From positions 1 to 40,697 of the IMG/VR virus record IMGVR_UViG_3300028581_000092: a stretch of DNA of 40,697 bases; one strand, given 5' to 3'. The notes beneath the pieces were generated by a model, which worked only from the letters and a program-made list of their open reading frames with translations, had not been told where the DNA came from and searched no databases. Below are positions 1 to 40,697 of this stretch, piece by piece. This stretch comes from a virus. Numbering within the stretch: the stretch's first letter is position 1; each line of letters starts with the position of its first letter. The translations under genes and the position numbers were made by a program.

Positions 1-2
1 AA

Positions 3-3000
3 GGTATTTATGCGTGGGATGGTAGTTCATCGTATGTTCAGATTATTAACTATCTTGGAGAATGGATAGGTTCACAAGCCAATATTAAAGGAGCTCAAGG
101 AGCTCAAGGTACTCAAGGACCAACGGGTGCTCAAGGGGCTCAAGGAGGTCAAGGTCCTCAAGGGGCTCAAGGTACACAAGGTGGACAGGGAGCCCAAGGT
201 ACGCAAGGTGGACAGGGTGCCCAAGGGGCTAACACAGGGGCTCAAGGAGTTCAGGGTACACAAGGTGCTCAGGGTGCTCAGGGTGCGAACACAGGAGCTC
301 AAGGTAATACAGGAGCTCAAGGTGCTCAAGGTGCTCAAGGAACTCAAGGTGCTCAAAGTTCAGTCCAAGGTGCCCAAGGAAAAACGGGTGCACAAGGTGC
401 TCAAGGAACTCAAGGTGCTAATAGTACCACTCAAGGAGCTCAAGGTAATACAGGTGCTCAAGGTACTCAAGGAGCTCAAGGAGCTCAAGGTGCTAGCACG
501 GGTGCTCAAGGTAACACAGGTGCTCAAGGAGCACAAGGTAGTCAGGGAACTGCAAGTAATGTAATCGGACCAACAGGTGCACAAGGTTCTCAAGGACCGA
601 TAGGTGCTCAAGGTGCTCAAGGTGCAAACACAGGAGCTCAAGGTGCCCAAGGTGCTCAAGGAGCACAAGGTACTCAGGGTGGTACGGATGATACTCCTGG
701 TGCTCAAGGTGGACAAGGAGCTCAAGGTGGACAAGGGGCTCAAGGAGCACAAGGTGCTAGTACGGGTGCTCAAGGTGGACAAGGAGCTCAAGGACCTAAA
801 GGTGCTCAAGGTGCTCAGGGTGCTAACACAGGTGCACAAGGTGCTCAAGGTGCTCAGGGACCAACAGGTTCTCAAGGAGCACAAGGTGCTAACACAGGTG
901 CACAAGGTGCTCAGGGTGCCCAAGGTACTCAAGGTTCTGTGGGTGCTCAAAGTTCGGTTCAAGGTGACCAAGGAGCTACAGGCAAACAAGGTGCTCAAGG
1001 TGCTCAAGGTGCTCAAGGTGGTGTTACAGGTGCTCAAGGTAGTACGGGTGCACAAGGAGCTCAAGGATTTCAAGGAGCTCAAGGTGCTAATACAGGTGCT
1101 CAAGGAGCCGTCGGAAAACAAGGTGCTCAAGGAGCTCAAGGTGCTCAAGGTGGTGTTACGGGAGCTCAAGGAAAAACAGGTGCTCAAGGTGCTCAAGGAG
1201 CTCAAGGTGCTCAAAGTTCTGTTCAGGGTGCTCAAGGAGCTACGGGTAATACAGGTGCTCAAGGTGCTCAAGGAGCTCAAGGTGCTTCTCAAGGTGCCCA
1301 AGGTAATACAGGAGCTCAAGGAGCTCAAGGTGCTCAAGGTGCTCAAAGTTCTGTACAGGGTGCACAAGGTGCTACAGGTAATACCGGTGCCCAAGGTAAT
1401 ATAGGTGCTCAAGGAGGAACCGCAGGAGCTACGGGAGTTACAGGTGCTCAAGGAGGACAAGGTGCTCAAGGGGCTCAAGGTGGAGTCACAGGTGCTCAAG
1501 GTGCAACAGGTAATACAGGTGCTCAAGGGGCTCAAGGAGCTCAAGGTGGAACCACGGGAGCACAAGGTGCGACGGGTAATACAGGTGCTCAAGGTAGTAC
1601 AGGTGCTCAAGGTGGAACTACGGGAGCTCAAGGAGCGACAGGTGCTCAAGGTGGTCAAGGGGCACAAGGTGCTCAAGGTGCTAATACGGGAGCCCAAGGG
1701 GCTCAAGGAGCTCAAGGTACTCAAGGTAGCACAGGTGCTCAAGGTGGTAATACAGGTGCTCAAGGAGCGACAGGTAATACAGGGGCTCAAGGTACTCAGG
1801 GTCCTCAAGGAGCAATTACAGGTGCTCAAGGTGCTGTTGGTAAACAAGGTGCTCAAGGAGCACAAGGTGCTCAAGGTGGAGTTACGGGTGCTCAAGGAAA
1901 AACAGGTGCTCAGGGTTCACAAGGAAATACTGGTGCTCAAAGTAGTGTCACGGGTGCTCAGGGTTCACAAGGTGGTGGTGGTTCAACAGGTGCTCAAGGT
2001 GCCCAAGGAGCTAATACAGGGGCTCAGGGTGGACAAGGGGCTCAGGGTGGACAAGGAGCTCAAGGTGCTCAAAGTTCGGTCCAAGGTGACCAAGGAGCTA
2101 CGGGTAAACAAGGTGCTCAAGGAGCCCAAGGTGCTCAAGGAGCTAGTACCGGTGCTCAAGGTAATACAGGTGCCCAAGGTGCACAAGGTTCACAAGGAGC
2201 TCAAGGTGCTAGTACCGGTGCACAAGGTAACACAGGTGCCCAAGGGGCTCAGGGTTCACAAGGGGCTCAAGGTGCTAGTACAGGTGCACAAGGAGGTCAA
2301 GGTTCCCAAGGAGGACAAGGTGCTCAAGGAGCTCAAAGTTCTGTACAAGGTGCACAAGGAGGTCAAGGTTCTCAAGGAGGTCAAGGAGCTCAAGGTGCTC
2401 AAAGTAGTGTCACCGGTGCTCAAGGTTCACAAGGTGGTGGAGGTTCAACAGGAGCTCAAGGTGCTCAAGGTTCTACTCAAGGTGCAACAGGTGCTCAAGG
2501 TAATACAGGAGCTCAGGGAGCTAATAGCACAACTCAAGGAGCCCAAGGTGCTCAAAGTTCGGTACAAGGGGCTCAAGGAGCCCAAGGAACTCAAGGTGCT
2601 GCGTCATCCACACAAGGTGCTCAAGGAGCCGCGGGAAATACAGGAGTTGCAGGAAACCAAGGGGCTCAAGGAACTACAGGTGTTCTTGGTGCCACAGGTC
2701 CTCCAACACCAGGTGCTCAAGGTGCTCAAGGTCCAAAAGGGCCGGCAGGTGCACAAGGTTCTCAAGGTGCCACTGGTACAAAAGGACCGAGTGGTAACGG
2801 AGCTCAAGGAGCCGAGGGTTCTCAAGGCCAAAGAGGACCGCAAGGAGGTACAGGTGCTCAAGGTGGTAAAGGACCACAGGGTACTCAAGGTGCTAAAGGT
2901 GCTCAAGGACCACCATCAGATGCCAGATATAAAACAAACATTAAACCTCTTACAGACGTTAGACAAAACATTGTTAGCATGAGAGGTGTTAAATTTGATT

Positions 3001-3257
3001 GGGTTGAGGACATTCCTCAATTGTCAGATTATTTACCAGAACACAAATACCTAATTACAGGTGTAAACCTTGGATTTATTGCTCAAGAAATTGAAGAAAA
3101 ATATCCAGATTTAGTTTGGACAGATAAATATGGTTATAAGAATTTACAATATGAGCTATTGGTTTCGGTTGGCATATCGGCATTAATTGAAAACCAAAAA
3201 AGAGTTGAAGTATTGAATAATTTTCTTAAAGATTTAAGTATAAAAATAGGTGGCTAA
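3..3257 (+). CDS. Collagen-like tail fibre-type protein with C-terminal peptidase S74 domain (5' end outside window)
   Basis: The frame is open from the first base, so the gene begins upstream of the window. About 1084 residues are visible. The first ~30 residues are non-repetitive (ending [10 protein letters not shown]). Then comes a ~930-residue Gly-X-Y array dominated by G-A-Q, with G-N-T, G-A-S and G-S-Q triplets and short interruptions such as QSSVQ. From visible residue ~972 the protein changes to a globular S74 domain beginning SDARYKTNI. The Ser (972) and Lys (977) match the self-cleaving dyad of endosialidase-type intramolecular chaperones, which trimerise fibres and are then released. 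A trimeric fibre or appendage on the virion is likely. Proline is rare, unlike animal collagen. An internal GTG at 939 is only a Gly-Ser-Val-Gly codon, not the start. The stop overlaps the next gene by 8 bases. Confidence 0.9.
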
Positions 3258-6200
3258 GGATATCGTTATATTACCAGGTAGTGCAACTGTTGAGTTGTAT
3301 GATACAAATAATACTAAGGCAACTTGGGTTTACTCCAGTGCTGTACTTGATTGGAAAGTTAGTACTACTGTTTATTTTAAAGTTATTAATACCTCACCTA
3401 AATTTAGGTTATTTTTTAACAATCTTTATGTTTTTAGTACTATTGCAACAACTGCAGGTACTGTAGTTAATAATGCTCTTTGGGCTGGCACAACAAATAC
3501 CGGACCAACAGGTGCTCAGGGTGCTGCGGGTGCTCAGGGAACTCAAGGAGGTCAAGGAAAACAAGGTGATTTTGGGTCTACAGGTCCACAAGGTTCGGTT
3601 GGTTCACAAGGTGCAACAGGTAATGTTGGTTCTCAAGGAGGACAAGGTGCCCAAGGTGGAAAAGGACCTCAAGGTTCACAAGGTACTCAGGGAGGGCAGG
3701 GTTCTCAAGGGACTCAAGGTTCACAAGGTGCTGTTGGTGGTGTAGGTTCACAAGGTGCTCAGGGAGGACAGGGTTCTCAAGGAGGACAAGGAGCTCAAGG
3801 TACTCAGGGAGGACAGGGTTCTCAAGGAGGACAAGGAGCTCAGGGTGTTCAAGGTTCTCAGGGTAATACAGGTTCACAAGGTTCTCAAGGAGGACAAGGT
3901 TCTCAAGGAGGACAAGGTTCTCAGGGTAATACAGGTGCTCAAGGTGCGGTAGGCGCTGATGGTGTTCAAGGTTCACAGGGTGCTGTTGGACCTGTAGGTT
4001 CTCAAGGTACTCAAGGAGGTCAAGGTTTTCAAGGAGGACAAGGAAGTCAAGGTAATGTAGGTCCTCAAGGTGCTAAAGGTGCTCAGGGTGTTCAAGGTCC
4101 TATTGGTGCTCAAGGTAATACAGGTTCACAAGGTTCTCAAGGAGGACAAGGTTCGCAAGGTGCCGTTGGTTCACAAGGAGCGACAGGTAATCAAGGTGCT
4201 CAAGGGGGACAAGGTTCTCAAGGTGCCGTTGGTTCACAAGGAGCAACAGGTAATCAAGGTGCTCAAGGGGGGCAAGGTTCGCAAGGTGCCGTTGGTTCGC
4301 AAGGTGCCGTTGGTGCTCAAGGTTCTCAGGGAGGAAAAGGTGCTCAAGGTTCGCAAGGAGTACAAGGTTCCCAAGGAGCGGTTGGAGCTCAAGGAGGACA
4401 GGGTACTCAAGGAGGACAAGGTTCACAAGGTAGTCCCGGTTCAGTTGGGGCTCAAGGAGGTCAAGGTGCTCAAGGTTCACAAGGAGGTCAAGGTTCCCAA
4501 GGAGCAGTTGGGGCTCAAGGAGGACAGGGAGCTCAAGGAGGACAGGGTACTCAAGGTAATACAGGTTCACAAGGAGCTCAAGGTGGTCAAGGTGTTCAGG
4601 GAACTCAGGGAGGACAAGGTGCTCAAGGAGCAACAGGTTCTCAAGGAGGACAAGGTGCACAAGGAACTCAAGGTACTCAAGGTAATACAGGTTCACAAGG
4701 AGCTCAAGGGGGTCAAGGAGTTCAAGGTTCACAAGGAGGACAGGGTGCTCAGGGTGCTCAAGGGGCTCAAGGAGGTCAAGGAGTACAGGGAGCTCAAGGT
4801 TCCCAAGGTAACACAGGTTCACAAGGTTCACAAGGAGGACAAGGTGCTCAGGGTACCCAAGGAGGACAAGGTGCTCAAGGAGCTACAGGTTCACAAGGAG
4901 GGCAAGGCGCTCAGGGTACTCAAGGAGGACAAGGTGCTCAGGGAGGACAAGGTGCTCAGGGAGGACAAGGTACTCAAGGAGGACAAGGTTCGCAAGGAGC
5001 GGTTGGTTCACAAGGCTCACAAGGAGGACAAGGTTCTCAAGGAGCTGTCGGTTCGCAAGGAGCTACTGGTAATCAAGGGGCTCAAGGAGGACAAGGTTTC
5101 CAAGGTGCTCAGGGTGGTCAGGGTGCTCAAGGTTCGTTAGGTGCTGTTGGTAGCCAGGGTGCTCAAGGTTCACAAGGTACTCAAGGAGGACAAGGTGCTC
5201 AGGGTTCTCAAGGAGGTCAAGGAGCTCAAGGAGGACAAGGTTCACAAGGTGGTGCGGGGGCACAAGGTTCACAAGGAGGACAAGGTTCTCAGGGTGGTGG
5301 TGGTTCCACAGGTGCTCAAGGTTCACAAGGTTCACAAGGAGGACAAGGTTCGCAAGGTGGTACTGGTGGTGGAGGTGCCACAGGTTCACAAGGTTCTCAA
5401 GGTGGTAAAGGAGCTCAAGGTTCTCAAGGAGGTCAAGGAGCTCAAGGTTCTCAAGGGTCTACAGGAGGTCAGGGTTCACAAGGAGGACAAGGTTCACAAG
5501 GAGGTAAAGGTGCCACAGGTCCGACAGGAGGACAAGGTTCTCAGGGAGGACAAGGTTCTCAAGGAGGTAAAGGTGCCACAGGTCCGACAGGAGGTCAAGG
5601 TGCACAAGGTGGTACTGGTGGTGGAGGTGCCACAGGTTCACAAGGTTCTCAAGGAGGACAAGGTTCACAAGGTGGCGGTGGAGGTAAAGGTGCCACAGGT
5701 TCGCAAGGTTCTCAGGGAGGACAAGGTTCTCAGGGTGGTGGTGGTTCCACAGGTGCTCAAGGTTCACAAGGTTCACAAGGAGGACAAGGTTCGCAAGGTG
5801 GTACTGGTGGTGGAGGTGCCACAGGTTCACAAGGAGGACAAGGTGCTCAGGGTACACAAGGGGGACAAGGTTCTCAGGGTGGAGGTGGCTCAACAGGTGC
5901 TGCGGGTGGCCAAGGTTCACAAGGACCACAAGGTGCTCAAGGACCACAAGGAGGACAAGGAGCTCAAGGTGCTGTTGGTTCGCAAGGTGCTCAAGGTTTC
6001 CCTTCTGAAGGAGCTGGTGCTCAAGGAGCTCAAGGTGCTCCAAATCCGACTACAGGTTCACAAGGTGCTCAAGGTTCTCAAGGACCTGGTGCTGGAGGCG
6101 CTCAAGGTGCTACAGGGGCTCAAGGAAAGGCGGGCAGTGGTTTTGGCGCTCAAGGTGCTACAGGGGCTACAGGTTCTGCAGGACCACAAGGTGCTCAAGG

Positions 6201-6546
6201 TGCTACAGGACCTAAAGGACCATCTGATATTAGATTAAAGACAAATATCGAACCTATTGAATCTGCACTTGAAAGTTTAATTAAAATTCGTGGTGTTGAA
6301 TTCTATTATAATTGGGATGATAAAGAAAAACTTGGACACAAAAACATTGGTTTCATTGCTCAAGAAGTTTTACCATATTTCCCTGAACTTGTATTCGGTA
6401 GTGAAGAGACCAACTACACCATGAAGTACAAAGAGATGATTGCCGTGTGTATTGAGGCTTTGAAAGAGCAAGAAGTCATTATCAATTCAATTGAAGACAG
6501 AGCTCAAAAACTTGTAGTAAAGGCGAAAGAAAAAAGATTACTTTAA
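3250..6546 (+). CDS. Second collagen-like fibre-type protein with N-terminal head and C-terminal peptidase S74 domain
   Basis: 1098 residues. The start is GTG at 3250, overlapping the previous stop ([19 protein letters not shown]). Residues 1-~80 form a non-repetitive beta-rich head that may attach to the particle. Residues ~85-990 are Gly-X-Y triplets with mostly G-S-Q, G-G-Q and G-A-Q, plus GGGG patches and only occasional G-P-Q/G-P-T. The S74 domain starts at S992 (SDIRLKTNI, Lys 997) and includes the typical IGFIAQEV segment; the tail is helical (EALKEQEVI). It is paralogous to the preceding gene and is probably co-expressed and translationally coupled with it. It ends tail-to-tail with the next minus-strand gene, overlapping by 4 bases. 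The repeat DNA contains long exact duplications, so length may vary between relatives. Confidence 0.92.
5275..5393 (+). repeat. 119-bp exact direct repeat, copy 1, inside the collagen-like gene
   Basis: This stretch is identical by eye to 5716-5834, starting GGAGGACAAGG and ending TTCACAAGG. The copies are 441 bp (147 codons) apart, so the duplication keeps the frame. It encodes Gly-X-Y triplets including a GGGG run. Confidence 0.85.
5716..5834 (+). repeat. 119-bp exact direct repeat, copy 2
   Basis: Second copy of 5275-5393. Exact identity at the DNA level, not just the protein level, points to recent duplication or recombination. A nearby ~60-bp near-exact tandem unit (around 5493-5592, AAAGGTGCCACAGGTCCGAC twice) supports repeat-driven length change. 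Confidence 0.85.
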
Positions 6547-7532
6547 GAAATGTAATCGTTGTAAAGAGAATTGATATTTTGTTTGGTTTCAGTCCAATCT
6601 GCATATTCAGGTACTCTAACTCTTAAACACTCATGTGTATCATCAATTATATTAATAATATTACCCCAATACTCCAAGGTTCTATCTTTATATCTAAGAT
6701 TATCTTCAAGATAATCTTTTACAATTGACTCTAAATCTATAAAAGGTATTTGAAATTTTTGGGTAAATTTATTTTTATCATAAGGGGAAGGTGTTTGAGT
6801 CCATTCACCATTACCTTCAAATATAGAATCAAGTTCACTCCAAATAGATTCGTAGAGTTCATCTTCATATGCCACATTATAGGCACTCCAGTATAAACTC
6901 ACCAACTCACTTTCTAAATCATCGGGTAAGATTTCTTTAATAGATTTTTTATCATTTATTATTCTACTTAATGTTTCAGTGTCTAAAGATACATACTCAT
7001 CATGACCTTGAGACGATGCAATTTCTTTTAGTAAATCTGTTGATGGTAAGATTTCTTCATCTTTCAATTCCTCTAATAATCTTTCAATTAAAGTTTGTTT
7101 GTTTTGGTCGTTTAAATCATCAATTACGTTGTCATAGACATCTATTCCTGAATCCCAATAATCAGAACTATCATATTCACCTGACAATATAGATTCTATT
7201 GTGTTACGACCAATATCTCTATCATCACAATAAAGTTTGGATAAATCCCCTCTATCAGATGTTATAAAATACCATTTACCATCAATGTATGTTACATCGG
7301 ATAATTTATCTTCAATAAGTTTACGGAAAATTTCTGGTTTGTTATTAGAAACCCACAGAATGTAATCGTTTTCATAATCGTTATGATTATAATCATCGGC
7401 AATTATCTCTTCAAATTTACCTTTTTTATTAACATAATTAAAAAATGTGTTGACATCCCCATTAAATGCGGTTTCTAAAAGGTCATAATCACCTTCATTA
7501 AAATCTTGAATTACTAAGTCAATAAACGCCAT
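6543..7532 (-). CDS. Acidic hypothetical protein, 329 aa
   Basis: Starts ATG at 7532 (MAFIDLVIQDF). Very rich in Asp and Glu, with many Tyr and Trp; no signal peptide, membrane segment or motif that I recognise. The general style (acidic, helical, N-terminal start with short amphipathic stretch) resembles the protein at 8375-9445 but I cannot align them convincingly. It converges with the collagen-like gene with a 4-base stop overlap. A minus-strand terminator lies just upstream, so it probably has its own promoter; the upstream minus-strand sequence TATTTATGAAAATATG fits the AT-only motif class seen elsewhere here. Confidence 0.8.
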   Translation of the reverse strand: MAFIDLVIQDFNEGDYDLLETAFNGDVNTFFNYVNKKGKFEEIIADDYNHNDYENDYILWVSNNKPEIFRKLIEDKLSDVTYIDGKWYFITSDRGDLSKLYCDDRDIGRNTIESILSGEYDSSDYWDSGIDVYDNVIDDLNDQNKQTLIERLLEELKDEEILPSTDLLKEIASSQGHDEYVSLDTETLSRIINDKKSIKEILPDDLESELVSLYWSAYNVAYEDELYESIWSELDSIFEGNGEWTQTPSPYDKNKFTQKFQIPFIDLESIVKDYLEDNLRYKDRTLEYWGNIINIIDDTHECLRVRVPEYADWTETKQNINSLYNDYIS

Positions 7533-7546
7533 ATTTTCATAAATAT

Positions 7547-7573
7547 AAAAAAAGGGTAGATTTCTCTACCCTT
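7547..7573 (-). terminator. Rho-independent terminator (minus strand)
   Basis: Perfect 9-bp inverted repeat AAGGGTAGA / TCTACCCTT with a 4-base loop. On the minus strand it is followed by a run of seven T. It ends transcription of the small gene 7598-7744 before the next minus gene starts at 7532. Confidence 0.85.
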
Positions 7574-7597
7574 CACTAAAAAACATCTCAGATTAGT

Positions 7598-7744
7598 TTA
7601 TTTCTTTACGTAATACTTTTCTACTGTTCTTTTAATGGCATCTTTGATGTTTTCATTAACAGGTTGAGCCTGGGGTTTAACCACTGGCGCTTGAATCTGA
7701 TTTGTGTTAGTGTTGTTTTTGTTTTTACAGCCGCATCCACCCAT
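7598..7744 (-). CDS. Small Cys-rich protein, 48 aa
   Basis: ATG at 7744, TAA at 7598-7600. Begins MGGCGCKNKN, followed by a Gln/Pro/Asn linker and a basic amphipathic C-terminus (IKDAIKRTVEKYYVKK). The CxC near the N-terminus could bind metal or carry a modification; function unknown. The gene is directly followed by a strong minus-strand terminator, which supports it being real. I have an impression of similar MGGCGCK proteins in related phages, unchecked. Confidence 0.7.
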   Translation of the reverse strand: MGGCGCKNKNNTNTNQIQAPVVKPQAQPVNENIKDAIKRTVEKYYVKK

Positions 7745-7762
7745 AATTTGTTAGTTTTAAAT

Positions 7763-8350
7763 TTAGTTTATTATTTTGAATTTATGTTTATAACAAGTTT
7801 TTCTTATGGAACCGTTGTAACCATTATTAACTTTTTTCTCTCTTAATGAGTTTGAGATTTTCATTCTAACATTTCTTGGACTACCATTGGTAAATCCATT
7901 CATTATTAAATAGTTTGCGCCATCAACTAATGATTCAAAAATAAATGACTCGTTAGTTTCAATATTTGTTAATGAATATTTATCAAAATTTCCGTTTTTT
8001 TCTAAATTATATTTTGATAATTTAATTTTAACTTCATCATTGTAGGTATTTCGTCTAAACTCATTTACGATAGCTAAATTGTAACCAAAACGACTATCGT
8101 TTGAATTATAATAATTAATATAATAATTTTCTTTATCAATCAATTTAAAAGACTCACAATACTCAATAACTTCAAATTTAAAACTATCTTTACCGTGTTT
8201 AGTATATGACTTTTGAATGTAAGAATTATCATGTAAACCTTTATCCAACATCCAAAAATGTTTGTACTCCCTTTTAGATAAATTCAAACTACTACCAATA
8301 TAAACTTTATTGGTTACTACATTAGTTATTTTATAGATACCACAATTCAC
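7763..8350 (-). CDS. GIY-YIG homing endonuclease
   Basis: 195 residues, GTG start at 8350. N-terminal GIY-YIG nuclease domain: GIYKIT (residues 4-9), YIGSS (17-21), the helix containing catalytic Arg (KREYKHF) and a conserved Glu in DKENYYINYYN (~74). The C-terminal half carries a DNA-binding region of the NUMOD type (FESLVDGANYLI, then NVRMKISNSL), usual in phage free-standing homing endonucleases. It is likely a mobile gene that cuts and invades related genomes. It faces head-to-head with the gene at 8375. No intron is visible around it. Confidence 0.9.
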   Translation of the reverse strand: MNCGIYKITNVVTNKVYIGSSLNLSKREYKHFWMLDKGLHDNSYIQKSYTKHGKDSFKFEVIEYCESFKLIDKENYYINYYNSNDSRFGYNLAIVNEFRRNTYNDEVKIKLSKYNLEKNGNFDKYSLTNIETNESFIFESLVDGANYLIMNGFTNGSPRNVRMKISNSLREKKVNNGYNGSIRKTCYKHKFKIIN

Positions 8351-8374
8351 GAGTTTATCTAAATTAAAGGTTTA

Positions 8375-9445
8375 TTGACTATAAATATAGACATCTCCGA
8401 ATATTTATCAATTGTAATGAGTTCAGAAGTAAATAATATCAGTGCGGAATTAAGAAGAGACAAGGACCTTTGGAAATTGGGACCTGATTGTCCTAAAGAA
8501 GGGTTAATGGCGCACGCTTTATTTGACCATTTGGTCTATAGTAATGAGATAAATGCGTTGGATGAACAAGGTAAAGAAAGAAAAAGACAACTTGAGTTAA
8601 GAAAAAGTCAAATTGAAGATGAAATGCAAAATGACACCCAAGGGTTAAAGACTAGTTTACAACAACAGTTAGAACAAATTGATGAAGAGTTATCTGAGTT
8701 TAATGATTATTATGATGTGTATGATATCATCCCAAAAAATGAAGAATTCTATAGTAATATGGAAATTTTTGAAACTTCATGGGATAATAGCCAATATGCT
8801 ATAGGTAATGAAAAAGAAGTGAAGTGGTCTGCTGAGGAATACGCAAAAGAAATGATTGAGAGTGAAGGTATAAATTTTTTCTCAAACAATTTTCTTGAAA
8901 ATTATATTGATGATGATAGTGTTCAAAGATATGCTGAGGACATGTATAATGACTTGATTTACCAAGACCCTGAAAGTTGGTTGGACAAGTCACAAAGAGA
9001 AACTTCATATGTTCAAGATAATGAAATAAAGTATTTGAATTATCAGATTGAAAAAGTTAGGGGTGAGATTGTTAATTTACAACAATTAATGGAAAAATCG
9101 CCAAGAGAATTACGTGGGGTATTTGAAAATAAAATATCCCAATTGGAAAATAATGCCATCTATGAGTTTGAGCAAAAGATAGAAGAAATAGAAGAAAGTC
9201 CCGAAGGTGATTTTCCTGATGATTTAATTAATCAAGTGATTGATGGGAGGGTAAGTGATGCTATGGACGATACTTTAAGTTTTATTAGGGAATGGGATTT
9301 AGGACTTTCATACTTTATTTATGAAGATGATTTGATTGAAGGGTGGATTGATAGTGATGGTTATGAGATAATGTCTCTTTATGATGGTAAAGTTGATGAA
9401 CAAAAAGTAGAGGGTGTTTATTATTTTATCATAAGAGTTGAATAA
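8375..9445 (+). CDS. Hypothetical coiled-coil acidic protein, 356 aa
   Basis: The TTG start at 8375 is preceded by AAAGG and gives MTINIDISEYLS; an ATG at 8417 (MSSEVNNIS) is the alternative. A TATAAATA lies at 8380-8387, which would favour the ATG if it is a promoter. The middle (residues ~65-110 and ~210-260) is charged and heptad-like, consistent with coiled coils. The C-terminal part is acidic with a beta-rich ending (EGVYYFIIRVE). No enzymatic motif recognised. It is the first gene of the plus-strand run that continues to 12566. Confidence 0.75.
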   Translation: MTINIDISEYLSIVMSSEVNNISAELRRDKDLWKLGPDCPKEGLMAHALFDHLVYSNEINALDEQGKERKRQLELRKSQIEDEMQNDTQGLKTSLQQQLEQIDEELSEFNDYYDVYDIIPKNEEFYSNMEIFETSWDNSQYAIGNEKEVKWSAEEYAKEMIESEGINFFSNNFLENYIDDDSVQRYAEDMYNDLIYQDPESWLDKSQRETSYVQDNEIKYLNYQIEKVRGEIVNLQQLMEKSPRELRGVFENKISQLENNAIYEFEQKIEEIEESPEGDFPDDLINQVIDGRVSDAMDDTLSFIREWDLGLSYFIYEDDLIEGWIDSDGYEIMSLYDGKVDEQKVEGVYYFIIRVE

Positions 9446-9472
9446 ATAAAATGGTGTTTTATTCTTATGTAA

Positions 9473-10258
9473 ATGGCGAGGAAGAAAAAATCATTTAAAT
9501 TAAATCCTGATTGGATGCTCTCGCAACCAATAGATTTTGAATATAACAAATATACCTTACTTAATTACATTCAAAAATGTGAGGAAAATTTTGACGAGTT
9601 TAAAATTTATCCTGATTTTGTTGAGTTGGCACTTCACTTAGCAAATGTTCAATCTTTAGTTAAAGAAAAAAGATTACTACAAACAAAAAAGAAATTTGAA
9701 TCTTGTGATGATGAGATTCTTTTGAAAGAACTTCAACCACTTAAGTTACCCGAACTACAAGACAGTGATTTTGGTGAGTTAGAAAAGACATTGGTTTTTT
9801 CTGGTAACAGATTGATGGACACCTTTAATATTGGGAAGTCCATTTGGTCCATAGTATATGAATCAACAACCATCAATCTAAAGAAAAACAAAGACAACAT
9901 GGGGGTTGGTCACGGATACATCTATTATCCCAACAAAAGTAAGAAACAAGTATTTTTGTGGGAGTATTCAATCAGAAAGATGAAAAGAACCAAATCAGAC
10001 GCCAAGATTTATTTTGATATGGTATGGAGTGGTGACCCTCAAGGTCAACGAGTTACCACGTTAGTTAAAGATGCAACATCGTGGAAGGACTTGGTGGATT
10101 TCACCAAGTTACCGATATTTGAGGTAAATACCAATGAGAATTTTCCATTTGAACAGACTTTGGTTCCGATGTTAAAGAGAAAACTATTGGCGTATATCCT
10201 TCAAAGTGTTCCAAAAGAAGATTGGGAATCGTTTGACAGTTTAAAAATTATTTCCTAA
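9473..10258 (+). CDS. Conserved-type phage hypothetical, 261 aa
   Basis: Begins MARKKKSFKLNPDWMLSQPI. It has a basic N-terminus, a helical middle (residues 25-85) and a beta-rich C-terminal half with several Trp (SIWSIVYEST, QVFLWEYSI). No signal or membrane segment. I recognise no catalytic motif. Preceded by a short AT hairpin (9447-9465) after the upstream gene. Its 3' end contains the promoter for the next gene. Confidence 0.8.
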   Translation: MARKKKSFKLNPDWMLSQPIDFEYNKYTLLNYIQKCEENFDEFKIYPDFVELALHLANVQSLVKEKRLLQTKKKFESCDDEILLKELQPLKLPELQDSDFGELEKTLVFSGNRLMDTFNIGKSIWSIVYESTTINLKKNKDNMGVGHGYIYYPNKSKKQVFLWEYSIRKMKRTKSDAKIYFDMVWSGDPQGQRVTTLVKDATSWKDLVDFTKLPIFEVNTNENFPFEQTLVPMLKRKLLAYILQSVPKEDWESFDSLKIIS

Positions 10259-10263
10259 TTTTG
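10232..10263 (+). promoter_or_regulatory. Bacteroidetes-type promoter, predicted leaderless
   Basis: TTTG at 10232-10235, 20-base spacer, TAATTTTG at 10256-10263, then four bases and ATG at 10268. The match to TTTG-N19/20-TAnnTTTG is exact. The start codon falls where the transcript should begin. It overlaps the end of the previous gene. Confidence 0.7.
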
Positions 10264-10267
10264 TTTC

Positions 10268-10477
10268 ATGGGATTCACAAAACGATTCGTAGACCAAAAG
10301 AAAGTGAAAGTTCATTTGGAAAATTCCGATTTGAAGACTTTGTTCTCTCCGAGGGTTGATGCTTTTATTTTTATGGATACCTTATCATCTGATGTTTTTA
10401 ATCTATTTCAACAGGGTCATGATGAAACCCAAATCTTTTACACACTTAAAAAACAAAACCAAAATTTATTTCTATGA
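10268..10477 (+). CDS. Small hypothetical, 69 aa
   Basis: MGFTKRFVDQ start directly after a host-type promoter. Mixed alpha/beta content, no motif recognised. First gene of a chain of six small genes ending at 11698, each overlapping the next by 1-32 bases (mostly ATGA or TAATG junctions), ahead of the methyltransferase gene. Confidence 0.75.
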   Translation: MGFTKRFVDQKKVKVHLENSDLKTLFSPRVDAFIFMDTLSSDVFNLFQQGHDETQIFYTLKKQNQNLFL

Positions 10478-10707
10478 AATGTATTAAAACAACAAAACAA
10501 TTCGGAAGGTATGCTCTCGGTCATATGCTTCGTGTATCTGACAAAGATGCTGACCAAAGAGTGTCCACAGGTTATTGGACCTTCATTCCAAAATCAGAGT
10601 TCAAGGGGTCTACCGGTGAAAAGGAAGTAATTCACGAAGAAGACACCAAGAAAAAGAAATCAAAAGAAGTAGAGAAGAAATCTTATGGAAGGAAAAAAAC
10701 TAAATAG
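10474..10707 (+). CDS. Small basic-tailed hypothetical, 77 aa
   Basis: Overlaps the previous gene by ATGA. The N-terminal ~48 residues look folded (GRYALGHMLRVSDKDAD, then a Trp-containing strand). The last ~25 residues are Lys/Glu-rich and probably disordered or nucleic-acid binding (KKKKSKEVEKKS). Unknown function. Confidence 0.72.
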   Translation: MKCIKTTKQFGRYALGHMLRVSDKDADQRVSTGYWTFIPKSEFKGSTGEKEVIHEEDTKKKKSKEVEKKSYGRKKTK

Positions 10708-10885
10708 TTTACTCTCTAAACTACGTCAACCTCTACACATCTCCTACATTTCAAAATACATTTTGAAGGAAGATTTAGAGACAACACAAAAAGAATTGGA
10801 TGACCTTGTTGAAGAAGGTTTGATAATAGAATCTCCATTGTCGTCAAAATATTATGTCGTTCAAACTGTACAAAATCAGAGCTAA
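10685..10885 (+). CDS. Small winged-helix-like protein, 66 aa
   Basis: Overlaps the previous gene by 23 bases in another frame. The layout is helix, helix-turn (LHISYISKYILKEDLETTQK), helix and a short hairpin ending YYVVQTV. This fits a minimal winged-helix DNA-binding fold such as the LexA/MarR type. That assignment is by pattern only; an early regulator is possible. Confidence 0.65.
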   Translation: MEGKKLNSLLSKLRQPLHISYISKYILKEDLETTQKELDDLVEEGLIIESPLSSKYYVVQTVQNQS

Positions 10886-11072
10886 GATTGCTCGTGAGAC
10901 ACATTTGAAATTTGGGGAAAAATACCTATATTCATATGTGAATGGTGAAAAGAATGGTTGGATGTCAATACTTGGATTTAAAGTAGGTTGGACAAAAGAA
11001 CCTCTTTTTTCGGTTAGACATGGTTATACTAAATCAATTAAAATTAAAGATTATTATTTTACACTAAAATGA
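10854..11072 (+). CDS. Small basic hypothetical, 72 aa
   Basis: MSFKLYKIRAKIA start, 32-base overlap with the previous gene. Basic, beta-rich, with WMSILGFKVGWTKEPLF in the middle. No family recognised. The stop overlaps the DUF3310 start by ATGA. Confidence 0.65.
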   Translation: MSFKLYKIRAKIARETHLKFGEKYLYSYVNGEKNGWMSILGFKVGWTKEPLFSVRHGYTKSIKIKDYYFTLK

Positions 11073-11293
11073 GTAATGAAATGGTAAATCACCCAGCTCA
11101 TTATGGCGGTGAGGATAATGTGTATGAAGTTATCAAAGTAATTGAGGCGTGGGAACTTGACTTCCATCTTGGGAATACGGTGAAGTATATCTCAAGGGCT
11201 GGTAAGAAAGGTAGTGATAAAGAATTACAAGACTTAAAAAAGGCTCTTTGGTATCTTCAAAGAAAGATTGATAACATAGAAAATGCTGGTTGA
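11069..11293 (+). CDS. DUF3310 family protein
   Basis: 74 residues with the family pattern: VNHPAHYGG near the N-terminus (residues 6-14), YEVIKVIEAW, LGNTVKYISRAGKK, then DLKKALWYLQRKID. DUF3310 proteins are small, common in phages, and often found near nucleotide-metabolism genes; the biochemical role is not established. Embedded in the small-gene operon. Confidence 0.9.
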   Translation: MSNEMVNHPAHYGGEDNVYEVIKVIEAWELDFHLGNTVKYISRAGKKGSDKELQDLKKALWYLQRKIDNIENAG

Positions 11294-11498
11294 GGCAAGA
11301 TATAATTCAAACCACAAAAACGGAGACAGACCATGGAAAGTGTTTATTGATAAACAACTCTTAAAAGTTGATTCAATAGAATTTCTGTGTCAGATAAACT
11401 CTTCTATTGGGTATAGGGATGATGGTAGAGAAACAGGTCATATTACTTGTGATGCTAAAAAAATTACCCTTGAAGATTATTGTTTGGTTATTGAATAA
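11283..11498 (+). CDS. Small hypothetical, 71 aa, possible paralogue of the next gene
   Basis: Starts ATG at 11283, 11 bases inside DUF3310. Probably all-beta: KVFIDKQLLKVDSIEF, GHITCDAKKITLED. The order and spacing of strands resemble the next protein (KKLSINCVEF, then IIVRGHKVTIY), suggesting tandem duplication. Function unknown. Confidence 0.7.
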   Translation: MLVEARYNSNHKNGDRPWKVFIDKQLLKVDSIEFLCQINSSIGYRDDGRETGHITCDAKKITLEDYCLVIE

Positions 11499-11698
11499 TG
11501 AAATATAAATTAGCAGCAAGAGGTTCAATTTTAGATGGTTGGGTAATACAATCCGAGGATAAAAAACTTTCCATCAACTGTGTTGAATTTGAAGTGTCGG
11601 TTAAAACAAAAACTTTTATTGATAATAATCAAGCTTGGTTGGAATTTGAAACAGAAAATCCTATTATTGTTAGGGGACATAAGGTAACAATATATTAA
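11498..11698 (+). CDS. Small beta-rich hypothetical, 66 aa
   Basis: TAATG junction with the previous gene. All-beta pattern (KLSINCVEFEVSV, AWLEFETENPIIVRG). Possible distant paralogue of the upstream neighbour. One base separates it from the methyltransferase gene, so it is likely cotranscribed with it. Confidence 0.7.
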   Translation: MKYKLAARGSILDGWVIQSEDKKLSINCVEFEVSVKTKTFIDNNQAWLEFETENPIIVRGHKVTIY

Positions 11699-11699
11699 A

Positions 11700-12566
11700 A
11701 TGACAGAAAATTATTTAGGAAAAATAGTAAACGGAGATTGTATTGAAGTGATGAAGACCATGGAAGAAGGGTCTGTAGATTTGATTGTAACATCACCACC
11801 ATATGGTGTTGGGATTGATTATGATGTTCACGATGACGATATGGTTTGGGAAGAATATTCAAAATTCACACAGTCGTGGATGGAACAAGCATACCGTGTG
11901 TTGAAAGATGACGGTAGGATTGCTTTAAATATCCCGTATGAGATTAACCGACAAGCCAAGGGCGGAAGAATCTTCATGTTAAGTGAGATATGGCAAATTA
12001 TGAAACAGATTGGTTACAAGTTCTTCGGAGTTGTGGACCTTGAAGAGGAATCACCACACAGAAGTCGTACCACAGCGTGGGGGTCATGGATGAGTCCCTC
12101 GGCACCTTACATCTATAATCCAAAGGAGTGTGTTATCTTGGCATACAAGAAGAAACATATTAAGATTGTTAAAGGACAACCTGAATGGGTTGGTGAGATG
12201 GGTGAGGTTGAAGGTAAAGACGGTAACATGAGAGCCAAGATGATGTATACCGAACAACAGAAACGTGAGTTTATTGATTTGGTATTTGGACAGTGGAATT
12301 ATTTTGCCGATACTCGTTCATTGACAAAGGCGACCTTCTCAATGGACATCCCAACCAAGGCAATTAAGATTCTCACATATAAGAATGATATTGTCCTTGA
12401 CCCGTTTGCTGGTTCAGGTACAACTATGGTTGCGGCAGAAACTTTAGACCGTCGTTGGATTGGTATTGAAATCAGTTCTAACTACGCTAAAGTGGCAAAA
12501 GAAAGGGTTGGATTCTTTGTTCAACAAAAAAGACAACAGGTTTTAGAATTTCCTGAAAAATCCTAA
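11700..12566 (+). CDS. Beta-class DNA methyltransferase (N4-cytosine or N6-adenine)
   Basis: 288 residues. Catalytic motif IV TSPPY at 31-35 precedes the AdoMet-binding motif I DPFAGSGTT at 234-242, the permuted order of beta-class enzymes. GIEIS follows motif I as expected. TSPPY is commoner in N4-cytosine enzymes, but beta-class N6-adenine enzymes cannot be excluded. The recognition region is between residues 90 and 210. No restriction partner is adjacent, so this is probably an orphan enzyme protecting phage DNA or changing its expression. Last gene of the operon from 10268. Confidence 0.93.
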   Translation: MTENYLGKIVNGDCIEVMKTMEEGSVDLIVTSPPYGVGIDYDVHDDDMVWEEYSKFTQSWMEQAYRVLKDDGRIALNIPYEINRQAKGGRIFMLSEIWQIMKQIGYKFFGVVDLEEESPHRSRTTAWGSWMSPSAPYIYNPKECVILAYKKKHIKIVKGQPEWVGEMGEVEGKDGNMRAKMMYTEQQKREFIDLVFGQWNYFADTRSLTKATFSMDIPTKAIKILTYKNDIVLDPFAGSGTTMVAAETLDRRWIGIEISSNYAKVAKERVGFFVQQKRQQVLEFPEKS

Positions 12567-12573
12567 ATAATAT

Positions 12574-12609
12574 AAATGTCTTGTTTTTTAACAAAAAAAC
12601 TGGACATTT
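12574..12609. terminator. Bidirectional terminator between convergent genes
   Basis: Nested inverted repeats: AAATGTC / GACATTT outside and GTTTTTT / AAAAAAC inside around a short loop. It lies exactly between the plus-strand methyltransferase and the stop of the minus-strand small gene. Confidence 0.65.
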
Positions 12610-12761
12610 TAATCTTTCGTATATCTAAAATTACAAATTGGTTTTCCGTTCACCAATGGTAAACCATGTTGGTCAAGGGTGATAGTTTTTACTATCACCT
12701 TTTTATTTTTAAATCTACCCATCAAAATTGTGTCACCAACCTTTATATTAAGTTGTATCAT
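12609..12761 (-). CDS. Small phage protein, 50 aa (ILMGRFKNKK family)
   Basis: ATG at 12761, TAA at 12609-12611. Begins MIQLNIKVGDTILMGRFKNK and continues as a beta-rich chain ending NGKPICNFRYTKD. I recall similar VGDxIxxGRFKNKK proteins in T4-like phages; this memory was not checked. TATAAATA sits 2 bases before the start on the minus strand. The region is otherwise read wrongly as an N-terminal extension of the gene at 12793. Confidence 0.75.
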   Translation of the reverse strand: MIQLNIKVGDTILMGRFKNKKVIVKTITLDQHGLPLVNGKPICNFRYTKD

Positions 12762-12763
12762 AG

Positions 12764-12775
12764 TATTTATAATTA
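12764..12775. promoter_or_regulatory. AT-only TATTTATAATTA element, divergent
   Basis: This 12-mer recurs exactly at 30125-30136. At both sites the plus-strand ATG is 29 bases from the first T, and the minus-strand ATG abuts the element. Read on the minus strand it contains TATAAATA, the T4 late-promoter core. A late promoter is inferred. Confidence 0.5.
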
Positions 12776-12792
12776 GTGTTTATATTCAAAAA

Positions 12793-13785
12793 ATGGGTGA
12801 AATAGTATTAACGGAAATACAACTTAACAATCTAAAACAGAGACTAACTGAAGAGAAGTGGTACAATAATGTTTTGGATATTTTGGGTATTGTTGACCCG
12901 ACAGGAATTACTGACTTTGTAAATGCCATTTCTTATTATAGACAGGGTGATACCCTATTTGCGTTTTTGTCTTTAATATCTGCAGTACCATATATTGGTG
13001 ATGCGGTTGGTAAAACTGCTATGGGAACTATGAAAGCCGGAAGTCAAGGGACTAAGTACCTTAGAAATGCTGAAAAAGCCATTAATGCTGGTAATACTGA
13101 ATTGGCTCTTAAGAATCTTAAGATGTTAGAAAAAGTTGAAGGACCTGCAAACAAATTATTTAAAACCGCTCAGAATTGGACTTCAAGAGTTGACACAGTA
13201 ATTGATAAAATTCCGAATATGGGAGGATTATTATCAGGATTTAAAAAAGCTCTTCAGAGTTGGTCAAACTTATTTAGTAGTGCGTCAAAAAGGTCCATGG
13301 GTGTTAGACGTTTAATGGTAAACAAAACACCTCAAGAACAAATGAAATTGGTTCAAGGTTTAGAATCTGCTTTGAAAAGAGAAAAGTTTATGGACCCGGC
13401 AATATTAGGTAAACCAAACATCCTTCAAAGATTCCTTTATGGTGGTGGTCTTGGGTTTGGTAGATTCTCTGACCTGTTTGGGAAAAGTTCTCTAAGAACA
13501 AGAGTACTAATGGGTCAAACAAAATTCTATCTCGGATTTTTGGATTTTTTAGGTCTTGGTAATTTTGTTGGACCTGAAGAACTTTCAGGTATGATGAGTA
13601 AGGAACAGATGTTAGCTGCGATGAAACAGTATGAATCAACTCCTGAAGGTCAAGAAGCATTAAAAACTGAGTTGGGTGGAACTACAACAACTCAAGTATC
13701 ACCACAGAGTTTAGCTGCTACGGGTGAAAAAATATCCATGTCGCCGATTACGTCAGCATTAACAAGATTAATGAGTCCAGTATAA
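12793..13785 (+). CDS. Probable virion-associated protein with hydrophobic segment, 330 aa
   Basis: I choose ATG at 12793 (MGEIVLTEIQL). The upstream open frame is antisense to the minus-strand gene. N-terminal tag-like sequence VLTEIQL is shared in pattern with proteins at 14158, 37202 and 38229. Residues ~35-75 form a hydrophobic Gly/Ala helix pair (FAFLSLISAVPYIGDAVGK), reminiscent of pre-toxin or membrane-interacting segments. The rest is helical and basic, with a Thr/Gln-rich stretch before the C-terminus. Function unknown; the neighbourhood suggests a structural or injected protein. TAATG junction with the next gene. Confidence 0.82.
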   Translation: MGEIVLTEIQLNNLKQRLTEEKWYNNVLDILGIVDPTGITDFVNAISYYRQGDTLFAFLSLISAVPYIGDAVGKTAMGTMKAGSQGTKYLRNAEKAINAGNTELALKNLKMLEKVEGPANKLFKTAQNWTSRVDTVIDKIPNMGGLLSGFKKALQSWSNLFSSASKRSMGVRRLMVNKTPQEQMKLVQGLESALKREKFMDPAILGKPNILQRFLYGGGLGFGRFSDLFGKSSLRTRVLMGQTKFYLGFLDFLGLGNFVGPEELSGMMSKEQMLAAMKQYESTPEGQEALKTELGGTTTTQVSPQSLAATGEKISMSPITSALTRLMSPV

Positions 13786-14156
13786 TGAAAGAAGAATATA
13801 TTTTAAAATTAGTCCAAGTTCAAAATCAATTTAGATTTTTACATTGGCAAACTACGTTTGATGCTAAACATAAAGCATACGGAGACATTTACGAAGGTTT
13901 AGGTGTTTTGATTGATGACTTTGTTGAAGCCATGATGGGAAAATATGGGAGACCTGAGTTTCCTGCAGAATTTTCAATAATGTTTCAAGATATAAATAAA
14001 TTATCTATGCAAAATTTTATTGATGGAATATGTGAGTTTTTGTTTTCAATGACTGAAGGTCTGAACTCAAAATTTGATACTGATTTATTAAATCTTAGAG
14101 ATGAGATGTTAAGATTAGTTAACAAATTAAAATATTTATTAACTCTTAAATATTAA
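13785..14156 (+). CDS. Helical-bundle phage protein, ferritin/Dps-like pattern, 123 aa
   Basis: All-helical, starting MKEEYILKLVQVQNQFRFLHWQTT. The HW pair followed by KHKAYGDIYEGLGVLIDDFVE resembles helix A/B of Dps and ferritin-like proteins, although the full metal site is not clear. From memory it resembles the phage family DUF5856, unchecked. It sits between two probable virion proteins with 1-base spacing. Confidence 0.75.
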   Translation: MKEEYILKLVQVQNQFRFLHWQTTFDAKHKAYGDIYEGLGVLIDDFVEAMMGKYGRPEFPAEFSIMFQDINKLSMQNFIDGICEFLFSMTEGLNSKFDTDLLNLRDEMLRLVNKLKYLLTLKY

Positions 14157-14157
14157 T

Positions 14158-14565
14158 ATGAAAAAGTTTGTAATAACAGAGGAAGAAAAGAGTAGAATTC
14201 TTGGCATGCACATTGAAGCAACCTCAAGACAATATTTGAAAGAAGATTTCAATAATGGTATGACCACTATTGAACGATACAATTACAATTGTGGAATCCA
14301 ATGTTTTTTAAATAAAAAAGGTGTTAGGGATGATGCCGGTCAACCGTTGAAAATTGACGGTTCAATCGGTAACTACCCAAAATCAAAAAGTGCTCAGGCA
14401 ATTGTCAAATACCAGTCAATGATTGATGTTTATCCTGCTGATGGTGTGTGGGGTGAAGACACTATGGATGCGATGCCTGACAAGGATAAAGTAATATTCA
14501 AACAGTGTATTTCTGATTACGGTGATTTATTTGATAAAATTGCACATTATTTTGGTTGGGATTGA
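14158..14565 (+). CDS. Peptidoglycan-binding-like protein, 135 aa
   Basis: N-terminal tag-like segment KKFVITEEEKSRILGMHIE (residues 2-20). Then a PG_binding_1-like domain from ~45 to ~105: IQCFLNKKG, KIDGSIGNYPKSKSAQAIVKYQ, then ADGVWGEDTMDAM, matching the DGxxGxxT...A..FQ pattern. Likely a wall-binding module of the virion or lysis machinery. No catalytic domain is visible. Its TGA overlaps the next ATG. Confidence 0.78.
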   Translation: MKKFVITEEEKSRILGMHIEATSRQYLKEDFNNGMTTIERYNYNCGIQCFLNKKGVRDDAGQPLKIDGSIGNYPKSKSAQAIVKYQSMIDVYPADGVWGEDTMDAMPDKDKVIFKQCISDYGDLFDKIAHYFGWD

Positions 14566-15977
14566 TGAAAAAAATTATTAAAGAATCGGGTTTACGTGAT
14601 ATTAATGCTTTGGCAAAAAGGTACCCAAAGGCTAAAATATATTTTCACCAAGATTTAGATGGTGTTACCACAGCAATTGCTATGAAGAAATACCTTGAGG
14701 ATAATGGTATTGATGTTGTAGATTCTGAGGTTATCCAATATGGTGAAAAAGAGTTTGCAGTAAAGAAACCTGATGCTAGTGGTGATGTAATGCCCGTGTT
14801 AGTAGATTTTGCTCACGGTAAACCGATGTTTGTTATTCATACAGACCACCACGATACTCAAGTAGGTGCTGAAAAAGATGCTTCAAAATCATTTAGACAA
14901 GCCCGTTCAAATGTTGAGACTATATCTCAAATAATTTCACCAAAAGAATTGTTCCCAAGTTCAGACATTCTGTTGATTTCTACTGTTGACTCTGCTGATT
15001 TTGCAAAATATGACTTAACAACAAAAGAAGTTGTTAACTTTTTATTTAGATTAGACAAGGAAAAAGGTTTGGCGAGAAACAAAATGTTGTTAGGGTTAGT
15101 GACTAACAAATTACTCTTGGCGTTTAAAAACAAAAAAGGTTTCTTAGAGAGTTTAGTGATGGACTCTGAGCCGTCACTTTATTCAATTCTTAATAACATA
15201 AAGACTTGGATGAGTGTGAACACTCGCGAGACACCTGAAAGACTCCAAAGAAATTCCAAAGACTATATGGACTCAATGGCAAATCACCGAAATGTGAAAG
15301 TTGAAGATGGAATCATTCTTCAATATGGTATGGGAACTTTGAAAGGTACTGGTTCTTACGACAGATATACTCCTTTTAGAAACAATCCTGAGGCGGACTT
15401 TTTGATTATCATGTGGCCTTTGGGTTTGGTACAAGCATCTTGTAATCCATTCAAAAAAGATAGAGAGCTCAAAGGTGTAAATCTTGGAGAAGTTAAAGAC
15501 GAGGTTTTGAATAAGTGGAAAGCACAACTTCAAGATAGAACAATTCCATTATCAACAATCAAATACATTGCAGAATCAGGTATGGGTACAGAATCAGTTG
15601 GATTCACATTCAAAGATTTTGATGCCATTTATGGTGGTAAGATTATGATGATGGATAATGGAGAACAAATATTAGATAGTTTAAAAACAATCATTGACAA
15701 ACCATTCTCAGAGTTAAGTGAACCTGAAATGAAATTGTTGGATAAGATTGGTGTAAATGCTTGGGATTTGATTCAAGCCAATTCAGGTGGACACAAATGT
15801 ATTACCAATATTTCGGGACTTAATTATTTGGGTAGAGCACAAAGACCACCATCAGGACCATATAGATATGACCCTGAAAGAGATGACGCACCATACATCA
15901 AATTTGTTAAGATGATTGGACAAGAGTTCTTTAAAGTCTTAAAGGAAAAAATTCAGGAAAGTAAAAAGGAAAATTAA
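14565..15977 (+). CDS. DHH-family phosphoesterase
   Basis: 470 residues from ATG 14565; a TTG three codons earlier is less likely. Motifs: HQDLDGVTT (28-36), Asp 81 in VDFAHG, the signature TDHHDT (93-98), and VDSADF (~141-146). These are the metal-binding motifs of DHH/RecJ/nanoRNase proteins. The C-terminal half has a Gly/His-rich GGHK segment like DHHA1 nucleic-acid-binding regions. It may degrade oligonucleotides or act as a 5' exonuclease. The position right after structural-type genes is unusual. Converges with DUF192, overlapping by 4 bases. Confidence 0.88.
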   Translation: MKKIIKESGLRDINALAKRYPKAKIYFHQDLDGVTTAIAMKKYLEDNGIDVVDSEVIQYGEKEFAVKKPDASGDVMPVLVDFAHGKPMFVIHTDHHDTQVGAEKDASKSFRQARSNVETISQIISPKELFPSSDILLISTVDSADFAKYDLTTKEVVNFLFRLDKEKGLARNKMLLGLVTNKLLLAFKNKKGFLESLVMDSEPSLYSILNNIKTWMSVNTRETPERLQRNSKDYMDSMANHRNVKVEDGIILQYGMGTLKGTGSYDRYTPFRNNPEADFLIIMWPLGLVQASCNPFKKDRELKGVNLGEVKDEVLNKWKAQLQDRTIPLSTIKYIAESGMGTESVGFTFKDFDAIYGGKIMMMDNGEQILDSLKTIIDKPFSELSEPEMKLLDKIGVNAWDLIQANSGGHKCITNISGLNYLGRAQRPPSGPYRYDPERDDAPYIKFVKMIGQEFFKVLKEKIQESKKEN

Positions 15978-16324
15978 TCAACGAGAAACTTAACAGAATC
16001 TCCTTTTTTAATATTAAAACTTTTACAAGTACCACCTTCAATTTCCAATATAATATAACCTCTACCACAGTAACTCTCACAGTCTTCATCAACACATGGT
16101 GGACAATTGTGGTGAACCTTTGATATGATTTGGTCGTCAATGTAGATAATATCTAAAGGTATTATACAATTTTTCATCCAAAAACAATTAGTATGGTCGG
16201 TCATCAGAAACAACATACCGTTAAAATATTCGTTAAAAGTTTTGTTCATCATACCCTCAGCACGTTTACGGTAATCGTCCATAACCTTTACATTAAAGGT
16301 GTTATCGTCTATTTTAACTTTCAT
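15974..16324 (-). CDS. DUF192 family protein
   Basis: 116 residues with the family core: RAEGMMNKTF, NGMLFLMTDHTNCFWMKNC, then IPLDIIYIDDQ, an aromatic-free HHNCPPC segment, and LEIEGGTCKSFNIKKGD. DUF192 proteins are small beta-barrels of unknown role, seen in bacteria and phages. Extra Cys residues (NCPPC, DEDC, SYC) could bind metal. It is transcribed divergently from the NUDIX gene; TATAAATA lies 3 bases before its ATG. Confidence 0.88.
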   Translation of the reverse strand: MKVKIDDNTFNVKVMDDYRKRAEGMMNKTFNEYFNGMLFLMTDHTNCFWMKNCIIPLDIIYIDDQIISKVHHNCPPCVDEDCESYCGRGYIILEIEGGTCKSFNIKKGDSVKFLVD

Positions 16325-16327
16325 GAT

Positions 16328-16339
16328 TATTTATAAATA
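16328..16339. promoter_or_regulatory. Palindromic TATTTATAAATA between divergent starts
   Basis: The palindrome serves both DUF192 (minus ATG at 16324) and NUDIX (plus ATG at 16339, whose A is the last base of the element). It belongs to the same AT-only class as 12764 and 30125. It could equally be an A/T-rich translation-initiation region. Confidence 0.45.
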
Positions 16340-16767
16340 TGGAAAATTATAAAAGGTTGAGTGGTGTGGTCGTTAAAGTTAACGGTGAATGTTTGTTGTG
16401 CAAAAGAAACGGCAAGTCATCTTACCCTAATATGTGGTCAATTCCTTCAGGACACATTGAAAAAGATGAATCAACTAAAGAAGCTGCATATAGAGAGTTT
16501 TACGAAGAGACCGATATTAACATAGATAACTATGATTTAGATTTTGTGGGTATACTACCAAAAAAGAAAAAGACAGACGGTAGTATAAAAGGTATGATGT
16601 ATGTTTATTTGTTGAATACTCACGAGTATATGTACCCTAACCTTGAAACTGCTCAAGATGGACATGAACATACTGAATGTGGGTATTTTGGATTGGACAA
16701 AGTCAATAATATGGATACAGGAGTGTATTTAAAAACAATTTTACAAAATATTTTTGAAAAAGATTGA
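16339..16767 (+). CDS. NUDIX hydrolase
   Basis: 142 residues. The Nudix box GX5EX7REUXEE is complete at residues 38-57 (G38, E44, R52, E53, E56, E57), with Asp replacing the usual Gly after it. MWSIPSGHI precedes the box. Such enzymes cleave nucleoside diphosphates linked to another group (for example dNTP cleaning, NADH or ADP-ribose); the substrate cannot be told from sequence. Phage NUDIX enzymes are common. Confidence 0.92.
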   Translation: MENYKRLSGVVVKVNGECLLCKRNGKSSYPNMWSIPSGHIEKDESTKEAAYREFYEETDINIDNYDLDFVGILPKKKKTDGSIKGMMYVYLLNTHEYMYPNLETAQDGHEHTECGYFGLDKVNNMDTGVYLKTILQNIFEKD

Positions 16768-16845
16768 ACTTTTCAATAGTATAACTATATTTATAATCTC
16801 CACCGAAAGGTAGAGACACCCCACAAAAAAGTTTCACTTAGCCCC

Positions 16846-16877
16846 TTTGACAATTTGAAAAAATTGTTTTATCTTTG
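16846..16877 (+). promoter_or_regulatory. Bacteroidetes-type promoter for a small RNA
   Basis: TTTG at 16846-16849, 20-base spacer, TATCTTTG at 16870-16877. No ORF follows; the predicted transcript is the structured RNA ending in a terminator at ~16966. Confidence 0.75.
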
Positions 16878-16881
16878 TGAG

Positions 16882-16966
16882 ACACTCGGAAGAAGAGGAG
16901 TTAAATCCTCGGTTCACAATCCCACAACGAGTGTTTGAGAAAACATAGAAAGTTGTGGGATTTTTT
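16882..16966 (+). ncRNA. Candidate small RNA with pseudoknot and terminator
   Basis: Three helices can be drawn: ACACTCG (16882-16888) with CGAGTGT (16928-16934); a hairpin GAGGA/TCCTC (16895-16910, 6-base loop); and the terminator stem ATCCCACAAC (16919-16928) with GTTGTGGGAT (16952-16961) followed by T6. The 5' arm of the terminator lies inside the loop of the first helix. The two helices therefore form an H-type pseudoknot or compete as an on/off switch. No coding potential seen. A perfect host-type promoter lies just upstream. Confidence 0.65.
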
Positions 16967-16980
16967 ATCGGATGTTGTTT

Positions 16981-17065
16981 AGCTCTTTAAAAATTTGATT
17001 ACACCCGCTGGTACAACCAGCGCATGACGTGGATAGGTGACCGTGGGGAAGTGGGATTGTAATCA
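16981..17065 (+). ncRNA. Second structured RNA element behind a boxA-like sequence
   Basis: AGCTCTTTAA at 16981-16990 resembles the boxA antitermination site. It is followed by TGATTACA (16996-17003) pairing perfectly with TGTAATCA (17058-17065). This closing helix encloses a 7-bp hairpin CGCTGGT/ACCAGCG with a 3-base loop, and ~35 G-rich bases whose folding I cannot resolve. The length is tRNA-like, but there is no T-arm, so it is not a standard tRNA. It may be the leader of the HNH gene. Confidence 0.5.
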
Positions 17066-17089
17066 TTAAAATATATTGTGAGGTATTTT

Positions 17090-17121
17090 TTTGGTTGTGT
17101 GGTGGTTTTTCGGTATATTTG
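17090..17121 (+). promoter_or_regulatory. Bacteroidetes-type promoter of the HNH gene
   Basis: TTTG at 17090-17093, 20-base spacer, TATATTTG at 17114-17121. The ATG of the HNH gene is 16 bases downstream. A TATTTATAAT element overlaps the leader at 17125-17134. Confidence 0.7.
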
Positions 17122-17136
17122 TGATATTTATAATAT

Positions 17137-17676
17137 ATGAACAGATACCAAAAAGCCGCTGAAATCGGAAATAAAAAAAGAAGAGAAAAATCATTAGAAG
17201 ATTATTATCAATCACCAAATATATGTAAATCTTGTGGTGAGGTAATAAGGGTTAATGATAACCAAAAAGTTTCTGAAGTAAGAAAAAAATATTTTTGTAA
17301 TAGTTCTTGTTCTGCTAAGTTTAATAATTTAGAAAGAGAGAAAAAACAAAAAGAAGAAAAAAAAGAGATTGTAAGACCCGAAAGATTTAGTTTCTTTAAT
17401 GGAATTACAAAAAAAAAGTTTTTTGAAAAGAAAGGGATTTATTATAAGTTTAGAGCCGAAATTAGAAAACATGCGCAATATGTGTATGAAAAAAATAAAG
17501 GAGATAAAACTTGTAAAGTTTGTGGTTATGATAAACACATTCAAGTTTGTCATATAAAATCTGTATCTTCGTTCAGTGATGAATCCTTGATAACAGAAAT
17601 AAACTCAAAAGATAATTTAGTAGGACTTTGTCCGAACCATCATTGGGAGTTTGACCACGGATATTTAAAGTTATAA
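17137..17676 (+). CDS. HNH homing endonuclease with N-terminal zinc ribbon
   Basis: 179 residues. N-terminal zinc-ribbon-like CKSCGEV ... FCNSSCSAKF (~31-61), then a Lys/Glu-rich linker. The C-terminal HNH nuclease has CKVCGYDKHIQVCHIKSVSSF and NLVGLCPNHHWEFDHG, giving the His-Asn-His and the four zinc Cys. It is probably a mobile free-standing endonuclease. It lies immediately next to a tRNA-like sequence whose 5' half is abnormal, which could be its insertion site. Confidence 0.88.
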   Translation: MNRYQKAAEIGNKKRREKSLEDYYQSPNICKSCGEVIRVNDNQKVSEVRKKYFCNSSCSAKFNNLEREKKQKEEKKEIVRPERFSFFNGITKKKFFEKKGIYYKFRAEIRKHAQYVYEKNKGDKTCKVCGYDKHIQVCHIKSVSSFSDESLITEINSKDNLVGLCPNHHWEFDHGYLKL

Positions 17677-17680
17677 AATG

Positions 17681-17751
17681 GCGGGCGGGGGGCAAGGTGT
17701 TCCATGGGTCTCATAAGCCCACATAGCTTGGTTCGATTCCAAGGCATCGCA
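17681..17751 (+). tRNA. tRNA-like element, anticodon CAU, acceptor stem defective
   Basis: The anticodon arm is TGGGT-CTCATAA-GCCCA (17705-17721), anticodon CAT at 17712-17714. The variable region has 5 bases. The T-arm CTTGG-TTCGATT-CCAAG (17727-17743) is perfect. The 3' acceptor strand GCATCGC plus discriminator A is at 17744-17751, with CCA not encoded. The 5' side GCGGGCG pairs with it at only four positions, and the D-arm is short (GGGC-AAGG-TG-TTCC). The GC-rich 5' end is unlike its surroundings. Met or Ile2 identity is possible; it may be decayed or altered by the adjacent HNH gene. Confidence 0.55.
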
Positions 17752-17757
17752 ACTAAG

Positions 17758-17801
17758 AATGGGTTGACTACGGTCATAAAATCGAGGTTCCCTATTTTTT
17801 T
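17758..17801 (+). terminator. Hairpin with UACG tetraloop and T-tract
   Basis: TGAC-TACG-GTCA (17765-17776) is an inner hairpin with a C(UACG)G-type loop. An outer GGG (17761-17763) pairs with CCC (17790-17792), followed by TATTTTTTT. It likely ends the transcript carrying the HNH gene and the tRNA-like element. Confidence 0.45.
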
Positions 17802-17810
17802 AAAAAAAGA

Positions 17811-17842
17811 TTTGACGAATTGAAAAGTTCTTTTTATATTTG
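17811..17842 (+). promoter_or_regulatory. Bacteroidetes-type promoter
   Basis: TTTG at 17811-17814, 20-base spacer, TATATTTG at 17835-17842; ATG of the next gene is at 17861, leaving a short leader. Confidence 0.8.
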
Positions 17843-17860
17843 TAGTGTTAAATAACAGAT

Positions 17861-18154
17861 ATGAAAATAAATTTCACATACAATATTCGGATTGAGAACG
17901 AGAAGTTCGGAACCCTCTTGAATGAAACTTTTGTTGATGGTGTTCAGTTTAAGTTATTTTTGAAAATGGTTCACGGTTGTTTGGAACTCAAAGGAGATTT
18001 AGATTTCTTCAATGGTACCGACTTCTTGGTTCACATTCCTTACAAGTATTTGGTTGACTCTATTGTTTTGACTTCCTTGGTTACACCAACAGTTGGTGAA
18101 CTTAGTTTGTCAGAACATATGAAATCTAAGGTGGAAGCTTTAGTTACCAAATAA
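17861..18154 (+). CDS. Hypothetical, 97 aa
   Basis: Begins MKINFTYNIRIENEKFGTLL; alpha/beta, no membrane segment, no recognised motif. It is a single-gene unit: clear host-type promoter upstream and a strong hairpin terminator downstream. Expression early by the host polymerase is likely. Confidence 0.8.
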   Translation: MKINFTYNIRIENEKFGTLLNETFVDGVQFKLFLKMVHGCLELKGDLDFFNGTDFLVHIPYKYLVDSIVLTSLVTPTVGELSLSEHMKSKVEALVTK

Positions 18155-18157
18155 TTT

Positions 18158-18239
18158 CCTGACATAATGTCAGGTGGTGGAGTGATTGACTGTCATTCGG
18201 TCAGTCCCAAAAGAAAAGGTCAGTTTCGGCTGACCTTTT
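18158..18239. terminator. Three consecutive hairpins ending in a bidirectional terminator
   Basis: CCTGACA-TAA-TGTCAGG (18158-18174), a weaker GACTG/CAGTC hairpin (around 18188-18206), and AAAAGGTCAG-TTTCGG-CTGACCTTTT (18214-18239) followed by a T-rich run. A-runs on the other side let it work for the minus gene too. The first two hairpins may stabilise the mRNA 3' end. Confidence 0.75.
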
Positions 18240-18770
18240 TTATTTTTTTACTCTATCAGATAATCCTATTGGGATTCCCATATATGAACTGATTTGTTTT
18301 GTAAGAAATGATATCCATTCATTTAATGCATCGGAGTAGTCGTACGGGTTTTCATCCCATAAAAAATCTAATAAACCATCAATATCAAAATGTTTTATCT
18401 CTTCTTCCCCATCGTCATTTATATGTGAGTAGATTATATTTGAATTTGGTATGTCCCAATTTTCTATTATGGCTGTTACATATCTTTCATCATTAATTTC
18501 TTCAACATAAACGGATGAATTTGTAAAATCCAACTCAACGTATGACCCAGGTTCTAAACTATCAATATTAAACCTAAATGGTCCGTCTTTAGTTAATTTT
18601 TTGATTGACTTATTTAATAATGTTTTGGTACCTTCTTCACCTAAAGACTCGTTCATAGACATGAGAAATTCTGATTGAGTCATGTCAAACATCTCCAAAT
18701 ATAAATTCATATTTGGGTTAGGGTATCCACCGCGGGATTTTAAAAATTTTACTATGCCGTTAAAATCCAT
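18240..18770 (-). CDS. Hypothetical, 176 aa
   Basis: MDFNGIVKFLKSRGG start. Helical N-terminal half (MFDMTQSEFLMSMNESL), then an acidic beta segment (SLEPGSYVELDFTNSSVYVEEI) and an acidic C-terminal helix region. No motif recognised. Its start overlaps the upstream CxxC-repeat gene by 19 bases, so the two are translationally coupled and probably work together. Confidence 0.78.
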   Translation of the reverse strand: MDFNGIVKFLKSRGGYPNPNMNLYLEMFDMTQSEFLMSMNESLGEEGTKTLLNKSIKKLTKDGPFRFNIDSLEPGSYVELDFTNSSVYVEEINDERYVTAIIENWDIPNSNIIYSHINDDGEEEIKHFDIDGLLDFLWDENPYDYSDALNEWISFLTKQISSYMGIPIGLSDRVKK

Positions 18771-19528
18771 AAGTATTTTTTTTCAATTTCGGCAGTTGCG
18801 TCCGAAATTAGTTCAGTTAATTCCTCAGGGTCTGAAGTTACCTCAATAACATAATTGGACACCTTTTTATAATCGTTTAATAATTCAACTTCAAAATCAC
18901 TTTCATCTAATTTATGTAAGTCATTGTAAATTGAGTTTGAAATTTCGGGAACAACACCATTTAAATTTTCTCTAAAATAGTTGGCAATCACAGGATTGAA
19001 GGTTAGATAAGTTATTGTTGTAAACATAGTTTTGTCGGGGTTTTCGACTACACCGTCTCCATCACATTCATGACATTGATTATAACCATCTCCATCGCAT
19101 TCACCACAATCAAGTTCACCTCCACCCTGACACGAGGAGCAAGGCTCACCATCCACTTCTCCTGTTCCATCACAGTCATCACATTCAACTGTTGAACTAC
19201 CATCACACATTGAGCAATCATAACGACCATCTCCACCGCATTCATCACAAGTATCTGAAATTTGGGCTTCGTTTTCGGAACCAAGGATTATTGCGGTAGT
19301 ATTTTTAACTTTATTAATAATTTGGTCATAAGAATATCCTTCTCTATGTAGAAATAACATAATTGCAAATTTGGAATCATCATCATTTGTAAATTTCCTA
19401 AATCTTCCACCATACTCCCATTCCCACAATTTATTAATTTGTACGGTAATAAGGTCAAGTATGTTTGGTATTTGGTCAAACACATAAGAGTATTTCAAAA
19501 CGTATTGATAAATTTTCTCGTTGGTCAC
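18752..19528 (-). CDS. DnaJ-type zinc-finger (CxxCxGxG repeat) protein, 258 aa
   Basis: GTG start at 19528 (MTNEKIYQYV). Residues 94-160 hold six CxxC repeats at 94, 105, 116, 130, 141 and 152, mostly followed by Asp/Gly-rich GDG or GTG. This resembles the cysteine-rich domain of DnaJ, which has only four repeats and binds two zincs. No J domain (no HPD) is present. Flanking regions are helical. It could be a co-chaperone-like or zinc-scaffold protein. Coupled to the 176-residue neighbour. Confidence 0.8.
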   Translation of the reverse strand: MTNEKIYQYVLKYSYVFDQIPNILDLITVQINKLWEWEYGGRFRKFTNDDDSKFAIMLFLHREGYSYDQIINKVKNTTAIILGSENEAQISDTCDECGGDGRYDCSMCDGSSTVECDDCDGTGEVDGEPCSSCQGGGELDCGECDGDGYNQCHECDGDGVVENPDKTMFTTITYLTFNPVIANYFRENLNGVVPEISNSIYNDLHKLDESDFEVELLNDYKKVSNYVIEVTSDPEELTELISDATAEIEKKYLWILTA

Positions 19529-19610
19529 AGTCTGACTTTTAATATAAATACAGTAAAAGTGAATTGATAGTATTTTTTTTCAATATTTGGTATGTATTAT
19601 TAAAATAAAA

Positions 19611-19916
19611 ATGGAAATAAAAATTACAAACCTTGAAATTTTGGAAAGACCAAATGATTTGGAACTCGGAAAATACGTTAGAGAAAAGTATTGGAATGAG
19701 CGTGATAACCGTTTGAAAAATTATGACGAACATGTCAAGTTAGTTACTGATGATTACGGACATGTCGTTGGTATTGAAGAACGTTCTGATGATGAGTATG
19801 AAAGTTGTGTTATTTGTGGTAGAAAAACAAGTTATACCAAAAACACACACGTTGATATGAGAAGGGGTTTTATTGATGGCGTTGGACAAGCTTGTGACGG
19901 TTCTTGTAGAATTTAA
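19611..19916 (+). CDS. Small zinc-binding-like protein, 101 aa
   Basis: ATG at 19611 chosen because it follows an A-rich stretch; an in-frame ATG at 19587 is the alternative. Two Cys pairs, CVIC (66-69) and CDGSC (95-99), plus His 80 suggest one zinc site. The rest is charged. No family recognised. Confidence 0.75.
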   Translation: MEIKITNLEILERPNDLELGKYVREKYWNERDNRLKNYDEHVKLVTDDYGHVVGIEERSDDEYESCVICGRKTSYTKNTHVDMRRGFIDGVGQACDGSCRI

Positions 19917-19924
19917 AAAAAAAG

Positions 19925-19955
19925 TTTGGCGGTTCGGATTTTGTGCGTATCTTTG
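19925..19955 (+). promoter_or_regulatory. Bacteroidetes-type promoter
   Basis: TTTG at 19925-19928, 19-base spacer, TATCTTTG at 19948-19955. The gene starts at ATG 19979, giving a ~20-base A-rich leader. Confidence 0.8.
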
Positions 19956-19978
19956 TAGTGTTAAAAACAACCACTACT

Positions 19979-20446
19979 ATGACAAACACAATCTCTACCC
20001 CGACCAAATCAATCATCAAAGTAACTGAAGGCGTAATGTCAGGAGACGTATTCTACGGCTCATTTGACACCATCATAGACGGCAAACGTCTGTCGGTTAC
20101 GGTCTCTAACTTCCTTAAAGACACAGACAAGGAATACGAATTCCGTGTGGCAGGAAAATGTCAGGCAGGATTCATCACTATCCACGACACCAAAGGAACT
20201 CCTCACTCAGTTATTGCTGGTTACAAGAAAGATGCTTTGATTAACATTCAGGTGAAGGGCGAAAGTGGACATTGGTTCAACGTATTCACTACCAAAGGTG
20301 GTAAGTGGAACGGTATTGACAAAGGGTTCTTGGAAGTTATGACAGTTGGTGATATGAGAAGTTCTCACCCCAAAATGTGTGATATGAACATTTGGGATTT
20401 CATGGGAGCCAAAACTTGGGCAGACAAAGCCTTCACTCAAAACTAA
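19979..20446 (+). CDS. Hypothetical, 155 aa
   Basis: Start ATG 19979, set by the promoter; the longer open frame from 19943 would begin inside the promoter. Mainly beta-strand content (VFYGSFDTIIDGKRLSVTVS) with a Trp-containing C-terminal helix (MNIWDFMGAKTWADKAF). No motif recognised. It uses more C-ending codons than its neighbours, which may mean high expression or recent acquisition. Single-gene unit with own promoter and terminator. Confidence 0.82.
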   Translation: MTNTISTPTKSIIKVTEGVMSGDVFYGSFDTIIDGKRLSVTVSNFLKDTDKEYEFRVAGKCQAGFITIHDTKGTPHSVIAGYKKDALINIQVKGESGHWFNVFTTKGGKWNGIDKGFLEVMTVGDMRSSHPKMCDMNIWDFMGAKTWADKAFTQN

Positions 20447-20453
20447 GAGTGAG

Positions 20454-20485
20454 AATCCCCTCTGAAAAAAAGAGGGGATTTTTTT
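20454..20485 (+). terminator. Rho-independent terminator
   Basis: Ten-base perfect stem AATCCCCTCT / AGAGGGGATT with an A-rich loop, followed by T7. Confidence 0.9.
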
Positions 20486-20493
20486 CTTTTTTG

Positions 20494-20524
20494 CTTGTGG
20501 GGATGAAGTTTATTTGTATCTTTG
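20494..20524 (+). promoter_or_regulatory. Bacteroidetes-type promoter
   Basis: CTTG at 20494-20497 (one mismatch to TTTG), 19-base spacer, TATCTTTG at 20517-20524. ATG 20545 follows after a 20-base A-rich leader, the same layout as the gene at 19979. Confidence 0.75.
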
Positions 20525-20544
20525 TATAACAAATAACAAACACC

Positions 20545-21288
20545 ATGACAGACACCATCAAAATCACCGAGAAAGTTCGTAACTACCAAGGAAACAACAG
20601 TTTTATCAACAAAATGAAAGATTCCCTTGACCAATGGGGACGTTTAACACCAAAACAAATGGAAGCCGCAGAAAAATGTCTTAACAGTCAACCAACCAAG
20701 ATTACTGTAGATGAGCGTCCCGAACTCAAACGTATCGTAGAATACACAGGGGAAAGTAAGTTCGTAAAGGACATCGCCGAGAAGTTCCAAAAGTGGGGAA
20801 CTTTGACTGACAAACAAATCACAGCAGCAATTGCTCAGATTGACAAGGAGGAATACAAAGACAAGGTTCTTAAACTACGTATTCCGACTCCTGGTGAGAC
20901 TATCTTGATTGGTCGTAAGATTGGTCAACAACTCAAAGAGACTTACGGTCTTGAGTTTAACCCAACCTTAATTGATATCACCAAGATGTTGGGTATATCA
21001 CCAAAGGCTGTGAAGTTCCAAGGTAAGATGACGGTAAAACGTAGTAAGGTTTGTATGTGTTGTGCTAAAACTTTGACTGATGAGTTCTCAATGTTGACTG
21101 GTATGGGTAAGATTTGTTCTAAACACATGAGGGTCCCATACATCACCGACAGGTCTCAGGCGGAACAATACCGTGAGGACTACCTCAAAAGAGTGGAAGA
21201 GATTGGTTTGATGGAGTTTTGGATTCCAAGGTCACAAATCAAAAAGTGGGAGGGTGACAGGAGTATCATGTTGGAAATGTTGTCCTAA
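20545..21288 (+). CDS. DUF6011-like zinc protein with two helical repeats, 247 aa
   Basis: Two ~28-residue repeats, residues 19-46 (SFINKMKDSLDQWGRLTPKQ) and 72-99 (KFVKDIAEKFQKWGTLTDKQ), share the F-x-x-x-[LF]-x-x-W-G-x-L-T-x-K-Q pattern. A C-terminal zinc site CMCCAKTLTDEFSMLTGMGK then IC has Cys at 170, 173 and 191, typical of DUF6011 proteins. It probably binds nucleic acid, but no activity can be named. Own promoter and terminator. Confidence 0.8.
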   Translation: MTDTIKITEKVRNYQGNNSFINKMKDSLDQWGRLTPKQMEAAEKCLNSQPTKITVDERPELKRIVEYTGESKFVKDIAEKFQKWGTLTDKQITAAIAQIDKEEYKDKVLKLRIPTPGETILIGRKIGQQLKETYGLEFNPTLIDITKMLGISPKAVKFQGKMTVKRSKVCMCCAKTLTDEFSMLTGMGKICSKHMRVPYITDRSQAEQYREDYLKRVEEIGLMEFWIPRSQIKKWEGDRSIMLEMLS

Positions 21289-21293
21289 AGTGT

Positions 21294-21327
21294 AAGGGTC
21301 TCTGTAAAAGGAGACCCTTCATTTTTT
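21294..21327 (+). terminator. Rho-independent terminator
   Basis: AAGGGTCTC / GAGACCCTT perfect 9-bp stem with 8-base loop, followed by CATTTTTT. Confidence 0.88.
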
Positions 21328-21328
21328 A

Positions 21329-21451
21329 TTACGAACTGCAACACTGAGCATCCCAAGGAGTAGAAAAACCAATATCAGTGGTAATAGTTCCTGTAACATT
21401 CAAATAAATATTTTTCTTGAAAAAACTCAATTGACTCGTAGAGTTGTTTAC
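21329..21451 (-). pseudogene. Possible C-terminal gene remnant (no start codon)
   Basis: Minus-strand open frame of 40 codons bounded by stops, with no ATG or GTG. It reads NIYLNVTGTITTDIGF then STPWDAQCCSS and stop, a beta-rich, structural-protein-like ending. It may be the tail of a gene lost by recombination, or chance. The rest of 21320-21466 shows only AT-rich leader for the glycosyltransferase gene. Confidence 0.3.
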
Positions 21452-21466
21452 CTATAATTTTATTGT

Positions 21467-22714
21467 ATGCAAACAAAAAAACCATCGGCAATCGTTTACG
21501 GTTGGCACACTTTGGGGGAGATTATATTACATTCAGACATTTACTGGGAGGAACACCTTCATGATGAGGTTGTGATTTATTCTTTACCCTATGAGAATAC
21601 AGTCATTGAAGATTATACACAGTATAAACCTGACCTAATTATTTCTTTTGATGAGAACATTGAAATACCACATTTTCATCTAACGAGATTTCACATTCAT
21701 TATGATGAACCGTTACCTGATATGGTTTTGGCAAATGTGATTGTATGTCAGTCTGTTTTCAGAAACACCGAATACATACGTCCACGGTTCTCAGTATTCA
21801 CTCCAACGTATAAGACAAACGAAAGGATTTACAGAACCTATGAGAGTATGAAAAAACAAACATTCACCAATTGGGAATGGATTGTGTTGGATGATTCCCC
21901 TGATGATGTTACGTGGAATATCCTCAAGAAAATTGCTGAGAAGGACTACAGGGTAAAACCTCACAAGTTGTATCCAATTACAGGTGGTAACGTTGGTTTG
22001 GCAAAACACAGAGCGGCAACACTTGGTGATGGGGATTGGTTGGTTGAGTTGGACCATGATGATGCATTAACTTCAGAGTGTTTACAAATCTCTCATGATG
22101 CCATCCTTCAATACCCCGATGCTGGTTTCCTATACACAGACGTGACCGAGTGTTACGAGGATGGTGAATTCAAATACTATGACCACGATTGGTCAGGTGA
22201 TTGGTACGCAAGACACGACAATTACTTTGACTTTGGATATGCAGGTCATACCAAAGTTATGGTTGATGGTGTGGAGAGACTGGCACATTGGTACCCCGAT
22301 ATCAATCCATTGTCCATACGGTTTAACATATCAATGCCAAACCATGTAAGAATGTGGGAGAGAAAACTATATCATGAGATTGGTGGACATAACAAGTTGA
22401 CACCTGTTGCTGATGACTTTGAACTTATTGTTCATACATTTCTACATACACGAATGATTCACGTCAAAAAAATGTTATACATCCAATATAACAATAAAAA
22501 TTCAACGGTTGATAACAATGCGACAGACATCAATCGTAGAGCAAGATTAATCCGAGACCACTATGACAAACGAATTCATGAGAGAATCATTGAGTTGGGT
22601 TTTGAAGATTGGAATTGGGATGAAGAACTGGGTCACTCTCAGAAGTTTCAAAACCGTGGGGGAGTGAGAAAGTATCATAATGAAGAACAAGTAATGAATT
22701 ACATCTATGAATAA
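21467..22714 (+). CDS. GT2-family glycosyltransferase with extra N-terminal domain
   Basis: 415 residues. The N-terminal ~105 residues are a separate alpha/beta domain. The GT-A core follows: SVFTPTYKTNERIYRTYESM, WIVLDDSPDD, GGNVGLAKHRA and the DxD metal site ELDHDD (D196, D198). No signal or membrane segment, so it acts in the cytoplasm on nucleotide sugars. Overlaps the next glycosyltransferase by 8 bases; the cassette with UDP-galactopyranose mutase suggests surface-glycan or virion decoration. Confidence 0.9.
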   Translation: MQTKKPSAIVYGWHTLGEIILHSDIYWEEHLHDEVVIYSLPYENTVIEDYTQYKPDLIISFDENIEIPHFHLTRFHIHYDEPLPDMVLANVIVCQSVFRNTEYIRPRFSVFTPTYKTNERIYRTYESMKKQTFTNWEWIVLDDSPDDVTWNILKKIAEKDYRVKPHKLYPITGGNVGLAKHRAATLGDGDWLVELDHDDALTSECLQISHDAILQYPDAGFLYTDVTECYEDGEFKYYDHDWSGDWYARHDNYFDFGYAGHTKVMVDGVERLAHWYPDINPLSIRFNISMPNHVRMWERKLYHEIGGHNKLTPVADDFELIVHTFLHTRMIHVKKMLYIQYNNKNSTVDNNATDINRRARLIRDHYDKRIHERIIELGFEDWNWDEELGHSQKFQNRGGVRKYHNEEQVMNYIYE

Positions 22715-23870
22715 TAACAAGAAAATTAAATTGTGTTTAAACGCAATGGTTGCCAACGAGGCACCAACAATAACCCGAATGTTAGAAACAGTGTGGAGAC
22801 ACATTGACTATTGGGTTATCCAAGATAACGGTTCAAAAGACGGAACTCAGGACATTATCCGTAACTTCTTTGCGGAAAAAGGAATCCCTGGTTTACTCTA
22901 TGAGATTGAATGGCAATATCCAGGTTGGAACCGAGACCATACCTTGAAGACATGTCTCCAAACAGACCACGGATGTCAATGGATTTTGAGGATGGACGCT
23001 GATGAGATTCTTGAGATTGATGAAGATTTTGATTGGTCCGTATTGGATGACTTGAGTGTGGATTCTTATAACGTAATTGCACATGCAAACGGTATGAGAT
23101 ACTACCGAACTTGGTTGTGGAATGCTGACCGACCATGGTTCTTCCAACACGATAAAAGACACGAAACAATCCACTTACCTGAAATCGGTGAAGGGTTTGT
23201 TAGAGTTACTCTCCCTGAAGGATTCAGACATGTGGTTCACAGTGACGGACAGACTTGGAATGTTCCAAGAAAGTTCTTGAAAGACGCGTTGGAACTTGAG
23301 ATTGACAAAGTGGTTGGTAATACCGTTAAAGAAGATTTGTATCACCTTTGGTATGTTGCAAAATCATACTCTGATTGTTGGGGTAAGTCTGACGAACTTC
23401 CATTTGGTTTAGACCACTCAAAAGAATTTGCTAGAAGATGTATTTTCTACTACGAAAAGTTCATGGAGTATTCTCACAACTATTATGTTACTGGTAGACC
23501 TGCAAGAATTGATGAGATGGCTTACTTCGCATTTATCTTGATGGGTCAGGCTTGGGAAGTAATTGGTGACTTGGAAAAAGCTGAAAAGTGTTTTCATCAG
23601 GCAGAGGCGTTCGCTCCAATAAGAAACGAACACTTACTCTACCTGTGTTTCTTCTTGGAAACTCAAAGAAGATACGATGAAATCTATGGATACTTACAAA
23701 TTATGATGGGACAAGAAAGAGTGAATCCATTCCCTCAGATGTGTTTCTTGATTGAAGACCGTTGTTACCATAACACATCAAATTTCTTACAAGAGTGGTC
23801 AGATAAACTCAAACGTAGAATTGAGGAACCAGTATTAAGTTCTGACGGTGTTGAATTTGATTTCGAATAG
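22707..23870 (+). CDS. GT2-family glycosyltransferase with TPR-like C-terminus
   Basis: 387 residues. Starts MNNNKKIKLCLNAMVANEAP, then VIQDNGSKDGT and the metal site RMDADE (~95), the GT2 short form. The middle has many His and Trp (acceptor region). From residue ~285 paired helices (GQAWEVIGDLEKAEKCFHQA) look like tetratricopeptide repeats. Similar glycosyltransferase-TPR proteins glycosylate proteins or lipids. Overlaps the mutase gene by 23 bases. Confidence 0.9.
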   Translation: MNNNKKIKLCLNAMVANEAPTITRMLETVWRHIDYWVIQDNGSKDGTQDIIRNFFAEKGIPGLLYEIEWQYPGWNRDHTLKTCLQTDHGCQWILRMDADEILEIDEDFDWSVLDDLSVDSYNVIAHANGMRYYRTWLWNADRPWFFQHDKRHETIHLPEIGEGFVRVTLPEGFRHVVHSDGQTWNVPRKFLKDALELEIDKVVGNTVKEDLYHLWYVAKSYSDCWGKSDELPFGLDHSKEFARRCIFYYEKFMEYSHNYYVTGRPARIDEMAYFAFILMGQAWEVIGDLEKAEKCFHQAEAFAPIRNEHLLYLCFFLETQRRYDEIYGYLQIMMGQERVNPFPQMCFLIEDRCYHNTSNFLQEWSDKLKRRIEEPVLSSDGVEFDFE

Positions 23871-24960
23871 CAAATATGATTACCTAATCGTAGGCGCAGG
23901 ACTCTTCGGAGCAACCTGTGCCTACGAGTTGGGTAAAAATCATAGAGTACTTGTAATAGATAAAAGAAGTCACATTGGGGGTAACTGTTATACCGAAGAT
24001 GTTGACGGAATTCATGTTCACCGATACGGTGCACACATCTTTCATACAGACAGTAAAAAGATATGGGATTGGGTAAATCAATTTGCAGATTTTAAACAGT
24101 TTGTTAATTCACCCATAGCAAACTACAAAGAAGAGTTATACACCCTCCCATTTAATATGTGGACATTCTACCAACTGTGGGGTGTGAAGACAGAAGAACA
24201 AGCAAAGGCGAAGATAGAGGAACAAAGGTATAAGGGTCCTGTAACTAACTTAGAACAACAAGCCTTGTCTATGGTTGGTACCGACATATATGAGAAGTTT
24301 ATTAAGGGATATACCGAGAAACAATGGGGGAAGAAATGTGCGGAACTACCTGCGTCAATCATCAAAAGAATACCTGTAAGGTTTACATGGGACAATAATT
24401 ACTTCAATGATAGATACCAAGGTATTCCTGTTGGCGGGTACACACAGATATTTGAAAAGTTATTGGACAATGTTGATGTGTTCTTGAACCAAGACTTCTT
24501 TGAAAACAAAAGAATGTGGGAAGAGGCTGCGGATAAGATAATCTACACAGGACCAATTGATAAGTTTTTTGATTACGAACATGGTAGATTAGAATACCGT
24601 AGTTTGAGGTGGGAGAACGTCCATATTACTTCACACAGTTTTCAAGGACATCCCGTGGTTAATTATACTGACAGTGATACACCATTCACAAGGATTTTAG
24701 AACATAAGTTCTTTGACTATCAAAATCAAAAAACAAGTTATGTTAGTAAAGAATATCCCTGTGACTATACAGGTGATAATGAACCGTATTACCCAATCAA
24801 GGATGATACAAATGGTGAGATTTACACCAAATATAAAATACAAGGTGATAAACTTGAGAAGTATATGTTCGGCGGTAGGTTAGGAACTTATCAATACTAT
24901 GACATGCACCAAGTTATTGCTCAGGCACTTCATCTTTGTCAGAAAATAAAAATGGGTTAA
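23848..24960 (+). CDS. glf: UDP-galactopyranose mutase
   Basis: 370 residues, the usual family length. No in-frame ATG near the start; GTG at 23848 (or TTG three bases later) is needed, inside the previous gene. FAD-binding DYLIVGAGLFGA (11-22), HIGGNCYT (42-49), the mutase signature RYGAHIFHT (59-67) and PVGGYTQIF. It converts UDP-galactopyranose to UDP-galactofuranose with reduced FAD. With two glycosyltransferases upstream, it should supply galactofuranose for a phage-directed glycan. Confidence 0.95.
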   Translation: MLNLISNSKYDYLIVGAGLFGATCAYELGKNHRVLVIDKRSHIGGNCYTEDVDGIHVHRYGAHIFHTDSKKIWDWVNQFADFKQFVNSPIANYKEELYTLPFNMWTFYQLWGVKTEEQAKAKIEEQRYKGPVTNLEQQALSMVGTDIYEKFIKGYTEKQWGKKCAELPASIIKRIPVRFTWDNNYFNDRYQGIPVGGYTQIFEKLLDNVDVFLNQDFFENKRMWEEAADKIIYTGPIDKFFDYEHGRLEYRSLRWENVHITSHSFQGHPVVNYTDSDTPFTRILEHKFFDYQNQKTSYVSKEYPCDYTGDNEPYYPIKDDTNGEIYTKYKIQGDKLEKYMFGGRLGTYQYYDMHQVIAQALHLCQKIKMG

Positions 24961-24963
24961 GTT

Positions 24964-25251
24964 TTACTCAAATGAAACATCTGTACAACAGAATGAATCG
25001 TTAGATACTTGAGAGATGATGTTGGTTATTTTTGACTTGAGTCTATTGGCGATTGCAATTCTATCAACAAACTCAGAATCTGTATAGATTTTTAATCCAT
25101 AAACCCAATCACACATTGCTGACATAACAGGTGATTTAAATAAAAATGTTATGTCAACACGGTATACATCAGATAAAATAGGGTCTTTCTTGATTGCCGA
25201 CTTGACAATCTTTTGTAGAGACCTTTTTAATATGAGATTTTTATCCGGCAT
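24964..25251 (-). CDS. Hypothetical, 95 aa
   Basis: MPDKNLILKRSLQKIVKSA start. Two helical parts around a beta segment (YRVDITFLFK). Three Cys near the C-terminus and middle. No family recognised. Converges with the mutase gene with 3 bases between stops. A minus-strand TATTTATG lies ~25 bases before its start. Confidence 0.72.
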   Translation of the reverse strand: MPDKNLILKRSLQKIVKSAIKKDPILSDVYRVDITFLFKSPVMSAMCDWVYGLKIYTDSEFVDRIAIANRLKSKITNIISQVSNDSFCCTDVSFE

Positions 25252-25353
25252 GTTTTGGTAAGTATAAACATAAATACTTAAATATCCTCAATTATGTTTC
25301 AATAAACGAGGTATTTCTTATATTATAGGTATTTATTTTTTAAAGGTCACCCA

Positions 25354-26088
25354 ATGAAAAGACGATTAGTAGAAGATATTAAGAGACAACAGAAATTAAT
25401 GAATATTGAAGAACAATCATTCTCTTCAGAAAAACGACCTTCATTTTTTGATGTTGAGAAATTCATGAAAGGTAGTTCTACACCACAAGACGCAACATAT
25501 GTTGACACAAATATTATAACTCCTCAAACATCTCCAAGTTCTTTTGAAGAGATTACAAACAAAGTTATTGATAATATAGAAGGTGGTTATTATCACCCTA
25601 AGATGAATCAAAGTGCAATGGGAAAATCAGGTGAAACTATGATGGGTATTGATAGAAGACATGGTGGTGACATTAATACTTCACCTGAGGGAAGAGAATT
25701 TTGGAAGTTAATTGATGATGCCGATGCTAGTTCAAAGTGGAAACACAAATATATGGGTGGTAGTTTAGAACCAAAATTGAAAAGTTTGGTTGCTAAAATG
25801 ATGAAACCATTCTTTTTGAAGAACATGAATAATTATCTTTCACCTGAGGCGAGAAAAATAGTAGAATCAAATCCTAATTTAATGTTTCACTTTGTCTATG
25901 GTACATGGAACGGACCAGGTTGGTTTAGAAAGTTTGCTATAAAAATAAATGATGCTGTGAAGAAAGGTATTACTGACCCGAACAAGTTAACAGAAATTGC
26001 AATACGTTCAAGAATAGACTCGGGGAATAGTGTAATTGCTCAAAGCGCTAAAAAAATTAACAATATATTAGGTACCAACGTAGCCTAA
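25354..26088 (+). CDS. GH108-like peptidoglycan hydrolase (lysozyme-like), 244 aa
   Basis: AAAGG lies 11 bases before ATG 25354. N-terminus MKRRLVEDIKRQQ is tag-like; residues 20-65 look disordered. The domain from ~68 has IDNIEGGYY (E76), then SGETMMGIDRRHGG (92-105) and a Trp-containing helix (REFWKLID). This matches the N-acetylmuramidase family 108 pattern E-G-G-Y ... G-G-E-T-x-x-G-I. Glu 76 would be the catalytic acid. It is either a virion wall-degrading protein or the endolysin; no signal peptide is seen. Confidence 0.75.
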   Translation: MKRRLVEDIKRQQKLMNIEEQSFSSEKRPSFFDVEKFMKGSSTPQDATYVDTNIITPQTSPSSFEEITNKVIDNIEGGYYHPKMNQSAMGKSGETMMGIDRRHGGDINTSPEGREFWKLIDDADASSKWKHKYMGGSLEPKLKSLVAKMMKPFFLKNMNNYLSPEARKIVESNPNLMFHFVYGTWNGPGWFRKFAIKINDAVKKGITDPNKLTEIAIRSRIDSGNSVIAQSAKKINNILGTNVA

Positions 26089-26195
26089 AAAAAAGAAGGG
26101 GACAAAGTCCCCCTCAAAAAGTCTGGTTAAACACTAATCAACACTCTTGGACAACCAGCCAACCCTCAAATGATACTACAATCATAAGGGTGGAA
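26087..26195 (-). ncRNA. Candidate minus-strand small RNA with three hairpins
   Basis: Read on the minus strand: a bulged hairpin ACCCT-ATGAT / ATCAT-AGGGT (26191-26162), a CTGGTT/AACCAG helix (26158-26123), and the terminator GGGGAC-TTT-GTCCCC (26112-26098) followed by a T-rich run to 26087. The T-run is only on the minus strand, so a minus transcript is expected, yet no gene of normal size lies there. A 15-codon frame starting MIVVSFEGWL overlaps the first hairpin. No clear minus-strand promoter was found. Confidence 0.5.
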
Positions 26196-26211
26196 ATATT
26201 TTTATCAAGTC

Positions 26212-26242
26212 TTTGTAATGTGAAATATTGAAGTTACTTTTG
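26212..26242 (+). promoter_or_regulatory. Bacteroidetes-type promoter, predicted leaderless
   Basis: TTTG at 26212-26215, 19-base spacer, TACTTTTG at 26235-26242, four bases, then ATG at 26247. Confidence 0.72.
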
Positions 26243-26246
26243 TGGT

Positions 26247-26336
26247 ATGAAAGTTCACAAAAATTATTGGGGTCTCATCGGATGGTGTGTCTTATTTGTA
26301 TTCATATTCATCGTATCATTAATAGTTCACTCATGA
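26247..26336 (+). CDS. Tiny membrane protein, 29 aa
   Basis: MKVHKNYWGLIGW followed by a hydrophobic segment (CVLFVFIFIVSLIV) and a short tail; a single membrane helix. Its TGA overlaps the start of the metallophosphoesterase (ATGA), and it sits precisely at a host-type promoter. Both facts argue for a real gene or a translational leader that couples to the next one. Confidence 0.6.
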   Translation: MKVHKNYWGLIGWCVLFVFIFIVSLIVHS

Positions 26337-26986
26337 AAATCGTTTTAGAAAAAGGTCAGGGTTTGTTTTTTACATCTGACACTCACTATAATCACAATAA
26401 CATTTGTAAGGCAACTACAAATTGGAACGGTGCAGATAACTTGACAAGGGATTTTAAATCACTTGAACATATGAATAGCGCGTTGGCTAACAGAATCAAC
26501 GAGATGGTTGGTGAAGATGATATTCTAATTCACTTGGGTGATTGGTCGTTTGGTGGTTTTGAATCTATTGAGGAGTTCCGTAGCCGTATTCTTTGTAAGA
26601 ATGTTCACTTGGTCTTTGGAAACCACGACCACCACATTCGTAGAAACAAGGGTGATATCCAAAGAATATTTTCATCATGTCAAGATTATCTTCACTTGGA
26701 TATTCGCAAACCTGAAGGTAAGGAAGTTATGAAATACTCTATGGTGTGTATGCACTACCCAATAGCTTCTTGGGATGGTATGAACGATGGTGTGGTTCAC
26801 TTACACGGACACGTTCACTTACCACCTAACTTGAGAGTTAACGAAGGTAAAGCAATGGACGTGGGGGTTGATGGTAATGATTTATATCCAATCTCATTTG
26901 AAGAGATTAGGAATATTATGAAAGATAGACCTCGTAAAAAATTGGTGTTACCTAAAGACCACCATGAAAAAAGATTAGAAGTGTAA
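26333..26986 (+). CDS. Calcineurin-like metallophosphoesterase
   Basis: 217 residues from ATG 26333; the longer frame from 26228 is out of step with the promoter and the coupled small gene. Metal motifs are complete: SDTHYNH (D16, H18), HLGDWSFG (D70), FGNHDHH (N97-H98), MHYP (H141) and HGHVH (H160, H162). Substrate unknown; phage members may act on nucleic acids or small phosphoesters. Confidence 0.92.
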   Translation: MKIVLEKGQGLFFTSDTHYNHNNICKATTNWNGADNLTRDFKSLEHMNSALANRINEMVGEDDILIHLGDWSFGGFESIEEFRSRILCKNVHLVFGNHDHHIRRNKGDIQRIFSSCQDYLHLDIRKPEGKEVMKYSMVCMHYPIASWDGMNDGVVHLHGHVHLPPNLRVNEGKAMDVGVDGNDLYPISFEEIRNIMKDRPRKKLVLPKDHHEKRLEV

Positions 26987-27148
26987 TTTTATCTTTCTTA
27001 CTTTGTTCTTGAACCAGCGTTTTAGGTAATACCAAAACCTTTTTCTTGGGTTGTTAAAATCTATAAACTCCTTTTCAATCTCAGAATTTTTACCTTTAAC
27101 TTTGTAATAAATTTCGGGATTAATAATTGATTGTTCTTTTTGTTTCAT
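26975..27148 (-). CDS. Small basic protein, 57 aa
   Basis: ATG 27148, TAA at 26975-26977; 12-base tail overlap with the metallophosphoesterase. MKQKEQSIINPEIYYKVKGK then a Lys/Arg/Trp-rich C-terminus (RKRFWYYLKRWFKNKVRKIK) that could bind nucleic acid or membrane. It fills an otherwise empty 188-base gap and has phage-like composition. No family recognised. Confidence 0.6.
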   Translation of the reverse strand: MKQKEQSIINPEIYYKVKGKNSEIEKEFIDFNNPRKRFWYYLKRWFKNKVRKIKLHF

Positions 27149-27170
27149 ATACTATTATAATATATCTTTG
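27139..27170 (+). promoter_or_regulatory. Bacteroidetes-type promoter, predicted leaderless
   Basis: TTTG at 27139-27142, 20-base spacer, TATCTTTG at 27163-27170, four bases, then ATG 27175. Overlaps the start of the divergent minus-strand gene. Confidence 0.8.
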
Positions 27171-27174
27171 TTAA

Positions 27175-27582
27175 ATGAAAAATCTATACTTAGTTCGTGG
27201 ATTACCTGGGTCAGGTAAGTCTACATTAGCCCGTGAAATATCAACAGCATTTGTTGAGGCGGATATGTTCTTCTTAAATCATGAAGGGGAATATGTGTTT
27301 GATGGTTCCAAAATTAAAGAAGCTCATGCTTGGTGTAAGGCAACGGTTCGTGAGTGGATGGAAATGAATAACGATACCTACGGGTTAGAATATTCTGATA
27401 TTGCGGTGTCAAACACTTTCACTCAAGAATGGGAGATGGAGGATTATTATCAGTTGGCTAAAGAATATGGTTACCGAGTGTTTTCTTTGGTTGTTGAGAA
27501 CCGACATGGTGGTGTGAATACTCATGGTGTTCCTGAAGAAAAGTTGGAACAGATGAAAAATCGTTTTGAGTTTAAGATTTGA
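27175..27582 (+). CDS. P-loop kinase-like ATPase (AAA_33 type), 135 aa
   Basis: MKNLYLVRGLPGSGKST carries the Walker A motif (residues 9-17). VEADMFF follows as the Asp-containing strand. The C-terminal HGGVNTHGVPEEKLEQMKNRFE resembles the lid region of small zeta-toxin/polynucleotide-kinase-like ATPases. Likely a nucleoside, nucleotide or polynucleotide kinase. One base separates it from the dCMP deaminase gene, so the pair forms a nucleotide-metabolism unit. Confidence 0.85.
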   Translation: MKNLYLVRGLPGSGKSTLAREISTAFVEADMFFLNHEGEYVFDGSKIKEAHAWCKATVREWMEMNNDTYGLEYSDIAVSNTFTQEWEMEDYYQLAKEYGYRVFSLVVENRHGGVNTHGVPEEKLEQMKNRFEFKI

Positions 27583-27583
27583 T

Positions 27584-28027
27584 ATGGATTGGAAAGAATA
27601 TTTTTTAAACATTGCCGAGTCGGTTAAGTTAAAGTCAAAAGACCAACGAACACAGATTGGTGCGGTTATAGTTGGACAGGACAAAGAGATTGTCTCAACG
27701 GGATTTAATTCATTCCCTCGTGGGATTGATGACAATGTTCAAGAGAGACAGGAACGTCCTGAAAAATATTTTTGGATGGAACATGCCGAAAGAAACGCTC
27801 TTTACAACGCAGCTCGTATTGGTGTATCAACTAAGGGTACTACAATGTATTTGACCTGTGGTATACCTTGTACGGATTGCGCTAAGGGTATTATATCTTC
27901 AGGTGTTAAGTCAATCTATTGTAAAAGAGAAGACACAACTAAGAATAGAGAGTATTGGGATGAACATGCAAAACGTAGTTTGGTGATGTTTCAAGAGGCT
28001 GGTGTTGAAATATTCTACTACGACTAG
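27584..28027 (+). CDS. Deoxycytidylate (dCMP) deaminase
   Basis: 147 residues from ATG 27584; a TTG six codons upstream overlaps the previous gene and is less likely. Zinc motifs HAE (67-69) and PCTDC (95-99), with GFNSFPRG ahead, are typical of ComEB/T4 cd-type enzymes. It converts dCMP to dUMP to feed dTMP synthesis for phage DNA. No thymidylate synthase is in the window. Confidence 0.93.
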   Translation: MDWKEYFLNIAESVKLKSKDQRTQIGAVIVGQDKEIVSTGFNSFPRGIDDNVQERQERPEKYFWMEHAERNALYNAARIGVSTKGTTMYLTCGIPCTDCAKGIISSGVKSIYCKREDTTKNREYWDEHAKRSLVMFQEAGVEIFYYD

Positions 28028-28059
28028 TTTGATTATTTAAAAAAACTTGATTAACATTG
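28028..28059 (+). promoter_or_regulatory. Bacteroidetes-type promoter (one mismatch), predicted leaderless
   Basis: TTTG at 28028-28031, 20-base spacer, TAACATTG at 28052-28059 (A in place of the first T of TTTG), four bases, then ATG 28064. Same geometry as 10256, 26235, 27163 and 37755. Confidence 0.5.
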
Positions 28060-28063
28060 AATT

Positions 28064-28348
28064 ATGAATATGACATTAAATTTAGTTGGATGGTTATTTT
28101 ATCTCATTGGGATGATATGGGGAACCATTCGTGAAAAAAAAGAAAATCAAAAAATTAAGGACGCAACTTCATTTCTTGGTGAAGCAATTAAAACGGGTGA
28201 TACTGAAATTTACGAAGACGCTACGTTTCAATTAAAGAAGGCTCAACTTGACCAAATTGGTCCTTACAGTTCTTACAGTATCAAAACTCATTTCTTTACC
28301 TTAGGTTTAGGTATTTTTATTTCAAATCTTATTCTTATATTTTTATAA
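28064..28348 (+). CDS. Small membrane protein, 94 aa
   Basis: Two hydrophobic segments: residues ~4-20 (LNLVGWLFYLIGMIWG) and ~75-94 (FFTLGLGIFISNLILIFL). A charged helical loop lies between them. Inner-membrane hairpin topology is likely; function unknown. Two bases separate it from the next gene. Confidence 0.78.
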   Translation: MNMTLNLVGWLFYLIGMIWGTIREKKENQKIKDATSFLGEAIKTGDTEIYEDATFQLKKAQLDQIGPYSSYSIKTHFFTLGLGIFISNLILIFL

Positions 28349-28350
28349 CT

Positions 28351-28788
28351 ATGAACATCAAACAAGCACTAAAACAAAAAAATAAGTTGGTGAAGAAAAC
28401 ATCAGACTTATACAACCGTCTAAATGAGAATAACTCAGTTGAAGAAGGTGCAATCCGTCACTATGACGTTGAAGAAACTCTTACCGAATTGTTAAACAAT
28501 GTTGACGATTTGGTTGAATTAAAAACTAAAATCCACATGGCAAACATGGAGGTTTATAATAAAATTTTTAAGATGTCAGAACTTAAAAGTTTGTTGAAGA
28601 ACCTTCGTGGTTTAGATTGTGGTGAAGGTACGGTAAGAAAAATGCACCGATACAGTGATGAAAGCCCAATGGTAAAAACCACTATTATTGATGTGGTTCG
28701 TCGTAATAACTTGATTGAACTTCTTGAAAGTAATATTGAAAGACTTCAAGATGAATTGGATGTTCACAACGCAACCAAAACAATCTAA
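28351..28788 (+). CDS. DIP1984-like coiled-coil protein, 145 aa
   Basis: Almost fully helical: MNIKQALKQKNKLVKKTSDL, SVEEGAIRHYDVEETLTELL, then LKTKIHMANMEVYNK and a C-terminal helix. The pattern of an N-terminal helical hairpin plus KIHxxN resembles the DIP1984 (septicolysin-annotated) family, by memory. It probably forms a coiled-coil oligomer; function not established. Confidence 0.72.
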   Translation: MNIKQALKQKNKLVKKTSDLYNRLNENNSVEEGAIRHYDVEETLTELLNNVDDLVELKTKIHMANMEVYNKIFKMSELKSLLKNLRGLDCGEGTVRKMHRYSDESPMVKTTIIDVVRRNNLIELLESNIERLQDELDVHNATKTI

Positions 28789-28798
28789 AGATAGTTGA

Positions 28799-28915
28799 GT
28801 CCGTCAGAGATTAAATTTTCATCCAGGCTTCGGCTTTACACTAGAAACCATGATATCAGGATTTGATTTTGCTTTTAAAATTCAACCGTCAAGAGATTCA
28901 ACAAGCAAACTTTAA
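28799..28915 (+). other. Untranslated stretch or possible gene remnant
   Basis: Open frame bounded by TGA and TAA whose only ATG is at 28850 (MISGFDFAFKIQPSRDSTSK, 21 codons). Upstream in frame it reads LNFHPGFGFTLET, protein-like but without a start. It could be a small peptide gene, a remnant of a beta-barrel-type protein, or a leader. A terminator follows at 28962. The rest of 28789-29004 shows nothing else. Confidence 0.3.
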
Positions 28916-28961
28916 CATTTAAAACTCTTTCTGATATTTTTTTTCTGTACGAGACTCACTA

Positions 28962-28990
28962 CCCTCACTCTTTACGAGTGGGGGTTTTTT
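28962..28990 (+). terminator. Rho-independent terminator
   Basis: CCCTCACTC (28962-28970) pairs with GAGTGGGGG (28976-28984, one G-T pair) around a 5-base loop, followed by T6. Confidence 0.85.
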
Positions 28991-29004
28991 ATTATGATTA
29001 AAGT

Positions 29005-29160
29005 ATGATATACTTCTTTTACTTGATATTGTTATGTTTTGTTTTGTGTGCAGGACTAATACTTGGTGAGATTATTACCAACAAGATACCAAATAGCTCA
29101 TTTGCTAAATGGTGGAGAAAATATGTTGTATGTGATGATGACTTGGAAGGGTTAGATTAA
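29005..29160 (+). CDS. Small membrane-anchored protein, 51 aa
   Basis: ATG 29005, TAA at 29158-29160. An N-terminal membrane helix (FFYLILLCFVLCAGLILG) is followed by a basic SSFAKWWRKYVV segment and an acidic tail. The FxKWWRKY pattern is one I associate with short membrane proteins of T4-like phages, unchecked. It ends directly against the minus-strand gene at 29161. Confidence 0.7.
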   Translation: MIYFFYLILLCFVLCAGLILGEIITNKIPNSSFAKWWRKYVVCDDDLEGLD

Positions 29161-29667
29161 TTAAACCCTTGCGTGAAAATTAATATCGTCATAGACACTT
29201 GGTATTGACCTCATCAACAATTTTTGTTTGTCGGGGTGTAAATCTTTGGGAAATTTTATATTGTAAACTAGTTCGGGTCTAAAATCTTGAAGATAAGGAC
29301 CTGTAATTATAACATTAAGATTTCTACCATTAACAATTCTTCTGAGTCTATCTGTCATAATACCCTGAAGTTCCAAAATTTTATCTTCCATGAATTTGTA
29401 ATTAACGTGTTTGAATATGATTTTATCAAAATCTTCTTCTAAACCAACTAACTCCAATGATTCTATAATTTCGTCTTCAACTTCTTCAAAAAATTTATAA
29501 TAATTAGAATCATAGTTTGGACCCAACATATGAAATTTAGAACTATCAACCTTAAGAGTTAGGTTCAAATTACCCGAAGGTCCTGATTCTCTTATTGAAA
29601 ATGGTATTGAATAGATACTAAAAAAATCTTTCAACACTTTAGTTGCAACTTTAATTTTACTACTCAT
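29161..29667 (-). CDS. Hypothetical, 168 aa
   Basis: Starts ATG 29667, overlapping the stop of the upstream secreted gene by one base. The N-terminal half has a beta hairpin (GNLNLTLKVDSSKFHM) and the middle is an acidic helix pair. The C-terminus contains LNVIITGPYL and NIKFPKDLHPDKQK. No motif recognised; no signal peptide, unlike its partner. Confidence 0.75.
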   Translation of the reverse strand: MSSKIKVATKVLKDFFSIYSIPFSIRESGPSGNLNLTLKVDSSKFHMLGPNYDSNYYKFFEEVEDEIIESLELVGLEEDFDKIIFKHVNYKFMEDKILELQGIMTDRLRRIVNGRNLNVIITGPYLQDFRPELVYNIKFPKDLHPDKQKLLMRSIPSVYDDINFHARV

Positions 29668-30125
29668 TATTTTAAATACTTTTCACAATCATAATAATTC
29701 AACTTTCTTTGAATGTTATCTATTAAAAATAGGTCAACATCTTTTAGTTTTATTAAAAACTCAAGTTCATAAAGATAACAAACACACTCCTCTTCTTTGC
29801 TATCTAAGGATAATTTTGATAGTTCAATATGTTTTGATTCGTGAACTATTACACAAGCCAAATTTTGGATGTTACCATATCTAACTTCAATGGTTGTGAT
29901 ATAAATTTCATTACCTTCGGTGGTTGAATAGTTACCATTCCAAAAACCAATATGAGTACAATTTTTTATTACTGTGTTGTATACCGTTGTGTCGGTATTT
30001 TTAATTAGTGTTAGTGCCTTATGAACATTATGTTCCCAATTATCGCCAACAACATCTATTTTTATCTGTGCATTAAGAGTTATACAAAAAATTGTAAGTA
30101 GTGTAAAAACAAGTGATTTAATCAT
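29667..30125 (-). CDS. Secreted HExxH-motif protein (putative zinc peptidase), 152 aa
   Basis: Start ATG 30125 (MIKSLVFTLL), which gives a clear signal peptide ending near residue 19-20 (CITLNAQ); the longer frame from 30200 would run through the divergent gene's coding region. VIVHESKHIE holds HExxH at 95-99, and Glu residues at 111-113 could be the third zinc ligand, as in gluzincin-like proteins. The exported location and motif suggest an extracytoplasmic metallopeptidase, or an inactive relative. Divergent from the T9SS-type gene with 28 bases between them. Confidence 0.75.
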   Translation of the reverse strand: MIKSLVFTLLTIFCITLNAQIKIDVVGDNWEHNVHKALTLIKNTDTTVYNTVIKNCTHIGFWNGNYSTTEGNEIYITTIEVRYGNIQNLACVIVHESKHIELSKLSLDSKEEECVCYLYELEFLIKLKDVDLFLIDNIQRKLNYYDCEKYLK

Positions 30126-30136
30126 ATTTATAATTA
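30125..30136. promoter_or_regulatory. AT-only TATTTATAATTA element, divergent
   Basis: Identical 12-mer to 12764-12775. The plus-strand ATG (30154) is again 29 bases from its first base, and the minus-strand ATG (30125) overlaps it. Candidate late bidirectional promoter for both exported-protein genes. Confidence 0.5.
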
Positions 30137-30153
30137 CACTAATTAACACTCTT

Positions 30154-32049
30154 ATGAGAAAACTTATGATTGCGATTTTATCGCTAACCATGTTGGTCAC
30201 TGCAAAGGCTCAAACCTGTCCCACACCGACAACAACAGGAGTTCACATCACATTAGACTCGACCTATCAAACAGGTAAATACAGTGATGGTTTCACAAAC
30301 GTAGGGCTCTGTTTCTACAACAGTTCATCAGAGAACATAACAGCGGTTCAATTTAGAATGTTTTACGACAAACAGGCCTTCAGTGGTGTGGATACCGTAA
30401 CATCAACTAACACGAGCTTCTCACAATATCTTCAGTATGTAGACAATCCAACATCTGGTTATGTAACTATTACAATGACCTACACTGGTACTGTTTCAAC
30501 TTTTGATATTCCTGACGGTTCGTTGTTTAATGTTAAATTGAATCACACAACTGCACTTGCAACAACTTACTTTACAATTTCAGATTTGACATTTGTTGGT
30601 TCAAGTAGTTTTTCACAAACAGCGACAAAACAATCAGGTGATGATTACAGTTTGAATCTAACAAACTTTGGTGGTGAATTATTACCTCAAGTATTCTCAT
30701 TCAAAGGGAAGTTTGTGAATGTTACAGGTACGGCAGCAAAGAACATTACGGTAGCTCTTGAAAAGAAACTTAAGACATCTTCAACATGGTCTCAAGTAAC
30801 TTCTCAAGCATCGGGTCTTGATGGTAAATTTGCATTCAATAATGTTGAGGTAGATACCTCAGCTTGGAATGTTAGAATCAAAATCCAAGGTGATACTATG
30901 TCAGTTGGAAATGTTGTAACAACCGCAGATGCTCAGAGAATTAACCAATCTGTTTTGGGTACAAATACAATGACAGGTTTTGATTTCTATTCATCAGATG
31001 TTAACGGTGACAATAAAGTTACAATTTCTGACGTTTATGGTGTTTATGCGAGAGTTGCAGGTAGATTCACCACTTGGGCGAATTCAGTACCTGATGTTAA
31101 GTTCTTCACTCAAAGTGAATACTCATCAATTAATGGTACAACAACCTCTCAACAAACAACATATGCAGGTGTAACTAATTTTACATTTAATATTGTTGCG
31201 GGTCAACCTGACTCAGTTACATACTATGTGTTGGTACCAGGTGACGCTAACGGAACAGGATTCAAAAGAGCTCGTTTGATTCCAATTGAAATTGTTAACC
31301 CAAACAACGCTAACAAACGTATCATTGATGTTACAACTCAATACGACAATAATCTAAAAACCATTGAAGTAAACTTCCCAACCCTTGGTGTTGATGAAGG
31401 TAACTTGGTAAGAGTTCCTGTAAAATTAAAAACATCAGGAATTGACTTAGGAGCGTTACAACTTTCAATGAAATATGACTCTGATTTGTTAGAGTTTGTA
31501 TCACTTCAAAATGAATTGAAATCTTCTTATTGGATTTCTTTCATTAATGTAAACGATAACGAAGTTGAGTGGGGTGGATACGACCCAACAAATAATAGAA
31601 ATTTGGTTAAAGACGGTGAGACTTTATTCACATTAGAATTCCGTTCTAAAATGACTCAGAGTGAATGGAACAAAAGTCCTTTATATGTTACAAGAAAATT
31701 TGCTGGTGACAATGTTGCAACTGATTTAATTATCACACCAACAGATGGTATCTTACAAGTCTTCAAAAGAAACCCTACCGAGTTATCGGGTTTTGAAAAG
31801 ATGAGAGTTTACCCAAACCCAACTATGGGTGAAACCATGATTACATTTAAGATATACGAGAAAGGTTTTGTTACCTTAGGTGTTTACGATATGGGTGGTA
31901 AAAAATGTATTGAAGTATTAAACGGAACATACTCTGTTGGTCAATACTCTACAACTGTAAACTTAGGAATGTTAAGTGCTGGTGAATACATCGCTATTCT
32001 CAGAAAAGACGATGAGTTGTATTCAGAGAGAACTTCAGTAGTCAAGTAA
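30154..32049 (+). CDS. Secreted cohesin/dockerin-like protein with T9SS type A sorting domain, 631 aa
   Basis: Signal peptide 1-20 (MRKLMIAILSLTMLVTAKAQ). Residues ~28-175 are a cohesin-like beta-sandwich (VQFRMFYDKQAFSG). Next is a beta domain (~180-270), then a dockerin-like calcium loop DVNGDNKVTISD (~283-294) with the following WANSVPDVKFFTQSEY module. Residues ~395-540 are a second cohesin-like domain (GALQLSMKYDSDLLEFVSL). Residues 550-631 match the T9SS C-terminal sorting domain: MRVYPNPTMGE, VTLGVYDMGGK, then GEYIAIL. In Bacteroidetes such domains route proteins through the type IX outer-membrane translocon, to the surface or medium. A phage gene carrying one would use the host system. 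A hairpin follows the stop. Confidence 0.85.
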   Translation: MRKLMIAILSLTMLVTAKAQTCPTPTTTGVHITLDSTYQTGKYSDGFTNVGLCFYNSSSENITAVQFRMFYDKQAFSGVDTVTSTNTSFSQYLQYVDNPTSGYVTITMTYTGTVSTFDIPDGSLFNVKLNHTTALATTYFTISDLTFVGSSSFSQTATKQSGDDYSLNLTNFGGELLPQVFSFKGKFVNVTGTAAKNITVALEKKLKTSSTWSQVTSQASGLDGKFAFNNVEVDTSAWNVRIKIQGDTMSVGNVVTTADAQRINQSVLGTNTMTGFDFYSSDVNGDNKVTISDVYGVYARVAGRFTTWANSVPDVKFFTQSEYSSINGTTTSQQTTYAGVTNFTFNIVAGQPDSVTYYVLVPGDANGTGFKRARLIPIEIVNPNNANKRIIDVTTQYDNNLKTIEVNFPTLGVDEGNLVRVPVKLKTSGIDLGALQLSMKYDSDLLEFVSLQNELKSSYWISFINVNDNEVEWGGYDPTNNRNLVKDGETLFTLEFRSKMTQSEWNKSPLYVTRKFAGDNVATDLIITPTDGILQVFKRNPTELSGFEKMRVYPNPTMGETMITFKIYEKGFVTLGVYDMGGKKCIEVLNGTYSVGQYSTTVNLGMLSAGEYIAILRKDDELYSERTSVVK

Positions 32050-32052
32050 AAT

Positions 32053-32079
32053 CTTGAGGTCTCAAATTGAGACCTCAAG
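32053..32079 (+). terminator. Perfect 11-bp hairpin without T-tract
   Basis: CTTGAGGTCTC / GAGACCTCAAG with a 5-base loop, just after the stop. There is no T-run, so it may be an mRNA-stabilising or processing hairpin, allowing read-through into the operon from 32128. Confidence 0.6.
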
Positions 32080-32127
32080 TTAGCCAAATAAAAACAATAA
32101 ACCCAATAAATTAAAAATCAAAAAACA

Positions 32128-32442
32128 ATGTCAGAAGAACAAGAAAATGACGGAACCTGGAGTGGTTTGAAAAAAACTATCATCGGGACAATTGCAACAG
32201 CAGTCACAGCTGGTGGAGCTTATTTCACCACAACACTTTTTGGTGGTGATGAAGAAGAGTCACCAAAAACAGAGCAAGTTGCACCTGCGGCACCTGTGAT
32301 TAATTTGAATGTTGACAATTCATCTAAGAACACGAATTCTGGTGGTGGAACAACAACAGTTATCAAAGAAAAGACAGTTGAAAAACCAGCGGCACCTGCT
32401 CCTAAACAAGAGAAAAGTGAGTCTGAAGATGCACCTTGGTAA
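32128..32442 (+). CDS. Single-pass membrane protein with Pro/Ala-rich tail, 104 aa
   Basis: Residues ~18-40 form a Gly/Ala/Thr-rich membrane helix (TIIGTIATAVTAGGAYFTTT). The rest is low-complexity: NSGGGTTTVIKEK and PAAPAPKQEKSE. First gene of the operon 32128-37190; its 3' end overlaps the CsgG-like gene by 14 bases. It is probably an envelope partner of that protein. Confidence 0.78.
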   Translation: MSEEQENDGTWSGLKKTIIGTIATAVTAGGAYFTTTLFGGDEEESPKTEQVAPAAPVINLNVDNSSKNTNSGGGTTTVIKEKTVEKPAAPAPKQEKSESEDAPW

Positions 32443-33157
32443 ACTAATTGTTTTGGGATTAGTATTAGTTGGGTGTGGTACTCCAAAAGAGTGCCATGGT
32501 CAACAAATCGGTTCTGTTAAAACTGAGGAGTATACCGCAAATTTTGAAAAGAAAAAGTCTTTGGAATCACTTCCACCTTATACAGATACAATACAAATCC
32601 CAATTCAAATCTTAAAGATTGGTATTAATGATGAAGTGTATGAAATGTACCCTGAATTAAAAGATGCTCGTGTTGGGATGGGTGTTACAAACATTGTATT
32701 GGAATACTTGGAGGAAACAGGAAGATTTGTATTCACAGAAGACAAATTGGAAATCAAAGAAAGAATGGTTCAACAATTCAAAGCTTCCAATAAAGGATTT
32801 ACCGAAAACAAAATTGATGGAAAAGGTAAAATCAAATTGGCAAAATACTTTGTTTACATTGAAGTCTATGATTTTTCTGTAGGTGAAGATGAAGTTGTTG
32901 AAACAAGTGGTGTTACAATAAAACAAGTAACTCAGTTAGGACTACAGGTTAGATTTGTGGATGCTGAAACGGGAGAAATTATTACAGGGTCAGGTCAAGG
33001 TAGAGCAATCACAACCAAGACTTCAACGACTTTAGGTGATATTGAAGGACCAACATTTAACAAATCAACTGTGGGTGTATCTACAAAAAAGGCTCTTGAG
33101 ACTTCAACTGTAAGAGTAGTTGAAAAACTCATTAAAAAAGGAATGTTAAAAAGTTAA
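32429..33157 (+). CDS. CsgG-like outer-membrane lipoprotein
   Basis: 242 residues from ATG 32429; the longer frame from 32309 lies inside the previous gene. Signal peptide with lipobox LVGC (Cys 16). The mature part follows the CsgG pattern: VGMGVTNIVLEYLEETGRFVF, ERMVQQFKA, LAKYFVYIEVYDF, then VRFVDAETGEIITGSG and a C-terminal helix pair. CsgG forms the nonameric outer-membrane channel for curli subunit export. A phage copy suggests export of the neighbouring secreted proteins or altered envelope permeability. Curli partners CsgE/F are not obvious. Confidence 0.8.
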   Translation: MHLGKLIVLGLVLVGCGTPKECHGQQIGSVKTEEYTANFEKKKSLESLPPYTDTIQIPIQILKIGINDEVYEMYPELKDARVGMGVTNIVLEYLEETGRFVFTEDKLEIKERMVQQFKASNKGFTENKIDGKGKIKLAKYFVYIEVYDFSVGEDEVVETSGVTIKQVTQLGLQVRFVDAETGEIITGSGQGRAITTKTSTTLGDIEGPTFNKSTVGVSTKKALETSTVRVVEKLIKKGMLKS

Positions 33158-33158
33158 A

Positions 33159-33500
33159 ATGAAAAAATTATTTAGTACAAGTGATTACGTTAAGGTAGAT
33201 GATAAAAACAGATTCTACTACATGTTACAACAAATGCAATCAAACAGATGGAGAATTACTATCGTTGTGTTGTTTTTGTTTTTCTTTATCATTTTAGGTA
33301 TCAACGTTGCAACATTTGCGGGTATTCAAATTCAAGAGAGTTGGAAGGAAATGTTATTAATCTTATTGGGTGCTTTCGTTGGTAATCTAAATAAGGTTGT
33401 TGACTATTGGTTTAACTCTGAAGATAGAGATAAGATGTTAATTCAGAAAGTGGACGAGGAAGATGGTCAAGTATTATCGGATGTGACGAGTGTTGATTAA
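33159..33500 (+). CDS. Membrane protein with two helices, 113 aa
   Basis: Residues ~34-58 (ITIVVLFLFFFIILGINVAT) and ~67-82 (MLLILLGAFVGNLNKVV) are membrane segments. Acidic C-terminal tail. One base from the upstream gene and a TAATG overlap with the next. A role in anchoring the exported system or in the membrane step of lysis is possible; no holin-specific feature seen. Confidence 0.78.
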   Translation: MKKLFSTSDYVKVDDKNRFYYMLQQMQSNRWRITIVVLFLFFFIILGINVATFAGIQIQESWKEMLLILLGAFVGNLNKVVDYWFNSEDRDKMLIQKVDEEDGQVLSDVTSVD

Positions 33501-34990
33501 TGAAAAAAATATTAATCATATTATCACTATTATTTTCCTCTAATTTATTTGGACAGGGGTTCACGTATTCGTATGTGGACCCTTGTTCCAAAAAACAAAA
33601 AGTAATTAATATTACGGGTAACCAAAATGTTACCGTGAACTACCTTGGTTTTATTGGTAGTTTTAGCCAAACAGATTTTGTTAATGGTACTTTTGATAAT
33701 TGGATAACAAGTGTTCAAGTTCAAGGTGCAAATCAACCATGTGATGAGATGATGACACAAACTCAGACAACTCAAAATATGATTATTACTCAAAACATAA
33801 TAGCAACATTGACTTCTATTACTGCGGCATCTACTATGAGTGTATCATCGGTTGGTAACTCAATTAGTAATAGTGTAGATAATGCTTCGTCAAATAACTC
33901 TTCGTCCTCAAGAAGAGGTTCTTCAAACAAACAAAACAATGGAACAAATCAATCAAATAATACATCTTCAGGAACTGTATCGAATGGTTCTACAACTCAA
34001 AACGGAACACCTAACACAACAGGAAACTCAGGAGGTGGTTCAACTAATGGTGGAGGAAATTCGCAACAAGGAGAAACAACTAACCAAAATGGAGGAAACA
34101 CATCAAGTTCGGGTAACTCAACTCAAGGTGGAAGTGGACAGACTCAGCCATCTGTAAACAATCCTTCAAATAATAATTCAAGTCAAGGTAATACCCAATC
34201 GGGTACAAATACAGGTCAAAGTGGGGGTGGTAATACCCAATCGGGTACAAATCCAACTGATAAACCTAAACAAGAGACTACGGGTGGAGGTGTTGGTGGA
34301 ACAACAAACTCTGTTGCAAACGCTGCAGAATCATCATCAGGTAATGGTGGTGGTTCCAAAGTTAGAGTGGGTTCAGTAATTGGTACGGGTGATATCGTTG
34401 CGTTAAGAAGTAATGAAGACGGTTCAAATCAGTTTAAAGGGACTATGTCGGTTACCAAGTCAAATACAAACAATACAAAGGCAAAAGGATTTCTTTTGAA
34501 CTTCACAACAACAATTAATAATACAAACCTTACATTTTACGGGGCGTTTTCTAATAAGAAAAAAACAAACACTTTGATTGTTGCGAACTCATCTATGATT
34601 GATTTTGAAAAAAACCTGTTCAACACATCAACTGCAATGAATTCAAAGAGATTTGGTAAATTAACTATGATGGGTGGACTGAACATGACTGTGGGTGTTT
34701 TAGCCGGTGAAGGGTTTTCAAACTTGTCAGCAATTGGTGGAGGGTTTATGCCATTCAAAGCATCTAAAAAACTTTCAGGGAATATATTAATGTTGGGGGT
34801 TTATTCACCCTTTACAAAGTTCTATGATGGTAAGTGGTGGGATTCAGGAATCTTATTGGTACCGTTCAGTTCTTGGGATTATACAATATCAAAATCATTC
34901 AAGTACAACGTGAGTATTTCTAGTACTTACCAAGTAAAAGGTAATGTATTAAACTATCAAATATTAACAGGGGCAAAAATTTTATTATGA
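33500..34990 (+). CDS. Secreted N/Q/G/S/T-rich protein with beta-rich C-terminal domain, 496 aa
   Basis: Signal peptide 1-19 (LLFSSNLFGQ). Residues ~20-90 are a small globular part with two Cys. Residues ~115-290 are low-complexity Asn/Gln/Gly/Ser/Thr, including the repeated NTQSGTN. Residues ~295-496 are beta-rich, with alternating strands that could be a membrane barrel or autotransporter-like fold, ending ILTGAKILL. The composition of the middle resembles amyloid- or adhesin-type linkers. Placed next to the CsgG-like channel, it is a candidate export substrate. Confidence 0.75.
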   Translation: MKKILIILSLLFSSNLFGQGFTYSYVDPCSKKQKVINITGNQNVTVNYLGFIGSFSQTDFVNGTFDNWITSVQVQGANQPCDEMMTQTQTTQNMIITQNIIATLTSITAASTMSVSSVGNSISNSVDNASSNNSSSSRRGSSNKQNNGTNQSNNTSSGTVSNGSTTQNGTPNTTGNSGGGSTNGGGNSQQGETTNQNGGNTSSSGNSTQGGSGQTQPSVNNPSNNNSSQGNTQSGTNTGQSGGGNTQSGTNPTDKPKQETTGGGVGGTTNSVANAAESSSGNGGGSKVRVGSVIGTGDIVALRSNEDGSNQFKGTMSVTKSNTNNTKAKGFLLNFTTTINNTNLTFYGAFSNKKKTNTLIVANSSMIDFEKNLFNTSTAMNSKRFGKLTMMGGLNMTVGVLAGEGFSNLSAIGGGFMPFKASKKLSGNILMLGVYSPFTKFYDGKWWDSGILLVPFSSWDYTISKSFKYNVSISSTYQVKGNVLNYQILTGAKILL

Positions 34991-35439
34991 GAAAACTAAT
35001 TATAACAATAGGTATTATACTAAGTGGTATAAATCTAAACGCACAAGATTGTTACACTGTAACTAAAGTAGAAAATAAAACAGACAATCCTGATTTATCT
35101 TCAAAGAGATTCACCTTTGGTGTTAAACAAATTACCGAAGAATTAGTAAGTCAAAAATATTCATTATGTGAAGATGGTGCACCAATAACTGTTGATATAG
35201 TTTCTATTGAAGCACCTTCAATTGGTTTTAACATCGGACCATTCATGATTAAAAAGAAAATAACTATCGTAAAGACTAAAATGATTATTGATTCTGTGGT
35301 TTACGAGGGTGAGGGTGATGCTAAATTATCCGTAAAAGCTGGTTTTGCCGAATTAAGAGATGAGAACTTACCTTTCGAGAAATCAGTCTTTGCTACAGCT
35401 GTAAAAAAATCTATTGAAGATGCTTTGAGTAAATTCTAA
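34987..35439 (+). CDS. Small secreted protein, 150 aa
   Basis: Signal peptide 1-19 (IIGIILSGINLNAQ-type ending). The mature part contains a beta-alpha pattern: FTFGVKQITEELV, PITVDIVSIEAPSIGFNIGP, then VYEGEGDAKLSVKAGF and a C-terminal helix. The overall order (helix, strands, long sheet, helix) resembles small envelope lipoproteins of the YajG/LptE type, but there is no lipobox and the match is weak. ATGA overlap with the previous gene, TAATG with the next. Confidence 0.72.
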   Translation: MRKLIITIGIILSGINLNAQDCYTVTKVENKTDNPDLSSKRFTFGVKQITEELVSQKYSLCEDGAPITVDIVSIEAPSIGFNIGPFMIKKKITIVKTKMIIDSVVYEGEGDAKLSVKAGFAELRDENLPFEKSVFATAVKKSIEDALSKF

Positions 35440-36599
35440 TGAGAATTTTGTTGTTCATAATGAGTTACTTTATTTTTGGTGATTTGGTATCCCAAAATTT
35501 TACTTATTCAGGAACAATATACAATGCTGATGAAACAGGTGCAAATAATGTACCTGTCAAATTATACAAAAGGAGCGTCAGTACTACTGGAAACAACAGT
35601 ACGTCTGTAAAAGTATATCGGACTCACTTCGGAACAGGTAATACATCTCAATACCAAGCATATCCATCCACAAGAACTGAAATGGATAGGTGTTTCAACA
35701 CTTCTTATAGTGCAACTAATCTTTGGTGGAGTGGGACCATGTCAGGGAACGTATCATTGAATTTTGGGCAATATACAAGTCTTACATCTGCCGGAGCAAC
35801 CGTTCCGACAAGTGGTGAGTATTATGCTGTTGAGGTAACATTCACTTTTACTCCCCAAGAAACAGGAAGTTATTCTTTTGGAATAACCTCTGATGATGGT
35901 TCAGATTTATTGTTGGTTAACACTGGTAATATAGTCGAGTGGTACGGTGGTAAAGGATATGGTGTCTACAGATACGGTACCGTTAATTTGACAAAAGGAA
36001 ATTCATATACTTTTATCGCAAGAATGCAAGAGTATGGTGGTGGGGATGGTTTATATTTAGTGTGGAGAAGACCCTCCCAAACAACTCACTCATATCAATC
36101 ATCAGAGATTGGTACTCAATCTACTACAACAACAACTTGGGCTTTGGAAGCAACTTCTAATACAAATTCTACCGGTTATTATAGTTTTAACAGAACGAGT
36201 GACCCATCAAAACAATACTATATTGAAGTTGTCTCACAAACTCCTGTTACAAGTTTGAATAATTCTGACGGGTTAATAATTGGTAATTATGTCTTGAAAA
36301 ACAAATCTGTAAATGGTATTATCTTTCAAACCTACGATTTGAACAATGATGGTAAATTAACAGTTTCGGACCAATTTTTACTTTTTGCTAAAAAATCAGG
36401 TCTTAAATCTACGTGGGGGTCTTTACCTATCTCAAGATTTTTCATTCAGAGTGAATTTGATTCATTGAAAGTGGCAAATTCCAATTTAAGAAATACTTAT
36501 TCAGGTGTTGCGACTTATACATCTTCAACCCTAACAAGTGGTGGAAGTTTGAATTTATATTTGATTGCTACAGGATATTATAAACAAGTTACCTATTAA
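35439..36599 (+). CDS. Secreted PA14-domain protein with dockerin-like module, 386 aa
   Basis: Signal peptide ends near residue 19 (GDLVSQ). Residues ~50-215 fit a PA14 carbohydrate-binding domain: VEVTFTFTPQETGSYSFGIT, SDDGSDLLLV, then YTFIARMQEYGGGDGLYLVW. After a linker, YDLNNDGKLTVSDQFLLFAK (~300-319) is a dockerin-like calcium loop. It is followed by TWGSLPISRFFIQSEF, which aligns with TWANSVPDVKFFTQSEY in the protein at 30154. It lacks a T9SS sorting domain and ends shortly after this module. Likely a surface adhesin or glycan binder. Confidence 0.8.
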   Translation: MRILLFIMSYFIFGDLVSQNFTYSGTIYNADETGANNVPVKLYKRSVSTTGNNSTSVKVYRTHFGTGNTSQYQAYPSTRTEMDRCFNTSYSATNLWWSGTMSGNVSLNFGQYTSLTSAGATVPTSGEYYAVEVTFTFTPQETGSYSFGITSDDGSDLLLVNTGNIVEWYGGKGYGVYRYGTVNLTKGNSYTFIARMQEYGGGDGLYLVWRRPSQTTHSYQSSEIGTQSTTTTTWALEATSNTNSTGYYSFNRTSDPSKQYYIEVVSQTPVTSLNNSDGLIIGNYVLKNKSVNGIIFQTYDLNNDGKLTVSDQFLLFAKKSGLKSTWGSLPISRFFIQSEFDSLKVANSNLRNTYSGVATYTSSTLTSGGSLNLYLIATGYYKQVTY

Positions 36600-36602
36600 A
36601 AA

Positions 36603-37190
36603 ATGAAGAAATTATTTTTATTAATCCCAATATTATTTTTTACATCCTCAATAAATTTAGATGATGTAACATTACAGAAAACAATCTATAAAGTACGATA
36701 TTCACAAGTTTTCGAACAACCTTTGGAATTGACTTATGAGTCATCAAACCGACCTACCAATGTTAACAGAGGGTCTATGGATTTCTACTTAGAACCAAAT
36801 GTTAAAACTTCAGACGGCGCAGACTACGTTAATAACATTTATGATAAAGGACATCTTGCACCTGCAGCAACTTTTTCAGATAATGAACAGAACCTTAAAA
36901 CAACTTTTTCATATCTTAATTGTGCATTACAAAATCAATACCTCAACAGAGGGGAATGGAGATTACTTGAGGAACAAGAAAGAAAATGGGATGATGCTGA
37001 GAAGTTAACCATCAAGATAAGTGTTGAATTCAAAAATAAAAACACTGTCTTACCAACAGGTGCTACAGTACCAACAGGATTTACCAAACACATATACTTT
37101 AACAATCAAAGATTTTGGAAATGTTATTACTTCCCAAATGTAAAACCAACTAAAAAGTGGGGTGAACATCAAATTTCTTGTAGTCACTAA
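36603..37190 (+). CDS. Secreted DNA/RNA non-specific endonuclease
   Basis: 195 residues. Signal peptide (MKKLFLLIPILFFTSS). The nuclease motif is YDKGHLAPAA (D81, H84), equivalent to DRGH of the NucA/NUC1 beta-beta-alpha-metal family. It is followed by NCALQNQYLNRGEWRLLEE, which supplies the metal-binding Asn. Short for the family but the active site is intact. Exported to the periplasm or outside, it could degrade free DNA, for example competing phage DNA or host debris. Last gene of the operon. Confidence 0.87.
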   Translation: MKKLFLLIPILFFTSSINLDDVTLQKTIYKVRYSQVFEQPLELTYESSNRPTNVNRGSMDFYLEPNVKTSDGADYVNNIYDKGHLAPAATFSDNEQNLKTTFSYLNCALQNQYLNRGEWRLLEEQERKWDDAEKLTIKISVEFKNKNTVLPTGATVPTGFTKHIYFNNQRFWKCYYFPNVKPTKKWGEHQISCSH

Positions 37191-37201
37191 TATTTAATAG
37201 T

Positions 37202-37462
37202 ATGAAAGTTCGGTTAACGGAATCACAACTTATTGATTTAATTAAGGAGATTGCGGTAAAATCCCCTGAACTCCCACAATCATTTGAATTTAATATGGAT
37301 ATTGAAAAAAAACCAAACAAACAAATCAAAGTAAATTACATATCAGATAGAATGATTTCTAAGTTCAGAGAGATTAATGGTGTGTATGGTGAGGACTTTA
37401 CCTTAGAAGTTCTTGATAGAGTATATGAAATTTTGAGTTCAGAGTTGGGCGGAGAAGAATAG
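37202..37462 (+). CDS. Small protein with N-terminal tag, 86 aa
   Basis: MKVRLTESQLIDLIKEIA matches the tag-like pattern of proteins at 12793, 14158 and 38229. The rest is a beta strand region and a C-terminal helix (FTLEVLDRVYEILSSEL). TATTTAATAGT lies immediately before the ATG. Function unknown. Confidence 0.75.
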   Translation: MKVRLTESQLIDLIKEIAVKSPELPQSFEFNMDIEKKPNKQIKVNYISDRMISKFREINGVYGEDFTLEVLDRVYEILSSELGGEE

Positions 37463-37490
37463 TTTACTATATTTTTAAAAAATATAACCA

Positions 37491-37718
37491 ATGAAAGTTC
37501 TGCGAAAAAAAATTAAGGTATTTGATGGTAAACCCACAAAAAGCGGTGGACACTCCCAATGGTTATCCAAAATTACAAAATTAGATTATCTTACATTGGA
37601 ATTTGGTTTGTGGAGGTTTCATTACGACCACTTTTATTATGATGGACAACATCATGCTCTCTATTTGGGATTGGTTAGAATCTTTTGGGGTGGATTCCCA
37701 TTTAAAGATGAAGAATAA
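37491..37718 (+). CDS. Small aromatic-rich hypothetical, 75 aa
   Basis: MKVLRKKIKVFDGKPTKSGG start; basic N-terminus, then a beta-rich region with many Trp, Tyr and His (FGLWRFHYDHFYYDGQHHAL). His/Asp clusters could bind metal. Followed by a terminator. No family recognised. Confidence 0.7.
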   Translation: MKVLRKKIKVFDGKPTKSGGHSQWLSKITKLDYLTLEFGLWRFHYDHFYYDGQHHALYLGLVRIFWGGFPFKDEE

Positions 37719-37726
37719 TTTGAACA

Positions 37727-37750
37727 CTCACTTGTAAGTGGGGTTTTTTT
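37727..37750 (+). terminator. Rho-independent terminator overlapping the next promoter
   Basis: CTCACT pairs with AGTGGG (one G-T) in a small hairpin followed by T7. The -33 CTTG of the next gene lies inside the hairpin. Confidence 0.65.
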
Positions 37751-37762
37751 ATTTTAAATTTG
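37731..37762 (+). promoter_or_regulatory. Bacteroidetes-type promoter, predicted leaderless
   Basis: CTTG at 37731-37734 (one mismatch), 20-base spacer, TAAATTTG at 37755-37762, four bases, then ATG 37767. Confidence 0.65.
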
Positions 37763-37766
37763 TTGT

Positions 37767-38000
37767 ATGGAAAAACGTTCAACCAAAACCCTTGATGTGA
37801 ATACATGGATAAAAAAAGTAATTCGTAGTTGTGAGACTATACAACAACTTCATACTGCCAGACAACTTAAGAATAATTTTTTGAGAAGTTTGGATACCGA
37901 TAAAAGTACTGATAGAGAATTATACCGTTTGGTTGATAATGACTTGACAGTTACCTTCCATACCAAATTTCGTGAATTGGTTGATGGTCAATCCAAATAA
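37767..38000 (+). CDS. Small helical hypothetical, 77 aa
   Basis: Mostly helical and basic: NTWIKKVIRSCETIQQLHTA then RQLKNNFLRSL. No motif recognised. Single-gene unit with a leaderless-type promoter and a strong terminator at 38106. Its end overlaps a minus-strand sigma-like remnant by 13 bases. Confidence 0.75.
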   Translation: MEKRSTKTLDVNTWIKKVIRSCETIQQLHTARQLKNNFLRSLDTDKSTDRELYRLVDNDLTVTFHTKFRELVDGQSK

Positions 38001-38101
38001 CCCTCAAGTGATTTTTTCAAAGCAGATTTTGCTTTACTGATTTGTGAACGAGATGTTCCTGGGTCAATCCCTAAGACACTGGCAACTTCACTTATTGGTA
38101 A
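37988..38101 (-). pseudogene. Remnant of a sigma-70 family factor (region 4 helix-turn-helix only)
   Basis: Minus-strand frame of 37 residues with no start codon, ending at TGA: LPISEVASVLGIDPGTSRSQ then ISKAKSALKKSLEGYLD. This is the region 4.2 pattern of ECF/sigma-70 factors (E-x-A-x-x-L-G-I-x-x-G-T-x-x-S-x-x-x-x-A). The upstream frame stays open through a bidirectional terminator but contains no sigma region 2. It is best read as a C-terminal gene fragment; the stop overlaps the tail of the plus gene. Confidence 0.6.
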
Positions 38102-38105
38102 AAAT

Positions 38106-38135
38106 AAAAGGGGAGTAGCGAATTCCCCTTTTTTT
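38106..38135. terminator. Bidirectional terminator
   Basis: AAAAGGGGA / TCCCCTTTT perfect stem with a 9-base loop; T-run on the plus strand and TTTTATTTTT on the minus strand. The rest of 38136-38228 is AT-rich leader with TATAAATA at 38204-38211. Confidence 0.8.
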
Positions 38136-38228
38136 GTTACCGAAAACGATAACGGTCCTAATTGCCCTGAAACAGGGGGCTTGAAACAACATTTGTTTCA
38201 TAATATAAATATCACGATATTTAAAGTT

Positions 38229-38594
38229 ATGAAGTATGTTATCACTCAAAGTCAATTTCATAAGTTAGTTTATGGTTACCTGAACAAATTGGTTAAGTCT
38301 GCCGAAGTTGTTAGAGAAGAAAGTAGATATGTAGAAGGTGGTTTTAGTGTGACTGTAGATACCAATGGTCAACGACGATTCACTTATCAATTCACACCTG
38401 AAGGTGAAAGCTGGGATGACCCTACGGACAAAATTTATCCTGATAACGGTACACTTATAATTAAAAATGGTATTACTGACGATATGAAAGATTTGTTTGG
38501 ACTTAGAAAAAGTAAGTTATTTGATTTAATTGCGGATTGGTTTACGGAGACATACAAAGTTGATGTGGACAGTGTATCGGAAAGCTCATATTAA
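38229..38594 (+). CDS. Hypothetical with N-terminal tag, 121 aa
   Basis: ATG 38229 chosen because MKYVITQSQFHKLV matches the tag pattern of other proteins in the window and TATTTAAAGTT precedes it; the longer frame starts at 38181. Residues 30-60 include a beta hairpin (GGFSVTVDTNGQRRFTYQF), with an amphipathic helix region at the end (LFDLIADWFTETYKV). Function unknown. Own terminator. Confidence 0.75.
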   Translation: MKYVITQSQFHKLVYGYLNKLVKSAEVVREESRYVEGGFSVTVDTNGQRRFTYQFTPEGESWDDPTDKIYPDNGTLIIKNGITDDMKDLFGLRKSKLFDLIADWFTETYKVDVDSVSESSY

Positions 38595-38600
38595 ATTTAA

Positions 38601-38628
38601 AACCCTCAATGAAAATTGGGGGTTTTTT
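38601..38628 (+). terminator. Rho-independent terminator
   Basis: AACCCTCAAT / ATTGGGGGTT (one G-T pair) around a GAAA loop, with T6 at the end. Confidence 0.88.
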
Positions 38629-38677
38629 GTTGTAAGTAATTATTTAAATGTAAAAATTTATTTTTATATTTAAAAAT

Positions 38678-39409
38678 ATGTTGAGCGATAGTTTTTATAA
38701 TAATTTTGAATCCTATAAAAATATTTACAATAATCAGAGTCCCTATCCTCATGTTGTTATTGATAATTTTCTAAGAGATGATGTTTATAATGCGTTGATG
38801 AACGAGGTTAATCAATTATCAAAAAAACCTGATTCATTTTTTATTAACAATGTTTATGGTATTATAGATGAGCATGATAGTCAAAGGGGTAAAAGACAAG
38901 TTGATGGAATAGAAAAAATGGATTTAAAAATGGTTGAGGTGATTAAATTTCTTAATTCTAAATATTTTTTGGGTTTGGTAAAAGATATGACAGGATTTAA
39001 AGAATTACAATCAATTGAAAATTATAGTAACTCAGGATACCATCAAACTCACCGTGGAGGTTTTTTGGATGTTCATCATGATTTTAATTTATCTCATCAT
39101 GATTCTACTTTGTTTCGTCAAATCAATTTTTTACTTTACCTTAATAAAAATTGGGAATCTGAATGGGGTGGTGATTTAGAATTATGGGACAAAGACATGT
39201 CAGGACCTGTCAAATTAATATCTCCAATTGGTAATCGTGTTGTAATGTTTAACATTGATAGGGCGCCTCACGGACATCCTAACCCACTAAACTGTCCTGA
39301 AAATGAGTACAGAAAAAGTTTTGCATTATATTATTATAATAGGGAAAACCCAAAATATAATCTTGTTAACAGGGCCATTTGGAAAAATGAAATTGATACA
39401 TTAACATAA
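38678..39409 (+). CDS. 2OG-Fe(II) oxygenase, prolyl-4-hydroxylase-like
   Basis: 243 residues. Jelly-roll core with the iron motif HHD (H133, D135) in FLDVHHDFN, distal His 198 in APHGHP, and Arg 212 (YRKSFALYYY), which binds 2-oxoglutarate. INFLLYLNKNW and EWGGDLELW are the typical core strands. Such enzymes hydroxylate prolyl or other residues using O2 and 2-oxoglutarate. The collagen-like proteins at 3-6546 are conceivable substrates, though they contain little proline. Other substrates (sugars, nucleotides) are possible. TATTTAAAAAT precedes the ATG. Confidence 0.9.
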   Translation: MLSDSFYNNFESYKNIYNNQSPYPHVVIDNFLRDDVYNALMNEVNQLSKKPDSFFINNVYGIIDEHDSQRGKRQVDGIEKMDLKMVEVIKFLNSKYFLGLVKDMTGFKELQSIENYSNSGYHQTHRGGFLDVHHDFNLSHHDSTLFRQINFLLYLNKNWESEWGGDLELWDKDMSGPVKLISPIGNRVVMFNIDRAPHGHPNPLNCPENEYRKSFALYYYNRENPKYNLVNRAIWKNEIDTLT

Positions 39410-39436
39410 ATCTCATGAATATAATATTTAAATGTC

Positions 39437-39610
39437 ATGAGAGACGCGTATTCAATAATCGGGAAAGAAGTTTACTACAAAGAAAAAACTTGGACGGTGA
39501 AAGATTTTTTCTATGTTCCAAATAATGCAAACATTTACGTTGGGTTAAGAAGTGGGGGTATTACCCTCAATGTTATTCTTGATGATGTGATGAGTTTGCT
39601 AATTCAGTAA
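39437..39610 (+). CDS. Small hypothetical, 57 aa
   Basis: ATG 39437, TAA at 39608-39610. MRDAYSIIGKEVYYKEKTWT, then a beta-rich region (ANIYVGLRSGGITLNVIL) and a short C-terminal helix. Compact all-beta fold likely. TATTTAAATGTC lies directly before the start. No family recognised. Confidence 0.65.
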   Translation: MRDAYSIIGKEVYYKEKTWTVKDFFYVPNNANIYVGLRSGGITLNVILDDVMSLLIQ

Positions 39611-39625
39611 TTTGGATTTATTAAA

Positions 39626-39757
39626 GTGAAAGTATTTTTTGATATAGTAATTGCGGTCCTCTTAACTTTGGGGACCGTTCAGTTTATTGGGTGGTTATTC
39701 TCATTACCCGAAAAGATTGTTGAATGGTATTACAACAACAAGTACAAACCAAAATAA
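39626..39757 (+). CDS. Small membrane protein, 43 aa
   Basis: GTG 39626 preceded by TTAAA; TAA at 39755-39757. One hydrophobic helix (FFDIVIAVLLTLGTVQFIGW) and a basic, Tyr-rich tail (VEWYYNNKYKPK). Typical of tiny phage membrane proteins. Sixteen bases after the previous gene. Confidence 0.6.
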   Translation: MKVFFDIVIAVLLTLGTVQFIGWLFSLPEKIVEWYYNNKYKPK

Positions 39758-39836
39758 TTTTTTTATTTAAAGTTTTTGTTGTACATAAGATAAATGTGAT
39801 TACCTTCGTATTGTTATTTAAAAACTACTTATAGTT

Positions 39837-40697
39837 ATGATGTCAGAAACCCTTAGCCGAGCAATCAACGAGAAAGACGTTGAAAATACTTACCGTCAGT
39901 ACTTCCACAAGAAGTTTGGTAAAGACTTCCAAGTTACGTCACCTTTTGGGTGTGATGGTTTTGGGGTTTCTAAAACTAACAAAGTTCGTGTCTTGATGGA
40001 ATTTAAAGATGATGTAAATCTTTCAAACAAATCAGACCTTGTTAAGGTTCTTGCTCAATCCGTATTTTACATTAAACGTTTTTACGATAAAGGTATGATA
40101 CCACCCTCAACAGTTTTTGTTGGAGACCGTAATGAGTGTGTTGCACTTCACGTGAATGACCTTTTGAAGTATTTGGAAATGGATGTCAATTGGAATATCG
40201 CACCATCTTCAGCACACACTGTCAGTGAATTAATGATGACTATGATGAAAGACGAAAAAATTTGTCCTTTTGTGTATAGCTCAAATGACTTTGCGGATTG
40301 TGTTCAAAAAATCAAAGAATTGACAGACAACGTACAACGTAAGGTTTTGGTTACTGACAAAAACATAACAGAAGTCTTTCGTTACTTTGATGAGAAAGTT
40401 TTGGGTAAAAATAAATTGTCAACTAACGAACGAGCTAATTTGTTTGTCCAACTTTTGGTGAACAACGAAGACAACTACCTTCACCCTGTATTAAAGCGTA
40501 AAACAGTTGTAACTAAATCTATGGGTGAAGTTTCTATTGTTTCTCGTGATGGTTTCATATCCTTCTTCAATCACTTTTCCTCTTCATACACTCCAAGCCA
40601 AAAACACAAGTTGGCGGCAGTTGTTGACCGTATTGTTGAAGACACAACTCGTCGTCGTCAGGGAGAGTTCTTTACCCCTGCTATTTGGGTTGACAAG
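39837..40697 (+). CDS. Type IIG-like N6-adenine methyltransferase/nuclease, N-terminal part (runs off window)
   Basis: ATG ATG at 39837/39840, then 287 codons open to the window end. VRVLMEFKDD (E55, K57) with Asp 40 upstream fits a PD-(D/E)xK nuclease site. The last visible residues RRRQGEFFTPAIWVDK are the hallmark entry into the AdoMet-binding domain of gamma-class N6-adenine methyltransferases (type I HsdM / type IIG). A fused restriction-modification enzyme or an orphan methyltransferase is likely. The catalytic NPPY motif should follow outside the window. Confidence 0.85.
   Translation, partial: MMSETLSRAINEKDVENTYRQYFHKKFGKDFQVTSPFGCDGFGVSKTNKVRVLMEFKDDVNLSNKSDLVKVLAQSVFYIKRFYDKGMIPPSTVFVGDRNECVALHVNDLLKYLEMDVNWNIAPSSAHTVSELMMTMMKDEKICPFVYSSNDFADCVQKIKELTDNVQRKVLVTDKNITEVFRYFDEKVLGKNKLSTNERANLFVQLLVNNEDNYLHPVLKRKTVVTKSMGEVSIVSRDGFISFFNHFSSSYTPSQKHKLAAVVDRIVEDTTRRRQGEFFTPAIWVDK

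Follow-up and report, generated by a model that had tools for sequence, protein, structure and literature searches.

A conserved gene cassette of Bacteroidota viruses with a T9SS-tailed, cohesin-type scaffold and an exchangeable adhesin

Described phage systems and the layout of the locus

To judge from the excerpts of the reports used here, the closest precedents for the gene block analysed below are the T9SS cargo of Cryophage and the curli cassettes of pelagiphages. Cryophage, as excerpted, carries three variable genes (endoglucanase, GH39 and PA14), each with a T9SS tail, and superinfection exclusion has been proposed for this cargo (Nat Commun 2020, PMC7468147). The curli (T8SS) cassettes of pelagiphages and OM43 phages are, in the parts of the reports cited, multi-gene units for surface export that include a CsgG-fold protein (PMC7029224, PMC9004378, PMC9599517). 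The likeness to Cryophage lies in phage proteins sorted by T9SS, in strong variability between variants and in the PA14 of one protein; here, however, one constant scaffold bears the tail, whereas the variable adhesin is tail-less and bears a dockerin-like module, and the linked genes include those for CsgG-fold and barrel proteins, Cryophage being compared by the three variable genes of its excerpt. Like the curli cassettes, the present locus combines several surface-export genes with a CsgG-fold protein, but it differs in its T9SS tail, its cohesin/dockerin-type modules, its separate 12-stranded barrel and its Bacteroidota hosts (Flavobacterium for Immutovirus immuto), and none of its eight proteins has a CsgA/B/E/F-type Pfam match at E<=1, a search that divergent partners could escape. 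Among open-access PMC titles and abstract starts, no phage cohesin-dockerin display system was found.

The window, the whole stretch of 40,697 nucleotides that was analysed, is IMG/VR virus record IMGVR_UViG_3300028581_000092. The first-pass annotation had delimited a block of seven tightly coupled genes from 32128 to 37190. All seven ORFs are present and the coupling holds when the junctions are re-read from their coordinates (overlaps of 1-14 bases, gaps of 1-3), but the true start of the block lies upstream at 30154, in a gene that had been overlooked:

29667..30125, minus strand: HExxH (zincin-like) exported protein, a frequent cassette neighbour
30154..32049, plus strand: P0001, 631 aa, putative surface scaffold/anchor
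32128..32442, plus strand: P0002, 104 aa, one membrane helix and a Pro-rich tail; core cassette member
32429..33157, plus strand: P0003, 242 aa, exported, with a CsgG fold; a lipoprotein in the window copy
33159..33500, plus strand: P0004, 113 aa, about two membrane helices; holin-like by eye only
33500..34990, plus strand: P0005, 496 aa, signal peptide and predicted C-terminal outer-membrane beta-barrel
34987..35439, plus strand: P0006, 150 aa, exported; distantly paralogous to P0003
35439..36599, plus strand: P0007, 386 aa, predicted exported adhesin with PA14 insert and dockerin-like module
36603..37190, plus strand: P0008, 195 aa, non-specific endonuclease, exported; optional to the cassette

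The start of the HExxH gene is placed at the Met ahead of the signal peptide, the longest ORF extending to 30200. Junctions are a 14-base overlap (32429/32442), a 1-base gap (33157/33159), 1-base overlaps at 33500 and 35439, a 4-base overlap (34987/34990) and a 3-base gap (36599/36603). As had been noted, there is one lipobox, two products have membrane helices and four have signal-peptide-like starts by eye (those of 33500, 34987, 35439 and 36603). Across the families a crude test, a hydrophobic N-terminal core plus K/R in place of SignalP, was passed by 33/33 members for P0001, 34/34 for P0003, 31/32 for P0005, 33/33 for P0006 and 35/35 for P0007. A PHROGs search with P0001-P0007 gave no match at E<=0.001.

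Conservation and genomic setting

The gene block is a conserved cassette of Bacteroidota viruses and no chance neighbourhood: of 192 loci, 159 keep six core genes together on a single strand, with three gene orders among them. These loci comprise sets of 82, 80 and 27 plus the genome contigs L085-L087; they include near-identical contigs of one virus and count immuto twice (L082, L183). Two scans were seeded with P0003 (best 80 of 138; best 80 of 123), and in the third, seeded from another cassette gene, the immuto anchor gene, all 27 loci were kept. P0003 is thus present in the first two sets by construction; in the anchor-seeded set 25 of the 27 loci also keep a CsgG-like gene, so that its homologues are not scattered singly. 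Across the three sets (the first including the best 80 of 138, the second the best 80 of 123, the third all 27), P0002 occurs in 81/82, 80/80 and 26/27 loci, P0001 in 81/82 of the first set, a separate barrel gene in 184/189 overall, P0004 in 68/82 and 68/80 but in 3/27 of the immuto-seeded loci, and the nuclease P0008 in 28/82, 1/80 and 4/27. The genes that vary least in presence encode the scaffold, the CsgG-like protein, the barrel and P0002. P0008 is indeed a nuclease (Endonuclease_NS, PF01223, 71.8 bits against a cut-off of 23, E 8.2e-20; D[KR]GH motif in 12/12), but its distribution does not bear out the core membership first assigned to it. In relatives P0004 sits either 5' or 3' of P0003, and another small membrane-protein family lies near its place in 6/35 clusters. 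The HExxH family, present in 29/35 locus clusters with the motif in 29/29, has no Pfam match. Family alignments hold 34 of the 35 clusters for P0003 (immuto L082 left out), 33 rows for P0001 (L082 and the truncated L011 left out), 34 clusters plus L023 for P0007 (the L023 row ~10 residues short), 33 rows for P0006 (L065 and L011 left out) and 32 for P0005 (L082, L011 and L069 left out).

Two other settings were rejected. An anti-phage defence system is not indicated by PADLOC, which matched none of the eight proteins at E<=0.01, and a common host chromosomal operon does not agree with a family search that, in genome stretches bearing two conserved peptide patterns, gave 4 genome contigs only. 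L085 (254 kb), L086 and L087 hold further cassette genes and may thus be contigs of viral origin within MAGs. Of 395 genomes sampled from the phylum to which the Flavobacterium MAG belongs, that MAG alone matched (with at most 7 candidates scored per listed genome); for the phylum of the KSB1 MAG the figure was 5/82, with weak matches (E 1e-12 to 2e-5) in all but that MAG itself. L088, from the KSB1 MAG, has a trio of a CsgG-like lipoprotein, a protein with a linker and a barrel-like end, and a second CsgG-like protein; the middle gene shows no homology to P0005 by hhalign (probability 1.6), which makes the trio an architectural parallel only.

Scaffold, adhesin and export proteins

P0001 begins with a signal peptide and an N-terminal cohesin-like beta domain (by eye), followed by a transthyretin-like plus dockerin-like module (~183-375), a cohesin domain (~405-542) and a T9SS C-terminal sorting domain (552-624). 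With Por_Secre_tail at 28.5 bits (Pfam cut-off 27), the window copy combines the two marks of T9SS cargo, signal peptide and tail; Dockerin stays below its threshold, at 17.4 bits against 22.9, and no Cohesin is listed at E<=1. The cohesin and dockerin calls for this copy are made because relatives and the family profile show these domains: at E<=0.01 the family has Por_Secre_tail in 33/33, Cohesin in 27/33 and Dockerin in 12/33, and its profile matches the cellulosomal cohesins 6kg8/6kgc at 406-542 (E 0.0025-0.0032) and the scaffoldin adaptor chain 4uyp_B at 244-305 (E 0.0019) in the PDB. Since a sorting domain of this kind calls for host machinery, the system is unlikely to be the self-contained one first proposed.

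P0007 is, as predicted from sequence, an exported adhesin with a dockerin-like end and an interchangeable binding insert. In the window copy a PA14 module, recognised at first pass and confirmed by Pfam (25.8 bits, cut-off 24), is inserted in a beta scaffold and followed by the dockerin-like module (Dockerin 17.0 bits, under the cut-off of 22.9), without a T9SS tail. At E<=0.01 the family (n=35) has Lectin_C in 24, Laminin_G_3 in 12, Dockerin in 6, GEVED in 2, PA14 in 1 and Por_Secre_tail in 0/35. Between close relatives the insert is swapped, being a C-type lectin, laminin-G, PA14, GEVED or an unnamed module. Between the window and L023, P0007 is 33% identical and the other core proteins 88-99% (aligned columns); P0007 also stands apart in this way in 9 of 14 hand-chosen pairs and is unexchanged in 3 of the 14. 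P0007 and P0001 have a module in common (profile-profile probability 99.9). Dockerins usually carry two calcium loops; among 130 distinct ORFs of the P0007 type, 119 have a calcium-loop pattern near the C-terminus, whereas shuffled sequences show it in 0.35% of cases. The pattern occurs in 32/159 P0001-type ORFs. A stricter pattern is rare in both (39/130 and 31/159), so the loops may be degenerate.

The cultured Flavobacterium phage Immutovirus immuto (NC_055915) carries the cassette as gp012-gp019, labelled in GenBank as nuclease, lectin, cohesin-domain and hypothetical proteins. Nuclease and lectin genes come first, nothing matches P0004, and two proteins divide the scaffold between them: an anchor with cohesin and T9SS tail (gp015; Cohesin 36.7 bits against 24.1, Por_Secre_tail 34.6 against 27) and an adaptor with cohesin-like and dockerin-like parts (gp014; judged by eye and from an alignment). 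This split suggests a chain of anchor, adaptor and lectin (gp013; Lectin_C 57.3 bits against 22.6). Pfam lists no Dockerin for gp013 or gp014 at E<=0.05, nor Cohesin for gp014. The likeness to a cellulosome, with cohesin anchor, adaptor and a cargo with a dockerin-like end, is qualified by lectin cargo in place of enzymes, viral origin, a T9SS tail and weak dockerin calls. Immutovirus genes putatively for glycosylation of cell-surface components are mentioned in the excerpted part of a review (PMC11500664); the window also codes for GtrB-like and other glycosyltransferases.

The first-pass annotation had built the operon around a CsgG-like channel. The fold was borne out: Foldseek ranks 1-17 for the P0003 model (pLDDT 70, pTM 0.63; models were made for P0003 and P0005) are all CsgG (best E 3e-7), and VIA, whose lists are not exhaustive, so that families absent from them may still match, aligns 156-168 residues with CsgG (Z 11.8; for 6l7a, 168 residues at 3.9 A). 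The Pfam assignment was not (PF03783, 19.7 bits, cut-off 20.8), and 2/34 family members match at E<=0.01. By sequence alone, the family profile and E. coli CsgG do not align significantly (E 0.037 over 25 columns), the P0003 sequence gives two chance-level matches among PDB chains (E 0.55 and 0.67) and the family profile none. The lipobox, LVGC in the window, is found in 9/34 members by a strict and 16/34 by a looser definition, with no Cys at residues 11-30 in 15/34, and the lipid anchor is thus not conserved. The hairpin regions are 19-23 and 31-33 aa long (23 and 33 in CsgG) and of similar hydropathy, neither of which separates pore from non-pore here; the first segment is more charged, and only three long strands are modelled there in the monomer. 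P0003 may reside in the periplasm, either soluble or held by a lipid anchor. P0006, which has no Pfam match of its own, is by sequence comparison a distant paralogue (profile-profile probability 97.1, E 4.8e-11; BLAST joins members at E 6.6e-9 at best).

A better candidate for the outer-membrane channel, on its AlphaFold2 model, is P0005, first described as a low-complexity secreted protein. Its signal peptide is followed by a small domain (20-75) flanked by invariant Cys 29 and 81, a helix (82-123), a disordered Gly/Asn/Ser linker (124-288) and a predicted 12-stranded outer-membrane beta-barrel (292-495), a C-terminal barrel type shared with the type V autotransporters NalP and EstA and with FapF. 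The NalP translocator is the best match in the VIA list (Z 24.3, 226 aligned, 2.6 A; FapF Z 17.7), and since this alignment starts at model residue 80 it includes part of the long helix, which may sit in the pore. P0005 differs from autotransporters in the ~165 disordered residues between helix and barrel, and has no Pfam autotransporter match at E<=1. The better reading is a cassette organised around the T9SS/cohesin scaffold P0001 and the variable adhesin P0007 instead of a CsgG channel. The first interpretation is partly supported, in that one conserved export cassette is aimed at the envelope of the host and its products include a module of glycan-binding type, a CsgG-fold protein and a secreted nuclease.

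Proposed display mechanism and its alternatives

The reading that we prefer, with a confidence evenly poised, is display on the infected-cell surface of an exchangeable lectin, on a cohesin-dockerin scaffold, via host T9SS, phage barrel and CsgG-fold proteins. P0001, P0003, P0005, P0006 and P0007, all with signal peptides, would leave the cytoplasm, presumably by the Sec route. P0001 would cross the outer membrane by the host T9SS through its sorting domain and be fixed on the surface, where its cohesin would bind the dockerin-like end of P0007, cellulosome-style with lectins for enzymes. P0005, with periplasmic P0003 and P0006, would export the tail-less P0007 or hold the complex at the outer membrane; alternatively, P0007 could ride on P0001 through the T9SS. 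The displayed lectin would bind host-type surface glycans and control adsorption, blocking superinfection or keeping progeny off debris. Scaffold and exchangeable binders would probably control what sticks to the infected cell. It is tentatively conceivable that this amounts to a virus-made surface organelle, a cellulosome-like lectin coat delivered by two routes (host T9SS for the scaffold; for the lectin a new translocon made of the phage barrel and periplasmic CsgG-fold proteins) and held together outside by cohesin-dockerin docking, its lectin swapped like a cartridge to follow host glycans.

The same anatomy could serve a cell-capture adhesin that sticks infected cells or debris to fresh hosts or polysaccharide particles, with no phage blocking. 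We regard this as doubtful: the diverse binding modules agree with it and 'sibling capture' was proposed for pelagiphage curli (PMC7029224, in excerpt), but the OM43 curli phage gave no clumping in the excerpted part of its report (PMC9004378). Also unlikely is a curli-type (T8SS) or Fap-type variant in which P0003 forms a CsgG-type nonamer channel for the secretion of P0007 or some other fibre protein. P0003 has CsgG as its best fold match, FapF matches P0005, and phage CsgG/CsgF cassettes are known from pelagiphages and OM43 phages (PMC7029224, PMC9004378, PMC9599517, as excerpted), yet Pfam CsgG falls below its cut-off, with 2/34 members at E<=0.01, the lipobox is patchy, the eight proteins lack CsgA/B/E/F-type Pfam matches, and the barrel gene is separate in 184/189 loci (including the best 80 of 138 and of 123).

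We think it improbable that this is a late lysis module, with P0004, P0005 and the CsgG-fold proteins opening the outer membrane, the nuclease digesting released DNA and the lectins incidental. A lysis role is suggested by an endolysin-type gene within the fetched flanks of 21/35 clusters (PG_binding_1 + GH19 in the one member scanned) and by the small membrane proteins at the P0004 place, but the genes with the steadiest presence are those of scaffold, barrel, CsgG-like protein and P0002, lectin exchange and T9SS tail have no obvious lytic part, the immuto endolysin lies ~6 kb off, past tRNA genes, and P0004 is in 3/27 immuto-seeded loci. Phages often have carbohydrate-binding virion proteins, but it is hardly credible that P0001 and P0007 bind glycans on the virion or its tail and are not displayed on the cell, because signal-like starts (33/33 and 35/35, crude test) and the T9SS tail of P0001 (33/33) mean that they would leave the cytoplasm, where virions assemble.

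If the preferred display reading is true, Bacteroidota phages encode a modular, swappable surface coat put together by the kind of cohesin-dockerin docking that is familiar from the breakdown of plant fibres, and a 12-stranded barrel with CsgG-fold proteins may be a new pair for export across the outer membrane. It would account for runs of genes labelled 'hypothetical' in such phages and would give surface exclusion or adhesion a testable mechanism, and, with immuto on Flavobacterium sp. LMO8 carrying the cassette, the proposal is directly testable in culture.

Linkage of the gene block across viral loci

On checking the window sequence, in itself a virus record of 40,697 bases, the seven open reading frames that the first-pass annotation had joined into one operon (starting at 32128, 32429, 33159, 33500, 34987, 35439 and 36603; products P0002 to P0008) and their tight junctions were found exactly as claimed. 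A gene 78 bases upstream on the same strand (30154-32049, 631 aa) is part of the block; we refer to its product, P0001, as the scaffold. IMG/VR was scanned with P0003, the CsgG-fold protein encoded at 32429. The best 80 of 138 relatives, together with the window and immuto, a cultured Flavobacterium phage (NC_055915), gave a first set of 82 loci, which fell into 35 clusters when P0003 was grouped at 95% identity; immuto accounts for the four records with P0003 relatives among 50,697 phage records. Cassette genes were counted at each locus by profile searches of the adjoining open reading frames.

Loci with each cassette gene, P0001 to P0008 in order
Set 1 (best 80 of 138, window and immuto; 82 loci): 81, 81, 82, 68, 81, 74, 76, 28
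Set 2 (seeded with L087, a distant relative 43% identical to P0003; best 80 of 123 loci): 76, 80, 80, 68, 79, 69, 71, 1
Set 3 (seeded with the immuto anchor gene, not P0003; 27 loci, all kept): 27, 26, 25, 3, 24, 22, 23, 4

The neighbourhood of the CsgG-like gene is conserved: P0001, P0002, P0003, P0005, P0006 and P0007 occur together in 159 of 192 viral or MAG loci, a count that includes near-identical contigs and in which some of the 33 incomplete loci end at a contig edge. These six genes lie on one strand in all 159 complete loci, in three orders (109, 34 and 16 loci), and extend over 6,445 bases at the median. The linkage is kept through reordering, gene splitting and contig sizes between ~4 kb and 271 kb, which argues for a joint function of the cassette genes; shared descent within one phage group also contributes to the linkage, and the counts combine both. 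Three of the loci (L085, L086 and L087) lie on bacterial MAG contigs, possibly viral contigs binned into MAGs; one of these MAGs is labelled Sphingomonadaceae, yet its scaffold gene belongs to the T9SS-tail family.

P0008, an exported non-specific nuclease, is found in a minority of loci, and PADLOC identified no defence family among the eight cassette proteins. A frequent neighbour of the cassette is the following gene:

29667-30125 (longest open reading frame to 30200), minus strand: exported small HExxH protein, with relatives in 29/35 clusters

The HExxH motif is present in all 29 relatives, and the protein has no Pfam family match. An endolysin-type gene family falls inside the fetched flanks in 21/35 clusters, the one member scanned carrying PG_binding_1 and GH19. 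Elsewhere in the window are a 2OG-Fe(II) oxygenase downstream of the cassette (38678-39409; 64.6 bits, cut-off 27), a DNA methyltransferase (11700-12566; phrog_67, E 2.6e-46) and, at 939-6546, two large open reading frames matching tail-fibre and collagen-like tail families, with ~48-55% GC against ~30-40% in the rest of the window.

A putative cohesin-dockerin scaffold and an exchangeable adhesin

The window P0001 scores 28.5 bits, against a cut-off of 27, for a type IX secretion (T9SS) sorting domain, which 33/33 members of its family have; Cohesin is matched by 27 of the 33 (best E 9.5e-14) and Dockerin by 12 (best E 2.5e-6). Compared with the PDB, the family profile aligns over 406-542 with cellulosomal cohesin chains and over 244-305 with a scaffoldin adaptor chain. 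The immuto counterpart of P0001 is two genes: gp015, with a signal peptide, Cohesin (36.7 bits) and a T9SS tail (34.6 bits), and gp014, in which inspection by eye and alignment to P0001, rather than Pfam, point to an N-terminus resembling a cohesin and a module resembling a dockerin. This alternation of split and fused forms is the pattern that would be expected where parts bind each other.

The adhesin, P0007, shares its C-terminal module with P0001, in which the homologous part is the dockerin-like module (hhalign probability 99.9). A calcium-loop pattern occurs in the last 160 residues of 119/130 distinct P0007-type open reading frames, against 0.35% of shuffles, and a stricter dockerin-like pattern in 39/130 and in no shuffle. 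Pfam Dockerin is matched by 6/35 family members at E<=0.01 and was not found in immuto gp013 at E<=0.05; a T9SS tail was found in none of the 35 (E<=0.01).

In most members, judged by eye, an N-terminal beta domain is split by a variable module. By Pfam, Lectin_C is matched by 24 of the 35, Laminin_G_3 by 12, GEVED by two and PA14 by one (E<=0.01). That one is the window protein, so the PA14 match proposed earlier is the family's sole case. The motifs EPN and WND/WNS, which we take to be those of mannose-type C-type lectins, are both present in 72/130 open reading frames. Between the window and locus L023, identity over aligned columns is 88% for P0001, 99% for P0002, 97% for P0003, 95% for P0005 and 88% for P0006, but 33% for P0007; the L023 insert has no Pfam family match. 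Among 14 hand-chosen locus pairs, P0007 falls to 26-43% in nine, with the other cassette proteins at >=55%; two differ mainly in length and three show no exchange (64, 74 and 89%). At L087 12092-12645 a P0007-type gene is apparently broken into two overlapping frames, through a frameshift or an assembly error.

A predicted outer-membrane barrel and two CsgG-fold proteins

P0005 had been read as a released low-complexity protein, a view its AlphaFold2 model does not bear out. Mean pLDDT is 59, with the linker very low, but from residue 291 it is 70-86 in 17/21 ten-residue blocks; 12 long antiparallel strands (292-495) follow a small domain at the N-terminus, one long helix and ~165 disordered residues. 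The best structural match is the translocator of the NalP autotransporter, with Z 24.3 over 226 residues at 2.6 A; ranked behind it are further autotransporters, porins and FapF (Z 17.7). The modelled 12-stranded barrel and the NalP match point to an outer-membrane protein.

The CsgG assignment of P0003 stands at the level of fold but not of Pfam, whose CsgG cut-off the window protein does not reach and which only 2/34 family members match at E<=0.01. Its model (pLDDT 70, pTM 0.63) has CsgG as its top match (Z 11.8); PelC and Cj1090c (10.1) come next, and LptE and FlgT (8-9) after them. Several of these proteins are lipoproteins associated with the outer membrane or components of rings, and not every one is a channel. 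Among the 34 members, nine have a strict lipobox, 16 a looser one, and 15 lack cysteine in residues 11-30; PDB titles contrast non-lipidated pre-pore CsgG with membrane-bound CsgG. P0006 is homologous to P0003 (profile-profile probability 97.1). A trio ordered as P0003-P0005-P0006 lies on a KSB1 MAG contig (L088, 787-3591): a CsgG-like lipoprotein (Pfam CsgG 25.7 bits, above cut-off), a 414-aa protein with an acidic linker and, by eye, a barrel-like end, likened to P0005 by architecture alone, and a second CsgG-like protein. It could be an ancestral outer-membrane module.

A proposed lectin display and its precedents

Variable genes for T9SS cargo, including one with PA14, have been reported for Cryophage, and superinfection exclusion was proposed for them (PMC7468147); they resemble the T9SS-tailed protein and PA14 of the window cassette. 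Pelagiphages and OM43 phages carry curli cassettes with CsgG/CsgF (PMC7029224, PMC9004378, PMC9599517). With these precedents known, and neither a phage cohesin-dockerin lectin display nor this gene set found reported among the open-access papers searched, the assembly principle has a real chance of being new to viruses.

Of the mechanism, what was computed is the gene linkage, the domain and fold assignments, the signal peptides (called with a crude test) and the module exchange. The scaffold would be exported through the host T9SS and the adhesin would dock onto it, with the barrel and the CsgG-fold proteins serving adhesin export or anchoring. The displayed lectin might then govern adsorption, through superinfection exclusion or debris shielding, or capture cells. 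At 21467-24960 the window has GtrB-like, beta-1,4-glycosyltransferase-like and phrog_9677 (459.6 bits, no assigned function) genes, possibly for surface-glycan modification, and a review describes Immutovirus genes putatively for surface glycosylation (PMC11500664). Given the GtrB-like glycosyltransferases and that review, we favour, by a small margin, adsorption control over cell capture as the role the display would play.
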